NCBI GenBank assembly: GCA_910575585.1
Contig: CAJTGF010000023.1
Location: forward strand, 1-64,000
From: Clostridiaceae bacterium
Lineage (GTDB): Bacteria; Bacillota; Clostridia; Lachnospirales; Lachnospiraceae
Length of the DNA stretch: 64,000 nt
Reading direction: 5' to 3'
The notes under the pieces were generated by a model. That model was given only the letters and a program-made list of their open reading frames with translations, ran no database searches and was not told the DNA's origin. The translations under genes were made by a program, and so were the position numbers. Every line of letters starts with the position of its first letter. Position 1 is the stretch's first letter. Positions 1 to 64,000 of this stretch are shown piece by piece.

Positions 1-223
<223 letters not shown>

Positions 224-397
224 CTAATTTACGCTGTTTTCCGCTATCTCCTTAACCCTTTTTGTTATCTGTTCCTCGGCTATCCGCTTGAATACCGTTT
301 CCATTTTTTCAGTACCTACATAGTGCCTTTCCACGATAATTTTTGTGGGTGGGTGCTGTCGGGTGGCTCTATGCTGTGTATTGCTGTCTTTGCTCAT
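224..397 (-). CDS. Small conserved-looking protein upstream of the recombinase
   Basis: A 57-aa ORF begins MSKDSNTQHRATRQHPPTKI and ends in a charged helical segment (KRIAEEQITKRVKEIAENSVN split over its last third). It has an AAAGGAG ribosome site before the ATG and ends about 70 bases before the serine recombinase start on the same strand. Small ORFs of this kind, called TnpW in Tn4451-like elements, often precede the recombinase. The match here rests on position and the PPT..V motif only, so the family name is tentative. No catalytic residues are visible. Confidence 0.5.
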   Translation of the reverse strand: MSKDSNTQHRATRQHPPTKIIVERHYVGTEKMETVFKRIAEEQITKRVKEIAENSVN

Positions 398-411
398 AAA
401 TCTGCTCCTTT

Positions 412-452
412 ACAATAAAATAGAGCGCATAGATTTGTTTTCTATACGCTCT
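412..452 (-). terminator. Intrinsic terminator between 512-949 and the small ORF
   Basis: Read on the minus strand, an 11-bp stem (442-452 with 422-432, AGAGCGTATAG/CTATGCGCTCT, one wobble) is followed by ATTTTATT. It lies between two co-directional genes and may reduce read-through into the recombinase. Confidence 0.6.
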
Positions 453-511
453 GACGCTGTGTTACTTATTCAGTTGTGATTGTGATAATGGTTGTTTAGA
501 GAATATGAAAT

Positions 512-949
512 TTATCTCTCTGACATATATTTCTGTATTTCATCAGATGTTAGTTTTCTTACTTGCGTGTTTGCATATTCTTTGTATTTTTCAACAATGA
601 AAATAGGTTTCATTTTATCACAAGTTTTTCCTTTGTTCTTTTTTAGATATAATAGCAAGTCCTCACTGTCCGCAAAGATTTTGTATGAAAGTCTGCCGTT
701 TTCACTTTTTATCTCATAAATACCGCATGGTTTCTTCATACTGTAATCAGCAGTGCGCAAATATAATTTTGCAATCTCTAACGACTTAAAAGGGAAATTC
801 CACCGTTGCAACCCACGCTTGGGGTCATGTTCAATACAAATGCACCGCCCACAAGTCCCACAAATGTATTGTGTATGATTTGCTAAGCAATCCAATGGAT
901 TTAATAGTGGTGTTATTCTATTTTCACTAATATAACATTCCATGCACAT
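512..949 (-). CDS. Cys-rich hypothetical protein of a mobile element
   Basis: This 145-aa protein begins MCMECYISENRI. Cysteines C2, C5, C20 and the CGTCGRCICIEH segment look like metal ligands (zinc-ribbon style). The C-terminal half is lysine-rich and helical with no recognisable catalytic motif. The start is supported by AAGGGAG ten bases upstream. It lies between a broken C-terminal fragment (1022-1136) and the small ORF at 224-397, all on the minus strand, and is therefore likely mobile-element cargo. I do not recognise the family. Confidence 0.6.
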   Translation of the reverse strand: MCMECYISENRITPLLNPLDCLANHTQYICGTCGRCICIEHDPKRGLQRWNFPFKSLEIAKLYLRTADYSMKKPCGIYEIKSENGRLSYKIFADSEDLLLYLKKNKGKTCDKMKPIFIVEKYKEYANTQVRKLTSDEIQKYMSER

Positions 950-1021
950 TTCAATTTCACTCCCTTTGCAACTTTTGATTTTTACCTCTAACAGAATACC
1001 ATAATCACACTCATATTTCCA

Positions 1022-1136
1022 TTAAATTTCTTCCTCCCTCCGTTTCGTTCTGCTCTGTTGCCTGTTATGCTGTCGGTTCTCGTTCTGAAGTTCCCTCTCA
1101 AGGTTCTTCCTGTTATAGCTGATTACCTCGGCATAC
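1022..1136 (-). pseudogene. C-terminal remnant of an interrupted gene, possibly a relaxase
   Basis: The last 38 codons of a minus-strand gene are readable (QYAEVISYNRKNLERELQNE, then a very basic Q/R-rich tail ending EEI and a TAA stop). The reading frame ends exactly at the left end of the transposon at 1137, where a stop appears. The charged Q/R-rich tail is typical of mobilisation or relaxase proteins, but that identity is a guess. The rest of the gene is not found on the other side of the transposon (4206 onward encodes something else), so insertion was accompanied or followed by a rearrangement. Confidence 0.5.
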
Positions 1137-1144
1137 TGTTATCC

Positions 1145-1195
1145 AGCACCCTAGGTGCTCCAGATCTTTCTTATATTCGTCAAATTAAATGAAGG
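1145..1195 (+). repeat. Left-end transposase-binding repeats
   Basis: Two copies of a site resembling TGCAAATTAGATGCACC occur: AGCACCCTAGGTGCTCC at 1145-1161 (itself near-palindromic) and a weaker copy at 1179-1195 (core CAAATTA.ATG). The first lies 8 bases from the element tip, the same offset as on the right end. Confidence 0.55.
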
Positions 1196-1251
1196 TACTG
1201 GCTCATATATTCTGATGTATTTTACAGCAGAGTGTTTGAACCAGTACCTTC
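1191..1251. repeat. 15-bp inverted repeat in the transposon leader
   Basis: GAAGGTACTGGCTCA (1191-1205) pairs with TGAACCAGTACCTTC (1237-1251), one mismatch, with a 31-base loop. It lies between the left end and the first gene. It could be a read-through blocker that insulates the transposon from outside transcription, or a regulatory site. There is no clear T-run. Confidence 0.55.
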
Positions 1252-1374
1252 TTGTGTTATCATATCAAAGTTACAAGAATAGCAGGTATCCCACCGACCA
1301 AAGTTTGATACCCGCTATCAAAACAATCCTCACAGTGCAGCATCTTTCAATGTAACACTGCAAGCAACACCTTT

Positions 1375-1896
1375 ATGATAACAATTACGGTACCTTTTGA
1401 CAATCCACTCGATCAAAAAACTTATGAAAATATCATCAACACCTTACAGTTTCACCAGCTACAGTGTACCTGTGGCCATTCTGGCTGCTTAACTATCCAT
1501 GGTTATTACACCCGCTCTCTCAAAAAAGACGATTCCGGGATCTCTTTATCTATCTGTCGCGTCAGATGCTCTCACTGCGGCAGGACTCATGCTTTACTTC
1601 CTTCTTTACTTGTTCCTTACTCCCAGGTATCCCTGCAGGATCAGATTTCTATCATCTCTGACTATGAGGCTTCTGGAGATTATGAGAAAATCATGGCTGG
1701 CACTCTCTCCGTTGATGAAAATCTCATTGCATCCATCATCAAACGATATGTGAAGCACTGGATGCAGAAGGTCCGTTCCTTCCGTATTGGATTATCTTTC
1801 CCGCCCCGTCTCGTAATGCAGTGTTTTGCTTTTTTCGGGAACCAGTTCATGCAGATAAGGCAGACTCCAAATATTCTGTTTCTAACACCCACATAG
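1375..1896 (+). CDS. DUF6431-like zinc-finger protein of the transposon
   Basis: This 173-aa protein has an N-terminal zinc-binding region: CTCGHSGCLTIHGYY around residues 32-46, then CRVRCSHCGRTHALLPSLLV around 61-80. A helical C-terminal half follows, resembling a helix-turn-helix (LQDQISIISDYEASGDYEKI). I recognise this as the DUF6431 type found next to DDE/ATPase pairs in Lachnospiraceae. It probably binds DNA and could choose targets or regulate transposition; that role is inference. It is the first gene of the three-gene transposon, 80 bases before the transposase. No good ribosome site precedes the ATG, which is odd. Confidence 0.65.
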   Translation: MITITVPFDNPLDQKTYENIINTLQFHQLQCTCGHSGCLTIHGYYTRSLKKDDSGISLSICRVRCSHCGRTHALLPSLLVPYSQVSLQDQISIISDYEASGDYEKIMAGTLSVDENLIASIIKRYVKHWMQKVRSFRIGLSFPPRLVMQCFAFFGNQFMQIRQTPNILFLTPT

Positions 1897-1976
1897 CCTT
1901 ACAGGAAAACGCTTTTGCTTCCTCTTATACTAAAGAAAACAAGTTTTCTTAGAAAAAACGAAAGAGAGGACTTTAA

Positions 1977-3221
1977 ATGAAACAGGAATTAGCACAGGAT
2001 ATCGCTTTAATGCGTTATTCCATGATCTCACCGCTGATTGTCGGTCTCCCGGATGAGTACAAATCCAAGGAAGCTTACTTTCGTGCGGCTTCTGCACGTG
2101 GTGCACTCCATCCAAACGGATCCTTCATCCATCCGGCACCGACATCCATTAAACGCTGGTACCAGCACTACCAAAAGAATGGTTTTGACGGGCTGCTTCC
2201 TTCCAGCCGCAGCGATGAAGGTACTTCCCGAAAGATCCATCCGGATCTTGAGGAACAGATCAGATATCTGAAAACGAACTATCCCCGCATGTCTGCGGCA
2301 GCCATCTTCCGTCAGCTATGCGACAACGGTTCTGTCAACCGTAATGAATTATCAGAATCCACGGTGAACCGTTTCCTTAACAGCCTTGCCCGGAAAGAAA
2401 GGACAACGAACAATCAGGACATGAGACGCTATGAACGTGCCCATGCCAATGAGGTCTGGTGTGGAGACAGCAGCGTTGGCCCTTATCTGAAAACAGAAGA
2501 TGGCAGAAAGCATAAGGTTTATGTGATTGCACTTATTGATGATGCCAGCCGCTACATCGTCGGCATTGATGTCTTTTTCAATGATAACTTTGCAAACCTT
2601 ATGTCTGTCATGAAATCTGCTGTTGCAAAGTTTGGCGTTCCGAAGTTATTCAACTTTGATAATGGCAGTTCCTACAAGAATAAACAGATGGACCTGCTTG
2701 CTGCCCGTATCGGGTCCACGGTTCATTATGACCAGCCATATACACCAACCCAAAAGGCCAAGGTGGAGCGTTGGTTCCGTACCATGAAAGATCAGTGGAT
2801 GGCAGGCCTTGACATGCGGGATTTCCATACCCTTGAGGAGCTTCGAGGAAGCCTGTACACGTATGTCAATCAGTATAACCAGAAGATCCACTCTTCCCTG
2901 AATGGAAAGAGTCCGCAGGAACGCTACTTTAGCGAGCCGGACTGCTTCCACCGCTTACCCGAAGATAAGATCGATCAGTTATTCTTACTGGAGTTAGAGC
3001 GTCGTGTTTCCATTGACTGTGTGGTTACGATTGATCACATCGAGTATGAGGTCGATTACCGTTTTGCAAAACAAAGGATCAGACTCCGTTATTCTCCTAA
3101 TATGGAGTTCATCTACGTTGTAGAAGCAGATGGTACGCTTACACCCATCCGTCTTCTTAATAAGATCGAAAATGCAGATATCAAGCGTGAAAAGCCACGT
3201 CTTTATGGGGGTGATGACTAA
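1977..3221 (+). CDS. DDE transposase (Mu/IS481-like, integrase core)
   Basis: This 414-aa protein has an N-terminal helix-turn-helix region (about 60-130: helix-rich, LEEQIRYLKTNYPRMSAAAI), then an rve/RNase-H-like integrase core. The catalytic triad is visible as D in WCGDSSVG (about residue 162), D in FNFDNGSS (about 227) and E in QKAKVERWFR (about 263). The C-terminal 90 residues resemble a Mu-transposase C-terminal beta barrel (IDHIEYEVDYRFAKQRIRLR). It catalyses strand transfer of the element. An AGAGAGGAC ribosome site precedes the ATG. It overlaps the ATPase gene by one base (stop TAA/start ATG), so the two are translationally coupled. Length is normal, with no frameshift. Confidence 0.88.
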   Translation: MKQELAQDIALMRYSMISPLIVGLPDEYKSKEAYFRAASARGALHPNGSFIHPAPTSIKRWYQHYQKNGFDGLLPSSRSDEGTSRKIHPDLEEQIRYLKTNYPRMSAAAIFRQLCDNGSVNRNELSESTVNRFLNSLARKERTTNNQDMRRYERAHANEVWCGDSSVGPYLKTEDGRKHKVYVIALIDDASRYIVGIDVFFNDNFANLMSVMKSAVAKFGVPKLFNFDNGSSYKNKQMDLLAARIGSTVHYDQPYTPTQKAKVERWFRTMKDQWMAGLDMRDFHTLEELRGSLYTYVNQYNQKIHSSLNGKSPQERYFSEPDCFHRLPEDKIDQLFLLELERRVSIDCVVTIDHIEYEVDYRFAKQRIRLRYSPNMEFIYVVEADGTLTPIRLLNKIENADIKREKPRLYGGDD

Positions 3222-4021
3222 TGGATTATACGGTCCGCTATGGTTTGGAATTCAACCCATTTTTAAAGAACTCCAAGGAAATCTTTGTATCAACGGATGA
3301 ATCAAAAGAAGTTTTGTTCCGCCTGAACTATCTTGCAAAAACAAAAGGCTTCGGCCTGCTCACCGGCAGTCCCGGCCGTGGAAAAACAACTGCCATCAGA
3401 GCCTGGAGACAGGGATTAAACAACTCGCAATACAAAGTGGTCTATACCTGTTTTTCCACCTTTAGTCCCAATGATTTCTATCGGGATCTTGCTGCCGAAC
3501 TGGGGGCACAGGCCCACTATCGGAAACCGGACAACTTCCGTGCAATCCAGGAAGAACTTACCAGACTTTCTGTTGAAAAAAGGAAAACGCCTGTTATCAT
3601 CATTGATGAGGCGAACTACATCAGTTCCGCTATCCTGAATGACTTCAAGCTTTTATTTAATTTTGAGATGGATTCCAGGGATCGTGCTGTAGTTCTGCTG
3701 TCTGGGCTTCCATCTTTAAATGCAACACTTCGTCTTAGTGTCCATGAACCATTCCGTCAAAGGATCATCATGAACTATGAGATCCCTGCATTTACCAGGG
3801 AAGAAGGACGATCCTATATCCTGGAAAAGCTTCAGGGCGCTGGCGCTGCCAGAGCAATTTTTGAAGATGCTGCACTGGAAGCCATCCTAAATGCATCCGA
3901 TGGAACCCCGCGTGTCATCAACAATCTATGCAACAGTTGTCTTCTGATCGGAGACTCCAGGAAGAGTAATATGATCACAGCAGAAATCGTCATGCAGGCA
4001 ATCAACAATAATGAGATTTAG
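3221..4021 (+). CDS. AAA ATPase of the transposon (ExeA/TniB/MuB-like)
   Basis: This 266-aa protein carries Walker A GSPGRGKTT (about residue 49), Walker B VIIIDEANY (about 127) and a sensor-like LLSGLPSL segment (about 160). The family comprises target-selection ATPases (MuB, TnsC, TniB, IstB/ExeA relatives) that recruit the DDE transposase to DNA. It starts in the stop codon of the transposase, confirming the A/B pair. It ends at a strong terminator. Which target preference it confers cannot be read from sequence. Confidence 0.85.
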   Translation: MDYTVRYGLEFNPFLKNSKEIFVSTDESKEVLFRLNYLAKTKGFGLLTGSPGRGKTTAIRAWRQGLNNSQYKVVYTCFSTFSPNDFYRDLAAELGAQAHYRKPDNFRAIQEELTRLSVEKRKTPVIIIDEANYISSAILNDFKLLFNFEMDSRDRAVVLLSGLPSLNATLRLSVHEPFRQRIIMNYEIPAFTREEGRSYILEKLQGAGAARAIFEDAALEAILNASDGTPRVINNLCNSCLLIGDSRKSNMITAEIVMQAINNNEI

Positions 4022-4057
4022 CAGCAAAAGCAGGGCAACCTGCTTTTGCTGCTTTTC
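4020..4057 (+). terminator. Strong intrinsic terminator of the transposon operon
   Basis: A perfect 15-bp stem (4020-4034 with 4039-4053, AGCAGCAAAAGCAGG) closes a GCAA tetraloop and is followed by TTTTC. The stem begins within the ATPase stop codon. Confidence 0.9.
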
Positions 4058-4156
4058 TCTGATCTCTTAATTTGGCTCAATCTTTATGACGATCAAATAG
4101 CTTGCCAATGTTGGTGCAGGCAATCTGCTAATACTCAACACACAAAGCTAAAATCA

Positions 4157-4197
4157 GGCGCATCTAATCTGCATGGAGCTGGTGCATCTAATTTGCA
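4157..4197 (+). repeat. Right-end transposase-binding direct repeats
   Basis: Two 17-bp copies, GGCGCATCTAATCTGCA (4157-4173) and GGTGCATCTAATTTGCA (4181-4197), are spaced 24 bases start to start. Read inward from the right tip they begin 8 and 32 bases from the end. They match the left-end site at the same 8-base offset. Confidence 0.65.
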
Positions 4198-4205
4198 GGA
4201 CAACA

Positions 4206-4290
4206 TGATAGCAGCATAGCGTATGACGACTTTGCAAAAGCCATTGAAAGAATACATGATGTGTTCCTTGTATGCTTCTGTACAAGCCAT
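4206..4290 (-). pseudogene. N-terminal fragment of an ICE sigma-70-like regulator, cut by the transposon
   Basis: A minus-strand reading frame starts at 4290 behind AAAGGGGG and reads MACTEAYKEHIMYSFNGFCK then VVIRYAA before entering transposon sequence at 4205. This opening resembles small sigma-70-family proteins of Tn916/Tn1549-type elements, so the gene was probably truncated by the transposon. Recognition is from memory of the family opening, hence moderate confidence. Confidence 0.5.
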
Positions 4291-4417
4291 AGAAATTCCC
4301 CCTTTCTCCCACAAAGGGCGGTGCATGGTTTACAGTTGCTTTATATAATACAAAGGACAGCACTTTAGACTGCTACCCTATGATTATCTTCTGGCATACT
4401 TTTGGTATTTCATTTTC

Positions 4418-4463
4418 AAGAAAAATAGCCGACAAACTGTGATTTCTCACAAATCTGTCGGCT
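4418..4463 (-). terminator. Intrinsic terminator after the KTR gene
   Basis: On the minus strand, AGCCGACA (4463-4456) pairs with TGTCGGCT (4434-4427) plus an inner TGTG/CACA stem, followed by ATTTTTCTT. It sits 44 bases beyond the stop of the gene at 4507-4713. The remainder of 4291-4506 holds no gene that I can support. Confidence 0.7.
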
Positions 4464-4506
4464 CTGCGTCTGGCTCTTTAATGATATACTGTCTTGATTG
4501 AATAAT

Positions 4507-4713
4507 TCAAACAGGGTACTCTGTTAATAAATTCTTCCCCTTAACATTTAACCCTCTAATAACTGTTATCTGAAAGTTCTTTGCGTCAATTAAACTTTCT
4601 TGCTTGCACTTAGGGCAATAAAGAGGAAAATTTTTTAATTCTGTATCTGCTTGTATCTGCAATCGTGTTTTATTTCCACAAACAGGACAACATATCCACT
4701 GTAAAACTCTCAT
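4507..4713 (-). CDS. Cysteine-rich KTR-type protein
   Basis: A 68-aa protein has two CxxC knuckles, CCPVCGNKTRLQ (around 8-19) and YCPKCKQE (around 33-40), and the KTR tripeptide that gives the family its name. It is very common in Tn916-family and tetracycline-resistance elements. It is probably a zinc-ribbon DNA- or RNA-binding accessory protein; function is unknown. It has a GAGGTAATAG ribosome site upstream. It sits between the transposon and two further small genes on the same strand. Confidence 0.8.
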   Translation of the reverse strand: MRVLQWICCPVCGNKTRLQIQADTELKNFPLYCPKCKQESLIDAKNFQITVIRGLNVKGKNLLTEYPV

Positions 4714-4809
4714 TGAACTATTACCTCCCTCTACGCTTATTTGTAAAATCTCACAAATTTATGGTCTTAGGATTACTTTTGAATATATCAAACGCATTGC
4801 TTGCAATAC

Positions 4810-5232
4810 CTAATATGTTCTCTTGGAAAAATCTTCTGGTAAAAAATCGCATTGACTATTGGGAACACCTAATTTTTTTGCATAGCTAATCAGTTCATTC
4901 CAATTTTCTTTATCTTCTGCATGGGATATATCAAGCATTTTTCCATGAATAGGTGTAATACCTTTTCCAGATAAGTCAAATATTCTTGTACGGAAAATGA
5001 CAATAACCCTTTCCCTATTGTGAAAGGTAATATACCATTCTTTTTTTAGACTTGTACTCATATTAGATTGAAAATCCTTTGCTATTTCCTCAATTTTTTT
5101 ACTTGGAAGTTCTACAGTATAAATTTTAACTAACCCTAAGAAACGCTTTTTTATATCAACTATTTTAAACTTTTTGAGCATAGAAATATCTCTAAGGCTT
5201 AGATTGATTACTTCTCCATAATAGCGTGACAT
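4810..5232 (-). CDS. Hypothetical mobile-element protein
   Basis: This 140-aa soluble protein begins MSRYYGEVINLSLRDISMLK. There are no membrane segments, cysteine knuckles or catalytic motifs. The alternating beta/helix pattern (KRFLGLVKIYTVEL, WYITFHNRERVIVIFRTRIF) suggests a small alpha/beta fold. It starts 25 bases after the XRE regulator stop on the same strand and is probably co-transcribed with it. The A/T-rich coding matches its neighbours and differs from the GC-rich recombinase, suggesting a different origin. Not recognised. Confidence 0.6.
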   Translation of the reverse strand: MSRYYGEVINLSLRDISMLKKFKIVDIKKRFLGLVKIYTVELPSKKIEEIAKDFQSNMSTSLKKEWYITFHNRERVIVIFRTRIFDLSGKGITPIHGKMLDISHAEDKENWNELISYAKKLGVPNSQCDFLPEDFSKRTY

Positions 5233-5257
5233 ATTTTTTCCCTCATATTAAACTGTT

Positions 5258-5875
5258 TTATTCACTCCAATTCATTTCATTATCTGAAATTCCTTGTATT
5301 CTACATTCATTACAAACAATAGCTTTTTCTTCTTTATTCCCAATGGTATATTTCAATATTTTGTTTTTGAAAACGATATATTTTGTATTATTGCATTTGA
5401 AGTCAACAAACCAATTTACACCTTTTTCATGGTCTGCTATTAAAGCTCTTGAAGCTAATTCCGGGAAATTTGGAACGCTGGATGTAAAAAAAATAACAGT
5501 CCAATATTTGGGTACTCCACCAGTATTCCATAATTCAACTTTATGAACCCGAATATAATCCAAAAGTGTTTCATCTTCTATGCTTTCTTTAATCAACGCA
5601 CCCTCATATAATTTTGCTCTCTCTTTTCTGATAGCATTATTCCCACAGGTATAGACTTCTCTTGTTCCATTGATTGAAAGTTCATCTTTTAACAGGACAT
5701 CAACTGTTACTTGAAACAAATTGCTCAATATAATCAATTTTTCTGTTTCTGGAAGCGCAATATCAGCTTCCCATTTAGAAATAGATTGTCGGCTCACATT
5801 ACAGATAGCTGCTAGTTCTTCCTGTGAGTAACTATTTTCTTTTCTAAGTAACTGGATTTTTTCAGACAGTTTCAT
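5258..5875 (-). CDS. XRE-family transcriptional regulator
   Basis: The 205-aa protein opens with a classic HTH_3 domain at residues 5-60: IQLLRKENSYSQEELAAICN, then VSRQSISKWEADIALPETEKL. This is followed by about 140 residues of a separate domain ending in a CNECRIQG cysteine pair. The N-terminal domain binds operators as a dimer. The C-terminal domain (IRVHKVELWNTGGVPKYWTV) looks like a small beta-rich sensor but is not one I know. It has AAGGAGGTGTTTCT ahead of the ATG. As the promoter-proximal gene it probably controls itself and 4810-5232. Confidence 0.85.
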   Translation of the reverse strand: MKLSEKIQLLRKENSYSQEELAAICNVSRQSISKWEADIALPETEKLIILSNLFQVTVDVLLKDELSINGTREVYTCGNNAIRKERAKLYEGALIKESIEDETLLDYIRVHKVELWNTGGVPKYWTVIFFTSSVPNFPELASRALIADHEKGVNWFVDFKCNNTKYIVFKNKILKYTIGNKEEKAIVCNECRIQGISDNEMNWSE

Positions 5876-6059
5876 AGAAACACCTCCTTGCGTTCTCGTA
5901 GATTATAACAAATATAAATAATTAAGACTATCAACTTTCTCGTTCTTTTTCGCAACCTATAAGTGCAACCCATAATTATAAATGATATATGCGAAAAATC
6001 GGTATGAGATGGATTCCGTAGTAGTCGGCATTGCTGGTAATGTGTATAACTGGCTGTCT

Positions 6060-6152
6060 TATGGAATTGTGGGTAACTCTGTTTGCAGGACGTGGGAAAG
6101 CTGCTCTTTAGCTTTTCCATGTGCTGTGAATAGAGTTATCCATGATTCCATA
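6060..6152 (+). ncRNA. 43-bp G·U-rich hairpin, possible structured RNA
   Basis: Arm 6060-6102 pairs with 6110-6152 around a 7-base loop: 34 Watson-Crick pairs, 8 wobbles and 1 mismatch. All eight deviations are G·U or U·G on the plus strand, and would be A·C mismatches on the minus strand. That one-sided pattern is what selection on a plus-strand RNA would leave. No T-run follows. The rest of 5876-6197 contains the XRE promoter region and nothing else I can identify. An element end or att-associated structure is the alternative. Confidence 0.5.
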
Positions 6153-6197
6153 GCCTGTTATGCACATTTCCACAATGCGCCTTTTGTTTTTCAGTCC

Positions 6198-8549
6198 TTA
6201 TGCGCTTCGTTCCGTTTCCTGTTTTTTCCTGTGGTATGCTTCCCTCCTTGTGGCAAGGTAATTCTCATAGCGTTCCACCGCTTCCGGGTTTCCAGTGGCG
6301 GCTTCCTCATACATTTTCTGCCGGGATTTCTTGGTGGCTTCGGATTGATACGCCCGTTTCTTTGCCAGTTCTGCCGCCGCTGCCGGGTCGGTTTCGGCTT
6401 GCTGTACCAGCTTTTCCCTTGCGATTTTCTTCCGGCTCTTGTGGGCTTCCAGACGTTCCGATTCCTCCGGCGTTAGGGCTTCCCCCTCTTTCTGGGCGGC
6501 AGCAAGCTCTTTGAGCGTCTTTGTCTTTGGCTGTCCGGCTTTCTGCCTTTCGCGCCACGCCTTATGCTGTGCGGCTTTTTTCCGGCGGTGTTCTGCAAGC
6601 CGTTCCGATTCCTCCGGCGTAAGCTCCGCCCCGGTCTTTTCCAGTTCCATAAGCTTCTTTATGGATTTTTTCTTAGGCGGCTTGGGCGGCTCTGCGGCTT
6701 TGCGTTTCTCCCGCCATTCCTTTTGTCGCTCCCGGTTGTGTGCAAGCCGCTTTTCCTCGGCTTCCAGTTCCTCCGGCGTGAGAAGCCCCGCTTTTTTCCT
6801 TGCGGTAAATTCCCGTTTCTCTGCCTTGCGCTTCTCATACCGCGCCTTTTTAAGCTCCTTTGACCGGGCTTCCTTTGCCGCCTGTTCCTCCTGCTGGCGG
6901 CGTTGTTCCTCCACCTCTGCCGGGGTGACGATATGGGCGGGTACTTCAAAAGCCCCGATAAAGTTTAGGTATATGTCTATCCGCTGGCGGCGGTCATTCC
7001 CCCGCCCCTCGCCCTCATGCACAATCACTTTCTCGATAAACTCGTTGAGCATGGGTGTTGTCAATTCAGAGAAATCAGTGTAGCGTTTCACAAGCTGGAT
7101 AAACTGGTCTGTTTTCAGCTTGTCGGCGTTCCAGTTCTCAATCTGCCTCTGCCATTCCGCTATGGACGTTTCCAGCCCGGTCTGTTCCTCGTCATACTCA
7201 TTCAACAGACGGGTAAAATGTTTGTCGGGTATCTTGCCCGTGGCGTTGCCCTCGTACAGCTTTTTCACAAGCCCGTCAAGCTCCTTGTGCCGCTTCTGTG
7301 CCTTGTTGATTTTCTGCTGACATTCCTTGACGGTCTTTTCTTGGTTCTGGTCGGATGCTTCCCGGACACGCTCTGTAAACTCCTTTTCGTTGTGCCGCAC
7401 ATACCAGCTCACGCGCTGGATAACGGCAAGGATAGTGGCTTCAATCTTCGCCGTGGGGATATGGTGCATGGTGCAGTCATGGACTAAGTGGCGGTAGCCG
7501 GAGCAGATAAAAGCGTCCTCTATCCATTTCCCTTGCACAAGGTTGTAGCGGTGTGTGAGTTTTGAGCCGCAGTCGGCGCAGTATAAAAGCCCGGTCAAAC
7601 GGTTCGGGGCGTTCTGCCGCTTGGGGGCGCGGCGCACGGTTTCCCGTATCTTCTGTACGGTCTGCCACGTTTCCACGTCCACAATGGCGGGGATTGCGCC
7701 CTCAAAAATATACTGCTCCTCCGGCGCGGTCTTGCGGCTGCTCTTGGTCTTGTAGTTCTCGCATACAGTTTTCCCTAATACCTTGCGCCCTGTGTATTCC
7801 GGGCGTTTCAGTATGTAGCCAATAGTGGTCGCTGACCATGCGTAGGGGTCGGTGTATTTTGCCGCCCGGACTGGCTCGCCTGCCCGTTTCCAATGCTCGG
7901 ACGGGATAGGGATTTTCTCGGCGCGGAGTGCCTTTGCTATGCTGGCTATGGTTTCCCCGGCAAGGACGCTCTGGAAGATACGGCGCACAACGGCGGCGGC
8001 TTCTTCATCAATCACCCATTCGCCTTTTTCTTCTTTGGAAGCGCGGTAGCCATAGCAGACACTACCAGAGCAGCGCAAGCCCTTTTCCATTCTGGACTTG
8101 AAAACAGCTTTGATTTTGCGGCTGGTGTCGGCAACGTACCACTCGTTTATCACATCACGGAAAATCGACATAATATCAAAGCCGTTGGCGGTGTCAAGAT
8201 TGTCATTGGCGGCGATAAAACGCACATGGTATTCATCAAAGGTGCGCTTCAAAAGCCCCACTTCAACCACGTCACGCCCGATTCGGCTCTGGTCTTTGAT
8301 GATAACAGTCGCCACGTTCCCCGCCCGGATTTCGTCTAACATAGCGTCAAGCCCCGGACGCTTGAACGTAGTCCCCCGGATTCCGTCATCAGTAAAATGC
8401 CGGATGTTGGTAAAACCGTTCTTTCTTGCGTAGTCCTCCAAAATCCGCTTCTGGTTCTCAATGCTTACGGATTCCCCGGCTCGCTCGTCGTCATGGGAGA
8501 GCCTTTCGTATAGGGCGGTGAGTTTGTCTTTCTCTGTCTGCTTCTTCAT
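6198..8549 (-). CDS. Large serine recombinase with extended basic tail
   Basis: This 783-aa protein contains the resolvase catalytic domain (residues 10-150; nucleophile Ser18 in YERLSHDD; conserved IIKDQSRIGRD), a recombinase DNA-binding domain (about 160-290), a zinc ribbon (LLYCADCGSKLTHR...FICSGYRH, about 315-360), a coiled coil (about 375-470) and a DUF4368-like module (about 475-530). A roughly 220-residue Lys/Glu/Arg-rich tail follows, with three LTPEE(L/S)E repeats. Typical TndX-type enzymes are near 550 aa, so the tail is extra. AAGGAGG lies upstream of the ATG. It catalyses integration and excision. It is the first gene inside an insertion that splits virD4 at about 8609. Confidence 0.93.
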   Translation of the reverse strand: MKKQTEKDKLTALYERLSHDDERAGESVSIENQKRILEDYARKNGFTNIRHFTDDGIRGTTFKRPGLDAMLDEIRAGNVATVIIKDQSRIGRDVVEVGLLKRTFDEYHVRFIAANDNLDTANGFDIMSIFRDVINEWYVADTSRKIKAVFKSRMEKGLRCSGSVCYGYRASKEEKGEWVIDEEAAAVVRRIFQSVLAGETIASIAKALRAEKIPIPSEHWKRAGEPVRAAKYTDPYAWSATTIGYILKRPEYTGRKVLGKTVCENYKTKSSRKTAPEEQYIFEGAIPAIVDVETWQTVQKIRETVRRAPKRQNAPNRLTGLLYCADCGSKLTHRYNLVQGKWIEDAFICSGYRHLVHDCTMHHIPTAKIEATILAVIQRVSWYVRHNEKEFTERVREASDQNQEKTVKECQQKINKAQKRHKELDGLVKKLYEGNATGKIPDKHFTRLLNEYDEEQTGLETSIAEWQRQIENWNADKLKTDQFIQLVKRYTDFSELTTPMLNEFIEKVIVHEGEGRGNDRRQRIDIYLNFIGAFEVPAHIVTPAEVEEQRRQQEEQAAKEARSKELKKARYEKRKAEKREFTARKKAGLLTPEELEAEEKRLAHNRERQKEWREKRKAAEPPKPPKKKSIKKLMELEKTGAELTPEESERLAEHRRKKAAQHKAWRERQKAGQPKTKTLKELAAAQKEGEALTPEESERLEAHKSRKKIAREKLVQQAETDPAAAAELAKKRAYQSEATKKSRQKMYEEAATGNPEAVERYENYLATRREAYHRKKQETERSA

Positions 8550-8603
8550 GGTGTGTAACCTCCTTTCTTTGAGGGTGCGCGCTTCCCTATAACCCTATTA
8601 TAC

Positions 8604-9200
8604 TTATCTGTTCGGATCAGTGACAACATACGATGAGTGCATCTGCATAAGGTTCGGTTTTACAAAAAACCTCGTCTTGCCCGAACCGGAGCCGCCGATG
8701 ACAAGGATATTTTTATTCCTCGCATACTTCGGCTGTTTTGGTCTGCCGGACATCATCAGCCTTTCCGTTTCTGTGAGTAGCACATTGTTCTCAAATACCG
8801 GATCGACATAAGGCTCAATATCCTTTGCGTTCCCCCACCTTGCAGAACCGTACTCCATGCCATGCCGGAACTTCTTGGCGTTCTTGGCTTTGAAATACAC
8901 TATAAGGCGGAGCGCAATGCCGCAGCCTGCCCCTATCAGCAAATCCTTTGGGTGAAAACTCGGTAACGGATTGGAAAATAAATCCTCCATCCCCGCCATG
9001 ACCGCCATCATCTTTGCGGAAGCGTCCTGCCCCGGCGATACCCGCCACAGCCACGCTATTTTGTCACAGAAATACCCGGCAAGCGCATAGGGGAGGTTCA
9101 TAAGGATAAGTTTCTTTTTGTCAATATTCCCCGTCTTTGCCTTTAGCTTTTCGGGAATTGATTTTAAGTCTTTGGCAATGCCCTCTACGATTTTACTCAT
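8604..9200 (-). pseudogene. virD4: VirD4/TraG-type coupling protein, truncated by insertion
   Basis: 198 codons remain of a type IV coupling protein normally near 600 aa. Two N-terminal membrane segments (about 30-50 and 95-115) and Walker A GGSGSGKTRFF (about 171) are present. The frame then reads SYVVTDP and stops after NR, where the family continues TDPKG. Walker B and the rest are missing. The break coincides with the edge of the serine-recombinase element. It overlaps pcfB by four bases (ATGA). The downstream half presumably lies left of this window; conjugation would need excision of the insert. Confidence 0.88.
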
Positions 9201-9673
9201 AATGACTGCCCCCTGTCCTTTAAGTGTTCCCTTGCCCTCTCCCGGTTCTTGCCCTTGCCTAACTGCTCCCGGAACTCCGCCAGCTTCTCCTTTACAGAGA
9301 TGCGGTTATGCTTTTTCTCATTAACTTTTACAAACTCCTTAAATGCCTGCGTTATTACGTCGGCATCTTTGCCCTTGAATAATACGATGTGCTTCGGCGG
9401 CTTTTCCGTCTTGTCCTTCTTCACAGCAAACTGCACATTATATTTCTTTGCCACTCTCTCAAAGGACTTGATATTGTTATCCGTCACCTCAATGCTCGAA
9501 GCACCCATACCCTGACCGACCAGCTCTTTCACTGATATTTTCCCATGCGGCATCTGCTTTCCCTGTTTCCGGTGTTCCAGATACATCTTCATAGCCTTTT
9601 TCAGCACGTCGGCAGTCAATCGGGAAGATTTGAACACAAGGGCAATGGTTTTCTGTGTCACTTCCTCCTGCAT
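9197..9673 (-). CDS. pcfB: PcfB-like conjugation protein (DUF3801)
   Basis: This 158-aa protein has a central region HGKISVKELVGQGMGASSIE then VTDNNIKSFERVAKKYNVQF, the signature of the PcfB/DUF3801 family. PcfB is an accessory protein of the relaxosome in pCF10/Tn1549-type conjugation and interacts with the coupling protein. The N-terminal half is mostly helical and the last 30 residues are strongly basic (GKNRERAREHLKDRG). AGGAGG precedes the ATG. Its position directly upstream of virD4, with an ATGA overlap, is the standard Tn1549 order. Confidence 0.85.
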   Translation of the reverse strand: MQEEVTQKTIALVFKSSRLTADVLKKAMKMYLEHRKQGKQMPHGKISVKELVGQGMGASSIEVTDNNIKSFERVAKKYNVQFAVKKDKTEKPPKHIVLFKGKDADVITQAFKEFVKVNEKKHNRISVKEKLAEFREQLGKGKNRERAREHLKDRGQSL

Positions 9674-9770
9674 GGTTTTCCTCCTTCTTTCTTAGATTGC
9701 TATACCCCCGTCAGGGTGGGACGTACAGCCTGTGAATTAAATATTTCATAAGTTCTCCTTTCTGACCGGA

Positions 9771-10418
9771 TTATGGCAGCTCCGGCTTCCACCCTTCTTT
9801 CAGTGCTTCGATTATCCTCGTAAACCCACTTTCCAAGTCAGCAAAGCAGATTGGAATATCCCCCGGATTTCTGATATAGGTATCCAGAAAGCGGTAAGAA
9901 AGCCGCCCGCCATCCTTTCCAATGCTGACGCAGTAAACAGAGGCAAACTCCCCGTTTTCCAGCATCCATATCTCATTTTCAAGGCACAGGACAAACCTGT
10001 CTGAAAACAGCTCTTTTATTTCGCAGCCTATCAGACAGGCTGGATAACAGAAAAGCTCATCCGTCATGTCAAACGGTTCATTTCCCGTACCATCATCCCC
10101 TTCCAGCATCATCACGTCTTTCATGTTCTCTTTGATATAAGGGAATAACTGGCTGGCATAGTTGTCCGCCGCATATTCCCCCGGTTCGCTTCCTTCGCCT
10201 GAAAACTCTGCAAAATCATCAAACTCACTATCCTCATACAAACGGAAAAGCCGAAGGAGATACTCACGCACCTCCCCCTCTGTTAATCTCTCCTTCTGTA
10301 CGTCATTTTCCCTCTCCGCTTTGGGTTTCCTTTTCCCTGCCGCATAACGGATTCTTCCAAATACCGCTGCTCCCGCCACAGCCGCAGAGAGGGCTGCTGC
10401 TATTTTTTTGTGTTTCAT
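9771..10418 (-). CDS. Hypothetical ICE protein with N-terminal membrane anchor
   Basis: This 215-aa protein begins MKHKKIAAALSAAVAGAAVF, a short basic stretch followed by a hydrophobic helix (residues 6-22) that looks like a membrane anchor or signal peptide. A highly acidic middle follows (EDSEFDDFAEFSGEGSEPGE, about 60-80), then a soluble beta-rich C-terminal half. AAGGAGAAATC precedes the ATG. It lies in the pcfB-upstream accessory segment of the ICE. I do not recognise the family. Confidence 0.65.
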   Translation of the reverse strand: MKHKKIAAALSAAVAGAAVFGRIRYAAGKRKPKAERENDVQKERLTEGEVREYLLRLFRLYEDSEFDDFAEFSGEGSEPGEYAADNYASQLFPYIKENMKDVMMLEGDDGTGNEPFDMTDELFCYPACLIGCEIKELFSDRFVLCLENEIWMLENGEFASVYCVSIGKDGGRLSYRFLDTYIRNPGDIPICFADLESGFTRIIEALKEGWKPELP

Positions 10419-10439
10419 TTCCCTGATTTCTCCTTTCCG

Positions 10440-10464
10440 CTTCTGGACAAAAAGTCCAAAAGTT
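10440..10464. repeat. 25-bp imperfect inverted repeat, copy 1 of 3
   Basis: The 9-base arm CTTCTGGAC, AAAAA spacer, then GTCCAAAAGTT forms an 8/9-matched hairpin. Copies 2 and 3 are at 11306-11330 and 12101-12125, each just upstream of a co-directional ICE gene. Copies 1 and 2 are paired with a terminator hairpin on their other side. Confidence 0.75.
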
Positions 10465-10469
10465 TTATT

Positions 10470-10510
10470 AACGCAAAAAGACGGTTACAAATCTGCATAA
10501 TCTGTAACCG
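10470..10510 (-). terminator. Terminator after the upstream ICE gene
   Basis: On the minus strand CGGTTACA (10510-10503) pairs with TGTAACCG (10489-10482), with further inner pairing, and TCTTTTTGCG follows. It begins two bases after the stop of 10513-11289. Confidence 0.75.
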
Positions 10511-10512
10511 CC

Positions 10513-11289
10513 CTAACGCTGTGCTATCTCCATTAATTTATTTCTGTAAAATGCCTTAAAAAATGCCCGGTTATTGTCATACTGGATAACCGCCTGTTTT
10601 TTTTCTTCTTCTGACAGGGAATCATACCATGCCACAAATTCATCCCGTATCTCCCTCATCTGCTTTCTTGCTGCTATGGCATCCTCTAAAGAATGGCACG
10701 TCTTGGAAACAAGCGAACCTTGAAACCGCATTGCGGCAACCCATACATTCCGGGTGCTGATAAAACTTACCCCCTGATAGCCGCTGGTGTTGTTTTTCAT
10801 CGGGCTTGCATCTCCACGCCGGATACGCTCTATGTTTGTTCCCATGACATAATTTTTTTCAATGTTATGGTAATGCTGTTTTCCATGTTCAGAATTTCCG
10901 ATATATCCGGTTTTACTGCATCCGCAGGAATGGGTAGGGTTATTCCTCTTGGTTATTTCCGGAGCCGGTCTTTCAATAATGTTCCCGCAGTCACATCGGA
11001 ATCTCCAGATACATTGTCTGCGCTCTGACATATTTCCTGTCGGCTCTACCGCAACCAGTTTCCCAAACCTTTTCCCGGTTATGTCCTTCCTCTGCATTTT
11101 ATGATGCTCCGCCGCATAGCACCCGCAGCTTGCAGTGCCAACCGTCCTAAGATATGCCGACGTCCTGTTTATCATTTTTCCACAATCGCACTGACACAGC
11201 CAGACCACATCATTCTTTTTTTGCTTCGGAAGTTCCTTCAGAACAGTCAGCCAGCCAACCTTTTTCCCTGTATAATCAGTCTTTTTCAT
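10513..11289 (-). CDS. AP2-like DNA-binding protein with Cys-rich repeats
   Basis: The start is set at 11289 (MKKTDYTGKKVGW), behind AAGGAGGTCAGG. An upstream extension to 11400 would only translate the intergenic repeat. The 258-aa protein has two internal repeats of about 55 residues, each a TGK(K/R).G.L.V segment followed by CxCDCGK/N and ending in a CGC triad (about 2-60 and 62-125). An AP2-like domain follows (NTSGYQGVSFISTRNVWVAA, about 165-215). AP2-like domains occur in homing endonucleases and phage integrases. The Cys repeats probably bind zinc. DNA binding is likely; nuclease activity is not evident. Confidence 0.7.
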   Translation of the reverse strand: MKKTDYTGKKVGWLTVLKELPKQKKNDVVWLCQCDCGKMINRTSAYLRTVGTASCGCYAAEHHKMQRKDITGKRFGKLVAVEPTGNMSERRQCIWRFRCDCGNIIERPAPEITKRNNPTHSCGCSKTGYIGNSEHGKQHYHNIEKNYVMGTNIERIRRGDASPMKNNTSGYQGVSFISTRNVWVAAMRFQGSLVSKTCHSLEDAIAARKQMREIRDEFVAWYDSLSEEEKKQAVIQYDNNRAFFKAFYRNKLMEIAQR

Positions 11290-11305
11290 CCTGACCTCCT
11301 TCCCA

Positions 11306-11330
11306 CTTCTGGACAAAAAGTCCAAAAGTT
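11306..11330. repeat. 25-bp imperfect inverted repeat, copy 2 of 3
   Basis: Identical over 25 bases to the copy at 10440-10464 and located 17 bases upstream of the AP2-like gene start. Confidence 0.75.
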
Positions 11331-11340
11331 TTATAAATGC

Positions 11341-11382
11341 AAAAAGAGCAGCTACAAACCGCTGTTTACGGTCTATAACTGC
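11341..11382 (-). terminator. Terminator after the 11407-11637 gene
   Basis: A 14-bp stem with wobbles (11382-11369 with 11361-11348, GCAG.TATAGACCG/CGGTTTGTAGCTGC) is followed by TCTTTTT on the minus strand. Confidence 0.7.
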
Positions 11383-11406
11383 CCTTACGCTGTCTGCCAT
11401 ATTTCA

Positions 11407-11637
11407 TTATCTGTACCGGATCACCGGACACTGCTTCGTCTTTTTCCCTATATTCCTACGTTCCAGAGCGAAAACCATATCCCCGGTACGCTCAAAATAC
11501 CCTATGTCCTTCTTCCAGCTCATGCCGCATTTACAATGCTGCAAACCAATAAACTGCTGTTTCATTTTCCTTCCGCAGTTCGGGCATACCTTTTTGCTCC
11601 TGCCTTTCTGCTTTACTTTCGCTGTTTCCGGTTTCAT
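11407..11637 (-). CDS. Small zinc-ribbon protein of the ICE
   Basis: A 76-aa basic protein has a CPNCGRKMKQQ...HCKCGMSW pattern (about 19-42), a four-cysteine zinc ribbon. The ends are rich in lysine and arginine, as in DNA-binding accessory proteins. CAGGAGATGG lies upstream of the ATG. It is flanked by terminator/repeat units on its downstream side. Function unknown. Confidence 0.65.
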   Translation of the reverse strand: MKPETAKVKQKGRSKKVCPNCGRKMKQQFIGLQHCKCGMSWKKDIGYFERTGDMVFALERRNIGKKTKQCPVIRYR

Positions 11638-11712
11638 TCAGACCATCTCCTGTACTTTTATACTGATGCCATTTTACCAGATTTATCGCCGGAATTGTAA
11701 ATTATATGCAAT

Positions 11713-12081
11713 TTAATCGAAAGCGTCTTTACACAGGGCTACAAAATATTTCTTTTTCTCCAGTATTTCCTCCTGCCTGTCTTTGGAAAGCGTCTGGAAT
11801 ATCTCGTCATAGTCAAGCTCCGCAAGCGGCGTACCAAGCACAGGCGTTAAGACTTCATGCTCATACCATATCCGCCAGAGTTCCTCAAACAGTTCTTTAC
11901 TGTCTGAAAATGCCATCGCTGAATCAAAACCATCTCCCTCACTGAACCATTGCAGACGGACAAAGCCGAATCTCCCGGCATCCGCCACCATCACATCCGT
12001 CATCTCATACAGCTCCGCAAACGCATCCGCCACCTTCCGGCACTTCGCCTGCTGTTCTTCCGTAATAAATATTTCTGCCAT
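11713..12081 (-). CDS. Hypothetical ICE protein
   Basis: The start is placed at 12081 (MAEIFITEEQQAKCRKVADA), eight bases after AGGAGG. The longer frame to 12120 runs through the intergenic repeat. The 122-aa product is acidic, helical at the N-terminus and rich in aromatic residues (LWRIWYEHEVLTPVLGTPLA). No motif is recognised. It is the middle gene of the small accessory cluster between repA and pcfB, where Tn1549-like elements usually carry short uncharacterised ORFs. Confidence 0.6.
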   Translation of the reverse strand: MAEIFITEEQQAKCRKVADAFAELYEMTDVMVADAGRFGFVRLQWFSEGDGFDSAMAFSDSKELFEELWRIWYEHEVLTPVLGTPLAELDYDEIFQTLSKDRQEEILEKKKYFVALCKDAFD

Positions 12082-12100
12082 AGCGCACCCTCCTGATCCA

Positions 12101-12125
12101 CTTCTGGACAAAAAGTCCAAAAGTT
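12101..12125. repeat. 25-bp imperfect inverted repeat, copy 3 of 3
   Basis: Matches copies 1 and 2 over its full length. It overlaps the last codon of the 12124-12786 gene and lies 19 bases upstream of the 12081 start. Confidence 0.75.
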
Positions 12126-12786
12126 ATTTATTCTCTTTTAAACAGTAAATCGTGCAGAGGTCAGCATATAATACGCCCTCCCCGCATTTTATCGTGTCAA
12201 ACAAAAGGCACTGGAACAGCACGTCACGCACACCCTCAAGGCTTGCAATCCCCTGTTCTTTTTCTGAAAAGCCTGTGCCGGGAATACCCACATCCGCCGA
12301 TGCCGCCCGCCTTGCGGAGATACAGTGCGTGTAAAGTCCGAGTATATATTTATCCGACATAGGGAAAGCAAATGTTTCCTGCCCGTCATATGTTACCCTG
12401 TATTTATCCTGTTCCCCTTCCGGCAGTTCAAAGAAGCACTGCACTGTTTCCAGATAAGTATGCCCATCAAAATCCGGCTTTATTTTCTTTCCGTACCTGC
12501 GGATTGTGGAAAAGAGGGTATTCCGGTCAATAAAGGATCGGGTACGCTTAAAAGCTGGTTTCCTGCCTTTTAAGTCCATGTAAACATTATTCCCTGTCCC
12601 TTTCCCGGCAAACCTGCCATAATCGCCAATCCGCAGCAGATAGGACAGCACCTCCAGCAGCTTTTCCCTTGACGCAATCTCCTGATAAGGGGAACTGCCA
12701 AATTCTATCCTCACAAACCTTAACGGGCAGCTCCCCTTTGCAATCTCCCGTTCCATTACCCGGTCAATATCCCTCATGGATTCCAT
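12124..12786 (-). CDS. Hypothetical ICE protein downstream of repA
   Basis: This 220-aa protein is alpha/beta, with no signal peptide and no membrane segment. It starts at 12786 behind GGAGATGG, immediately next to the repA stop (12787), so it is co-translated with repA. A second ATG three codons in is also possible. The repeated R(S/T)F..R segment (KRTRSFIDRNTLFSTIRRYG) and the C-terminal CGEGVLYADLCTIYC show no known motif. Genes of this size after repA are common in Tn1549-type ICEs. Function unknown. Confidence 0.6.
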   Translation of the reverse strand: MESMRDIDRVMEREIAKGSCPLRFVRIEFGSSPYQEIASREKLLEVLSYLLRIGDYGRFAGKGTGNNVYMDLKGRKPAFKRTRSFIDRNTLFSTIRRYGKKIKPDFDGHTYLETVQCFFELPEGEQDKYRVTYDGQETFAFPMSDKYILGLYTHCISARRAASADVGIPGTGFSEKEQGIASLEGVRDVLFQCLLFDTIKCGEGVLYADLCTIYCLKENK

Positions 12787-13902
12787 TTATCCATCTCCTT
12801 CCACTTTGGGCTGGAACATCCCTTTTTCTTCCCAACCGCCGCCATACATATCATGCTGCACCAACTGCTGGTAATAGTGGTTCATGGTGTTAGGCGCATT
12901 GTAGAGGGCAGTCACCATGTACGCCCTGATGTTGGCTATCTTGGTTGTGGTTTCCCTCATGCACCCGATAACATACTCCAAATGGGAGCTGTTCAGCTTC
13001 AGGAACTTTGATTTTACAAGCTCATAAGGGTAATCTTCCCCGTTGACCTTTACCGTCTTACGCTTCACGCACACAATCTCGCAGATAACCTCATACAGTT
13101 CCTCATACAGCCCCTTATCCTGCCAGTCCCCATATTTCATGTGATGCTCGTATTCAATATTGTCACGAATAATTTCCATGTAGGCAGTGGCATTATCCAT
13201 CACATCAATCATACCATTATCCGGCTTGCCCGGTTCTTGTTTTTCTATTCCTCTATCCGATTGATTGATAGGATTGGTATAACTCAGATCAGTATAATTA
13301 GTATTGTTATAATTAGGGTTCGATTTTTGAACTTCCAGAGGTTCGTTTTCTGAACTTCCAGAAGTCTGCTTTTTGAAACTCTTGAAGTCTGTTTTTTGAA
13401 CTTCCAGAAGTTCAATTTCTGAACTTCTGGAATCCTGATTCTTGTACTTCTTGAAGTTCAGTTTTTGAACTTCTGTGGAAACATCAGTGCCTGCGGGTTC
13501 TGCCGCTGTGCCTTCCCCACCTGCGGGCGGCTCTGAAAGGACGAAGTTCTTGACATATATGATGTCCGGCTTTCCCAATCCCTGCCTTTTCTTCTCAATC
13601 AGACCAATCCCTTTTTTGCTGTCAAGCTCCGCAAGCACCTTTGCACAGGTGGCTCTGGCGCACCCCAAATCTTCCATGATGTTCTCAACCGTATAATGGA
13701 TATACGCCCTGTTCTCATCATCAAACCAGCCGTTTTTCATGGATAATGCCATCCTGTCAAGCATCAGACCGTAAAGGAGTTTCGCATCACTGGATAAGCC
13801 TTTGAAACGCCTGTCTTTAATCAGCAGCCTCGGCACTCTGTAAAAGGAAAACTGTTCCGCTTCCGCACCGTAATAGTAATCGAATTTCAAACCGCCATCC
13901 AT
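12787..13902 (-). CDS. repA: Replication initiator RepA-like protein (RepA_N, DUF6017)
   Basis: The start is set at 13902 (MDGGLKFDYYYGAEAEQFSF) because AAGGAGG sits nine bases ahead; the longer frame overlaps parB. In the 371-aa product, residues 5-110 are the RepA_N winged-helix domain (SFYRVPRLLIKDRRFKGLSS, then DAKLLYGLMLDRM). A low-complexity linker follows with tandem SSE/EVQK(S/T)xFKS repeats (about 130-200), then a C-terminal DUF6017-like helical domain (about 225-365). Such proteins open an origin, in ICEs probably for maintenance as a circle. The repetitive linker is coded by near-identical TTCTGGAAGTTC units. Confidence 0.85.
   Translation of the reverse strand: MDGGLKFDYYYGAEAEQFSFYRVPRLLIKDRRFKGLSSDAKLLYGLMLDRMALSMKNGWFDDENRAYIHYTVENIMEDLGCARATCAKVLAELDSKKGIGLIEKKRQGLGKPDIIYVKNFVLSEPPAGGEGTAAEPAGTDVSTEVQKLNFKKYKNQDSRSSEIELLEVQKTDFKSFKKQTSGSSENEPLEVQKSNPNYNNTNYTDLSYTNPINQSDRGIEKQEPGKPDNGMIDVMDNATAYMEIIRDNIEYEHHMKYGDWQDKGLYEELYEVICEIVCVKRKTVKVNGEDYPYELVKSKFLKLNSSHLEYVIGCMRETTTKIANIRAYMVTALYNAPNTMNHYYQQLVQHDMYGGGWEEKGMFQPKVEGDG
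13330..13480 (-). repeat. Short tandem repeats in repA linker
   Basis: The segment repeats a TTTTTGAACTTCCAGAAG-like unit four or five times at 30-60 base spacing. It encodes the SSE/VQK linker of RepA. In pheromone-type plasmids iterons inside repA serve as the origin, so these copies could be origin iterons; this is inference. Confidence 0.45.
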
Positions 13903-13919
13903 TCTGCCCGACCTCCTTC

Positions 13920-14810
13920 CTATTGTCTTTTCTTCCATTCATCCAATAGCTGAATGATGATGCCCTCTATTTCCTCACTGCTGCAGTCCTCCGCAAAATA
14001 TTCGCTGATTTTATCCGCTTTCAGTGTCACTTTCCGTTCCTTCGGCTTTTCCTCCGTCAGTATCAGGCGCACCATCGCAAGGGTAAGCTCCCCGGTCTTG
14101 CCATATTCCTTGATTTTTGCCGACTGCACCATGCTGACGTTACAGCCCTTTTCCTCAATAGTAACCTGTACCCACTGCTGCGCTTCTTCCGTCAGAAAGG
14201 AAATATCCACGCCCTGTGAGAAGCCGAGCTTTTTATTATCCACCATAACAAGGAGTTCATCGGACAGGCGGGAGAGCCAGATATACCGCTGAACCTTTTT
14301 GGCGTTCTCCCCGGCAGCTTCGCCCACTTCATCAAGGGTGTTCTTCCCTGACTTCTTCCCCTGATGCTTCATGGCTTCATATTTCATCTTGTAGGCTTTC
14401 GCCTTTTCGCTTGGCAAGATGTCCTCCCGCTGGATATTGGAATCCACCATGATAATTGTAGCTTCATCATCGGTGTAATTGCGGACAATCACAGGCATTT
14501 CCGTCTTTCCGGCAAGTTCCGAGCCACGTTTGCGGCGGTGTCCGGCTATGATTTCATAACCGCCGCCTGCCCTCGGTCTTGCAATCCCCGGCACAAGCAC
14601 CCCGTACTGGCGGATACTCTCCGTTGTTTCCTCCATCTTCTCATCGTCCTCCACCCGGAAAGGGTGGTCTTTGAAGGTATAAAGCTCTGCCAGCGGCGCA
14701 TTGATAATCTGCTCAACGCCGCTTTCCTGTGCAGCACTCCCGCCGAACAGATCATCAAAACTTTCCAGAGCAACCTTTGATGCGCTTCTTGGTTTTGCGT
14801 TACTGCCCAT
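13920..14810 (-). CDS. parB: ParB/RepB/Spo0J-family partition protein
   Basis: This 296-aa protein has a ParB N-terminal CTPase-type domain at about 35-125: IINAPLAELYTFKDHPFRVE, then ESIRQYGVLVPGIARPR and the signature GGYEIIAGHRRKRGSELAG. A helix-turn-helix follows (about 140-200, NTLDEVGEAAGENAKKVQRY). It binds parS sites and works with ParA to segregate the excised or replicating ICE. It overlaps parA by 11 bases and precedes repA, the standard order in Tn1549-like elements. Confidence 0.92.
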   Translation of the reverse strand: MGSNAKPRSASKVALESFDDLFGGSAAQESGVEQIINAPLAELYTFKDHPFRVEDDEKMEETTESIRQYGVLVPGIARPRAGGGYEIIAGHRRKRGSELAGKTEMPVIVRNYTDDEATIIMVDSNIQREDILPSEKAKAYKMKYEAMKHQGKKSGKNTLDEVGEAAGENAKKVQRYIWLSRLSDELLVMVDNKKLGFSQGVDISFLTEEAQQWVQVTIEEKGCNVSMVQSAKIKEYGKTGELTLAMVRLILTEEKPKERKVTLKADKISEYFAEDCSSEEIEGIIIQLLDEWKKRQ

Positions 14811-15639
14811 CTGCGCTCACCTCCTTGCTTTGCGGAGCAAAGTGCGAGTCATCCTGACGAGCAGAGGTGATTACCTCCTTTGTCAGAGAATCATAGGCTG
14901 ACGCTACTTTCCCCTTTGGATCATGCTTGTAGATGCTGACACCCTCCGCTGAAATCTCCGCCGCCCGGACGGAAATAGGAATGACATTGGCAAATATCCT
15001 CACCCGGCTTCCGTATGCCTCCTTCAGCATGGCGCTGATGTCCTTTGCGTAATTCGTCCGGCTGTCTACCATTGTAAGCAGAATCCCCTCAATCTCCAGT
15101 TTCGGGTTAATCTGCCGCTTTACCTTGCCGACTGTCTTAATAAGCTGCTGCAAGCCTTTGACGGGCAGATATGCCGCCTGTACGGGTATCAAGATGCTGT
15201 CGGCGCTGGCAAAGGCGTTTATGGTAATCATGCCGAGGGAAGGCATACAATCAATTAAAATGTAATCGTAATTCTCCCTGACAATCTCTATGTATGACCT
15301 CAACACCGTTTCCCGGCTCATCACATTCACAAGGGAAACCTCCAGACCGGAAAGCTCAATGTTCCCCGGCATTAAGTCTATCCCTTCCTCATGGTGGAGA
15401 ATGCCTTCTCCCGGCTCTACTTCCCCGTCATTGATTAAGTTCCCCATAATGGTTGCAAGCGTGACTTCCAGACTGTCCGGCTCTGTAAAGCCTAAACTTG
15501 CGGTCAGACTGCCCTGTGCGTCCGCATCAATCAAAAGCACTTTCTTTCCCTGTTTTGCCAGCCCGATTCCTAAATTGCTTGTGGTGGTGGTCTTGCCCAC
15601 ACCGCCTTTCTGGTTTGCGATTGCGATTATTTTACACAT
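14800..15639 (-). CDS. parA: ParA-family partition ATPase
   Basis: This 279-aa protein has the deviant Walker A motif KGGVGKTTTT (residues 11-20), the switch motif VLLIDADAQGS (about 34-44) and Walker B-like DYILIDCMPSLG (about 118-129). ParA forms ATP-dependent gradients on the nucleoid that move ParB-bound DNA. GCAAAGGAGAATTATC precedes the ATG. It lies 21 bases downstream of a small DUF3970-like ORF and overlaps parB, so the block is one operon reading from about 16300 leftward. Confidence 0.95.
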   Translation of the reverse strand: MCKIIAIANQKGGVGKTTTTSNLGIGLAKQGKKVLLIDADAQGSLTASLGFTEPDSLEVTLATIMGNLINDGEVEPGEGILHHEEGIDLMPGNIELSGLEVSLVNVMSRETVLRSYIEIVRENYDYILIDCMPSLGMITINAFASADSILIPVQAAYLPVKGLQQLIKTVGKVKRQINPKLEIEGILLTMVDSRTNYAKDISAMLKEAYGSRVRIFANVIPISVRAAEISAEGVSIYKHDPKGKVASAYDSLTKEVITSARQDDSHFAPQSKEVSADGQ

Positions 15640-15660
15640 GATAATTCTCCTTTGCTTCTA

Positions 15661-15837
15661 CTAATTTTCTTTTACGTTGCTTTTCCTGACTTCCACATAA
15701 GTCCTGTAATATTTCTTTGTCCCTTTGTTTGGGAACATATCGGAAAACTCCGTCACCTCGATTTTCGGGTTACGCTGTAAAATCTTCCCGAACCACTTAA
15801 TATCGTTCTTCGTTCCCATAAGCCTGACTTTTAACAT
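15661..15837 (-). CDS. Small DUF3970-like protein
   Basis: A 58-aa protein begins MLKVRLMGTKNDIKWFGKIL and continues with RNPKIEVTEFSDMF and a beta hairpin ending in KYYRTYVEVRK. The pattern matches the small DUF3970 proteins found before parA in Tn1549-like elements. Its ATG overlaps the stop of the preceding gene (ATGA at 15835-15839), showing translational coupling. Function unknown. Confidence 0.7.
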   Translation of the reverse strand: MLKVRLMGTKNDIKWFGKILQRNPKIEVTEFSDMFPNKGTKKYYRTYVEVRKSNVKEN

Positions 15838-16301
15838 CAATCCCGTCCTCCAAGCATGGCGTACAAGTTGTGGTTATATGTTACATATTCCGGATAACGA
15901 ATTTGTACCGCCTGCCAAAAATAAGGCGCATAGGCACAGCAGAACAGTTCTTCCACTGTGTACCGTCTGCACTCGTCCACCTGTTCCTCCGCATCATCAT
16001 AGTCAAGGACACTCGGCGTACCATTGCAGTAAAGGTTAAACGCCATCCTGACTACTTTTAAGCTCCCGCTGGTCTGCCAGCCCTCATGCAGACACTCCGT
16101 TTTTACACAGCCTGTCTTAAAGTTATAAATGCTGTTGATATTTCTTCTTGTGTCATCGCTGATACCAAGACAATATACAAGCGCTTTGTGGTACACGTCC
16201 TGATACCTGACCTCTTTCAATTTCTCGTAGTAGAATTTTTCATGTGCATCGCTGATAAAAGTAATCGCTTTCTCTGCACTTAACGCTGTATTGTTCTTCA
16301 T
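15837..16301 (-). CDS. DUF6075-like ICE protein
   Basis: This 154-aa protein contains FISDAHEKFYYEKLKEVRYQ, then VYHKALVYCLGISDDTRRNI and SLKVVRMAFNLYCNG, a pattern seen in DUF6075 proteins encoded at the leading end of Tn1549/Tn916-related elements. It is cytosolic and mostly helical. AGGAGGAATGA precedes the ATG. It is the first gene of the leftward parA-parB-repA operon, so it may be an early regulator after transfer; its function is not known. Confidence 0.7.
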   Translation of the reverse strand: MKNNTALSAEKAITFISDAHEKFYYEKLKEVRYQDVYHKALVYCLGISDDTRRNINSIYNFKTGCVKTECLHEGWQTSGSLKVVRMAFNLYCNGTPSVLDYDDAEEQVDECRRYTVEELFCCAYAPYFWQAVQIRYPEYVTYNHNLYAMLGGRD

Positions 16302-16639
16302 AAATTCATTCCTCCTATTATTTTGAATTTGTAAAAAGAAATAGGACTAAGCTAGTTTTAACAGCATTTCTGCCATTCACTAATTTAGTCCTATCTAAAT
16401 CATCAATATGAAATTGTTTACCTTCTACCCTCCTTATGCTATACTAAAACCAGTAACTCATTGCTTTTAGGCACTTTGAGTTACACTACTGACATTTCTT
16501 CTCAATTTTCTTTTGAATCGGCGCCGCCCAAATGAAAAATCAGAAATGCTTTGATGCAAAACTACATTTTTTCATTAGGACTAAATCGGTGGAAACCCTT
16601 GATTTCTCAATAGATTTTTCAACCTGTCATTATAATAAC
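16302..16639. promoter_or_regulatory. Outer end of the ICE arm: operon leader and inverted repeats
   Basis: No gene is seen. The stretch holds an inverted repeat ATAGGACTAA/TTAGTCCTAT (about 16343-16395), a third copy of AGGACTAAAT at about 16578, and a perfect 8-bp inverted pair GTAACTCA (16453-16460)/TGAGTTAC (16477-16484). On the minus strand GTATAGCATAAGGAGGG lies just downstream of the second pair, compatible with a promoter and leader for the DUF6075-parAB operon. The ICE end should be near 16640, where spmA breaks off, but no att core can be identified without the other end. Confidence 0.45.
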
Positions 16640-16978
16640 TCAAAGCCCCGCCGGCGTGGCCGCCCATCCCAATCCCAGCACATTGGCGATCACATTGGTG
16701 GCAATGGCGTCCCCCGCCGGGTGGCCTTCCGGCAGATTGGGAAACAGAAATTTAAGGATCGGCTTCATCTTCCCCGCAATCTGTTCAATAAGTCCGGCCC
16801 TCTGTCCGATCTCCAAAATTCCGGTCCAGAGAGCCATAACCCCAAGCATGGTAATACACAGACTGACCGCTTCCCTCGCGGAATCAAGGGCCCCCTGGGT
16901 TACCTGATCCATAGTCCCATGAACGGCTCCCCACAGAATCCCCGCAAGCATCATAAAAGCCCACAGATAATTTAACAT
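16640..16978 (-). pseudogene. spmA: Spore maturation protein A, truncated at the ICE junction
   Basis: The 112 codons present match the start of SpmA: MLNYLWAFMMLAGILWGAVH, then LDSAREAVSLCITMLGVMA and LFPNLPEGHPAGDAIATNVI ending GLGWAATPAGL and a stop. SpmA is normally around 190 aa and continues GLKAM. The break is clean and lies beside mobile DNA, so the ICE arm (or its relic) interrupts spmA. SpmA/SpmB are membrane proteins of spore core dehydration. Unless the gene is restored by excision, spores should be affected. No spmB is in the window. Confidence 0.85.
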
Positions 16979-17211
16979 TGCGTCCCTCTGACCGCCCTTT
17001 TTTCCATCTTATGCAGAAATTGCGCTGCTCATACCTTTTATAAAACAGCATTGCCCTTGGCTTCGCATCCGCAATACTGTACTTACAGATTACTGTTCAT
17101 TGGGCATCCATAAACAGCAGTGCTTACAGGCCAAATTGGCCAGAGAAATACCCGGTTGTGATTGTAACTAAGGCATGGTCAGTGGTATAATAATAGCGAC
17201 AAAAACAAACT

Positions 17212-17607
17212 TATAGTATCCCGTTTTCCGGCTGTACCCGCCTGCGTGTTCTGGCGCTGGAACAGGGCGTCCGCCACATCCCTGATAAACTGGCTTATGG
17301 CTGCACTGCCTTAAAGCAGGTGATCCTGCCGGATACTCTGGAATCTGTAGGAAGAACGGTGTGGGAACATACGCCCTTTCTGACACAGTGGAAACAGAGC
17401 TGGAATCAGGATCGGGCCTGCCGCTTTAAAGGGATGTTCTCGGCTTTGCCGCGTATCCTGGCCTGCTGCCGTCACTATGGCTGCGCCGGAGGTATTCAGC
17501 GGATGCGCCTGTTTAAGCGATGTGAGTACCGGGGATTGGCCGGATGTGATGGAAGCGGCGGCGGAGTTAGTGCGGACATTTCAAGCTCAGGATTTGTCAA
17601 AACTTGA
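17212..17607 (+). pseudogene. BspA-type leucine-rich repeat fragment
   Basis: A plus-strand frame without a start reads PFSGCTRLRVLALEQGVRHI, then PDKLAYGCTALKQVILPDTL ESVG, which are LRR_5 (BspA/TpLRR) repeats of surface proteins. After about codon 60 the pattern fades, and a +1 or +2 frame carries a different plausible tail, so frameshifts are likely. There is no promoter, start or signal peptide. It is treated as a decayed fragment next to the broken spmA; the N-terminal part may have been lost with the ICE rearrangement. Confidence 0.6.
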
Positions 17608-17694
17608 TTGATTCTTGGCTCCGGATATTCTGCAAATAACTTAGACTGTACCTTTTGCGTATTTCTCCAAATGGCGTATTCTTTGGAAAAAATT

Positions 17695-18285
17695 TTATGA
17701 TTTGGCATCGGTAACTGTTGAAACAGTTTTTCGTTCCATAAACAGGCGGCAAGCTGGTATCATCCGCCAAAGTCGAAATAGCATATTGGTGGCAGGTCTG
17801 TATGTAGGATAAATATGGGTTACCTGTTCTGTTTTGTGGGGACAAGCAAATCCAGTGTTTTCATCATTCATGGTAGTGCTTACGTCCGAATGTCCTAAAA
17901 GTTCCTGCATGTCTTTTGGCTGCGCCCCGTTTGATAACAGGTTTGTTATATAGGTGTGCCTTAATGTGTGAAAGTGGAAACCTTCTAACTCTGGTACTTT
18001 CCTTGCCGCTGTCCGACAGGCTGTTTCTACGGTGGCAGGAAGTTCAAGGAAGCCATCTTCTCTCAAGCATACAAAAGAGATTTCCCTGTAGAAATTCCTG
18101 TGGTAGAATTCGCCATACTGCATACGGTTTTTAAGCTGCTGTCTCCTTGCTTTCTTCAAGATGTCAGCGAGGGCATTGCCGTTGTCGGTGCCCGTTTCTT
18201 CCGCAAACAAGTCCATATCGTCCTTTTTATGCCTCATGACCACATACTGCATGGGATTGAACGTAATGTATTGTTTCGGGAACAC
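17695..18285 (-). pseudogene. Tyrosine recombinase remnant lacking the catalytic tyrosine
   Basis: The frame has part of a core-binding domain (FPKQYITFNPMQYVVMRHKK), then jumps to the catalytic C-terminal part with FHTLRHTYITNLLSNGAQPK and LLGHSDVSTTMN. The first catalytic Arg region is missing. The sequence after STTMN does not carry the expected VYAH tyrosine block and instead reads DENTGFACPHKT. Both halves are therefore damaged. The frame stays open upstream of the GTG at 18285, so the N-terminus was also cut. It is probably a dead integrase of an older element. Confidence 0.8.
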
Positions 18286-18436
18286 TGCAAAACGGAATGA
18301 CTGCTGTAAGGAGAAGATATTGCAGAAGAGAAAATATTAGGTGACATTTCATTTCAAGAGCAGTTTTTCTATGGGAAATTGTATAAATAATATTAAATTG
18401 CAATTGGTATTTATGGAATAGGAAAGGATGCGCCGT

Positions 18437-18871
18437 ATGGTTAGAGAAATAGAAAAAGATGATTTAGAGGGTTTATTAAGATTGTATATGCAGCTACATA
18501 ATAATCCCCTGCCGGAAAAGACCGCAGAACTATTGCAGATTTGGGATACCATTTTTCAGGATGAAAATCATCATGTGATTGTTGCAGAGGAAAATGGAAA
18601 AATCGTATCTTCCTGTGTCTGTGTTATTATTCCTAACCTGACGCACAACCAGCAACCGTATGCTTTTATTGAAAATGTGATAACCGATGAAAAGTTTAGA
18701 AAAAGAGGACTGGCAACGCAATGCTTAGACTACGCAAAAAAGATTGCCATAAAAGAAAACTGCTATAAAATGATGTTGCTCACAGGTTCTAAGAAAAAAA
18801 GTACATTGGATTTTTACAGAAAGGCAGGGTACAACAGTGACGATAAAACAGCATTTATTCAATGGGTATAA
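18437..18871 (+). CDS. GNAT-family N-acetyltransferase
   Basis: The 144-aa product starts at 18437 (MVREIEKDDLEGLLRLYMQL), behind AGGAAAGG. It has the GNAT core: a beta strand HHVIVAEENGKIVSSCVCVI, then AFIENVITDEKFRKRGLATQ containing the acetyl-CoA binding RKRGLA motif, and FYRKAGY near the end. Length and motif order are normal, so the gene looks intact. The substrate cannot be read. It overlaps the start of an M24 peptidase remnant, which is a junction left by rearrangement rather than a true operon. Confidence 0.85.
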   Translation: MVREIEKDDLEGLLRLYMQLHNNPLPEKTAELLQIWDTIFQDENHHVIVAEENGKIVSSCVCVIIPNLTHNQQPYAFIENVITDEKFRKRGLATQCLDYAKKIAIKENCYKMMLLTGSKKKSTLDFYRKAGYNSDDKTAFIQWV

Positions 18872-19213
18872 CGTGGCAAAGGAAACGCGTGACTTGTATT
18901 TTGAAATGCAAAACCTAAATCGGGCAACAATAAAGTATGCTGCTGATATAATTAAAATCGGGATGAATCTATCGGATATTAAAACATTGTGTGAAAATTA
19001 TTTGTTGGAACATGGTGCAGATTCATTTTGGTATTGGGATGTTGGTGCGTTTGTTTTTGCGGGAGATGAAACTGCTGTTTCCGTATCAGGCAAAGATTAT
19101 CAGATGTTAAAATGTTTACCTTTAAACCGCACATTAGTATTCCTGATTCCCAATATGGATTTAAAAGAGAAGATATCTATTATTTTGATAACGGAAAGCT
19201 AATACAATTATAG
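18837..19213 (+). pseudogene. M24-family peptidase (Xaa-Pro aminopeptidase-like) with internal deletion
   Basis: The first frame reads EHGADSFWYWDVGAFVFAGD then ETAVSVSGKDYQ, typical of M24 creatinase-fold enzymes. It then shifts; a second frame from about 19110 reads MFTFKPHISIPDSQYGFKRE then DIYYFDNGKLIQL and a stop at 19211, the usual C-terminus. The roughly 100 residues with the metal ligands are absent. Internal deletion plus frameshift make it non-functional. Confidence 0.75.
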
Positions 19214-19947
19214 ACCACATAGATGAAAGGATTTTAATTGATAATGGGCCTTCTCTGATAGAAAAATGGTTACGCAACAAGAATACAATAGAATTTCTTG
19301 GTATATGGGAAGAAATGTATAATACAGACTTCAATGCTGCCGCTTATGAAGAAATCATGCTGGAGGCGGGATTAAATCGCTTTATTATGTCGGTTAAACA
19401 ATGGGTAACCCGCACAAATTCAAGAGGCATTGCAGCAAAGGCAGGAAGGTATGGCGGTACATACGCATATAAAGATATTGCGTTTGAGTTTGCAAGCTGG
19501 GTTACTCCACAATTCAAATTATATCTTATCAAGGAATTTGAACGGTTAAAGAAAGAAGAACAAGCTCTGCTTGGCTGGAGCGCCAAAAGGGAATTGGCAA
19601 AAATCAATTATCGAATACACACCGATGCAATCAAAGTTAATCTCATTCCGCCAGAGCTTACACCACAGCAGACTTCTATCATTTACGCATCGGAAGCCGA
19701 TGTGTTGAATATGGCATTATTCGGCATGACTGCAAAACAATGGCGGGATAAGAATCCTGACAAAAAAGGCAATATCCGGGATTATGCAAGCATAAATGAA
19801 TTGATATGCCTGTCAAATATGGAAAACATCAATGCAGTGCTGATTGAAGATGAGCTGAATCAAAAAGAACGCTTAATAAAACTCAATAAAATTGCAATAC
19901 ATCAGATGTCCATTTTGGAAGAACAGACTACAAAGATTTTGAAGTGA
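19192..19947 (+). pseudogene. KilA-N domain protein, N-terminally truncated
   Basis: The frame opens directly after a stop at 19189-19191, without a start codon, and reads SLIEKWLRNKNTIEFLGIWE, then RYGGTYAYKDIAFEFASWVT, the KilA-N DNA-binding domain lacking its first strands. The C-terminal part (about 110-250) is a second helical domain with SEADVLNMALFGMTAKQWRD. Translation from an internal ATG at 19315 would give 210 aa. KilA-N proteins occur in phages and ICEs. The GC content is lower than its chromosomal neighbours. A palindromic terminator follows one base after the stop. Confidence 0.7.
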
Positions 19948-19985
19948 TTTAATTCCCCCGAATTCGGGGGAATTAAAATTTTTCT
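19948..19985 (+). terminator. Terminator: 30-bp perfect palindrome after KilA-N gene
   Basis: 19948-19977 is a perfect palindrome (TTTAATTCCCCCGAA and its complement) followed by ATTTTTC. It can terminate in either direction. Confidence 0.85.
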
Positions 19986-20398
19986 TACCATAGTTCAAGG
20001 CTATCTTCTGAGTCAATCCGTAGGAGATACCCGTCAAAGGTGGTCAATGAATCTCATATCTTATCAGTCCTTCCTTTGCTAATTGAATTTTGGGAGAAAT
20101 TAAGAAAGCATTTAATCAGTTGTTACAGGTTTTTCTTTCCCTTATTTTTGCCCTTATGAGGGTTCGTAACATGAGGGAAAGGGATATAACACAAGGCAAA
20201 GTCTAAGGGCAAACTCACTTGCTATAAATTTAGCATTTTCAAGGGCTTGCGGACTTTTTGAAGATAAGATATAACAGTTAATAAGTGCTATAAAAAGTGT
20301 CTTATCAGAATTCCTGTTTATTGAATTGATTATAGCGCATATATTCATCGGAATTTAGACAACGCTTTAGCCCAAAGGTTACTATACGACTATTCTTT
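19986..20398. other. Intergenic stretch without a supportable gene
   Basis: Short frames exist on the minus strand (for example 20154-20348) but none has a recognisable motif together with a ribosome site. Base composition resembles the preceding gene graveyard rather than the sulfatase locus to the right. Confidence 0.5.
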
Positions 20399-21523
20399 TT
20401 AACGGCTTTGAAGGATCTGACGACACACTTCTTCCAACCGCGGATAAGCGTACTCAAAAAACCCTTTATATGCGCTGCAAAAATAATTTTTCCCTGTACT
20501 GTCACAGCCAACCGGCTCCCGATTCCTCCGACAGCCGCCTCGGCACAGTGGATACCAGGGACAGTTCCTGCAGTCTTCATGTACCTGCCGGGACCACTGG
20601 ACAAACCCCAGTTCTTCCCGTTTTGCGTTCATTTCTTTAAAACTGTCCTTCCTGATATTGCCCAGAAGCCACTGGTCAAGGGCATAAAAATCACAGGGGT
20701 AGGTACACCCGTCGGCCTCGATGACCCACTGATCTCCGCATACTCCCCGCATACTGCAGCTTTCCGGCATCTGCCTGTTCATGATCATCAGCAGGTTGTC
20801 AAAATACCGGTTATATACCGGCCGTCCTGCTTTCACATCCAGATACCAGGCGTCAAACAGACTTTTTAAGAATCCTTCATACCGCTTGGGCGTCAGGGAA
20901 TACTCCTGGCCTCCCGGCGCGTCTCCCAAAGGATCCAGGCATTCGATGTACTGCTGATACTGGATCTTGTTCTTTTTGTAAAAATTATAGATCTTCTGGC
21001 CGCTTCTGGCCGCTGCGGACGTAACCACGGTAAGGACATTATAATCCACATGGTATTTTTCCAGAAGGCGGATGGAAGACATGATTCGGTTATAGGTCCC
21101 CTGCCCCATAGCGTCCTTTCGGTATCGGTCATGGATCTCTTTGGGACCGTCTAAGGAGATGCCCACAAGGTAGCGGTTTTCTGCCCAGAAACGAGCCCAT
21201 TCTTCATTCACACCATAGCCGTTGGTCTGTATGGCGTACTGGAAACGTATCTTCTTTGGGTTGGCGGCATCAGCAATATACCGGGACAGATCCTGAAAAA
21301 AATCCAGCCCTGCCAAAGTGGGCTCCCCTCCCTGGAAGGCCAGCGTGCAAACTTGGGCGCCATATTCCATCACCTGATCTATGATCTTATGCATGGTATC
21401 CTTTGACATGATGCCCCGGGATGCTACACTGCGGTGCTCCTGTTCATCTGCGTAAAAACAATAGGTACACCTCATATTGCAATTACCGGACGCGGGTTTT
21501 ATGAGTAAATTGATGGGCGGCAT
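20399..21523 (-). CDS. Anaerobic sulfatase-maturating enzyme (radical SAM)
   Basis: This 374-aa protein has the radical SAM motif CNMRCTYCFY (C15, C19, C22), GGEPTLAGLDFF (about 65-76), GISLDGPKEIHDRYR (about 121-135), and two later cysteine groups (CSMRGVCGDQW...CTYPCDFYALDQ and CRNCPWYPLCRGGC) that hold auxiliary 4Fe-4S clusters. This is the anSME/SPASM architecture and its usual length. The enzyme oxidises the active-site Cys or Ser of a sulfatase to formylglycine. The partner is evidently the Cys-type sulfatase at 24173-25639. AGGAGGCATACC precedes the ATG. It acts in the cytosol. Confidence 0.93.
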   Translation of the reverse strand: MPPINLLIKPASGNCNMRCTYCFYADEQEHRSVASRGIMSKDTMHKIIDQVMEYGAQVCTLAFQGGEPTLAGLDFFQDLSRYIADAANPKKIRFQYAIQTNGYGVNEEWARFWAENRYLVGISLDGPKEIHDRYRKDAMGQGTYNRIMSSIRLLEKYHVDYNVLTVVTSAAARSGQKIYNFYKKNKIQYQQYIECLDPLGDAPGGQEYSLTPKRYEGFLKSLFDAWYLDVKAGRPVYNRYFDNLLMIMNRQMPESCSMRGVCGDQWVIEADGCTYPCDFYALDQWLLGNIRKDSFKEMNAKREELGFVQWSRQVHEDCRNCPWYPLCRGGCRRNREPVGCDSTGKNYFCSAYKGFFEYAYPRLEEVCRQILQSR

Positions 21524-21556
21524 GGTATGCCTCCTTTCCTGGAGCTTTTGTGGTTT

Positions 21557-23167
21557 TTAGGTTTCTTTTTCTGTTGGGAATTGTAATTTTTCAATCACAC
21601 AGCTGTGTGTCTTTGTTTTTCTGTTATAGTCAACACCTACGAGCAGAAGATTTCCCTGATAATCTTTTAGAGCATTTACATACCCTCGTTCTTTAACCTG
21701 CGCAATAGCCCCCAAAACGCCTTTATCCCATTTCAGTTCAATTATTACCGCTGGTTTATCTCCATGAAGCCTGCGGGGAAGAAAACAGATATCCGCAAAA
21801 CCTTTGCCACTGGGAAATTCCCTGACAATGGTATAATATTCTCTGGCAAAATAAAACGCCAGGTGAATCGTACAGCTCAAAGAATTTTCATCATTGTATT
21901 GGAGAATGGATATTTCCTCATGGGCGCGGCTAATCCCTTCTGCCACAGCTTTGCCGTCCATGGCCCACAGCGATTCCAGAAGTTTTCTGGATGACTCCAC
22001 AGCATCCATCACCTCATGCCAATCCATAGTGCTGATAACATTCACATATTCCTGTGAAACCTCCCTGTTTGGAATCGTGACTGTACCATGGATACTGTTA
22101 TAAGTCAGGTATCCGAGATGCACTAAAAGCGTCAGAACATCATCTTTAGCGGCAAATGTTGTCATATCATTGCTGAATGTTCCGATATTAATCCTGACAC
22201 TTTCTCCTGCCAGCATCCGGACTACCTCATTTTTTAGTCCGTCAATGTCCATCTGAATATAAATTTTAAGAGCTTCATATGTTTCTGTCTGATTCCAATA
22301 GGTTCCAAATCTATGCCGGAGCATAGCTTCCACCACAGATTTGGGACTGTACATAGAATGGCGCACATCCTTATCTTCTCCATGAGTAATCAACTGATAC
22401 CCATCATACCATGCCTTTGCTTCCTCAAAACTCATCTTATAGGCTTCGCAGAGAATTTTTACCTCATTTTCCGTAAAGCCAAAGTCCTCCGCCAAATTGC
22501 CGGGATCTGCCATCGAATACTCTGTAAACATATTCAGCGCAGAATGAGTTCCATACTTTTTGATCGGCAAAATACCGGTCATATATGCCAGCGCCACATA
22601 ATCTTTATCTTTCAGCCAGGCCCGAAGGAAATCCAGATACTGTTTTTGAGCATTCTGATCCTGCTGATATTCTCTGAAAAGACAGTCCCATTCATCGATC
22701 AGTATAATAAACGGACTTTTTGTTCTGGAAAAGATATCTTTCATCACCTGGATCAGATTCGTCTCATCCCGAAAATCCACGTCGGCAAAACGCTCTTTTA
22801 AATCAAATATGATATATTTGCTGAACATGGATAACATATCCCCTACATTTCGGGATACGCTCAAAAATTCCTGCATATTGATCTTGATCACATCATATTG
22901 ATTTAGATACTTTCTATAAGATTCTGCCTTACTGACTGCCAGTTTATCAAAAAGGCTTGAAGAGTCTCCTTCACGCTCATAATATGCAGCCAGCATATCC
23001 GCAGCCATAGATTTTCCAAAGCGCCTTGGACGGCTGACACACACGTATTTCTGCCTTGTATCCACAACGGCGTTCATCTTCTCAATAAGCAGCGATTTAT
23101 CCACATAGATGCTGGAATTAATGCTTTCACGAAATCCTTTGCTGCCAGGGTTTAAGTAACTTCCCAT
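21557..23167 (-). CDS. AAA-ATPase-like / PD-(D/E)XK nuclease-like protein
   Basis: This 536-aa protein has an N-terminal AAA-ATPase-like domain (residues 1-290): YVDKSLLIEKMNAVVDTRQK, Walker A-like SRPRRFGKSMAAD (about 43-55) and Walker B-like FIILIDEWDCLFRE (about 154-167). The C-terminal PDDEXK_9 region carries GKGFADICFLPRR (about 466-478) and AVIIELKWDKG (about 485-495), which supply D and E-x-K. This family is abundant in gut anaerobes with many paralogues per genome. Its role is uncertain; toxin or defence and mobile-element roles have been suggested. It sits between anSME and rpiR without obvious functional link. Confidence 0.82.
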   Translation of the reverse strand: MGSYLNPGSKGFRESINSSIYVDKSLLIEKMNAVVDTRQKYVCVSRPRRFGKSMAADMLAAYYEREGDSSSLFDKLAVSKAESYRKYLNQYDVIKINMQEFLSVSRNVGDMLSMFSKYIIFDLKERFADVDFRDETNLIQVMKDIFSRTKSPFIILIDEWDCLFREYQQDQNAQKQYLDFLRAWLKDKDYVALAYMTGILPIKKYGTHSALNMFTEYSMADPGNLAEDFGFTENEVKILCEAYKMSFEEAKAWYDGYQLITHGEDKDVRHSMYSPKSVVEAMLRHRFGTYWNQTETYEALKIYIQMDIDGLKNEVVRMLAGESVRINIGTFSNDMTTFAAKDDVLTLLVHLGYLTYNSIHGTVTIPNREVSQEYVNVISTMDWHEVMDAVESSRKLLESLWAMDGKAVAEGISRAHEEISILQYNDENSLSCTIHLAFYFAREYYTIVREFPSGKGFADICFLPRRLHGDKPAVIIELKWDKGVLGAIAQVKERGYVNALKDYQGNLLLVGVDYNRKTKTHSCVIEKLQFPTEKET

Positions 23168-23285
23168 GTTCTCACCCCCTAATCTCTGTCAATGTTTCCC
23201 GGCAAAACCACATTGCCATCTCACCATAACTATATCCAAAAAAAAGAAAAATAGCAACCCGCTATTTTCCCTTATTTCAACGCTA

Positions 23286-23314
23286 TTGACAGGTTAAAGC
23301 ACCTTAAATATAAT
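23286..23314 (+). promoter_or_regulatory. Consensus sigma-A promoter of the rpiR gene
   Basis: TTGACA at 23286-23291, 17-base spacer, TATAAT at 23309-23314. Both hexamers are perfect consensus. It is 42 bases upstream of the ATG. Confidence 0.9.
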
Positions 23315-23355
23315 AATAACAGCTCTAATCCAATTTTAGAAAAGAGGACCTTTTT

Positions 23356-24153
23356 ATGAATATACTGGAGCGTATCCAATCCTGTCTGCCTGCCCTGACC
23401 AACAGCGAACGCAAAGTCGCCGAATATATCATCCTTGCCCCCATTGACGTTGTGCGCTTTCCATCCGAATATCTGGCCCAGAGATCCGGCGGTTCAAGAG
23501 GCGCCATCATCCGTCTGTGCCAAAAATTAGGATATAAAGGGTATTCCGAATTTAAATATGACATGTCAAAATATATGACTGCCCAATCCACTCCGGCGGC
23601 AGATCCGGCATCCCATACCTTTGACGGCCAGTCATTGGACTGTACCGGCGGCTGTACGGTGCTGGACCGCTACTGCCGGCACATTATGGAAATGTCCCAT
23701 CTGGCCGGCAGTTCCCAGCTAAAAGAACTGGCACGGGCTGTTCGTAAGTCCGCCAATGTCATTACGCTTGGCCAATACCATACCGGTTATTCTGCCATGC
23801 AGCTGGCGTTTCGTTTAAACCGCCACAGTATCAGCAGCCATTGCGTAACCGATCCAAGCATTATGGACAATTACGGATGCATTGTAACGAAAGAGGATAC
23901 GGCAGTCATCATGTCCATCAGCGGAAACCCTTCCTATATCCCGGTCTGCCAGGCTTTTAAAAAAAGGGACACAAAGGTTTTCCTTGTCACCATGACGGCA
24001 AAAACGCCTTTGGGCAAATATGTGGACTCCTTAATCTTGCTTCCCTGCATCACCCTTTCCACAAATACCTCTTTTCTGGATGACCAGCCTGTATTTTTTA
24101 TATTCACAGAACTTCTTCTGGAAGAGGTGCGGGCCCAAAGAGTTCTTCCGTGA
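23356..24153 (+). CDS. MurR/RpiR-family sugar-phosphate regulator
   Basis: This 265-aa protein has an N-terminal HTH_6 domain (residues 1-78: LPALTNSERKVAEYIILAPI, then SEYLAQRSGGSRGAIIRLCQ KLGYKGY) and a C-terminal SIS domain (about 115-245) with VITLGQYHTGYSAMQLAFRL and IMSISGNPSYIPVCQAFKKR. SIS domains of this family sense phosphosugars. AAAAGAGGACC precedes the ATG. It runs convergently to the sulfatase-EIIC-GH1-TSUP genes, ends 19 bases from the sulfatase stop, and is the obvious local regulator, responding perhaps to a 6-phospho-sugar. Confidence 0.9.
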   Translation: MNILERIQSCLPALTNSERKVAEYIILAPIDVVRFPSEYLAQRSGGSRGAIIRLCQKLGYKGYSEFKYDMSKYMTAQSTPAADPASHTFDGQSLDCTGGCTVLDRYCRHIMEMSHLAGSSQLKELARAVRKSANVITLGQYHTGYSAMQLAFRLNRHSISSHCVTDPSIMDNYGCIVTKEDTAVIMSISGNPSYIPVCQAFKKRDTKVFLVTMTAKTPLGKYVDSLILLPCITLSTNTSFLDDQPVFFIFTELLLEEVRAQRVLP

Positions 24154-24172
24154 ACGCATTGCCTCCGCCGTG

Positions 24173-25639
24173 TCACCCCCTTAGCCCCAGCCGGATAAAT
24201 TCCTCGTTCGGGGCTTCTATCCGGTCCATGGCTGCCATAAGTTTTCGGCACATAGCTTCCTTGATCTTATGGTCTTCAATGGGATGCTCCTGAACCGGGT
24301 CAGTTTCCATATCAAACAGCAGATCGCCGTACTTATAGGGTCTCAAATAAGTACCTGCAGGGTATTTCATAACCGGTATTCCGTTGGTAAACCGGCTTCC
24401 ATTTACCAGTTCGCCCTGTTTAAGGACCTTGGATGGCATAAAACCTCTCATCTGCGTGGGCATTAACGTAAGATTTACCAGCGGTTCATTTGCTTCATTG
24501 GCACACCCTTTCATAAACAGGTACCTGCCGTCATAAATATTTCCCTGCCCTCCATGTATGCCGAAAAGAATAGAATCATGAATGGGTTCATCCCCTTTTA
24601 AGATCGGCATCATGCTTTTCCCATCCATTTCATGGCTGCATTCCACTCCAAAATATTCCAACAGCGTGGGGGCAATATCGATGGTCTGGGCCAGCGCGTT
24701 TCTGCGTCCCCGTTCACATCCCGGATAACTGATAAAAAACGGAATATGCACCATCTCATCATACATGGGAGGATAATTTTTTCCCAGATAGCCCTTTTCT
24801 CCCAGAAAGAATCCATGATCTGTATTGACAATGATCAGGGTGTTCTCCCACATGTTATGTTCATCAAGAAAATCCAGGATGCGTCCCAGATGATAATCGC
24901 ACATCGTCAGCAACGCTCCATATTCCCGCCGAAGATTTTCCAAATCTTCCTCTGTGATCTTACTGTCAACAGGCTGATAGCAAGGCCAGTTATACGCTTC
25001 GCGGCAGTCCCGGCACTCATACATCCTGCGGTATTTCTCCGGCACATAAAACGGTTCATGAGGGTCAAAACATTCTATCTGCAAAAACCAATTATCTTCC
25101 GTTTCATATTGGCTCAAAAATTCCAGCCCTGCGTCAATGGTTCTGACGCTTGGCATCTTCGCCTCCTCCTCCATCCGGCTGCGGTTGGCCATATGCTGTT
25201 CCACAGAAAGCCCCTGCTTATTGTTCCTGTTTCCATTTAACTCCATATCCGCGGCTTTTCTTGGTACCCACCGGTCGCCTTCCTGCCCCCGAAATCCTTC
25301 CCAAGTGCAGTAACGATTGTGATAGGTACAGCCTCCGTCCTCAAAATAATGAGAATGGTCCGTTACCAAATGCGTATAGATCCCTTGACTGCTCATCCTC
25401 TCGATCACAGATTCGTCAAATGGCTCCAATGGCCCCCATGCTCTGTGGCAGTGATTGTATCTGCCTGTGTGCAGCTCCCTTCTGGCCGGCATACAAGGCA
25501 TGCTCCCTCCGTAAAATCGGTCAAATACCTGCGTCCGCTCTGCCAGCCGCCGGAAATTCGGGGTCTGTACCCACGAATTTCCATAAGGCTCCAAATACCT
25601 CCTCGTCAATGTGTCAAACATTATCATGACCGCTCTCAT
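24173..25639 (-). CDS. Cys-type sulfatase, predicted cytosolic
   Basis: This 488-aa alkaline-phosphatase-superfamily sulfatase has the maturation motif C49-M-P-A-R (C/S-x-P-x-R); Cys49 would become formylglycine by the anSME at 20399-21523. Other family features are the metal-binding D9 near the N-terminus, YETEDNWFLQIECFDPHEPF (about 170-190), and the NTDHGFFLGEKGYLGKNYPP ligand region (about 270-290). The protein starts directly MRAVMIMFDTLTRR with no signal peptide, so it should act inside the cell. It is the last gene of the TSUP-GH1-EIIC-sulfatase run. The substrate is probably a sulfated, PTS-imported glycoside. Confidence 0.92.
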   Translation of the reverse strand: MRAVMIMFDTLTRRYLEPYGNSWVQTPNFRRLAERTQVFDRFYGGSMPCMPARRELHTGRYNHCHRAWGPLEPFDESVIERMSSQGIYTHLVTDHSHYFEDGGCTYHNRYCTWEGFRGQEGDRWVPRKAADMELNGNRNNKQGLSVEQHMANRSRMEEEAKMPSVRTIDAGLEFLSQYETEDNWFLQIECFDPHEPFYVPEKYRRMYECRDCREAYNWPCYQPVDSKITEEDLENLRREYGALLTMCDYHLGRILDFLDEHNMWENTLIIVNTDHGFFLGEKGYLGKNYPPMYDEMVHIPFFISYPGCERGRRNALAQTIDIAPTLLEYFGVECSHEMDGKSMMPILKGDEPIHDSILFGIHGGQGNIYDGRYLFMKGCANEANEPLVNLTLMPTQMRGFMPSKVLKQGELVNGSRFTNGIPVMKYPAGTYLRPYKYGDLLFDMETDPVQEHPIEDHKIKEAMCRKLMAAMDRIEAPNEEFIRLGLRG

Positions 25640-25671
25640 AATCCTGATCCCTCCAAATCTGCTCTTGTCTT

Positions 25672-26928
25672 CTATTCCCCTGCCGATTCCTGATCCACCA
25701 GTTTTTTGTCATAAGCTTTGATAAACGGAAGATAGATCAGCACACAGACCGCAACAATAATACAGTAGGCCACGGCGGCTTTCCAGTCCAAAGTGGCGAA
25801 AAACATAGCCAAAGGTCCCGGCATAAAGGAAGGCGTGGCAATGAAGCATCTCCCCACAATATTCAGACTTTGCAAAAGATACCCGGCGCCGACGGCAAAG
25901 GAAAACGCTCCGATGTGGGGGATCAGCAGTTCCATATTAAAGATAAACGGCGTGCCAAATAAAATCGGTTCCGATATCATAAAGATGGACGGCACGATCC
26001 CCAGCCTTGATATGGATTTCAACTGGGCTGATTTGCACACCAGCAGCATAGCGATGGCCGCCGGCAGCATCCCAATCTGCCAGCTGATAAATCCCGTTGC
26101 CAGAACATGGGGCAGAGCCTGCCCTGCCTCATAAGCGGCCAGATTTTCTACCACATTGACAGCCATAACCGGCGACAGAACCGCCATTATGATTGAAGTT
26201 CCATGAACTCCGAAGAACCAAAGTACCCTGGACAACGCAAACATTACCACAATGGCAACCACATTTTCCGAAGCGCTTAACAAAGGCTTTAAAATGATGC
26301 CTACCAGCTGCGGCAGCATAAAACCAAATTGATCACACACCAAACGGATGGCGATACCCAGTACAAGCAAAACACAGGTGGAGATCAATGATTCAAAAGG
26401 CGCGGACACCATAGGCGGCACTGCCTCCGGAAGCTTGATCTTCGGTCCTTTCTTGTCCCACAATTTTAAAATCTCACAGAAAAATATCCCAACGAAAAAC
26501 GCGCTGAACAATCCCTGTGAACCCAGATAAGAAAAGTCCAAAGTCGTACGATTGTCTGCGGTCACCAGATTAACAGACAATATCAAGTAGATAACCAAAT
26601 TTATGATCACGGCGTTTTTTATATTAATATTGTTTTCCTCCGCCATGGTACACACTACTCCCAATAATGCCAACAGTCCATAAAGTCCCGTGGTCATCTG
26701 ATAAACAAGATTCAGCCACCCTGCATTGGCTTTGGCGAAAGCCATCCATCCTAAACCAATCCCGTTGGTGGTATCAGCCGGAAACGGCGGAGTCTTTAGA
26801 AGCGTTATAACGCCCGCAAAAATAGTAATGCCGATCATAGCCATTACTCCGCTTTGAATCGCTTTGACATATCTGTGATTGGATAAATCTGTTATCCTGC
26901 CAATAATCTTATCTGACTGCATACCCAT
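25672..26928 (-). CDS. PTS sugar transporter EIIC, lactose/cellobiose (CelB) family
   Basis: This 418-aa membrane protein has about ten hydrophobic segments and the family pattern: an N-terminal amphipathic HRYVKAIQSGVMAMIGITIF, GVHGTSIIMAVLSPVMAVNV (about 236-255), ISEPILFGTPFIFNMELLIP (about 318-337) and FMPGPLAMFFATLDW. EIIC moves the sugar, which is phosphorylated by EIIB on entry. No EIIA, EIIB or HPr is in the window, so these must be supplied elsewhere. AGGAGGCAGGACT precedes the ATG. It lies between the sulfatase and GH1 genes, implying import of the substrate as a phosphate ester. Confidence 0.9.
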   Translation of the reverse strand: MGMQSDKIIGRITDLSNHRYVKAIQSGVMAMIGITIFAGVITLLKTPPFPADTTNGIGLGWMAFAKANAGWLNLVYQMTTGLYGLLALLGVVCTMAEENNINIKNAVIINLVIYLILSVNLVTADNRTTLDFSYLGSQGLFSAFFVGIFFCEILKLWDKKGPKIKLPEAVPPMVSAPFESLISTCVLLVLGIAIRLVCDQFGFMLPQLVGIILKPLLSASENVVAIVVMFALSRVLWFFGVHGTSIIMAVLSPVMAVNVVENLAAYEAGQALPHVLATGFISWQIGMLPAAIAMLLVCKSAQLKSISRLGIVPSIFMISEPILFGTPFIFNMELLIPHIGAFSFAVGAGYLLQSLNIVGRCFIATPSFMPGPLAMFFATLDWKAAVAYCIIVAVCVLIYLPFIKAYDKKLVDQESAGE

Positions 26929-27012
26929 AGTCCTGCCTCCTGAACATCGTCATATTTTTATACCATCAACTCATTTGCGCATAATGTATTTGATATAATC
27001 ATCATAACGGCT

Positions 27013-27121
27013 TTTTGATCATTTGTCTATTTATTTTTGTTCATTTTGTTCATTTCGGCGCTTGTAATAGTTTTAGCTCTGATTTTGATCATTATTCTTT
27101 ATAATTTTGTTCAATTTGTCC
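27013..27121. promoter_or_regulatory. Repeated TGATCA-centred motifs upstream of the EIIC gene
   Basis: TTTTGATCATTTGTCT (27013-27028) and TTTTGATCATTATTCT (27083-27098) are 70 bases apart, about seven helical turns. Each is followed by TTTTGTTCA motifs (27037 onward and 27105 onward). They lie upstream of EIIC, between GH1 and EIIC. They are candidate operators for the RpiR regulator, with DNA looping possible. This is inference from repetition and spacing. Confidence 0.45.
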
Positions 27122-27151
27122 AAAAAAAAACGATACTTACCACCTAAAAAG

Positions 27152-27199
27152 AAAAATGCCGTCACGCTTATGTCCTATCCCTTGCGCAACGGCATTTTT
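27152..27199 (-). terminator. Terminator after the GH1 gene
   Basis: On the minus strand an 11-bp perfect stem (27199-27189 with 27162-27152, AAAAATGCCGT) ends in TTTTTC. It lies ten bases after the GH1 stop, so EIIC and sulfatase probably have their own promoter in 26929-27150. Confidence 0.8.
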
Positions 27200-27209
27200 C
27201 CGTCAATCC

Positions 27210-28730
<1,521 letters not shown>

Positions 28731-28754
28731 TCATCAGCCTACCTGTCCCATGGA

Positions 28755-29549
28755 TCACATAAATTGGATCATATTATATACGCAGATCATCATGATGGCG
28801 ATCATCAGCCCGATAAACAGCCGGTTGACCATCCCTGCGTCCATCCGCCGGTTGATCATCCTTCCTGCTGCCCCTCCCAATATCCCGCAGCCTACCATGA
28901 TAACCAAAAGCCCTATGGCAAACTCCGGCACACTGCCTGTTGCCAGTGTATTGACAAGGCTGGCGATCTGGGAAAACAAGATGATATACAGGGAATTTTG
29001 CGCCGCGGTTTTTGTATCCATGGAAAAGAAATAAAATAATACTACCAGGTTAATGGGACCTCCCCCAATACCCAGAAAGGATGAGAGAATGCCCAGCACC
29101 AGCCCTATAGCGATGCAGATGCCTGCATTGGTCACCTGCCGGGTTTTTATTTTGTCTTTTCTTACCGTATAGATCAGAGTCCCCAAGGTAATGAACAGCA
29201 GGCATCCGGCCTGCACGGCCCCCACCTGGTCCTTATTTTCCACCAGTCCGGACAGATACTGAAACATCATTTTTCCTGCGACTCCGCCCAGGGCTGCCCC
29301 TATGGCAAGAGGCGTGCCTGTCTTCATGTCCACCAGGGAGGAACCGCTCATCCTGGCTTTCACAACAGAATAGCAGGACATAGAAAGCACGGTGCAGCCG
29401 GACAGAAAGCTTATGCTGGCCACACTCAGCACACCGAAGGTATCCAGAAGCGGTTTTATCAGCACCCCTCCCCCGATGCCACATATGGCGCCTGCCACGG
29501 ATGCCAGAAAACTGACTGCCGCAAAAATAACGTAAAGAAAAACACTCAT
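28755..29549 (-). CDS. TauE/SafE-family (TSUP) anion exporter
   Basis: This 264-aa protein has eight predicted membrane segments, starting SVFLYVIFAAVSFLASVAGA. It has the two TSUP repeats, each opening with a glycine motif: GAICGIGGGVLIKPLL (about 20-35) and LSSFLGIGGGPINLVV (about 152-167). The family exports sulfite, sulfate, sulfoacetate or related organosulfur compounds. It is first in the minus-strand run before GH1 (39 bases to the longest GH1 frame). Placement with a cytosolic sulfatase suggests it removes the sulfate released inside the cell; this role is inferred. Confidence 0.88.
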   Translation of the reverse strand: MSVFLYVIFAAVSFLASVAGAICGIGGGVLIKPLLDTFGVLSVASISFLSGCTVLSMSCYSVVKARMSGSSLVDMKTGTPLAIGAALGGVAGKMMFQYLSGLVENKDQVGAVQAGCLLFITLGTLIYTVRKDKIKTRQVTNAGICIAIGLVLGILSSFLGIGGGPINLVVLFYFFSMDTKTAAQNSLYIILFSQIASLVNTLATGSVPEFAIGLLVIMVGCGILGGAAGRMINRRMDAGMVNRLFIGLMIAIMMICVYNMIQFM

Positions 29550-29916
29550 TCTTTTGTATCCTCACTTTCCCGATTTTATCTTTGATCTCTCCTGTCAGCA
29601 TTCTTTCAATACTTGTGTTGTCATAAAGCTCATGAGATAGTAACCATTCAGATAATCCTTAATTTATTATACGATTGCTCTGACCGATTCGTCAAGTTCT
29701 CCTTCTATATTAGGTAACGGCACGCGACGCTTTGCGTCACCTTGGAGATCCCCGCCTGTCAAGAGGCCGTTGGAAAACGATTGCACCCAATCTGCCACTG
29801 TAGGTCATAACCTGAATATATATGCACTTTTTCTCAAAATGTTAGACTTGATTTTATTGCTGTCCTGCTTTAAAATATTCATTATGGGGGATTAGGGAAA
29901 TCCCAAAAATGTACTC
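29550..29916. other. Intergenic region between TSUP gene and hairpin
   Basis: No gene is supportable. It contains short hairpins (GACGC/GCGTC near 29730, GGGATT/AATCCC near 29890) and must hold the TSUP promoter reading left, but no strong -35/-10 pair stands out. Confidence 0.45.
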
Positions 29917-30066
29917 TCGGAGTCTCTTTGTGCCTGATTTTATGAGATGATATTTTTGTCAGATGCGCATAAATTTATGAGGCGTACGTGGAACGTACGT
30001 TGATTAACTTTATGCACATCTGGCGAAAAATCAGCCATAAAGGCAGGTGCAAGAGAGATTCCGGGA
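29917..30066 (+). ncRNA. 150-nt long hairpin upstream of the phosphorelay operon
   Basis: The two arms (about 29917-29990 and 29995-30066) pair almost continuously around a GGAA tip, with a perfect ACGTAC/GTACGT apex stem. Most deviations are G·U wobbles on the plus strand (roughly nine wobbles against two reverse-type changes), with a few single-base bulges. The structure ends 29 bases before the response-regulator ATG, and an AAAGGAGG ribosome site follows. It could be a cis-acting leader RNA, a free RNA or a miniature transposable element. No T-run follows, so it is not a simple terminator. Confidence 0.55.
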
Positions 30067-30095
30067 GCACATAAAAGTATAAAGGAGGCTGCTGT

Positions 30096-30458
30096 ATGCG
30101 CAAACGTATTTTAGTAGTGGATGATGATGAAATGAATTTGAAAAGGACAAGAATGATTCTGGAAAAGTACTACAATGTGCTTCTTGCAGAATCAGGGAGG
30201 GAGGCTCTTGAAAAGATCAAGGTTGAAAAAATTGACCTGATCCTTCTGGACATCGCGATGCCGAAGATGGATGGCCTGGAAACGTTTAAACGTATGAAAG
30301 ATTCCTCTGTGGATATTCCGGTTATCTTTCTGACCGCGTCCGGCTATGAAGATGATGTGCGGACTGCCATCAGCCTGGGGGCCATTAATTATCTGAAAAA
30401 ACCGTTTTTCCCGCTGGAACTGTTAAAACGAGTGGAATTGGGGCTTGAAAGTCAATGA
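30096..30458 (+). CDS. Single-domain response regulator (CheY-like receiver)
   Basis: This 120-aa protein is a bare receiver: acidic pocket VVDDDEMN (residues 7-14), phospho-acceptor Asp52 in LILLDIAMPKMDG, Thr in IFLTASGYED (about 80) and Lys in LKKPFFP (about 101). There is no output domain, so it acts as a phosphate shuttle or by protein contact. AAAGGAGGCTGCTGT precedes the ATG. Its stop overlaps the start of the next gene (ATGA at 30455-30458). It is the first gene of a three-gene phosphorelay operon. Confidence 0.95.
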   Translation: MRKRILVVDDDEMNLKRTRMILEKYYNVLLAESGREALEKIKVEKIDLILLDIAMPKMDGLETFKRMKDSSVDIPVIFLTASGYEDDVRTAISLGAINYLKKPFFPLELLKRVELGLESQ

Positions 30459-33400
30459 GAGAGAAAGAACAGACCAGTATACACCTGCTTCTGGCCAGTA
30501 TTGTCACCATGTTCGGCACAATACTGATTTTAACTATAGTAGCTTTGTCATGGGAACTGTGGATGGTTCCTGTTATCCTGATTGGCAACACGCTTATATG
30601 GTGCCTTCACATAGGAAGAGCTGGTTCAGAGACATTTTATGTAAACTTATGTGCCGGATTGCTGATGGTCGGATTTTTTTTCTTCGGAGTACACAGCATC
30701 ACTCTTTTTGACATACCAGCCGTAGCCTGTATGATGATACTCGTTTATTCCATGTTTGACAAAAAGCGGCTGTTGTACATGACAGCCGCCCTTTATGTGC
30801 TGGTGCTGCTGTATCACTTCTTTATCCTGCGCACCATCACCAGCGACATGGGCACGCAGAATATGATCCGCATGGGCCTGGGGATCACGGTTGTAGCCGG
30901 TTCCATGCTGATCTCAAGATTTCGGATCAACCGCAGATTGGAATCACGGGCGATCTATGACAACACTCTTGCGGAGTTGAAAAAATCCGAGCGGCAGAAC
31001 GCGGAATTTCTGTCCAATGTGTCCCATGAGATCCGGACTCCCATTAACATGGTGCTGGGGATCAGCGAAGTCATATTGGAAAAAAATATTTCCCCCGATA
31101 TCCGGGCAGACATGCAGTCTATAAAACTGGCGGGCAAGCGTCTTTCCAATCAGATCGTCAATATGCTTGATTATACGGAGATTATGGAAGGAACCCTGAT
31201 CCCGGCTAAAGAACCATATCGGATCATTTCCGTACTTAACGACCTGATCACCATGACCGCCATGCTGAGCGGCAAGCAGCAGCTGGAAATGGTATTTGAT
31301 CTGGACCCAAAGATCCCGGCGGTTCTTATCGGAGATGTAGAAAAAATCTCTCATGTTCTGAAGATCATTGTAGAAAACTCCATTAAATTTACGGAAGAAG
31401 GCGGCATTAACGTGTATATCCACTTCCGGCGGGAAAGCTATGGAGTTAATCTGATGATTGACATCTATGATACCGGAATCGGCATGACCGCTTCTCAGCT
31501 GACCCAGATGTGCGATGATTTTTACCAGGCAGACTCCGGAAGCCGCCGATTTGCGGGAGGGCTTGGGCTTGGCCTTCCCATTGCGCGGGGCCTGCTCCAC
31601 GCAATGGGCGGATTTATCCATTTTAGCAGCTCCGAACAGCAAGGTCTGCAGGTCCACATCACCATTCCCCAGGGAGTGGAAAAAGATACGCCGGCCATGA
31701 TCGTAACCGACCCAAAACAGCTTTGCATCGCATGTTACTTCCGTCCTGAAAAATACAACAGCGATGAAGTGAAACGATACTATGACAAAATGATCTATCA
31801 CATGATGGAGGGACTTAATCTTAACGGGTATCAGGCCCACAATTTTGAAGGTCTGGTGAAACTGCTGAATACCCGCCCTCTGACCCATGTATTTATCGCT
31901 CAGACAGAGTATGAGGAGAATCACTCCTATTATGAAGATCTGGCAAATAACCTTCAGGTGGTCATCATCGCGGACCGTGATTTTACCTTAAGCAGGCACA
32001 GTAAACTTTTAGTGATCCGCAAGCCGTTTTTCGCCCTCTCCGTGGTAAATCTGCTTAACGGCGAGGTACAAGAAAACGGATTTGGGGAAGCGCAGGCTGC
32101 GGGCCGCAAGCCTTTCTCCTGCGACAAAGTCCGGGTTCTTGCTGTCGATGATGAAGAGATGAACCTTGTGGTGGCCAAAGGTGTTCTGGGCAGCTACAAC
32201 ATACAGGTGGATACCTGCCTAAGCGGAAAGGAAGCGGTGGAGCGGTGTTCCACCACGGACTATGATATTATTTTCCTGGACCATATGATGCCTGGCTTTG
32301 ACGGCGTGGAAACCATGAGACAGATCCGTACCATTCAGGACGGAAAATATAAAGACCTTCCTATAATTGCGCTTACCGCCAACACCATCAGCGGCGCAAG
32401 GGAAATGTTCCGCAACGAAGGCTTTACGGAATTTATACCAAAACCAATTGAACGCCCTGTTCTGGAACGGGTGCTGCGCAAGGTGCTGCCGGAGGATCAG
32501 ATGCAGTATGAAGAGATGCCCGTAACCCCGGAGGAAGCTCCTTTGCCGGACCATGCCGGTTCTCCAAAGCCATCTGCTCAAACGGAACCTGAGGCAAAAA
32601 ATTATATCCGTAAAAAAGGTTCCTCAAAAAAAGCCGCCCGCAAAAAGGGCTCGCCTATGAATATCTTTTCGAAACGCGGCAGATCACAGCAGCGGGTGTC
32701 AGAAGTTGACATACCAAAAGCCACTGCTCCGGAATACGACCTGCCCGAAACCGGCCAAACCAATGATAATGTTTCAAAACGCGGCAGATCACAGCAGCGC
32801 ATCATGGAGATCGATATACCAAGAGCCACTGCTCCGGAGTACGAGCTGCCGGAAACTCCCATACCCAATGATCCCATCCCAAAAGACAGGATCTCAAAGG
32901 GCAGTATTTTGAAATACCGCATCCCGGTATACAGTATTCCAAGAGGCAGAGACTTTAAGGACTCGGTGGGAAGATACCGCAAAACGGAACGAGATCTGCT
33001 GGAGGATACTCTGACAGAATACGGATCCGCAGATCATAACGATCCACAAAAAGGCGGCTATACGGATCTCGACGGCTTAAGCGAAGACCCGGCAAATAAT
33101 GATCCAGCGGATCAAAACATATGGGACGCAGACCTGAAGGAAGGCGCTTACGCAGACTTTGATAAGTCGCAGGAACCGGATGAAGACGATCTTACGGATT
33201 ACGATGCCCCGGACGTTGCTCCGGAAGAAGACGGACTATGGGATGATGATACCCCGGACGACAGCTCCGGACTTTCCCTGTCCGCCGATGCCTCCCAGCC
33301 TTTCGCCCCTCTCTCCCGCGTAGGCATAAACGTACAGCTTGGGCTGGATTACTGCTGCGGGGAAGACGGATTTTACATGGAAATGCTCGACATGTTCTAT

Positions 33401-33646
33401 ACCCAGGCCGAGAAAAAGAAAAGCGAGATCGTTGCTCTGTACGACGCGGCTGATTGGGACGAATACACGGTCAAAGTCCATGCGTTAAAAAGTACATCCA
33501 TGACCATCGGCGCGGAAGGTCTGGCAGAACAGGCCAGGCTGTTGGAGCAGGCCGGAAAGACCAAAGATATCGACTACATCCGGCACAACCATGACGCGCT
33601 GCTGCGCCTATACGATGAGATCTGCAAAACCATTGCGGAATTATAA
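30455..33646 (+). CDS. Membrane hybrid histidine kinase with receiver and Hpt domains
   Basis: In this 1063-aa protein the order is: six hydrophobic segments (about 10-175) with little extracellular domain; HisKA with His191 in NVSHEIRTP; HATPase with DTGIGMT and GGLGLGLPIARG; a degenerate receiver-like domain without the acceptor (about 400-530); a true receiver with Asp609 in IFLDHMMPGFDG; a long Lys/Pro/acidic linker (about 690-950) with two copies of a 35-residue repeat; and a C-terminal Hpt domain with His1009 in VHALKSTSMTIGAE. This allows a full His-Asp-His relay, with 30096-30458 as a possible end acceptor. The signal is unknown. Confidence 0.92.
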   Translation: MREKEQTSIHLLLASIVTMFGTILILTIVALSWELWMVPVILIGNTLIWCLHIGRAGSETFYVNLCAGLLMVGFFFFGVHSITLFDIPAVACMMILVYSMFDKKRLLYMTAALYVLVLLYHFFILRTITSDMGTQNMIRMGLGITVVAGSMLISRFRINRRLESRAIYDNTLAELKKSERQNAEFLSNVSHEIRTPINMVLGISEVILEKNISPDIRADMQSIKLAGKRLSNQIVNMLDYTEIMEGTLIPAKEPYRIISVLNDLITMTAMLSGKQQLEMVFDLDPKIPAVLIGDVEKISHVLKIIVENSIKFTEEGGINVYIHFRRESYGVNLMIDIYDTGIGMTASQLTQMCDDFYQADSGSRRFAGGLGLGLPIARGLLHAMGGFIHFSSSEQQGLQVHITIPQGVEKDTPAMIVTDPKQLCIACYFRPEKYNSDEVKRYYDKMIYHMMEGLNLNGYQAHNFEGLVKLLNTRPLTHVFIAQTEYEENHSYYEDLANNLQVVIIADRDFTLSRHSKLLVIRKPFFALSVVNLLNGEVQENGFGEAQAAGRKPFSCDKVRVLAVDDEEMNLVVAKGVLGSYNIQVDTCLSGKEAVERCSTTDYDIIFLDHMMPGFDGVETMRQIRTIQDGKYKDLPIIALTANTISGAREMFRNEGFTEFIPKPIERPVLERVLRKVLPEDQMQYEEMPVTPEEAPLPDHAGSPKPSAQTEPEAKNYIRKKGSSKKAARKKGSPMNIFSKRGRSQQRVSEVDIPKATAPEYDLPETGQTNDNVSKRGRSQQRIMEIDIPRATAPEYELPETPIPNDPIPKDRISKGSILKYRIPVYSIPRGRDFKDSVGRYRKTERDLLEDTLTEYGSADHNDPQKGGYTDLDGLSEDPANNDPADQNIWDADLKEGAYADFDKSQEPDEDDLTDYDAPDVAPEEDGLWDDDTPDDSSGLSLSADASQPFAPLSRVGINVQLGLDYCCGEDGFYMEMLDMFYTQAEKKKSEIVALYDAADWDEYTVKVHALKSTSMTIGAEGLAEQARLLEQAGKTKDIDYIRHNHDALLRLYDEICKTIAEL
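32672..32881 (+). repeat. Two 105-bp tandem repeats in the kinase linker
   Basis: Two copies beginning AAACGCGGCAGATCACAGCA at 32672 and 32777 encode 35-residue units (KRGRSQQR, then (V/I)xE(V/I)DIP(K/R)ATAPEY, LPET). A degraded third unit may follow. The exact period keeps the frame, so the linker length can change by recombination. Confidence 0.75.
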
Positions 33647-33671
33647 AGGAGAAACAGGAGGAAAGATCGGT

Positions 33672-36374
33672 GTGTTGAAAAAGTGGTTTGAACTTATCTA
33701 TGACCATAAGATCAATCTGCGGGAACGAATGTTCCGCGTAGTCACAGGTATCTGTATGATCGCATTGACGATCATACTGCCTATGGGAAGGACTCCTTTG
33801 AATCTGCTGATCCTGGCTGTAAGCCTTGGGCTTATATCCCTTATTGTAAAGATCAGTATTCGAAAAGAATGCGTCCATGCAGGAGCCACCGCCATTACCG
33901 TCCTGCTTCTGGTGCTTTTCCCCATAAGCTTTTTTACGGCAGGCGGTTTTTACAGCGGTATGCCGGAATGGTTTGTGCTCTGCTTTATTTACATCAGCCT
34001 GACTCTGGAAGGACGGCGGAAAGGCTTTTTTTTCCTGCTTTGTACGGCGGAGACTCTGCTGTGTTACTATATGTCCTTTTATTATCCGCAGTATATGGCG
34101 CAGAACACCCAGGCCAACTCCTTCTTTGATTCCGCCTTTTCTGTTGTGCTGGTGGGAATTCTGACCAGTGTGCTGCTGCTGTTCCTCACTAAGCTTTACG
34201 AACAGGAGAACGAGCTTTCCAAACAGCAGAAAAAGGAGATTGAGGAGTTAAACAAAGCGGAAAATCATTTCTTTTCCAGCATGAGCCATGAGATCCGAAC
34301 GCCTATCAATACCATCATCGGATTAAATGAGATCATCCTGCGCAAAACGGATATTCCCGATGATGTGATCGAAAACGCAAGAAACATCCAAAGCGCCAGC
34401 AAAATACTGCTTACGCTTATCAATGATATCCTGGATCTGTCCAAGATCAAATCCGGAAAAATGGAGATCATTAACGTTTCCTACGAAACAGGCGCCCTTT
34501 TTTCCGAGATCGTCAATATGATCTGGATCAAGGCAAAGGAAAAAGGGCTGGAGTTCCGTCTCCATGTAGACTCCTCCATACCAAGCATGCTCTGCGGGGA
34601 TGAGGTCCGCATCAAACAGATCCTCATCAACCTTTTGAATAACGCGGTAAAATACACACGCGAAGGCTCCATCACTCTTTCCGTGCGGTGTGAGCGGCTG
34701 ACTCTGAACAGAGTCCGGGTCTGGTATACCGTCCGTGATACGGGCCAAGGTGTAAAAAAAGAAAATATCCCCTATATTTTCAATGCGTTTAAGCGGGTAA
34801 ATGAAGAGCAAAACCGCCATATTGAGGGAACGGGGCTGGGTCTTAGCATCGTACACCAGTTAGTGGAGCTGATGGGCGGAGAGATCAGCGTTGACAGCGT
34901 TTACACAAAAGGTTCTACGTTCCTTGTGATGCTGGAACAGGATATTGTGGACGATAAGGAGTTGGGGACCTTTACGCTGACCTCCCGGGTAAGGTCCCGG
35001 GACGGGAAAGCCTACAAGCAGAGTTTTGAAGCGCCGGATGCCCATATTCTGGTGGTGGATGACAATGAGATGAATCTGATGGTGGTGAAAAAGCTGCTTT
35101 CAGAGACAAAGATCCAGCTGGATACGGCATTAAGCGCCGCCGAATGTCTAAAGATGACCCAAAACCAGCATTATGACGCCATCCTGATGGATCACCTGAT
35201 GCCTGAGATGGACGGGATCCAATGTCTTCACGCCCTTCGGACACAGCCCGGCGGATTGTGCCAGGATGTTCCTGTGGTGGCGCTGACAGCCAACGCGGGA
35301 AGCGATAATCAGCTTCTTTACCGGAAAGAAGGATTCAGCGGCTATCTGGCCAAACCGGTCAGCGGCTCATTGCTGGAAGCCGCCGTGTTAAGTATCCTGC
35401 CAAAGGAACTGGTAAAGATCTACGAGGATCCCACCCAGTCAGAGATCGGAAAAGATATCCTGATCTTTGAAAAAGCCTTGCGGACATTTCTCGTCATTAC
35501 AACGGACAGTGTCTGTGACCTTCCGGAATCCTTGATAAATGAGTTCGGCATCCGGGTATGTCCTTACTATGTCTCCACAGACCATGGACGGTTTATGGAT
35601 GAGGTGGAACTGAAGGCGGATGAACTGCTTTCACACATAGCTCTAGGGAAAAACGGCACCTCCCAGCCTCCCAGTGTGGAAGACTATGAACATTTTTTTG
35701 CTCAGAGACTGACAGAGGCCCAGAACGTCATCCATATCACCATGGCAAAGCATACCAGCGGGGGATACGCCAACGCTATGGAAGCTGCCAAGTCCTTTGA
35801 AAACGTAACGGTGCTGGATTCCGGCCATCTGTCCAGCAGCATGGGCCTGGTAGTCCTTTATGCGGCTTCTATGGCAGAAAACCATGCTACAAAGACGGAT
35901 ATTGTCAATGCCGTAAAGAAATTGAGGCGTTATATTTCTTCCGCGTTTATCATTGACAGCACCCATATGATGTGTCAGGCAGGCCATATCCCCAAACATG
36001 TTCAGGTGGTTTGCGATGCCCTGCTTCTGCATCCCATTATTGCCCTCCGCAACAGTAAGATGGTGGTTGACGGTGTGGAGATGGGTAATTTTGCCCGCAT
36101 TGCCAGACGTTATGTTCGAAAGGTGCTTCTTAACACCAGGAACATTGACCGCCGCGTACTGTTCATTACCTATGCGGGCATGGACTCCAAAAAGCTTAAG
36201 TATATCCAGAATCTGGTACAGCAGTATTGTCCTTTTGAGCGGGTGTATTTACAGAAAGCTTCTTCTGCCATTGCCAGCAACTGCGGCCCTGGTTCTTTTG
36301 GTCTTCTGTTTATGAAGAAGACGGATCTGGCTCTGTCTTTATCCGACGCGTCGAAGCCGGATACGCCGGTCTGA
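33672..36374 (+). CDS. Hybrid histidine kinase fused to a DegV (fatty-acid-binding) domain
   Basis: The start is placed at GTG 33672, ten bases after AGGAGG; an ATG at 33591 overlaps the previous gene by 56 bases and lacks a ribosome site. The 900-aa product has six membrane segments (about 20-180), HisKA with His206 in MSHEIRTPINTII, HATPase (DTGQGVKKENI, GTGLGLSIVHQL), a receiver with Asp507 in ILMDHLMPEMDG, then from about residue 606 to 890 a complete DegV fold: FLVITTDSVCDLPESL, the lipid-binding TSQPPS motif, HTSGGYANAM, VLDSGHLSSSMGL and a final GPGSFGLLF. DegV/FakB proteins bind fatty acids. Fusion to a kinase suggests lipid-linked signalling. Confidence 0.92.
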   Translation: MLKKWFELIYDHKINLRERMFRVVTGICMIALTIILPMGRTPLNLLILAVSLGLISLIVKISIRKECVHAGATAITVLLLVLFPISFFTAGGFYSGMPEWFVLCFIYISLTLEGRRKGFFFLLCTAETLLCYYMSFYYPQYMAQNTQANSFFDSAFSVVLVGILTSVLLLFLTKLYEQENELSKQQKKEIEELNKAENHFFSSMSHEIRTPINTIIGLNEIILRKTDIPDDVIENARNIQSASKILLTLINDILDLSKIKSGKMEIINVSYETGALFSEIVNMIWIKAKEKGLEFRLHVDSSIPSMLCGDEVRIKQILINLLNNAVKYTREGSITLSVRCERLTLNRVRVWYTVRDTGQGVKKENIPYIFNAFKRVNEEQNRHIEGTGLGLSIVHQLVELMGGEISVDSVYTKGSTFLVMLEQDIVDDKELGTFTLTSRVRSRDGKAYKQSFEAPDAHILVVDDNEMNLMVVKKLLSETKIQLDTALSAAECLKMTQNQHYDAILMDHLMPEMDGIQCLHALRTQPGGLCQDVPVVALTANAGSDNQLLYRKEGFSGYLAKPVSGSLLEAAVLSILPKELVKIYEDPTQSEIGKDILIFEKALRTFLVITTDSVCDLPESLINEFGIRVCPYYVSTDHGRFMDEVELKADELLSHIALGKNGTSQPPSVEDYEHFFAQRLTEAQNVIHITMAKHTSGGYANAMEAAKSFENVTVLDSGHLSSSMGLVVLYAASMAENHATKTDIVNAVKKLRRYISSAFIIDSTHMMCQAGHIPKHVQVVCDALLLHPIIALRNSKMVVDGVEMGNFARIARRYVRKVLLNTRNIDRRVLFITYAGMDSKKLKYIQNLVQQYCPFERVYLQKASSAIASNCGPGSFGLLFMKKTDLALSLSDASKPDTPV

Positions 36375-36384
36375 TTCTTTGATA

Positions 36385-36425
36385 AAAGGTGCTGCTGCAC
36401 GATTTTAGCGCAACAGCACTTTTTT
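36385..36425. terminator. Bidirectional terminator between the DegV-kinase and carB
   Basis: AAAAGGTGCTGCTGCAC pairs with GCGCAACAGCACTTTTTT across an ATTTTA-type loop (three wobbles). T-runs or A-runs on both sides fit termination of both convergent operons. Confidence 0.8.
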
Positions 36426-36436
36426 GTAAACAACTT

Positions 36437-39400
36437 TCATTCATCATCTATCGCAGACACCCCAATGGTCACTTCCTCCAGTACATCTAAAAGCACCCTT
36501 ACCGTATCCAGTGATGTAAGCATAGTAATATTGTTCTGTGTTGCCGCATTTCGGATTGCCGCGCCGTCTTCATAATGGATGCCGGAAAGAATTGCGCGGG
36601 TATTGATGACATAACTGACATATCCGGCACGTATTGCATTCAGGATTTCAGCGCTGCCTTCCGACGGTTTACCCAGTATGCGGGTACGGATTCCATGCTG
36701 TTTCAAATATTCTCCTGTGAGAGAGGTTGCTTCAATATTAAAACCCATATCATAGAAACGGCCAACCAAAGGAAGGGCTTCCTCTTTATCCTCATCCGCA
36801 AGTGTTACGATCACAGTCCCGTAATTCTGCACGCGAATGCCGGAAGCAATCATAGCTTTATACATTGCCCTGTGAAGTTTCCTGTCATATCCGACGGCTT
36901 CTCCCGTAGATTTCATCTCAGGCGAAAGGTATGTATCCATACCATTCAATTTGGAAAAAGAGAACGTCGGTACTTTTACGTACCACCGCTGCTTTTCTTT
37001 CGGATATCTCTCATTAATCCCCTGTTCTTTAAGGGTCTTTCCAAGAATGACTTTTGCTGCAATATCAGCCAGCGGATATCCGGTTGCCTTTGATAAAAAC
37101 GGTACTGTCCGCGAAGAACGCGGATTCACCTCAATGACAGATACCTTCTGCTCCTTATCCACAATAAACTGAATATTGAACAGACCGACAATGCCGATGC
37201 CAATCCCCAATTTCTTCGCATAGTCCAGAATCGTTTCTTTTACCTTATCGGATATACTAAACGTGGGATATACACAGATGGAATCTCCGGAATGAACGCC
37301 GGTCCTTTCTACAAGCTCCATAATTCCGGGAACAAATACCTCCTTCCCGTCGCAGACGGCGTCAATTTCCACTTCCTTGCCGCAGATGTATTGATCTACC
37401 AGTACCGGTTTATCTTCATCAATCTCTACGGCTGTTTTTAAATAATGGCGCAGATGTTCTTCCTTGGCCACAATCTGCATGGCTCTTCCGCCAAGTACAA
37501 AGCTTGGACGTACGAATACCGGATAGCCGATTTCCTCTGCCGCTTTTACACCTTCTTCAATATTGGTCACAGCCCGTCCTTTTGGCTTGGGAATGGAAAG
37601 TTCTGACAGCAGTTTTTCAAACGCGTCTCTGTTTTCGGACTTCTCAATTGCCGCACAATCCGTGCCGATGAGCTTTACCCCTCTTTCTTCCAACACTTTA
37701 GCCAGATTGATCGCAGTCTGTCCGCCCAAAGATACGATAGTCCCATCCGGCTTTTCCATCTCGATCACATTCATAACATCTTCCGCACATAAGGGCTCAA
37801 AATACAGCTTGTCCGACGTGGTATAGTCCGTAGACACGGTTTCCGGATTGTTATTGATTATGATTGCCTCATATCCGGCCTCTTTGATCGTCTTAACCGC
37901 ATGCACCGTGGAATAATCAAACTCCACGCCCTGACCGATACGGATTGGACCGGAGCCAAGCACGACGATCTTCTTTCGGTTTTCGATTATCGATTCATTT
38001 TCTTCCTCATAGGTGGAATAAAAATACGGAACATAACTTTCAAATTCTGACGCGCAGGTATCGATCATCTTATAAACCGGAAATATGCCGTATTTCCTGC
38101 GCAGTTCAAAAACTTCTGTTTCGGTCTTATTCCAGAGCCATGCCACAGCCTTATCGGAAAATCCTGCTTTCTTTGCCTGATACAGAGCTTCCCTGTCATC
38201 CACGTATGATTTCAATTCTGTTTCCATATCTATAATCTTTTTCATTTTGTTAAGGAAAAAAGAGTCAATTCCGGTCTGTCTGGAAATTTTTGAAACGGGG
38301 ACTCCTGATCTTAACAGCTGTGCAATCGCAAAAATTCTGTCATTTGTACCGGTTTTTATATCATTCATCCATACATGAACGTCCTCTTTTTCAAATTTTT
38401 CCATGCGCAGATGATTTACACCCGTTTCCAGAGAACGGACTGCTTTTAACAGGCTTTCTTCAAACGTTCTGCCTACACTCATAACTTCCCCGGTAGCTTT
38501 CATCTGCGTACCCAGCTTCCGGTTTGCGTCAGTAAATTTATCGAATGGAAAACGCGGCATTTTTGTCACTACATAATCCAATGCCGGCTCAAAAGAAGCC
38601 GGCGTATTGACCAGCATAATCTCATCCAGCGTCATCCCCACGCTGATTTTTGCCGAAACTCTTGCAATCGGATACCCGCTTGCCTTCGACGCAAGGGCTG
38701 AGGAACGGGAGACCCGCGGATTTACCTCTATCAGGTAATACTGAAAAGAATCCGGGTCAAGCGCAAACTGCACATTGCATCCTCCCTCCACTTTCAATGC
38801 GCGGATGATTTTCAATGCGCTGTCCCGCAGCATCTGATACTCTTTATTGGTCAGTGTCTGGGATGGACATACCACAATAGAATCTCCTGTATGTATTCCC
38901 ACCGGGTCTAAATTTTCCATATTGCAGACCGTAATTGCCGTATCATTGGCATCGCGGATCACTTCGTATTCGATTTCTTTGAAGCCTTTGATACTTTTTT
39001 CAATCAAGACCTGATGAACCGGAGAGAAGGCGATAGCGTTTTTGATCAGCTCCATAAATTCCTTCTCATCATCCGCAAAGCCTCCGCCGGTTCCTCCAAG
39101 AGTAAATGCAGGGCGCAGAACCACCGGATATCCAATTTTCTCCGCCGCCCTTACTGCTTCATCCATGGTATTCGCAATCACAGACGGCAGCACCGGCTCT
39201 CCCAGCTCTTCGCAAAGCTTTTTGAACTGTTCTCTGTCTTCTGCCCGTTCAATACTTTCACTGCAGGTTCCCAAAAGTTCCGCCTGACACTCTTTCAAAA
39301 CGCCTTTTTTTTCAAGCTGCACTGCCAGATTCAGCCCGGTCTGTCCCCCAATCCCCGGCACAATGGCATCCGGGCGTTCATGGCGGATAATCTTCGCCAC

Positions 39401-39619
39401 ATATTCCAGCGTCAGCGGTTCCATATATACTTTATCTGCAACTGTCAGATCCGTCATAATGGTTGCAGGGTTGGAATTGCACAGCACAACCTGGTAGCCC
39501 TCCTCTTTCAAAGCAAGACATGCCTGTGTACCTGCATAATCAAATTCTGCCGCCTGGCCAATCACAATCGGGCCGGAACCGATGACAAGTATTTTATTTA
39601 AATCAGTTCTTTTCGCCAT
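36437..39619 (-). CDS. carB: Carbamoyl-phosphate synthase, large subunit
   Basis: This 1060-aa protein has the full duplicated ATP-grasp architecture. The N-terminal half has [20 protein letters not shown] and [14 protein letters not shown], and the C-terminal half has [20 protein letters not shown] and [15 protein letters not shown]. An allosteric MGS-like domain forms the last 130 residues ([20 protein letters not shown]). It makes carbamoyl phosphate from bicarbonate, ATP and ammonia channelled from CarA, for pyrimidine and arginine synthesis. It overlaps carA by 17 bases. It is the last gene of the glnN-amtB-pyrG-purF-carAB run and ends at a bidirectional terminator. Confidence 0.98.
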
Positions 39620-40703
39620 CTTTTGTTCCCTCCATCATTTTTATAAATTGGTCAAACAGATAGCCGCTGTCCTGCGGTCCGGGCGCGCTTTCCGGATGAT
39701 ACTGCACACCGAACACCTTGTCTTCCTCACAGGCCGCGCCTTCTACCGTATGATCCAGCAGATTTAGATGCGTTACCTTCAATCGGGTACTTGCAAGGCT
39801 TTCTCCATCTACAGCATAGGAGTGGTTCTGAGAAGTTATCTCTATCCTGCCGGTCTGCAGATTTTTTACCGGATGATTTCCTCCCCTGTGGCCAAACTTC
39901 AGCTTATAAATCCTGGCTCCATATGCAAGAGAAATTATCTGATGGCCAAGGCAGATACCAAATATCGGGTATTTGCCTTTTAGTTCTTTAACCAGTTCTG
40001 CGACTGTCTGTACATCTTCGGGATTTCCCGGTCCGTTGGATAAAAAGATTCCGTCCGGTCTCAGCTTTTCGATTTCCCCCACAGAAGTATTCCACGGAAA
40101 AACTGTCACGCTGCATCCTCTCCGGTTCAGAGACCTTACAATATTCTGTTTCATTCCACAGTCAACAGCGGCCACATGATACTTCTCATCAGGCACAAGG
40201 TATTGCTGAATTTCCTTCCGGCTCACCTGCGATACGGCATCCGCCGGAATATCATATAAATCCAGTTTATGGAGTCCGTCCTGCAGGGATGTGCCAATAT
40301 CCGTGAGTAATACCTTTCGGCTTCCAAGATCACGTATGGAACGTACCAGTTTTCTTGTATCAATCCCATAGATACCCGGTATCTTATAGTTCTCCATGAT
40401 TTCCGATAAGGTATATTTACTGCGGAAATTGGATGGTTCGTCGTTGTAGTCTCGTACCGCCAGTCCGCCGATGCTTGGAATATCCGTTTCAAAATCATCT
40501 TCTGCCATTCCGTAATTGCCAATCAAAGGATATGCCATTACTACTGTCTGATAAGTATAGGATGGATCAGAAAGGATTTCCTGATATCCGACCATAGAAG
40601 TATTGAATACTATTTCCGTAATTTTTTCAAGCCCGGAGCCAAAACCATATCCACAGTATTCGCTGCCATCGGACAAAATCAGTTTTCTGTCAAATTTTTT
40701 CAT
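39603..40703 (-). CDS. carA: Carbamoyl-phosphate synthase, small (glutaminase) subunit
   Basis: This 366-aa protein has an N-terminal CPSase_sm domain ([33 protein letters not shown]) and a class I glutamine amidotransferase domain. The nucleophile Cys is in [15 protein letters not shown] (about 256), and the His/Glu pair in [15 protein letters not shown] (about 336). It hydrolyses glutamine and passes ammonia to CarB. It starts 20 bases after the purF stop with AAGAGGTGTATGTGCG before the ATG, and overlaps carB. Complete and normal length. Confidence 0.98.
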
Positions 40704-40723
40704 CGCACATACACCTCTTTATC

Positions 40724-42142
40724 TCAAACCCGTTCAGACAATTTCCTTTCAAAACGGTCCTTACGCAAATCTGCCGGAATTTTCGTGGGATAGTTTCCCT
40801 GAAAGCAGGCAGCGCAGTACTCCTCGCTGCCTATTAGTTTATTCAGCTTCTCGATTGGCAAATATCCCAGAGAATCTGCTCCGATCATACGCGCAATCTC
40901 GTCCACGCTGTGATGGCATGCAATCAGGTTTTCTTCCGAATCAATATCCGTTCCATAATAACAGGGATATAAAAACGGAGGCGCAGAAATTCTCATATGG
41001 ATCTCTTTCGCTCCGGCATCACGCAAAAGCTTTACAATACGTTTGCTGGTCGTCCCTCTGACAATGGAATCATCAATCAGTACAACTCTTTTTCCATCAA
41101 TTACATTCTTGACAGGACTCAGCTTAATTCGGACCTTATCCAAACGTTCATTTTGTCCGGGAGAAATGAATGTCCTTCCGATATATTTATTTTTTATCAG
41201 CCCAATGCCATAAGGAATTCCGGATTTTCCCGCATACCCCAATGCAGCATCCAATCCGCTGTCGGGAACACCAATCACAATATCCGCGCATTGGGGATAA
41301 CTGTCTGCCAGTAATTCTCCGGCTTTCATACGTGATTCATGTACGGATATGCCGTCTATAACAGAATCCGGCCTTGCAAAATAAATGTATTCAAAAATAC
41401 AGGTTCTTTTCCGCTGTTTTTTACAGTGTTCTCTCCTTGATTCCACACCGTTCTTTGTAAACACCAGAATCTCTCCAGGCAGCACATCACGGATAAATTC
41501 TGCTCCTACCGCTGACAATGCACAGCTTTCGGATGCGGCCACATATGCCCCGTCCGCCATCTTTCCATAGCAAAGCGGCCGAAACCCATATGGATCTCTT
41601 GCCGCAATCATCTTTGTAGAAGAAATCAACACCAACGAATAAGCGCCTTCCAGTAAATTCATCGTATTGCTGACCGCTTCCTCAATGCTTGGTGACACAA
41701 GCCTTTCTCTTGTAATCACATAAGCGATTGTTTCCGTATCACTGGTTGTATGGAAAATTGCTCCCGATAATTCCAGCTTATCGCGAAGTTCCAATGCATT
41801 GGTAAGATTTCCGTTATGGGCCAGCGCCATTTTTCCTTTCTGGTGATTGACTTCTATAGGCTGACAGTTATTCCTTGTATTTCCCCCGGTTGTTCCGTAT
41901 CTTACATGTCCCACTGCCATATTTCCCATGGGTAAATGAGTTAATGTATCTTTCGAAAATACTTCACTGACAAGCCCCAGGTCTTTATAGGAAGAAAACG
42001 CGCCGTCGTCATTCACAACAATTCCGCAGCTCTCCTGTCCCCTGTGCTGCAGGGCGTATAACCCATAATAAACGACGCCTGCAGCATCTTCCCTTTTTGT
42101 ACTCATCACTCCGAATACGCCGCACTCTTCATGAATCGCCAT
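40724..42142 (-). CDS. purF: Amidophosphoribosyltransferase
   Basis: The start is set at 42142 (MAIHEECGVFGVMSTKREDA), ten bases after GGGAGG, so that Cys7 becomes the N-terminal nucleophile after propeptide removal. A start seven codons upstream is less likely. The 472-aa product has the class II (Ntn) glutaminase domain (RGQESCGIVVNDDG, HVRYGTTGGNTRNN) and a PRTase domain with VVLIDDSIVRGTT (about 347). Cysteines near the C-terminus (CYYGTDID, EEYCAACFQGNYP) suit the 4Fe-4S cluster of the Bacillus-type enzyme. It is the first step of purine synthesis, placed here with other glutamine users. Confidence 0.96.
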   Translation of the reverse strand: MAIHEECGVFGVMSTKREDAAGVVYYGLYALQHRGQESCGIVVNDDGAFSSYKDLGLVSEVFSKDTLTHLPMGNMAVGHVRYGTTGGNTRNNCQPIEVNHQKGKMALAHNGNLTNALELRDKLELSGAIFHTTSDTETIAYVITRERLVSPSIEEAVSNTMNLLEGAYSLVLISSTKMIAARDPYGFRPLCYGKMADGAYVAASESCALSAVGAEFIRDVLPGEILVFTKNGVESRREHCKKQRKRTCIFEYIYFARPDSVIDGISVHESRMKAGELLADSYPQCADIVIGVPDSGLDAALGYAGKSGIPYGIGLIKNKYIGRTFISPGQNERLDKVRIKLSPVKNVIDGKRVVLIDDSIVRGTTSKRIVKLLRDAGAKEIHMRISAPPFLYPCYYGTDIDSEENLIACHHSVDEIARMIGADSLGYLPIEKLNKLIGSEEYCAACFQGNYPTKIPADLRKDRFERKLSERV

Positions 42143-42169
42143 AACTGTATTCCCTCCCGCCATATACGC

Positions 42170-45564
<3,395 letters not shown>

Positions 45565-45596
45565 TTTTTCTTCCTCCAATCCATTTAATTATCAAC

Positions 45597-47693
45597 TTAT
45601 TTTACGCCAAACAGTAAATCACCATAAGTCGGAAATGGCCAGTATTTCTTTGCCGTTATCGCCTCTGCCTCATCGCAGGCAGCTCTTAATTCTCCCATTT
45701 TTCCTAAAACAGCGTCCCGAATCATATAGGACTCTGTCTCAACATCTTCCGTATCCTGAAGTTTCATCACCGCTTCTTCCAATTCATCGGTCTTAACCGC
45801 AATCTGTTCTTCCAGTATTACAAGTTTTTTCACAAGCCTCGTCTCATAACTGCATGAAATTGATTCATCGACCGCCTTTTTTGCCGCCGCTGTATTTGCA
45901 AGCTCCAATACATACGCGCTTACTGCCGGAGCAATCTCTGTCTTGGCCATATCGATCATGGTGTTAGCCTCAATCAGAACGGTCTTACAATAGTTTTCCA
46001 GCATAATTTCACATCTGGACTTCAGCTCCGCTTCTGAAAAAACTTTGTGAGACGTCAGCATCCGTACGTTTTTTTCATCCAGCAGATGGGGCATGCAATC
46101 CGGTGTTGTACGATAGTTCAGAAGCCCTCTCTTTTCCACAGCTTCCTTAATCCACGTGTCGTCATAACCATTCCCGTTGAAAATAACATGTTTATGATCT
46201 TTGATGGTTTTGCGAATCATTTCGTGCAGTACATCTTCAAAATTCTCTGCTTTTTCCAGTCTGTCCGCATAGATTTTTAAACTTTCCGCCACCGCGCTGT
46301 TCAGCATGATATTGGCGCAGGCAATGCTGTTGGAAGAACCAAGCATACGGAATTCAAATTTGTTTCCGGTAAACGCAAAGGGCGATGTGCGGTTGCGGTC
46401 CGTGGTATCGCGGTTAAACTTTGGAAGTACATCTACGCCCAGCTTCATCTGTGTTTTTTCGGTTCCCGCATAGGGAGTACCGGTTTCAATCGCTTCCAGT
46501 ACCCCATTTAATTCTTCTCCAAGGAAGATAGAGATGACTGCCGGAGGCGCTTCGTTTGCCCCAAGTCTGTGATCATTTCCTGCTGTCGCCACAGAAAGAC
46601 GAAGCAGATCCTGATAATCGTCCACGGCTTTGATAACCGCGCATAGGAATAATAAAAACTGCGCGTTTTCATACGGCGTTTCGCCCGGCGACAACAGATT
46701 CACGCCTCCGTCCGCGGTTAATGACCAGTTGTTATGCTTTCCGCTTCCGTTTACTCCGGCAAACGGTTTTTCATGAAGCAGGCACACAAGCCCATGTTTT
46801 GCCGCTACCTTCTGCATAATTTCCATTGTCAGCTGGTTATGGTCTGTCGCAATGTTTGTTGTTGTATAGATAGGGGCAAGCTCATGCTGTGCCGGGGCAA
46901 CTTCGTTATGCTCTGTCTTTGCCAGAATGCCCAGCTTCCAGAGTTCCTCATTGAGTTCTTCCATATAAGCGGCAACCCTCGGCTTGATCACTCCGAAATA
47001 ATGATCGTCCATCTCCTGTCCCTTCGGCGGCTTCGCGCCAAAAAGAGTACGTCCCGTAAATCGAAGATCCCTCCTTTGTTCATACATTTCTTTTGTAATA
47101 AGAAAATATTCCTGTTCCGGCCCTACGGATGTGCGGACGCATTTCACATCGTCATTGCCGAACAGATGAAGGATACGGATTGCCTGCTTATTTAACGCTT
47201 CCATAGAACGGAGCAGCGGCGTTTTCTTATCCAGCGCTTCTCCGCCATAAGAGCAGAACGCGGTAGGAATACACAAGGTATTGCCCTTGATGAACGCATA
47301 GGATGTAGGATCCCATGCCGTGTATCCCCGCGCTTCAAAAGTAGCCCGAAGTCCGCCTGAGGGAAACGACGACGCATCCGGTTCTCCTTTTATCAGCTCC
47401 TTTCCGGAAAACTCCATAATCACACCGCCGTCGGGAGACGGAGAAATAAAACCGTCGTGCTTTTCTGCCGTGACGCCGGTAAGGGGCTGGAACCAATGGG
47501 TATAGTGGGTAGCGCCATGATCCACCGCCCAGTCTTTCATAGCCGCCGCTACCGCGTTTGCTACGCCAATATCAAGCTTTGCGCCTTCATCAATCGTCTT
47601 TCTCAAAGACCGATAAACCTTTGCCGATAAATTTGCTTTCATCACTCTGTCATCAAATACTTTACATCCAAAAAAATCCGATACATTCTTCAT
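45597..47693 (-). CDS. glnN: Glutamine synthetase type III
   Basis: The start is set at ATG 47693 ([20 protein letters not shown]) behind GGAAGGAGCAGG. A frame reaching 47801 translates the leader hairpin and is rejected. The 698-aa product has the GSIII signature [17 protein letters not shown] (about 220), the catalytic core [20 protein letters not shown] (about 315-335), [20 protein letters not shown] and [25 protein letters not shown] forms a dodecamer making glutamine from glutamate and ammonia. It is the first gene of the leftward operon, with a promoter at 47793-47821 and an attenuator in its leader. Confidence 0.97.
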
Positions 47694-47714
47694 AATCCTG
47701 CTCCTTCCAAATTT

Positions 47715-47786
47715 AAAAATAAAAAAGACAAGGAAGACTTTCATGGCGCTTATCCCCGCGCCGCAAAAGACTCCCTTGCCTTTACG
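47715..47786 (-). promoter_or_regulatory. glnN leader attenuator with ANTAR-type hexaloop hairpin
   Basis: The transcript should start near 47786. Hairpin P1 is six base pairs (47783-47778 with 47771-47766; one G·U) closing hexaloop AAGGGA, which has the A1 and G4 expected of ANTAR targets. The same 18 bases (47783-47766) instead pair with 47741-47724 to make a long terminator stem with an inner GGCGC/GCGCC stem (47762-47758 with 47749-47745), followed by a T-rich run (to about 47715). P1 and terminator are mutually exclusive. The inner GC stem has an 8-base loop, so a canonical second hexaloop is not evident. Confidence 0.7.
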
Positions 47787-47792
47787 TGTTGG

Positions 47793-47821
47793 ATGATACA
47801 CCCTTAAAAATCATTTGTCAA
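47793..47821 (-). promoter_or_regulatory. glnN operon promoter
   Basis: On the minus strand: TTGACA (47821-47816), 17-base spacer, TATCAT (47798-47793). Start of transcription expected near 47786, at the foot of the leader hairpin. Confidence 0.8.
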
Positions 47822-47868
47822 TCCTTTATTTCATTTTTCTATCGTATTTTTTTCGTTACCAAAAAAGA

Positions 47869-47897
47869 TTGACAAAGCACATTATCCGCTGTATAAA
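47869..47897 (+). promoter_or_regulatory. gltB/glnA operon promoter
   Basis: TTGACA (47869-47874), 17-base spacer, TATAAA (47892-47897). It diverges from the glnN promoter; the two -35 boxes are 47 bases apart, so their polymerases could interfere. Confidence 0.85.
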
Positions 47898-47905
47898 TAT
47901 AAAAT

Positions 47906-47970
47906 ATGAGCAAAGGCGTTCATTTTTAGAGCAGGAATCACCTGCCCTTAAAACGGATGCTTTTGTTTTA
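47906..47970 (+). promoter_or_regulatory. glutamate synthase leader attenuator with ANTAR-type hexaloop hairpin
   Basis: P1 is ATGAGC (47906-47911), hexaloop AAAGGC (47912-47917) and GTTCAT (47918-47923): six pairs, again with a G·U next to the closing C-G, and A1/G4 in the loop. Bases about 47909-47927 alternatively pair with 47949-47966 to form a terminator followed by TTTTGTTTTA. A GCAGG/CCTGC hairpin with loop AATCA (47931-47945) lies inside. The layout copies that of the glnN leader and argues for shared control by the ANTAR protein at 52617-53201. Confidence 0.7.
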
Positions 47971-47999
47971 TATTTATCTGAAAGGAAGGTACAAGACTT

Positions 48000-49094
48000 A
48001 TGAAAATTGAGGGTCAAGTAAGAATCCCCTCCGGATGCGCGATCTCAGCCGCAATTTCCAAAGACGGAAATAAGATGTCCGGTGAAATGATCATAAATTC
48101 CATAAAACCTATGCATGACCGGTCCAACGGATTAGGCGGTGGTTTTGCCGGTTATGGCATTTATCCGGAATATAAAGAATTTTATGCGTTACATATGTTT
48201 TTTGATTCCCGCGAAACGCGAAAGGAATGCGAAGCTTTCTTAAAGGAGCGCTTTGAAATAGTCCATTCAGAAGTCATTCCAACCCGAAAGATTCCGGCAA
48301 TCACAGCTGAACCGATCATATGGAGATATTTTGCCGCGCCGTTAAAATCTGTGCTTGTATCTTTACAATTAGAAGAAAAAGAGTTTGTCGCAAAAACAGT
48401 TATGAAGATCAACGCCGAAATGCCCGGTGCTTACGTCTTTTCCAGCGGCAAAAACATGGGAGCGTTCAAAGCGGTCGGTTTTCCGGAGGATGTAGGCGTC
48501 TTTTATAAATTAGAAGAATATGAAGGATATTCCTGGACGGCACATGGACGTTATCCGACAAACACTCCCGGCTGGTGGGGAGGCGCGCATCCGTTTACAC
48601 TGCTTGATTATTCCGTCGTGCATAACGGAGAAATTTCCTCCTATGACGCAAACCGACGATTTATTGAAATGTTTGGCTATAAATGTACCCTCCAGACCGA
48701 TACGGAAGTTATTACCTACATTATGGATTATCTGCTCCGCGTACAGGAACTTACGCTCGGTGAAACCGCAAGTGTAATTGCCGCTCCGTTCTGGAGTACC
48801 ATTGCGGCAAAAACAGATTTGAACGCCCAAAAGAAACATACTTACCTTAGAACTATGTTTCCAAGCCTTCTGATTACCGGCCCGTTCTCTATCGTTTTTG
48901 GATTTGAGGGCGGATTGATGGCGCTGAATGATCGTCTGAAGCTTCGTTCCATGGTTGTTGGAGAAAAGGATGACAAAATATTCATTGCCAGTGAAGAAGC
49001 CGCTATCCGAAGCATGGAACCAAATGCGGAAAATATATGGTCGCCCGCAGGCGGTGAGCCTGTGATCGTTAACGTAAAGGAAGGTGCGTTTTAA
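48000..49094 (+). CDS. Glutamate synthase, glutaminase piece (GltB1-like)
   Basis: This 364-aa class II (Ntn) amidotransferase has Cys13 in IPSGCAISAAIS as the likely nucleophile, exposed after removal of a 12-residue propeptide. Other family blocks are GLGGGFAGYGIYPEYKEFYA (about 41-60), TAHGRYPTNTPGWWGGAHPF (about 178-197) and VVHNGEISSYDANRRF (about 203-218). It corresponds to the N-terminal domain of the large glutamate synthase subunit, encoded alone as in archaea and many clostridia. It releases ammonia from glutamine for GltB2. The stop overlaps the next start. AAAGGAAGGT precedes the ATG, and the promoter and attenuator lie upstream. Confidence 0.9.
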   Translation: MKIEGQVRIPSGCAISAAISKDGNKMSGEMIINSIKPMHDRSNGLGGGFAGYGIYPEYKEFYALHMFFDSRETRKECEAFLKERFEIVHSEVIPTRKIPAITAEPIIWRYFAAPLKSVLVSLQLEEKEFVAKTVMKINAEMPGAYVFSSGKNMGAFKAVGFPEDVGVFYKLEEYEGYSWTAHGRYPTNTPGWWGGAHPFTLLDYSVVHNGEISSYDANRRFIEMFGYKCTLQTDTEVITYIMDYLLRVQELTLGETASVIAAPFWSTIAAKTDLNAQKKHTYLRTMFPSLLITGPFSIVFGFEGGLMALNDRLKLRSMVVGEKDDKIFIASEEAAIRSMEPNAENIWSPAGGEPVIVNVKEGAF

Positions 49095-50599
49095 TGAGTA
49101 TAGAATTTATTTATCCGGAATTTGAAGTAATCAGAAATGAAAACAGATGCATTTCCTGCCGTGTATGTGAACAGCAATGTGCAAATGAAGTCCACAGCTA
49201 CGATGAAAAACACAAAATTATGACATGTGACGACTCAAAATGCGTAAACTGCCAGCGCTGTGTTTCTTTTTGTCCTACCAGAGCCTTAAAGATTGTAAAA
49301 AGCGACTGCACCCTGCGCGAAAATGCTAACTGGTCAGCCCAGACAGTGAAAGAAATATACAAGCAGGCAAACAGCGGCGGTGTTCTTTTGTCATCCATGG
49401 GCAATCCAAAACCTTTGCCTGTTTACTGGGATAAAATCCTGATCAATGCTTCACAGGTAACCAACCCTTCCATTGATCCATTGCGGGAACCCATGGAAAC
49501 CAGAGTTTTTCTCGGAAAGAAACCGTCAAAAATACAGCGCACAAAAGACGGAGCCTTAGACTGCAAGCTGCCTCCGCAGCTGGAACTGTCCATGCCGGTT
49601 ATGTTCTCTGCCATGAGTTACGGCTCTATCAGCTACAACGCCCATAAGTCTCTGGCTCTCGCGGCAACAGAGCTTGGAATTTTATATAACACCGGAGAAG
49701 GCGGTCTTCATGAGGATTTTTACTGTTATGGAGAAAATACCGTCGTGCAGGTGGCTTCCGGCCGTTTTGGCGTCCATGCAGATTATCTGAAGGCCGGCGC
49801 GGCTATTGAAATCAAAATAGGACAAGGAGCAAAACCAGGTATTGGGGGACATCTTCCCGGCACAAAAATCGTAGGGGATATATCCCGCACCCGTATGATA
49901 CCGGAAGGGTCTGATGCCATTTCCCCGGCGCCTCACCATGATATTTATTCCATTGAAGATTTACGCCAGCTTGTTTTCTCTCTAAAAGAAGCTACGGAAT
50001 ACAAAAAACCGGTTATTGTAAAAGTAGCCGCTGTACATAACATTGCGGCAATCGCAAGCGGTATTGCCCGAAGCGGAGCGGATATCATTGCCATTGACGG
50101 ATTCCGCGGCGGTACCGGAGCTGCGCCTACCAGGATCAGAGATCATGTAGGTATCCCCATTGAGCTGGCGCTGGCAGCCGTTGATCAGAGACTTCGGGAT
50201 GAAGGTATCCGCGGCAATGTATCTCTTGTAGTCGGCGGCAGTATCCGAAACGCGGCAGATGCAGTAAAAGCCGTTGCTCTCGGCGCGGATGCCTGTTATG
50301 TAGCTACTGCCGCTTTGCTTGCTCTTGGCTGCCATCTGTGCTCTACCTGCCAAAGCGGTAAATGTAACTGGGGAATCGCGACTCAGCGCCCGGAGCTTGT
50401 GAAAAGACTGAATCCGGAAGTGGGCAGCAAACGCCTGATCCATCTGATGACCGCATGGAAACACGAAATAAAAGAATTCATGGGCGGTATGGGAATTAAT
50501 TCCATTGAGGCTTTACGCGGAAACCGGCTGATGCTTCGCGGCATCGGCTTAACGGAAAAAGAACTGGAGATACTCGGTATCTCTCACGCCGGAGAATGA
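49094..50599 (+). CDS. Glutamate synthase, FMN/synthase piece with ferredoxin domain (GltB2-like)
   Basis: This 501-aa protein has two 4Fe-4S motifs at the N-terminus (CISCRVCEQQCANEV and CVNCQRCVSFCPTRA, about 17-60), then the FMN-dependent synthase barrel: MPVMFSAMSYGSISYNAHKS, GEGGLHEDFYCYGENT, KIGQGAKPGIGGHLPGTKIV, IIAIDGFRGGTGAAPTRIRD, and a C-terminal CHLCSTCQSGKCNWGIAT. It reductively transfers ammonia to 2-oxoglutarate. No gltD (NADPH subunit) is nearby, so electrons may come from ferredoxin. The start codon overlaps the GltB1 stop by one base. Confidence 0.93.
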   Translation: MSIEFIYPEFEVIRNENRCISCRVCEQQCANEVHSYDEKHKIMTCDDSKCVNCQRCVSFCPTRALKIVKSDCTLRENANWSAQTVKEIYKQANSGGVLLSSMGNPKPLPVYWDKILINASQVTNPSIDPLREPMETRVFLGKKPSKIQRTKDGALDCKLPPQLELSMPVMFSAMSYGSISYNAHKSLALAATELGILYNTGEGGLHEDFYCYGENTVVQVASGRFGVHADYLKAGAAIEIKIGQGAKPGIGGHLPGTKIVGDISRTRMIPEGSDAISPAPHHDIYSIEDLRQLVFSLKEATEYKKPVIVKVAAVHNIAAIASGIARSGADIIAIDGFRGGTGAAPTRIRDHVGIPIELALAAVDQRLRDEGIRGNVSLVVGGSIRNAADAVKAVALGADACYVATAALLALGCHLCSTCQSGKCNWGIATQRPELVKRLNPEVGSKRLIHLMTAWKHEIKEFMGGMGINSIEALRGNRLMLRGIGLTEKELEILGISHAGE

Positions 50600-50638
50600 T
50601 AAAAAAACATAAACCATTCTAAGGAGGTATGATATAAT

Positions 50639-51361
50639 ATGCAAATCATAGATGCCGCAAATTTAGATTATAGAGCTGTAAATGAGGCGTTGCGCGGAAC
50701 AGGAAGCGATTACTTAATCGAAGGATGCCTCGGTCAGAGATTTATTGCCGCCGGTATGTCTGACAAGAATCTTACAATTAACGGAATACCGGGCAATGCA
50801 CTGGGCGCATACTTAAACAATGCCAATATTACGGTAAACGCCAATGCGCAGGACGCGGTAGGCGATACCATGAATGAAGGTAAGATCTTGATTCATGGCA
50901 ATGTCGGCGACACTGCCGGCTATGGCATGCGCGGCGGCAAAATCTTTGTACAGGGCAACGCCGGATACCGGGCGGGAATCCATATGAAGGCTTACAAAGA
51001 AAAAATTCCTGTTATGATTATCGGCGGACACGCAGGAAGTTTCCTTGGAGAATATCAGGCAGGAGGCGTAATCATCATCCTTGGGCTTCATAAAGATTCC
51101 AAACCCATTGTAGGCAATTTTCCCTGTACCGGAATGCATGGAGGCAAAGTGTTCCTGCGCGGCACCTGTGAGGACATTCATTTCCCCAAACAGGTTACCG
51201 CAAGACACGCGGACACAAAGGAGTTAGAGGAAATCAGGAAGTATCTGGCTGAATACTGCTCAGACTTCGGTTATTCCGCGGACGAACTTTTATCCGAGCC
51301 TTTTACGGTCATCACGCCAGACAGTAAAAACCCATATAAACAGATGTATATAGCAAATTAA
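50639..51361 (+). CDS. Glutamate synthase, GXGXG structural piece (GltB3-like)
   Basis: This 240-aa protein consists of the right-handed beta-helix found at the C-terminus of glutamate synthase and in tungsten formylmethanofuran dehydrogenase subunit C. Repeated G-x-x-G-D/N motifs are visible, such as EGKILIHGNVGDTAGYGMRG, GKIFVQGNAGYRAGIHMKAY and IIGGHAGSFLGEYQAGG. It has no catalytic residues and supports the ammonia tunnel. AAGGAGGTATGATATAAT precedes the ATG. It is the third piece of the split enzyme and lies 18 bases before the glnA-like gene. Confidence 0.92.
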   Translation: MQIIDAANLDYRAVNEALRGTGSDYLIEGCLGQRFIAAGMSDKNLTINGIPGNALGAYLNNANITVNANAQDAVGDTMNEGKILIHGNVGDTAGYGMRGGKIFVQGNAGYRAGIHMKAYKEKIPVMIIGGHAGSFLGEYQAGGVIIILGLHKDSKPIVGNFPCTGMHGGKVFLRGTCEDIHFPKQVTARHADTKELEEIRKYLAEYCSDFGYSADELLSEPFTVITPDSKNPYKQMYIAN

Positions 51362-51379
51362 AAGAAAGCAGGTAAACTT

Positions 51380-52591
51380 ATGAAGTATTCAAAAGAAGAG
51401 GTCATCCAATACGTTCGTGAAGAAGATGTGAAATTCATCCGTCTCGCTTTTTGCGATGTATTCGGCAAACAAAAAAACATATCCATTATGCCGCAGGAAC
51501 TTTCCCGCGCTTTTGAATATGGCATTGCCATTGACGCGTCTGCCATCGCTGGTTTTGGCGATGAAAACCAATCCGATCTGTTTCTGCATCCTGAAGCAGA
51601 CACTCTGGCGCCACTGCCGTGGAGACCGGAGCATGGACGTGTAGTAAGAATGTTCTGTAACATTACTTATCCCAATGGAAAAATATTTGAATGTGATACG
51701 CGTTCTATATTAAAAAACGCGATTGAAAAAGCGAAAAATTCCGGATATCAGTTTTTCTTTGGAGCGGAGCAGGAGTTTTACCTGTTCAAACTGGATGACA
51801 ACGGAAATCCAACGAAAGAACCTTACGATAACGCGGCTTATATGGATATTGCCCCGGAAGACAAGGGTGAAAATATCCGCCGCGAAGTATGCTTAACCCT
51901 GGAGCAGATGGGGATACAGCCGGAAAGCTCACATCACGAAGAAGGACCGGGACAAAACGAAATTGATTTTCGCTATTCTGATCCTCTGACCGCCGCGGAT
52001 AACACCATGACATTCCAAACGGTTGTAAAAACAACCGCCCAGCGAAATGGCCTTTACGCTGATTTCAGCCCAAAACCATTGGAAAACAAGCCTGGAAACG
52101 GCTTCCATATCAATATATCAGTCAAATCATCTTATGAAGCGGACAATACGAAATACTTGATTGCGGGTATTCTGGATAAAGTTGCTGATATGACAGCATT
52201 TTTTAATTCAGCCGAAAGCTCCTATCGCCGTTTTGGCAGCAGCAAAGCGCCAAAATATATTTCCTGGTCCAGAGAGAACCGTTCACAGCTTGTAAGAATT
52301 CCTGCCGCTATTGATGAATACCGCCGTGTTGAACTTCGTTCTCCTGATCCATCCGCAAATACTTATCTGGTTTTCGCCCTGATAATTTATGCCTTTCTTG
52401 ATGGGATTGAGAATGAACTTGAACTGCCAGCCCCTGCGGATATCAATCTGTATAAAGCAGACCCAAATATCCTTGCCAATTTTAAACAGCTGCCCGACAA
52501 TTTTAAATCCGCCTGCGCAGCAGCGGCAAACAGCAATTTTATCAAAAAATATATACCAGATGCTATATTAAACATCTACTGCAATCAATAA
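51380..52591 (+). CDS. glnA: Glutamine synthetase type I, short form
   Basis: This 403-aa protein has a beta-grasp N-terminus with AIDASAIAGF in place of the usual FDGSSI block (Asp kept, the later Ser changed to Ala), and catalytic segments FFGAEQEFYLF (about 133-143), HHEEGPGQNEIDFRY (about 186-200), KPGNGFHINISVK (about 237-249) and RSQLVRIPA (about 300-308). Bacterial GSI is usually about 440 aa; the deficit is mainly at the C-terminus. It may be an active GS, a modified paralogue, or regulatory. It is co-transcribed with the glutamate synthase pieces and the ANTAR gene, so the operon encodes a GS-GOGAT cycle. Confidence 0.88.
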   Translation: MKYSKEEVIQYVREEDVKFIRLAFCDVFGKQKNISIMPQELSRAFEYGIAIDASAIAGFGDENQSDLFLHPEADTLAPLPWRPEHGRVVRMFCNITYPNGKIFECDTRSILKNAIEKAKNSGYQFFFGAEQEFYLFKLDDNGNPTKEPYDNAAYMDIAPEDKGENIRREVCLTLEQMGIQPESSHHEEGPGQNEIDFRYSDPLTAADNTMTFQTVVKTTAQRNGLYADFSPKPLENKPGNGFHINISVKSSYEADNTKYLIAGILDKVADMTAFFNSAESSYRRFGSSKAPKYISWSRENRSQLVRIPAAIDEYRRVELRSPDPSANTYLVFALIIYAFLDGIENELELPAPADINLYKADPNILANFKQLPDNFKSACAAAANSNFIKKYIPDAILNIYCNQ

Positions 52592-52616
52592 TTCAAGCTA
52601 AAGAAGGAGGCGCGAA

Positions 52617-53201
52617 ATGAGTTTAAGAGAACGAGTTTACAGTATACTCATTGTGTCCGCAACAGATAAATTCACCTCTGCGTTTGCCGACCTGCTCCTC
52701 GAAACAAGATATTCCCCGATTCATACTGCCGCCAGTGTCAGCGCCGCCAAACGGATGCTGGCTGAAAAAACGTTTGATTTTGTCATTATCAACGCGCCTT
52801 TGCCTGACGATATCGGTACTCGTTTCGCAATTGACACCTGTACCAGTAAACAATCCGCTGTGCTGCTTTTGGTAAAAAGCGATATCCATGCAGATATTCA
52901 CGATAAGGTTGTAGAATATGGTGTGTTCACGCTGCCAAAGCCAACATCAAAACCAACCTTGATACATGCCCTTAGATGGATGGAAAGCTCCAGGGAGCGC
53001 CTGAGACAATTTGAACAGAAATCCCTGTCTATTAAAGAAAAAATGGCTGAAATCCGTCTTGTCAACAAAGCAAAATGGATTTTAATCAGCGAATTAAAGA
53101 TGAACGAACCCGATGCTCACCGTTATATCGAAAAACAGGCAATGGATCGCTGCGTTACAAAACAAACAATTGCCGAAGAAATCATTAAGACTTATACATA
53201 A
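52617..53201 (+). CDS. ANTAR-domain antiterminator with pseudo-receiver
   Basis: This 194-aa protein has an N-terminal receiver-like fold (ILIVSATDKFTSAFADLLLE, FVIINAPLPDDIG, then LPKPTSKP). The phospho-acceptor position is Asn in VIINAP, and the acidic pocket is VSAT, so it is unlikely to be phosphorylated. A coiled coil follows, then the C-terminal ANTAR domain (about 135-190: IRLVNKAKWILISELKMNEP, DAHRYIEKQAMDRCVTKQTI AEEII). ANTAR proteins bind paired hexaloop RNA hairpins and block terminators. AGAAGGAGGCG precedes the ATG. The last gene of the GOGAT operon, it probably acts on leaders at 47715-47786 and 47906-47970. Confidence 0.93.
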   Translation: MSLRERVYSILIVSATDKFTSAFADLLLETRYSPIHTAASVSAAKRMLAEKTFDFVIINAPLPDDIGTRFAIDTCTSKQSAVLLLVKSDIHADIHDKVVEYGVFTLPKPTSKPTLIHALRWMESSRERLRQFEQKSLSIKEKMAEIRLVNKAKWILISELKMNEPDAHRYIEKQAMDRCVTKQTIAEEIIKTYT

Positions 53202-53220
53202 ATGTTTCGCTCTAGAAAGA

Positions 53221-53346
53221 CTATCCTAAAGCTTTCAGATTCCTGCGGTATTCTGCCATTTCCTCCTCACTTACCGTGTCTATGATGTGCTGCAGTTCAC
53301 TTACCACAGACTCCCGTTTTTTTCCCTCTGGCAATATATACTCATG
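53221..53346 (-). pseudogene. Possible C-terminal remnant of a minus-strand gene
   Basis: An open minus-strand frame reads EYILPEGKKRESVVSELQHI then IDTVSEEEMAEYRRNLKALG and a TAG stop. The helical, charged pattern and codon use look coding, but no start exists before it meets the HxlR gene. It is probably the tail of a deleted gene; unidentified. Confidence 0.3.
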
Positions 53347-53379
53347 GAAAACAGGCAGATAAAAAAGAGGTTGAATGAA

Positions 53380-54030
53380 ATGGCTGAGAACAAATTCAAC
53401 AACAAGGAAACCATTGCCCGCTGCGTTCCCATGGGCAGGCCCCAGTCCGTGATTGGCGGCAAATGGGAAATTCTGATCTTATGGTATGTATCCTTTTATA
53501 AAGTCCAGCGGTTCGGCGAATTGTCCCGCCGCCTGGAGGGAATCACACAATCCACCCTGACCAAGCAGCTTCGGGAACTGGAAAATGATGGGTTTCTTCA
53601 TCGGGGGATTTACAAGGAAATCCCGCCGAAGGTAGAATATTCACTAACTGAATTCGGAAAAAGCTTCATCCCCGTTCTGCAGACTATGATGGCATGGAGC
53701 GAGACATATCTCTGCCCTGATTGGCAGAATCCAAACTGCCGGTCAATCCTGCTCTGCACAAAAACCCTGTTATCTTTTCCCGTCTGTGGCGAAACAGAAA
53801 GCACTTTATCATCTATATTATGTAAATTACAGATATATTTCATATCCACCTTGTATAAGTTAAAATCTGTCTGCATATTTCTCATCGAAAAAATGGCTAT
53901 GCGTTTTCACATAGCCATTTGTGTAGTAACTCCATGCTTCTGTGGCATCGAAAAAATTGCTGTGAAATGCTTACCTGCTGCTGTGGAATGTACAGCATTG
54001 CTTCATTGGATTTTTCATCACAGCTCATGA
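53380..54030 (+). CDS. HxlR-family regulator with anomalous C-terminal extension
   Basis: The start is set at 53380 (MAENKFNNKETIARCVPMGR), nine bases after AGAGG. The first 110 residues are a normal HxlR winged helix: SVIGGKWEILILWYVSFYKV, QRFGELSRRLEGITQSTLTK QLREL and DGFLHRGIYKEIPPKVEYSL, ending at TMMAWSETYLCPDWQ where the family normally stops. About 105 further residues, rich in Cys, Ile and Leu, have no resemblance to anything and even overlap the opposing gene. A lost stop or frameshift at the end is likely. It is probably still functional as a DNA-binding protein. Confidence 0.8.
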   Translation: MAENKFNNKETIARCVPMGRPQSVIGGKWEILILWYVSFYKVQRFGELSRRLEGITQSTLTKQLRELENDGFLHRGIYKEIPPKVEYSLTEFGKSFIPVLQTMMAWSETYLCPDWQNPNCRSILLCTKTLLSFPVCGETESTLSSILCKLQIYFISTLYKLKSVCIFLIEKMAMRFHIAICVVTPCFCGIEKIAVKCLPAAVECTALLHWIFHHSS

Positions 54031-54749
54031 AATGACCAACATCCTTCCCTGCACCACTGGGAATTGTCAATCATCCACTTACCATCCATGAGACGCATCA
54101 AATAACGATAGTAGAAAATATCCTGTTCCGCATAAAGCCAAAATTTGCTTTTTGTAACCCGTTCGCCGGCAATCAGGTGACGATCCGTATAAGTTCCACC
54201 GGCTTTAAAGGAAAGATCAACAGGACGCCAGCCAGGACGGGGAGACCAGCTCACCCTCTTGGCAAACAGCTCATCAATCGCCGCCTGATCGCCGCAGCCT
54301 TTTTGTTCCGCCATCCGCTCCCAGCGGTTCATGTCCTCAAAAAATTCCTGCAGCGCCTGAACGGGAGCCTGCAGCTCAGGATCGTCCAATAAAATCTGAT
54401 TTTTCATGATCTTATAAGCGCGGGCGTCTTCATATGCCTTTCGCTCCTTCTCTGTAAACAGACCTGCCATCCCTTCCTCATCATGATTGTCTTTATCTCT
54501 GATACGCAGCTTATCCCTCCAGGAAACTGCCATCAGCCCGTCAAAGGAAACATGATGGCAGGCAGCTATACAAATCGTTTTCAGTTTTTTAATTTGGACA
54601 GCCTGGGCCAGTCCCTCGTCGTCCAAAGCCGTCCGCTGCAAAAACAGCTCCTTCAAGGGAAGGTCTTTCAACAGTTCCAGTCCATGTCCGGTAATCTGCC
54701 TGCACCGCATCAGGATCAGCAAATTCCAACATAATCGTTTCTCCTCCAT
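54018..54749 (-). CDS. Hypothetical protein with short leucine-rich segment
   Basis: This 243-aa cytosolic protein's first 75 residues hold about three leucine-rich-like units (GHGLELLKDLPLKELFLQRT, ALDDEGLAQAVQIKKLKTIC) of ribonuclease-inhibitor type. The rest is charged and helical (TEKERKAYEDARAYKIMKNQ) with a Trp-rich tail (WMIDNSQWCREGCWSFHEL). It starts at 54749 with GGAGG overlapping the first codons. The N-terminus may be truncated relative to a longer LRR protein. Not recognised further. It is convergent with the HxlR gene and overlaps its aberrant tail by 13 bases. Confidence 0.55.
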   Translation of the reverse strand: MEEKRLCWNLLILMRCRQITGHGLELLKDLPLKELFLQRTALDDEGLAQAVQIKKLKTICIAACHHVSFDGLMAVSWRDKLRIRDKDNHDEEGMAGLFTEKERKAYEDARAYKIMKNQILLDDPELQAPVQALQEFFEDMNRWERMAEQKGCGDQAAIDELFAKRVSWSPRPGWRPVDLSFKAGGTYTDRHLIAGERVTKSKFWLYAEQDIFYYRYLMRLMDGKWMIDNSQWCREGCWSFHEL

Positions 54750-54833
54750 GCTCTTTTCCGGAATCTTCCAGAAAATTTCCCGTGTATCATCTATAACTTA
54801 GCAATTTTAAAAATATCTTTTAATACTCATTAG

Positions 54834-55736
54834 TTATCCTCGCAGTCTATCATTCGACTGCATTGAACTCAACATTTCATTTACTTTATCCTTAACCAAC
54901 ATCTCATATTCTTTCGTTGACGTTGCTCTATCAATTTGTGGCAATACTCCTTCTTCTCTTAAATAGTCAATTGCCGGCCACACAGAGTCAGGAGCCAAGT
55001 TCTTTATCCAATTTCCTAAAATTGCCGGATGGTGACACGTCAAAACATAACATCTGTTAAACTTAAACAATCCATATTTCCCATTAGTATTTTTTCTTAG
55101 GCAAACTGGTTTTTCTTCGTAGCTTTTTGACATTTTTTCAATAAAATTATTCTTCCCTCTTATTGACCATTCTCCCTGACATATAATTAAATCAGGCTCT
55201 AAAATATCAATTTCCTCAAACAAATATTTAATGCAATTATCTCGCATTATTTTTGTGTCACTTACAGATGATAAATTCTCTATTTTTGCTAAATCTTGAA
55301 ATGCGCACCTTAGCGAATTACTTAATGCATAGCTTGAATATATGTATTCTGTATTAACTTGAAAAAGATACTGTAAAATCATCAACGTGCCTTTAATATG
55401 GTTATTTTTATGTTTCCAATTAATACAATTTAATACATTATTACAGTTCTCATAAAAATTTGGTGATGTTCCATATTTTTCATTTTTCATATATCCTGTT
55501 TCTTTTCCCACAATTAAAGTTCTCATAGGTATACCATTATAAGAAATATCGTAAAAAGGTGATATCGCTGCTGTCCCTCCCGCGTATTGTTTTCCCACAC
55601 ACTTCCCTTTCTGGGAAGACAAGCATTCCGAATAAAATTTACAATCAAACCTTTCAGCATTCAAGCCTTCTTTGTTATATAATTCATTTAATTTTGCTTT
55701 TCTATCCTGCGTTGCCGCTATGTCTATTTCCCACAT
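54834..55736 (-). CDS. Uracil-DNA-glycosylase-like fold protein with Cys cluster
   Basis: This 300-aa protein has segments resembling UDG motifs: an opening strand and loop in RTLIVGKETGYMKNEKYGT (about 73-91), LEPDLIICQGEWS (about 180-192) and a late VLTCHHPAILGNW (about 233-245) like the H-P-(S/A) motif. Cysteines in the N-terminal CKFYSECLSSQKGKCVGKQY (about 32-51) could hold Fe-S or zinc, as in family 4/5 glycosylases. The match is structural intuition, not firm homology. AT-rich coding and position among mobile remnants suggest acquisition; a defence-associated or DNA-repair role is possible. Confidence 0.45.
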   Translation of the reverse strand: MWEIDIAATQDRKAKLNELYNKEGLNAERFDCKFYSECLSSQKGKCVGKQYAGGTAAISPFYDISYNGIPMRTLIVGKETGYMKNEKYGTSPNFYENCNNVLNCINWKHKNNHIKGTLMILQYLFQVNTEYIYSSYALSNSLRCAFQDLAKIENLSSVSDTKIMRDNCIKYLFEEIDILEPDLIICQGEWSIRGKNNFIEKMSKSYEEKPVCLRKNTNGKYGLFKFNRCYVLTCHHPAILGNWIKNLAPDSVWPAIDYLREEGVLPQIDRATSTKEYEMLVKDKVNEMLSSMQSNDRLRG

Positions 55737-55839
55737 AAATGTACTTCCCTATTCTAATAATGGCCCTTTCCACAACTGCGGTTCACGCCCTCTCAATATC
55801 CAAATATTTTCTTGCTGTTGTCATGAAAACCTTCCTGTT

Positions 55840-56103
55840 TCAAATATCAAACAGTGCTTCCAACCGCTCCTGTACTGATTCATTCTTTGTAACAAACCAA
55901 AAGGTGCATTCTTCGCTGTCATACAGCCCAACAGCCTGTCCGTCCATGGCCTGATAGAGTGTCCGGGTATTATCTGTAGCAATCTGGTCCGTAATGCCTG
56001 CGATGGGGGACAGGTATGGATGCAGTTTCCCGCCTTCATTTAACATTGCCGGCTCAAAATCCGGAAATTCCCAAAGAATCAGATTCAATCTATAATTGAG
56101 CAA
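55840..56103 (-). CDS. Short hypothetical protein or fragment
   Basis: An 87-codon frame begins at TTG (56103) and reads WEFPDFEPAMLNEGGKLHPY then LSPIAGITDQIATDNTRTLY. An internal ATG at about 56046 is possible, but neither start has a convincing ribosome site. Composition and codon use look coding, and it may be the tail of a truncated gene adjoining the IS remnant at 56160-56540. No motif recognised. Confidence 0.4.
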   Translation of the reverse strand: MLNYRLNLILWEFPDFEPAMLNEGGKLHPYLSPIAGITDQIATDNTRTLYQAMDGQAVGLYDSEECTFWFVTKNESVQERLEALFDI

Positions 56104-56163
56104 ATTTGAAATTATACCAAAGTTGTTTAAAATGCTTTAAAACTAAAAACATCAAGCCTTTTT

Positions 56164-56240
56164 AGGTGTATACTGTTTTTGTCCAGAAAACAATTACCTG
56201 TAAAGGATGATGTCTTATAGAAAACAGTATATACCATTCA
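56164..56240. repeat. Inverted repeat flanking the IS remnant promoter
   Basis: AGGTGTATACTGTTTT (about 56164-56180) and AAAACAGTATATACC (56222-56236) are inverted copies differing at one base. They may be the terminal repeat and regulatory region of the insertion sequence whose truncated transposase follows, or an operator. Confidence 0.45.
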
Positions 56241-56300
56241 ACGTTACTTTACAACTGCTTTAAAAGGTTAAATTTATGCCGTCTCTTTCTACAGACAACT

Positions 56301-56540
56301 ATGAAACATATTATGGCTATACTGATATCCGTCTTTTCCCTTGGATATCATGGTAAGACCATTGACTTTGGAAAATATAGCGCCTGCCACCGCACCACGG
56401 TTGCACACTTCCTCAATAAGGGGAAGTGGAATCATGCCAGGCTGGAAGACATACTTAAAAATACGGTCATCCAGGTCATCTATAAAGAACGGAAGGGCCG
56501 GATCCTGAGCCGCTGGCTATTTCAAGGACGGACGGTCTGA
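56301..56540 (+). pseudogene. Transposase N-terminal fragment (IS4-like DDE)
   Basis: The 79-codon frame reads MAILISVFSLGYHGKTIDFG, then SACHRTTVAHFLNKGKWNHA and LEDILKNTVIQVIYKERKGR. This is the helical N-terminus of a DDE transposase common in Lachnospiraceae IS elements. The catalytic core (several hundred residues) is missing, so it is an inactive stub. The upstream frame starting near 56275 (MPSLSTDNYETYYGYTD) may be the true beginning in another frame, implying a frameshift. Confidence 0.6.
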
Positions 56541-56740
56541 AGCCCAGTAATATCATGTATACGGGGGAAGACCCGCTATAAAACAGTGGAGAATGGGGTG
56601 AAATTGCCCCATCTCCACCATTTAACAGTGTAAGCATATAAAAACTATTCCCATGCAGGAAAAGCCCCACAGAGGGCAAAAGAGAGGGCATGAGGCAGGA
56701 GATAAAAGCCTGCTGCCCTGCTGGAAAGGAGATACGATAA
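56541..56740. other. Intergenic with strong hairpin
   Basis: GTGGAGAATGGGG (56586-56598) pairs with CCCCATCTCCAC (about 56607-56618), loop TGAAATTG. It is followed by CATTT only, so termination is weak. It separates the IS stub from the antirepressor gene. GGAAAGGAG lies before 56741. Confidence 0.5.
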
Positions 56741-57166
56741 ATGGAGAATCTGAGTATTATTGAAAATGAGCTGGTGCCAGTATATACTACCAGTACCGGG
56801 GAGAAAGTCGTTTATGGAACGGAGCTGCATAGGGTATTGGAGGTGAAAAGCCATTACCGGGACTGGGTAAAGAACCGGCTGAATGATATTGGCACAATCG
56901 AAAATGAGGATTTTGAAGGCGCTGAAATTTTAGCACCTTCCGGGCAGACGGTCAGGGACCATATTATCAGTCTGGATACTGCCAAGGAAATGGCAATGCC
57001 GGAGCGGAATGAGAAGGGAAAGCAGGTCAGGCGGTATTTTATCCAGGTTGAAAAGAAATATAAAACTGGTGTTTCCGGTATGATGCTGACAGGTAAACAG
57101 CTGATGGCTCTGGCTGTGATGGAGGCTCAGAAAACCATTGCGGAGCAGGAGCAGGGGGCTGAGTAA
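56741..57166 (+). CDS. AntA/AntB-type phage antirepressor, short form
   Basis: The 141-aa product contains an AntA domain at residues 15-90: VYTTSTGEKVVYGTELHRVL, then EVKSHYRDWVKNRLNDIGTI and a basic RRYFIQVEKKYK helix. Family members usually carry a second C-terminal domain (ANT or KilA-C); here the protein stops at EAQKTIAEQEQGAE, suggesting a truncated or minimal form. Antirepressors inactivate phage repressors during induction. GGAAAGGAGATACGATAA precedes the ATG. It is the first gene of a plus-strand prophage/ICE remnant. Confidence 0.8.
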   Translation: MENLSIIENELVPVYTTSTGEKVVYGTELHRVLEVKSHYRDWVKNRLNDIGTIENEDFEGAEILAPSGQTVRDHIISLDTAKEMAMPERNEKGKQVRRYFIQVEKKYKTGVSGMMLTGKQLMALAVMEAQKTIAEQEQGAE

Positions 57167-57459
57167 TGTGTCCCCTGCTTTTGCTTTCTGGAATCCGTTA
57201 CATAGATGAAGCGCTGGCGACTGCTGGGAAAGCGAACGCTCGCTTTTGAAAAAACAAAAACGAAACAAATAGAACGTTGCAATCCTCCACGGTTCAAAAC
57301 ATATAGGCGGACGAAAGGCAGCGGAAACCATGTAATACCGTATTTTGAGGGCTTTACAACTGCTGCCATCTGCCAGGACCAAAGCGAGCGTTCGCTTTTC
57401 CACGAAACGAAAACGAATGGAACGTTAATTGCAACGTTTCAAAAGCCGGAGGGTGGTCC
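57167..57459. repeat. Non-coding stretch with inverted 19-bp copies
   Basis: AAAGCGAACGCTCGCTTTT (57230-57248) reappears inverted as AAAGCGAGCGTTCGCTTTT near 57383-57401; each is itself near-palindromic. GAACGTTGCAA and TTGCAACGTT motifs also lie near each copy. No frame shows a recognisable product. The arrangement resembles operator or replication-type repeats, or a pair of recombination sites about 150 bases apart. Confidence 0.45.
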
Positions 57460-57975
57460 GTGGCACACACAGGGGCGCCATATTGCTGTTTTTTGGGCAG
57501 AGACGATTATTTTATGTCAAGCATGGAAACAGGGCAGTATGGGGCGATTAGAGGGCATGGCGGGCAGCAGGTCAACGGCTGGGCTGTCTGGCAATGGGCG
57601 AATATCTCGGTAACGCTGGAGGCTCATGCCGTATGGGAAAGCCCGGAGGGGATGCTGGCGGATATTACGCCCCATGACTGTGGTGAGAGGGAGATTCTTT
57701 TCCTGCGTGATGATAGGGTGGTATATTCAGGAAAGCCGATAGGGAGCATCAAACAGCCGCTTACCGCTTCGCCGCAGGTGGCAGAACTTATTGGATTGCT
57801 GAATGAGCGTGATCGGATTATGAGTGCCGCTCCGGGAAGATTATGTGAGATGCCAAAGAGCCTGCTGATCAGAATCATGCAGATTCAGGAGATGCTGCAT
57901 AAGGAAGTGGGCCGGAATGATCCCTGCCCCTGCCAGTCGGGATTGAAGTACAAAAAATGCTGTGGCCGGAACTGA
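57460..57975 (+). CDS. SEC-C motif protein of the prophage remnant
   Basis: This 171-aa protein starts at GTG 57460 after GGAGGGTGG. The C-terminus is a clear SEC-C zinc motif, [20 protein letters not shown] (about 150-170). The N-terminal part ([40 protein letters not shown]) is a beta-rich domain that I do not recognise and is seen in phage/ICE-type genes of gut clostridia. SEC-C motifs bind zinc and mediate protein or nucleic acid contacts. It overlaps the next ORF by 19 bases, consistent with an operon. Confidence 0.7.
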
Positions 57976-58241
57976 TAGGCAGCAGGGAACAGGAGAAACT
58001 GCGGACAACGGCCAGGGAGATCGATGAATGGTTCTATTCTCTGAATGAATGGAGCCAGAGAACCATCCTGAGCCATATGATTGGGTACCTGGAGGCATCC
58101 AAAGATCTGATTTCATCAGGAAAGCAGGTGCGGCCTGATGAGATATTAAGGGCATTCAGTGTCATGGAAGATATGATAAACGAGGCATGGAAGGGATGCT
58201 GGAGGCACTTGCCAAAGGTGCCTATACTGGCACGAGGGTAG
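57957..58241 (+). CDS. Hypothetical helical protein
   Basis: A 94-aa frame ([40 protein letters not shown]) is rich in amphipathic helices. It overlaps the SEC-C gene by 19 bases and the next ORF by 55 bases. The following ORF continues similar helical character ([20 protein letters not shown]), so one ancestral gene split by a frameshift near 58190 is possible. No motif known. Confidence 0.45.
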
Positions 58242-58375
58242 AATATATAGGGAACTCCCTGGAGATACTGAGGGATTATTTGGGGCAGAGGGCGGAGCGG
58301 CTTGATATGCTCTGCTCCCCTTTCCTTAAAATGTGGAAGGAAGGGGACCACTGCAGGGAAGTCCCTTTCAGATAA
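58187..58375 (+). CDS. Hypothetical protein, possibly continuation of the previous gene after a frameshift
   Basis: The 62-aa frame (YIGNSLEILRDYLGQRAERL, CSPFLKMWKEGDHCREVPFR) begins inside the previous ORF. It is helical. A single-base shift around 58190-58240 would join the two into about 135 residues. It could alternatively be translated by reinitiation. No known motif. Confidence 0.35.
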   Translation: MEGMLEALAKGAYTGTRVEYIGNSLEILRDYLGQRAERLDMLCSPFLKMWKEGDHCREVPFR

Positions 58376-58403
58376 ATGTAGCGGATGGGATAAATTTTGG
58401 CGG

Positions 58404-58700
58404 ATGCCGGGAGCCTGGCATCTGGTAATACGTGGGATGGTACCCAGGGCATATTATGAGAAACAGAAAAAGGCCGGGTTCCTCCTGGATGAAACGGCGG
58501 TACCTGCTGTCAGGATCCCGCTGAATGAAAAGCGGCTGCTGAGCCTGGATGAGTTCTGCGGGTATGCCGGCGGCATCGGGATATGCACCACAAGGAAGCA
58601 TGTCCGGGAGATTGGTGCAGAGGTACGGATCGGCGGCAGATGTCTTGTGGACAGGATAAAATTTGACCGCTGGTGTGATAGTTACCGCTCACAGAGGTGA
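58404..58700 (+). CDS. DUF6462/excisionase-like DNA-binding protein
   Basis: The start is uncertain (58302, 58404 or 58437). The C-terminal 60 residues read KRLLSLDEFCGYAGGIGICT, then TRKHVREIGAEVRIGGRCLV and DRIKFDRWCDS. This is the winged-helix excisionase-like pattern of DUF6462 proteins that sit directly upstream of tyrosine integrases. It likely controls excision direction. It precedes an integrase N-terminal fragment (58882-59133), supporting the assignment. Confidence 0.65.
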   Translation: MPGAWHLVIRGMVPRAYYEKQKKAGFLLDETAVPAVRIPLNEKRLLSLDEFCGYAGGIGICTTRKHVREIGAEVRIGGRCLVDRIKFDRWCDSYRSQR

Positions 58701-58881
58701 GAAGATAGTGCTGTGGCTTCCAGATTGGCCCATATTTGGGCAAAAAGCGTTAAGACGGAATTTTATCATTGAAACGCTCAAAATAGCAGGGTGGGCAAAT
58801 TAGAGGGCATAGGAGAAAAGAGGGGCAAGGGACAAACAGAAAGGCGGATCCGGATGCCTCTCTACGCATTTTAGAGAGAAG

Positions 58882-59133
58882 ATGTTGGATGTGGCAGAGG
58901 ATAAGAGGAAACAACTCCCTCCAGGGATTTCCGTGCGGAAAGATGGCCGGTACCAGGCAAGGTATACTTTTAATGGCAAGCGCCACACGATTTATGGCAA
59001 AGGCCTGAAAGAAATCCAGAAGAAATTAAGGGAGCTGCCGCTTCATTTTCTTCAAATGGGTGGATTACATGATAAGAAAGCTAAGCAGTGTATTGCGGCA
59101 GGCTGTTTCCAAGGGACAGGAGGGGCGATCTGA
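58882..59133 (+). pseudogene. Tyrosine integrase, N-terminal fragment
   Basis: The frame reads KRKQLPPGISVRKDGRYQAR then YTFNGKRHTIYGKGLKEIQK KLREL, which is the AP2-like arm-binding domain that opens many Lachnospiraceae phage/ICE integrases. After about residue 55 the sequence leaves the family and stops; core-binding and catalytic domains are absent. The element that carried the AntA and SEC-C genes therefore cannot move by itself. Sequence beyond 59133 belongs to the next regulatory region. Confidence 0.7.
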
Positions 59134-59341
59134 ACGGCGAATTTTTAAAATACCCTGATCAAGAGATTTCCTCTCCTGTGATCGCGTTAAACCAACCCTT
59201 TCTGCACCAAACGACATTTTTGGCTTCCATTTGGTCATTTTTTCATTAAATTTATCTTATTCTTACTTTCTAATATCAACCCAAAATCCGGCAAAAACTG
59301 TCTTTTCATGCAATACGCTTTTATTTTACCGTCCCATACTG

Positions 59342-59347
59342 TATAAT
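59342..59347 (+). promoter_or_regulatory. -10 box of the LytTR operon
   Basis: Perfect TATAAT, 27 bases before the ATG. The -35 region at 17-base spacing is poor, fitting an activated or autoregulated promoter. CGGAGGTATAAAA is the ribosome site. The rest of 59134-59373 holds no gene that I can support. Confidence 0.6.
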
Positions 59348-59373
59348 GTAATAAAATATACGGAGGTATAAAA

Positions 59374-60078
59374 ATGCGAATACTCATCTGCGACGATGAT
59401 GCGCTGATAATCGATCAGCTTCAGAAATATATAATGAATTTTTTTGAAAATATCGGTGTAAAATGTCCTGAACTGGTCTGCTTTTCTGACGGAGAATCCC
59501 TTCTGTCAGACAAAGGTGAAAAAGACATTCTTTTTCTTGATATAGAAATGCCCGGAATGAATGGCATCTATGTGGGAAATGAATTAAAAAGAGCAAACAA
59601 CAATATCATCATTTTTATTGTAACTTCTTATTCCGAATATCTTGATGAGGCAATGCGGTTTCATGTATTCCGATACCTGTCAAAACCGCTGGATAAACAG
59701 CGTTTTTTCCGTAATATGAAAGATGCTGTTGACCTGTATAACGCTATAACAATAAAAATTCCTGTCGAAACAAAACAGGGTATGCATACCCTTCCAGCCT
59801 CCTCTGTCATAGCAATAGAAGCACAGGGCAGAAAAATAACAGTACATACAACTTTATGTGATTTTGAATCCATTCACAATATGCAGTACTGGCTGGAACT
59901 TCTCCCTAAAAATCGTTTTTTTCAGACTCACCGCAGCTTCATCATCAATTTTGAACATGTCACAGATTTTGACCGTAATCTTGTTCATATGTCAGATAAT
60001 CAATCTGCTTATCTGACAAAAAGGAAATACAGCTCATTTAAACAAGCCTATCTCCTTTATTTAGAAAGTACGAGGTAA
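59374..60078 (+). CDS. LytTR-family response regulator (AgrA-like)
   Basis: This 234-aa protein has a receiver with acidic pocket ICDDDAL (residues 5-11) and phospho-acceptor Asp56 in ILFLDIEMPGMNG, and a LytTR DNA-binding domain (about 135-230) with VIAIEAQGRKITVHTTLCDF and NRFFQTHRSFIINFEHVTDF. LytTR regulators bind paired 9-bp direct repeats and often control peptide signalling or antimicrobial defence. It starts behind CGGAGGTATAAAA. It is followed five bases later by a GHKL kinase and further on by an ABC transporter, a typical peptide-sensing module. Confidence 0.94.
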   Translation: MRILICDDDALIIDQLQKYIMNFFENIGVKCPELVCFSDGESLLSDKGEKDILFLDIEMPGMNGIYVGNELKRANNNIIIFIVTSYSEYLDEAMRFHVFRYLSKPLDKQRFFRNMKDAVDLYNAITIKIPVETKQGMHTLPASSVIAIEAQGRKITVHTTLCDFESIHNMQYWLELLPKNRFFQTHRSFIINFEHVTDFDRNLVHMSDNQSAYLTKRKYSSFKQAYLLYLESTR

Positions 60079-60083
60079 AATAA

Positions 60084-61397
60084 ATGAGAAATACAGTCTG
60101 TTATTTTTTCAGTTTTCTTGTAGAAGCAATTATACTTTGGCAATACTCTTCCCATTTATTTTCCTCCAAACGCACTCCTTGGAAAAAGCTTTCCATACTT
60201 TGCATCTTATATTTTATCCTGTTTTTTGTTTCACTGTCTGAGTTTATATGGTTAAATGTAGCTTTATATTTTTTACTGAATTTCATTTTCTTAGTTACTC
60301 AGTATGACCTAAATTATTACTCCGGGCTATTTCATTCTTCTATACTGACGGCTGTTATGGCAATGAGTGAACTGATCGTATATGGAATTACCAAACGGTT
60401 TACCCCCCATTTCCTTGATAACGACAGGGAATTCTATCATTTTTTAGTTTTTGCAGTTTTCAGTAAGCTTATATTTTTTGCTGTTATCTATGTACTGATG
60501 CACCTGATGCAAAGACCGAAGAAAAACACAGGGCAGTATGATAAATCTGTTTTTCTTTTTATTTATATTCCCTTAACTTCTATCTTTATTATGTTTATTT
60601 TTATAAGTATTAGCGAATCTGTTCCTCTTTCATCATCGCTTGATTGGATGATTGCAGTGGGTGCTGTTTTTCTGTTAGCAGCTAATCTGCTTGTGTTTGG
60701 AATCAATCAATATAACCAGAAAAAAAACATGGAATTTACAGAAATGCAGTTATTGCTCCAACAAGAATCTGATTCAGCCCAGTATTATGAAATGCTGCGT
60801 CTGCAAAACGAAAACCAGCGCATCTTAATCCATGATATAAAAAAACATCTGCAATCCATTGATATGCTGAATGACCAAAAAGAACATGATAAAATAGGCA
60901 CCTATATCCGACAGCTGATACTTTCCTCAGACCTGAAAGAATGTTCCAGACTATGTGATCATGAAATGCTTAATTCCATTCTATGCCGCTATATGCGGCA
61001 ATGCACGGACAGTCACATAACTTTTCATGCCGACATCCGAAGCAGGACAATGGATTTCATTGCAGACAATGACCTGACATCTCTATTTTGTAATTTACTG
61101 GATAACGCCATAGCTGCTGCAGGCATCGTCCCTGATTCTTTTGTTGAAATCAATACAAGCAAACATGAGAAAACATCATTTGTCATAATAACCGTTATCA
61201 ACTCCTGCAGGAAAAATCCCTTTTCCGGCAAAGGCAGACAGCTTAGTACCGATAAAACTGATAAAATCAGGCATGGATTTGGGTTAAAAAGTATTCATAA
61301 AACAATCAGCAAATATCATGGAAATATGCAGATGTATTACAATGATGATACACTGACTTTCCATACAATCATTACTTTGAAGCAACAGGAACTGTGA
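60084..61397 (+). CDS. GHKL sensor histidine kinase (AgrC-like)
   Basis: This 437-aa protein has six or seven N-terminal membrane segments (about 1-210), then a dimerisation helix with the phospho-accepting LIHDIKKHLQSI motif (about 251-262) and a GHKL ATPase domain: LTSLFCNLLDNAIAAAGIVP (N box) and HGFGLKSIHKTISKYHGNMQ (G box). It is the AgrC/VirS type that pairs with LytTR regulators, and usually detects a peptide. AGGTAAAATAA precedes the ATG. Cognate partner of 59374-60078. Confidence 0.93.
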   Translation: MRNTVCYFFSFLVEAIILWQYSSHLFSSKRTPWKKLSILCILYFILFFVSLSEFIWLNVALYFLLNFIFLVTQYDLNYYSGLFHSSILTAVMAMSELIVYGITKRFTPHFLDNDREFYHFLVFAVFSKLIFFAVIYVLMHLMQRPKKNTGQYDKSVFLFIYIPLTSIFIMFIFISISESVPLSSSLDWMIAVGAVFLLAANLLVFGINQYNQKKNMEFTEMQLLLQQESDSAQYYEMLRLQNENQRILIHDIKKHLQSIDMLNDQKEHDKIGTYIRQLILSSDLKECSRLCDHEMLNSILCRYMRQCTDSHITFHADIRSRTMDFIADNDLTSLFCNLLDNAIAAAGIVPDSFVEINTSKHEKTSFVIITVINSCRKNPFSGKGRQLSTDKTDKIRHGFGLKSIHKTISKYHGNMQMYYNDDTLTFHTIITLKQQEL

Positions 61398-61511
61398 ACC
61401 GGATGCAGCACCTGTTACCCAAAATTTAGAAAAGGCCCCAGCCAATCCTGATGTTTACATCAAAAAATGATAGCGCTTCATGGATGGCTGTTTTGAGATC
61501 ATGGCAATTGT

Positions 61512-61557
61512 TGAGTAAATCACGCAAAAAATATGCGTGATTTACTCATTCTTTTTT
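61512..61557 (+). terminator. Terminator with 15-bp perfect stem between kinase and ABC genes
   Basis: TGAGTAAATCACGCA (61512-61526), loop 61527-61533, perfect complement 61534-61548, then TTCTTTTTT. It ends 56 bases before the ABC ATPase start. It may separate the units or act as an attenuator for the transporter. 61398-61511 holds no gene. Confidence 0.85.
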
Positions 61558-61612
61558 ACAGCCCCAAAATTACAATACTGTTATCAAAAAACAGCAAAGG
61601 AGAATAAAAGAA

Positions 61613-62362
61613 ATGGCTACATTATTGGAAGCGAAAAACGTAACAAAAATTTATGCAAAATCACAGCACCCAAGCCTTAATAACGTATCGTTCCGCGTAA
61701 CGGACGGCGAATTTATTGCCATTATGGGAGCTTCCGGATCAGGAAAGACTACATTGCTTAACGTTCTTTCTACGATTGATACACCCACAAGCGGGAGTAT
61801 TACAATAAACGGTATCAATCTAAAAAATCTGACTGATTCCAAAGCAGCGGACTTCCGCAGGGATAATCTGGGTTTTATTTTCCAGGAATATCTGCTGTTA
61901 GACAGCCTTACTATTTTTGAGAATATCGCTGTTCCACTGACTTTACAGAAACTTCCGCCTCAAAAAATAGAAAATATGATAAGAAGCCTGGCAAAAAGCT
62001 TTGGTATTGACGCACAGTTAGAAAAATATCCAAGTGAGCTCTCAGGCGGGCAAAGGCAGCGCGCTTCCGCTCTAAGGGCTCTTGTGAAACATCCAAGCAT
62101 TTTGTTTGCGGATGAACCGACCGGAGCATTGGATTCAAGTTCCGCAACAGATTTGCTGAACACGTTAAAGGAATCAAATGAGCGCCTCCATACTACGATA
62201 CTAATGGTCACACATGATGTTTATGCCGCAAGTTTTGCTGACCGCATCCTGATTTTTAAAGACGGCTGCATCATTCAGGAATTATTCAAACAAAATGCTG
62301 ACAGGCGTGCATTCTATGAATCCATTGCGCATGAAACAGCAAAATTAGACACAGAAAGGTAG
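61613..62362 (+). CDS. ABC transporter ATP-binding protein (BceA-type)
   Basis: This 249-aa ATPase has Walker A MGASGSGKTTLLN (about 34-46), Q-loop FIFQEYLLLDSLT, signature ELSGGQRQRASALRAL (about 142-157), Walker B ILFADEPTGALDSS (about 162-175) and the H-switch MVTHDVYA. It resembles BceA/YvcR-type subunits that work with large FtsX-type permeases in antimicrobial peptide detoxification and sensing. AAAGGAGAATAAAAGAA precedes the ATG. The permease starts ten bases after its stop. Confidence 0.95.
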   Translation: MATLLEAKNVTKIYAKSQHPSLNNVSFRVTDGEFIAIMGASGSGKTTLLNVLSTIDTPTSGSITINGINLKNLTDSKAADFRRDNLGFIFQEYLLLDSLTIFENIAVPLTLQKLPPQKIENMIRSLAKSFGIDAQLEKYPSELSGGQRQRASALRALVKHPSILFADEPTGALDSSSATDLLNTLKESNERLHTTILMVTHDVYAASFADRILIFKDGCIIQELFKQNADRRAFYESIAHETAKLDTER

Positions 62363-62372
62363 GGAAGTACCC

Positions 62373-64000
62373 ATGAACCATTTATCTACGGCACTTAAGA
62401 ACCTAAAAAATAATTTTTCCTTTTATGCCCTCTATTTATTATCCGTTTCCTTTGTAATTACTATTTTTTTTGCTTTCACTTCGTTTTCCATGAATAACGT
62501 TATGCTTGAGAAAATATCAGGCGACGGGAGAGTGGAAACTATGTGCAACACGATTTCTGTGTTCCTTATGGCATTCGTTATTTTTTATATGTCATATTCA
62601 AACCGTTTCTTTCTGCGCCGACGCACAAAGGAATTAGGTATTTATGCATTATTAGGATATCGGAAATCCACAATACTGTCCTTGCTTACAGCAGAAAATC
62701 TGCTTTCCTGCTTCGGGGCTTTTGTAATCGGAATCCTTTTGGGCGGTCTGTTTCACAAAGGCATTGTGTTTGGCATTACAAAATTACTGGGATTGACAGT
62801 CAACAATTCAGAAATACCTTATTTTAACCTGAATGCCATAGTAAAGACGGCTTGTTTTGTTTTTGCTATTATTATCATGTTATCGCTGTCCAACAGCAGA
62901 TTTCTTTTTAAATCCTCCCTTATGGATTTAGTGCGGTTTGAAAAAAGTGCGGAAAAGCGTACAAAGTTCCATGCTGTTCCTTCCATAATCGGGTTTGTAT
63001 CTGTCATTTTGGGATACTGCATTGCCCTTGACATCCTGAGGGGCGAAAAATCTGTCTGGTTTTCAGTCGGGTTTTATGCTGTTGGAATGCTTACATTTGC
63101 ACTCATTCTTTTTGGGACAGTGCTTTTTATTGCATCTTTTCTCCCTTATGCGGTACAGACCGGTAAAAAAAATAAGAAGAAATTTTATACGGAAACAAGA
63201 ATCATTACTTCACCTGGTTTTATATACCGAATGTGTTCCAATTCAAAAACGCTGATCATGCTCACATTACTGTCAGCCGCAGCTTTGACTGTTTCAAGTG
63301 CTATGGCTCTCTCCCTGTATTATCCGATTGCAGCAGTATCCCGCATTGCGCCGTCAGAAATCGAGTGTCGTATTGAAAAGGAAAGCGATCTGTCCACAAT
63401 CATGGAGATCGTGAACAACTATTCATCCGGAGATGATATTACATTCCTACAGACCGATATTTATAAAGTTACTTCTACCGCCGGGCAGCTTCCCATGGAA
63501 TATAGTGTCGGAACTTCCAAGGGAGATGCTGACAACGAAAAAATCCCTCGGAATGCAGGTTTTGAATGTATCTCATATTCTGACTATACCGCCATTCTGA
63601 AGGCACAAGGGCGGCAAAAGGCTTTGGAGCAATTAACAGCATTAAACAGCAATGAGTGTATTTTTGTAAGATACCAGCCGGCTTCCGGCAAAGATGAAAC
63701 AGGCAGCACCTATCCACTGCTCATAAACAATACAGAAATACCTGTCACTGTGACTATGACCACATTAGATAATCCTATTTCTTTTGCGAACAGTGTTGGT
63801 ACTTTGATTATAAGTGACAGCTTATACAAAATAATATCTGATAATGCCGCCCCCGAAACGAAAGTCTTAAGTATAAACGGAAGTTCCATAACAGGCAGCG
63901 AGGATCTGTTTCAGGCTCTATCCGCATATTTGGATAAAAGCCCTTACCTGCAGGGCAGCTCCCACAGGATACATGAAGTGATTTCCCTAAGCAGTTCCAC
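62373..64000 (+). CDS. ABC transporter permease (BceB-type, FtsX-like), partial at right edge
   Basis: The frame is open from ATG 62373 to the end of the window (542 codons seen). It starts NHLSTALKNLKNNFSFYALY and contains the FtsX-like segment FFLRRRTKELGIYALLGYRK (about 80-100) between membrane helices. Roughly eight membrane segments are seen, then a large extracellular domain beginning near residue 325 (IAPSEIECRIEKESDLSTIM). This long external loop is the hallmark of BceB permeases that recognise cell-wall peptide antibiotics. The C-terminal membrane pair lies outside the window. Confidence 0.9.
   Translation, partial: MNHLSTALKNLKNNFSFYALYLLSVSFVITIFFAFTSFSMNNVMLEKISGDGRVETMCNTISVFLMAFVIFYMSYSNRFFLRRRTKELGIYALLGYRKSTILSLLTAENLLSCFGAFVIGILLGGLFHKGIVFGITKLLGLTVNNSEIPYFNLNAIVKTACFVFAIIIMLSLSNSRFLFKSSLMDLVRFEKSAEKRTKFHAVPSIIGFVSVILGYCIALDILRGEKSVWFSVGFYAVGMLTFALILFGTVLFIASFLPYAVQTGKKNKKKFYTETRIITSPGFIYRMCSNSKTLIMLTLLSAAALTVSSAMALSLYYPIAAVSRIAPSEIECRIEKESDLSTIMEIVNNYSSGDDITFLQTDIYKVTSTAGQLPMEYSVGTSKGDADNEKIPRNAGFECISYSDYTAILKAQGRQKALEQLTALNSNECIFVRYQPASGKDETGSTYPLLINNTEIPVTVTMTTLDNPISFANSVGTLIISDSLYKIISDNAAPETKVLSINGSSITGSEDLFQALSAYLDKSPYLQGSSHRIHEVISLSSS

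Follow-up and report, generated by a model that had tools for sequence, protein, structure and literature searches.

In the window, by which we mean the whole 64,000-nucleotide stretch of contig CAJTGF010000023.1 analysed here, a forward-strand cassette encodes a single-domain response regulator, then a hybrid histidine kinase ending in an Hpt domain (HK-Rec-Hpt), then a hybrid histidine kinase ending in a DegV domain (HK-Rec-DegV). The bacterium is probably an inhabitant of the gut. We lean towards reading this cassette as one multistep phosphorelay, consisting of two membrane hybrid kinases, one shared Hpt and a receiver protein, in which DegV would be a former fatty-acid carrier turned ligand-sensing module. 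At the sequence level, support comes from the domain order, the intact phospho-acceptors, the presence of one Hpt per kinase pair, the loss of the residues for FakA docking and catalysis, the separate group formed by these DegVs in a tree, and the HD-GYP and GGDEF regulators found in relatives. A kinase with a DegV end may be a way of sensing lipids inside the cell. A sequence-only reading of the same DNA knew of no described function for such proteins, and the literature that we searched likewise gave no description.

A conserved kinase-DegV fusion

The third gene of the cassette (33672..36374, forward strand) is a single ORF of 900 aa. It starts with a GTG at 33672, with an AGGAGG about 10 nt 5' of it, and the frame stays open throughout until the stop at 36374. 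An in-frame ATG at 33591 is an upstream alternative from which the frame is also open; when the window is aligned with 39 relatives (40 sequences in all), the consensus starts with a Met at roughly the residue of the GTG. Pfam places on this ORF a HisKA domain (34263..34457, residues 198–262), a HATPase_c domain (34596..34937, residues 309–422), a receiver (Response_reg, 35046..35387, residues 459–572) and a DegV domain (35493..36317, residues 608–882). The latter matches PF02645 with 138.8 bits against a cut-off of 27 (E = 2.9e-40), over profile positions 3–279 of 280, and NCBIfam TIGR00762 with 153.8 bits against a cut-off of 99.7. The protein is therefore, as first read, a kinase-receiver protein ending in a complete DegV domain. 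The motifs pointed out in that domain, TSQPPS, DSGHLSSSMGL (the DS..SSSMGL block) and GPGSFGLLF, are all present, and the gap behind the receiver measures about 35 residues, close to the 40 or so first estimated.

All the features of a hybrid histidine kinase are found: HisKA with its His, HATPase, and a receiver with its Asp. His206 and Asp507, the proposed phospho-acceptors, are invariant in 81/81 sequences of the window's own family, as is Asp463/464. The best NCBIfam scores of the kinase core are with models of the BarA/TorS/ArcB kind, far under the cut-offs of these models. The N-terminal membrane region (33672..34226, residues 1–185) belongs to no Pfam family, and searches of the membrane parts up to an E value of 5 gave no sensor family above the Pfam curated cut-off. 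Six membrane segments had been proposed for this region; a plain hydropathy scan finds four of them strong (residues 20–38, 45–63, 70–88 and 155–173), the remaining two being weaker and plausible by eye.

An origin of the fusion in faulty sequencing or assembly, a frameshift or misassembly being one of the conditions named beforehand as refuting the reading, had nothing found in its favour and is now practically nil. Out of 192 relatives found, 80 were kept for analysis, and all 80 have an unbroken ORF of 882–975 aa, each on its own contig, which excludes chance or sequencing error. Absence of the fusion from relatives, the other such condition, is contradicted by the same 80 sequences and by a survey of the bacterial family, in which 69 of 397 sampled genomes contain a DegV match (E ≤ 1e-50) within an open frame that is 500 aa or longer. 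Differences from the window in DegV codons amount to 0.53 at third positions versus 0.12 at second positions: the DegV part is under purifying selection.

The cassette and its relatives

The sequence-only reading was silent on the neighbours, that is, on the Hpt partner kinase, the response regulator and the c-di-GMP enzymes of relatives. The first gene (30096..30458, forward strand) encodes a CheY-like single-domain response regulator of 120 aa (Pfam Response_reg, 1.4e-30), and overlaps by 4 bp the gene of the partner kinase (30455..33646, forward strand; 1063 aa). The latter has a hydrophobic N-terminus followed by HisKA, HATPase_c, Rec, a variable linker and Hpt, these four domains being Pfam matches. 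The Hpt (33380..33577, residues 976–1041; PF01627, 8.6e-08) carries the motif HALKS with His1009, and HxLK[GS] is found within the last 140 residues of all 78 partner kinases, the window's among them. An H box is likewise present in 78/78, in 73 by the first pattern used and in the other 5 as SHEFRTP. We had the impression of a degenerate receiver between the HATPase and the receiver of the partner, for which Pfam gave no support. Where relatives had enough upstream DNA, the partner kinase gene was kept in 77/77 and the response regulator was adjacent in 76/77. Among named carriers, Sporofaciens musculi (L018) has the lone-receiver type with a regulator of 120 aa, and Schaedlerella arabinosiphila (L019) has the two kinases and gave no hit for the regulator. 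The window operon thus encodes both the Hpt and the terminal receiver that a multistep phosphorelay (His-Asp-His-Asp) requires.

The wider set comprises 81 loci, found through a profile built from fused DegVs and for that reason biased towards such proteins. A kinase gene lies directly upstream in 77 of them; in these pairs, Hpt is on exactly one kinase in 72/77 and on both in 0/77. A GGDEF or HD-GYP gene occurs at most two genes away in 41/81 loci and is absent there in 40/81, and MCP or CheW genes are nearby in 8/81. Among non-kinase genes, GGDEF/HD-GYP genes make up 44/247 within two genes versus 9/318 at greater distances (odds ratio 7.4, p = 1e-9, the loci being related and not independent). 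Pfam confirmed HD_5, GGDEF, MCP and CheW in example loci. In some relatives, the adjoining response regulator is itself an HD-GYP or GGDEF protein, and, compared domain by domain outside its own close group, the window receiver scores highest with the receivers that these loci carry in their Rec-Rec-HD-GYP and Rec-HD-GYP proteins. The window regulator has no c-di-GMP domain; being a lone receiver, it would have to act on another protein.

Upstream of the cassette, a hairpin is found at 29953–30029 (fold z-score –7.1 for 29940–30050), with no match in Rfam. We rejected it as a conserved regulator of the cassette, to which it is not specific, because it belongs to a palindromic repeat dispersed over the genome. 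As a yardstick for gene transfer, RpoB was used; CarB had been discarded, since it has paralogues and some matches were missing. No plasmid match was found at 1e-30. In the phage collection there were nine matches, all below 60% identity (best 32%) and all in unannotated records.

The DegV domain and its possible roles

Two arginines are described as completely conserved in FakB: Arg173, on which Fak catalysis depends, and Arg205, which is key to FakA and membrane binding (PMC8892158). An R173A mutant of FakB1 is reported to be stable and to exchange fatty acids normally but to be dead in the Fak assay (PMC9136124), so that ligand binding can survive the loss of Arg173. At the positions of FakB1 Arg173, Arg205 and His270, the window has His772, Met804 and Asn870, and the trio is intact in 0/107 signalling DegVs versus 12/15 comparators. 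In a census of the other free DegVs of 12 genomes (51 full-length), 37 keep the trio, Arg173 is found in 51, Arg205 in 44, and Asn at position 270 in none. Taken singly, Arg173 is present in 38/81 of the window's own family, 46/107 of the wider group and 15/15 comparators, and Arg205 in 0/81, 2/107 and 13/15, respectively. Position 270 is Asn in 99/107 signalling DegVs (81/81 in the window's own family, as Asn870), His in two, and neither in six, one of which is cut by a contig end; an extra fused protein under the search cut-off (L313) has Tyr. Signalling DegVs form one group in the tree (SH-aLRT 99), apart from FakB-type DegVs. The usual replacement of His270 by Asn, together with the loss of Arg205, appears in sequence data as a signature separating most signalling DegVs from metabolic ones.

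The carboxylate network of FakB1 (Thr62, Ser95, Ser171, His270) gives a mixed picture. The window keeps Ser95, as Ser696 (79/81 in its own family), and has Asn for His270. The counterpart of Thr62 depends on the aligner, being either Ser664, invariant in 81/81 (MAFFT, hhalign), or the variable residue 663 (phmmer). Position 171 is Ala in the window, Ala or Ser in 80/81 of its family, and mixed in the wider group. Ser95 is found in only 66/107 of the wider group, and pockets may therefore differ among subfamilies.

These residues bear on what the domain could do. The sequence-only reading had noted, as background, that DegV/FakB proteins bind fatty acids and hand them to a fatty-acid kinase. 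The genome does encode a FakA/YloV protein (638.7 bits), and the DegV domain is complete; but with the trio intact in none of 107 the domain is unlikely to feed that kinase, and two free DegVs of the genome (L001/L269 and L004/L299) keep the trio and are available for the task. We thus regard it as highly improbable that DegV still acts as a FakB, loading fatty acid for delivery to FakA under the control of the histidine kinase. Of the earlier interpretation, the real and conserved fusion stands and the sensing idea is probably the best fit among the readings; acyl hand-over, where DegV is taken for a FakB, is not supported. A further alternative, in line with the earlier idea that phosphorylation could control acyl loading, is that the phosphorylation state of the receiver decides whether DegV takes up or releases a fatty acid or another lipid, the kinase governing lipid traffic. 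DegV indeed comes straight after the receiver in 61 of 96 classified DegV genes, where response regulators usually have their output domain, and HK-Rec-DegV-Hpt accounts for a further 18; this commonest, C-terminal arrangement would suit an output domain too. However, no receiver precedes DegV in several loci, where it is N-terminal (L147, L173, L216), fused ahead of Hpt (L150, L151) or a free protein immediately after HK-Rec-Hpt (L203, L219, L221, L226). Enzyme-type outputs, GGDEF or HD-GYP, are moreover encoded close to half of the loci, as described above, and delivery to FakA is unlikely because the docking and catalytic residues are gone. We consider this output role unlikely. It could also be that DegV no longer binds any ligand and acts as a protein-protein adaptor, docking the two kinases or the Hpt, as its free movement among relay proteins and the variation at positions 95 and 171 in the wider group would allow. 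A pure scaffold would not need the pocket residues which the window's own family keeps (Ser664, Ser696, Asn870), and we hold this adaptor role to be rather improbable.

In the phosphorelay that we favour, DegV would bind a lipid or acyl ligand, from the cytosol or from the membrane beside the kinase, and its occupancy would shift the balance between kinase and phosphatase activities. Since DegV is found at the C-terminus, at the N-terminus or on its own, occupancy would be read through docking to the kinase or the receiver, not along a linear helix. Phosphate would then reach the response regulator along a His-Asp-His(Hpt)-Asp chain, and in roughly half of the wider loci the regulator or a neighbour would make or break c-di-GMP, some loci lying beside chemotaxis genes.

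The gut is rich in fatty acids and related lipids, yet gut Clostridia are not known to have a dedicated intracellular receptor of this kind for lipids. Tentatively, and with more doubt than for the cassette itself, these loci could represent an undescribed family of lipid-responsive phosphorelays of gut Clostridia, in which the loss of kinase-docking and catalytic residues turned a fatty-acid carrier into a receptor inside the cell. The family might be a Gram-positive functional counterpart of RpfC/RpfG with another receptor, setting c-di-GMP and motility by the fatty acids or acyl lipids of host, diet or neighbours, and spreading between families as a cassette. If true, many proteins with mere domain labels would become a signalling family that can be tested and whose partners are defined, the c-di-GMP behaviour of Lachnospiraceae would gain a candidate input, and there would be a clear example of how a carrier from metabolism can be recruited for sensing through loss of its enzyme-docking residues.

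Comparison with known systems

Compared with FakB1/FakA of Staphylococcus aureus, the window has a complete DegV domain and its family keeps hydroxyl residues at the probable carboxylate site (Ser664, Ser696); it differs by the fusion to a hybrid kinase, the His, Met and Asn in place of Arg173, Arg205 and His270, and the separate tree group. The HisKA-HATPase-Rec core is that of hybrid kinases of the BarA/TorS/ArcB type, whereas the DegV C-terminus and a membrane part outside any Pfam family are not. The domain layouts of RpfC and RpfG of Xanthomonas recur in some relatives (L155 and L156, for example) that pair a membrane HK-Rec-Hpt with a Rec-HD-GYP protein. The signal of RpfC is a fatty acid, the diffusible signal factor, bound via a short N-terminal sensor region (PMC5391125). 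Unlike RpfC/RpfG, the cassette adds a second hybrid kinase with DegV, and the window regulator lacks HD-GYP; the likeness meant here is one of layout. SaeS of S. aureus is not known to have a DegV domain. SaeRS is inhibited by free fatty acids and its activity is tied to their intracellular pool, the Fak enzyme acting indirectly by lowering that pool (PMC5539427). The window kinase, through the sensing proposed here, would resemble SaeRS as a kinase system dependent on intracellular fatty acids.

A hybrid kinase ending in a DegV domain

Translation of 33672-36374 (+ strand) gives an unbroken reading frame of 900 residues, in which Pfam recognised HisKA, HATPase_c, Response_reg and a complete DegV domain; the C-terminal domain also scored above the NCBIfam DegV cut-off. 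The histidine kinase-receiver protein with a complete DegV end proposed in the sequence-only reading is therefore real as annotated. That reading had also asked whether the fusion is conserved across genomes. We searched an 84,980-species collection with the fusion protein, and in the best 80 of the 192 relatives found, membrane part, kinase, receiver and DegV always lie in a single ORF (882-975 aa). The two residues singled out earlier, His206 and Asp507, are invariant in all 81 sequences (window and 80 relatives), as is Asp463/464. The DegV domain of the relatives averages 74% identity to the window over 277 residues, its alignment is gap-free in all 80, and its codons differ from the window's at 0.53 of third positions versus 0.12 of second positions; thus it is under evolutionary constraint.

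Directly upstream, on the same strand, lie genes for a single-domain response regulator (30096-30458, +, 120 aa) and for a HisKA-HATPase-receiver-Hpt kinase (HK-Rec-Hpt; 30455-33646, +, 1063 aa), both identified by Pfam. Leaving out three relatives whose contigs end too early, the HK-Rec-Hpt gene was present in 77/77 and the regulator in 76/77, its match being absent in L019 alone. Among 59 first-pass pairs, the end of the regulator gene overlaps the kinase gene by 4 bp in 57 pairs and by 1 bp in the other 2. Outside these three cassette genes most neighbours are unshared, and just one other gene cluster has more than five members. In relatives L027 (9098-14455) and L052 (9880-14754) the cassette is followed by a second tandem pair, in which a cluster c10 gene precedes HK-Rec-DegV. 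In L052, a free His-type DegV gene (2886-3806), belonging to the sister group of the kinase-linked DegVs, is found directly upstream of the regulator.

Record names of the relatives include Lachnospiraceae, Oscillospiraceae, Clostridia and others, and from sample names we read many as mouse-gut samples or strains. Fusion-protein identity to the window was 75% in L046 (Anaerotruncus) and 74% in L047 (Oscillibacter), both Oscillospiraceae, 76% in L048 (Acutalibacter, Acutalibacteraceae) and 73% in L083 (Parablautia, Lachnospiraceae). In a comparison of 13 chosen genomes, RpoB identity over the longest segments was 70%, 65% and 66% for L046, L047 and L048, and 83-85% for L006, L018, L019, L025 and L083. 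The fusion proteins of L006, L018 and L019, whose RpoB is as near as that of L083, reach 83%, 78% and 78%. The sensor kinase is thus better conserved than RpoB across families, which favours movement of the cassette by horizontal transfer.

Just upstream of the cassette lies a 106-bp palindromic element (29940-30045) with 37-nt arms and a fold z of -7.1. It matches no Rfam family and belongs to a dispersed repeat family. A search of the genome gave 75 matches, a site being counted once per orientation; 40 of 85 first-look candidates were scored, and at least 39 other matches in forward orientation show 88-92% identity. Elsewhere in the window, genes for an anaerobic sulfatase maturase, a sulfatase, a PTS IIC component and a 6-phospho-beta-glucosidase-like protein (20399-28715) suggest use of sulfated sugars; within this region lies a predicted AAA-ATPase with a weak PD-(D/E)XK nuclease domain (21557-23167). 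An ammonium transporter-PII fusion adjoins glutamine synthetase III (43807-47801), and a glutamate synthase gene occupies 49094-50599. A serine recombinase and a RepA_N-type replication gene (6198-13938) suggest an integrated mobile element.

Residues of the DegV domain compared with FakB

In FakB1, the S. aureus fatty-acid carrier that works with FakA, published work describes a carboxylate network of Thr62, Ser95, Ser171 and His270, and states that Arg173 and Arg205 are fully conserved among FakB proteins (PMC8892158). Arg173 is needed for the Fak reaction and Arg205 for FakA and membrane binding (PMC8892158, PMC9136124); FakB1(R173A) is reported to be stable, to exchange fatty acids normally and to be inactive in the assay (PMC9136124). 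We mapped these positions in an alignment of 122 DegV domains: 107 of kinase-linked systems ("signalling" DegVs) and 15 comparators, namely six sister free DegVs, four other His-type free DegVs, two divergent free DegVs from the genome of the window (L002 and L003) and three proteins of solved structure. At position 270, Asn is present in 99/107 signalling domains (His in 2, another residue in 5, cut in 1) and His in 13/15 comparators (Tyr in L002, Gln in L003). Arg occurs at 205 in 2/107 versus 13/15, and at 173 in 46/107 versus 15/15; the complete trio Arg173/Arg205/His270 is found in 0/107 versus 12/15. Within the window's 81-member family, Asn270 is universal, Arg never occurs at 205, Ser696 (the Ser95 position) is kept in 79/81 and Ser664 in 81/81; MAFFT and hhalign align Ser664 with Thr62, phmmer the variable residue 663. 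As judged from these alignments, the domain is complete but has lost the residues that would serve FakA, and the carboxylate hydroxyls appear to be kept in the window's subfamily.

A quick maximum-likelihood tree of the 122 rows, rooted at the midpoint, placed the 107 signalling DegVs in one group (SH-aLRT 99, stem 0.51) adjoining the six free His-type DegVs. Free DegVs encoded beside HK-Rec-Hpt branch near the base of this group under the midpoint root, where several forks are unsupported. Because the tree set had been gathered with a fused-DegV profile, a census was made of all Pfam PF02645 DegVs in 12 family genomes, a 13th being also taken in. It took 53 free-standing DegVs new to the set, with their surroundings, including the window genome's own L001-L004; one has no gene call, leaving 52, and one of these is a fragment, leaving 51 full-length. 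All 51 of the latter have Arg173, 44 have Arg205 and 38 have His270; 37 combine all three. Asn270 occurs in 0/52, and 4/52 have a kinase-like gene no more than two genes away, whichever its strand. The three free DegVs with Asn270 in the census genomes (L219, L221, L226) all follow HK-Rec-Hpt. The census also yielded L313, a fused DegV missed at E <= 1e-50, which follows HK-Rec-Hpt and has Tyr at 270; Asn270 is therefore common, not universal, in signalling DegVs.

Kinase pairs and their gene company

Wider searches used profile A1, built from 32 fused DegV domains. Of 397 genomes sampled from the family of the window, 75 had a match at E <= 1e-50, and in 69 of these it fell within an open frame 500 aa or longer. 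Class-wide (threshold 1e-40), 9/391 genomes had a match in a frame of 700 aa or more; in the 580-codon frame of a tenth, G035, a kinase domain was looked for and none found. The phylum-wide sample (1e-50) gave 3/398, all within the window's own family, and nine further matches in frames of 286-329 aa. A wider set of 97 stretches was annotated with purpose-built HMMs, with Pfam run on 30 and NCBIfam on 4 proteins; six stretches (L237-L242) come from the close group around the window and overlap in part with the 80 relatives, and L234 gave no DegV call with the purpose-built HMMs.

The commonest layout is HK-Rec-Hpt followed by HK-Rec-DegV. HK-Rec is followed by HK-Rec-DegV-Hpt in 18 genes and by DegV-Hpt in L150 and L151, while HK-Rec-Hpt precedes a free DegV in L203, L219, L221 and L226, and in L165 with a split gene. 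DegV stands at the kinase N-terminus in L147, L173 and L216; in L225 (Pfam) and L228 (purpose-built HMM) it is part of a kinase-like HATPase protein that has GGDEF proteins encoded close by. In L154 two HK-Rec-DegV genes are adjacent, with a diacylglycerol-kinase-like gene before their HK-Rec-Hpt partner. A sodium:alanine symporter gene (8257-9780) follows the HK-Rec-DegV-Hpt gene of L159, in whose subgroup ORFs of about 507 aa lie near this gene in several loci.

Neighbours were counted for 91 signalling DegV genes, less 10 with under 2.5 kb upstream. A same-strand kinase gene lies immediately upstream in 77 of the remaining 81; in the four exceptions a regulator-Hpt protein intervenes (L148), the membrane part was called as a separate ORF (L161), or there is no nearby same-strand upstream gene (L225, L228). 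Among the 77 pairs, Hpt is on the partner in 52, on the DegV protein in 20, on both in 0 and on neither in 5. Of these five, L153 and L173 are truncated by the ends of their contigs, L154 is the second of two tandem copies, L165 has a split gene, and in L185 the gene that follows carries Hpt.

In 41/81 loci GGDEF or HD-GYP is encoded no more than two genes away, and MCP or CheW genes are nearby in 8/81; 16/81 had none of the partners counted. Among non-kinase genes, GGDEF/HD-GYP domains occur in 44/247 within two positions versus 9/318 farther away (odds ratio 7.4, p 1e-9), these being genes of related, not independent, loci. The HD and GYP residues, like the GGDEF motifs, can be seen in aligned examples. 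CheW and MCP genes were seen in L205 (10571-12489, Pfam) and, by similarity search, in L201, L204, L211, L212, L214, L215 and L223; in L205 they stand shortly before the kinase pair, a hint of a connection with chemotaxis.

Neither GGDEF nor HD-GYP is present in the regulator of the window itself. Beyond the close group, its best single-domain matches fall on receivers within Rec-Rec-HD-GYP and Rec-HD-GYP proteins of the wider loci (88 to 79 bits; whole-protein scores are inflated for two-receiver proteins). Other genes of the window's genome gave 11 GGDEF and 4 HD_5 matches. The regulator has no output domain and would have to act on another protein.

A possible relay and its nearest analogues

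Anatomy, conservation, residue loss and gene company are direct observations; ligand, direction of control and, in the window, the final target are inferred. As there is one Hpt per kinase pair, we propose from these counts a single relay, in which both hybrid kinases of a pair would act on one shared Hpt and regulator, feeding or draining them. DegV would be a lipid or acyl receptor setting the kinase/phosphatase balance, because the domain is kept in full, the carboxylate hydroxyls seem kept in the window's subfamily, the FakA-serving residues are lost and its position is variable. A docking sensor suits the varying position of DegV among proteins, and its occurrence as a separate protein, better than an output domain or a fixed linear switch would.

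In the open-access literature searched, we found no account of a relay of this kind or of a kinase fused to DegV, nor does one appear in the DegV passages of PMC12688256, PMC3146951, PMC3533761 and PMC9385722. The nearest working analogue is RpfC/RpfG, described as having a histidine kinase activated by a fatty acid (PMC5391125). We class the present system as a hybrid-kinase phosphorelay, neither FakB nor RpfC/RpfG.
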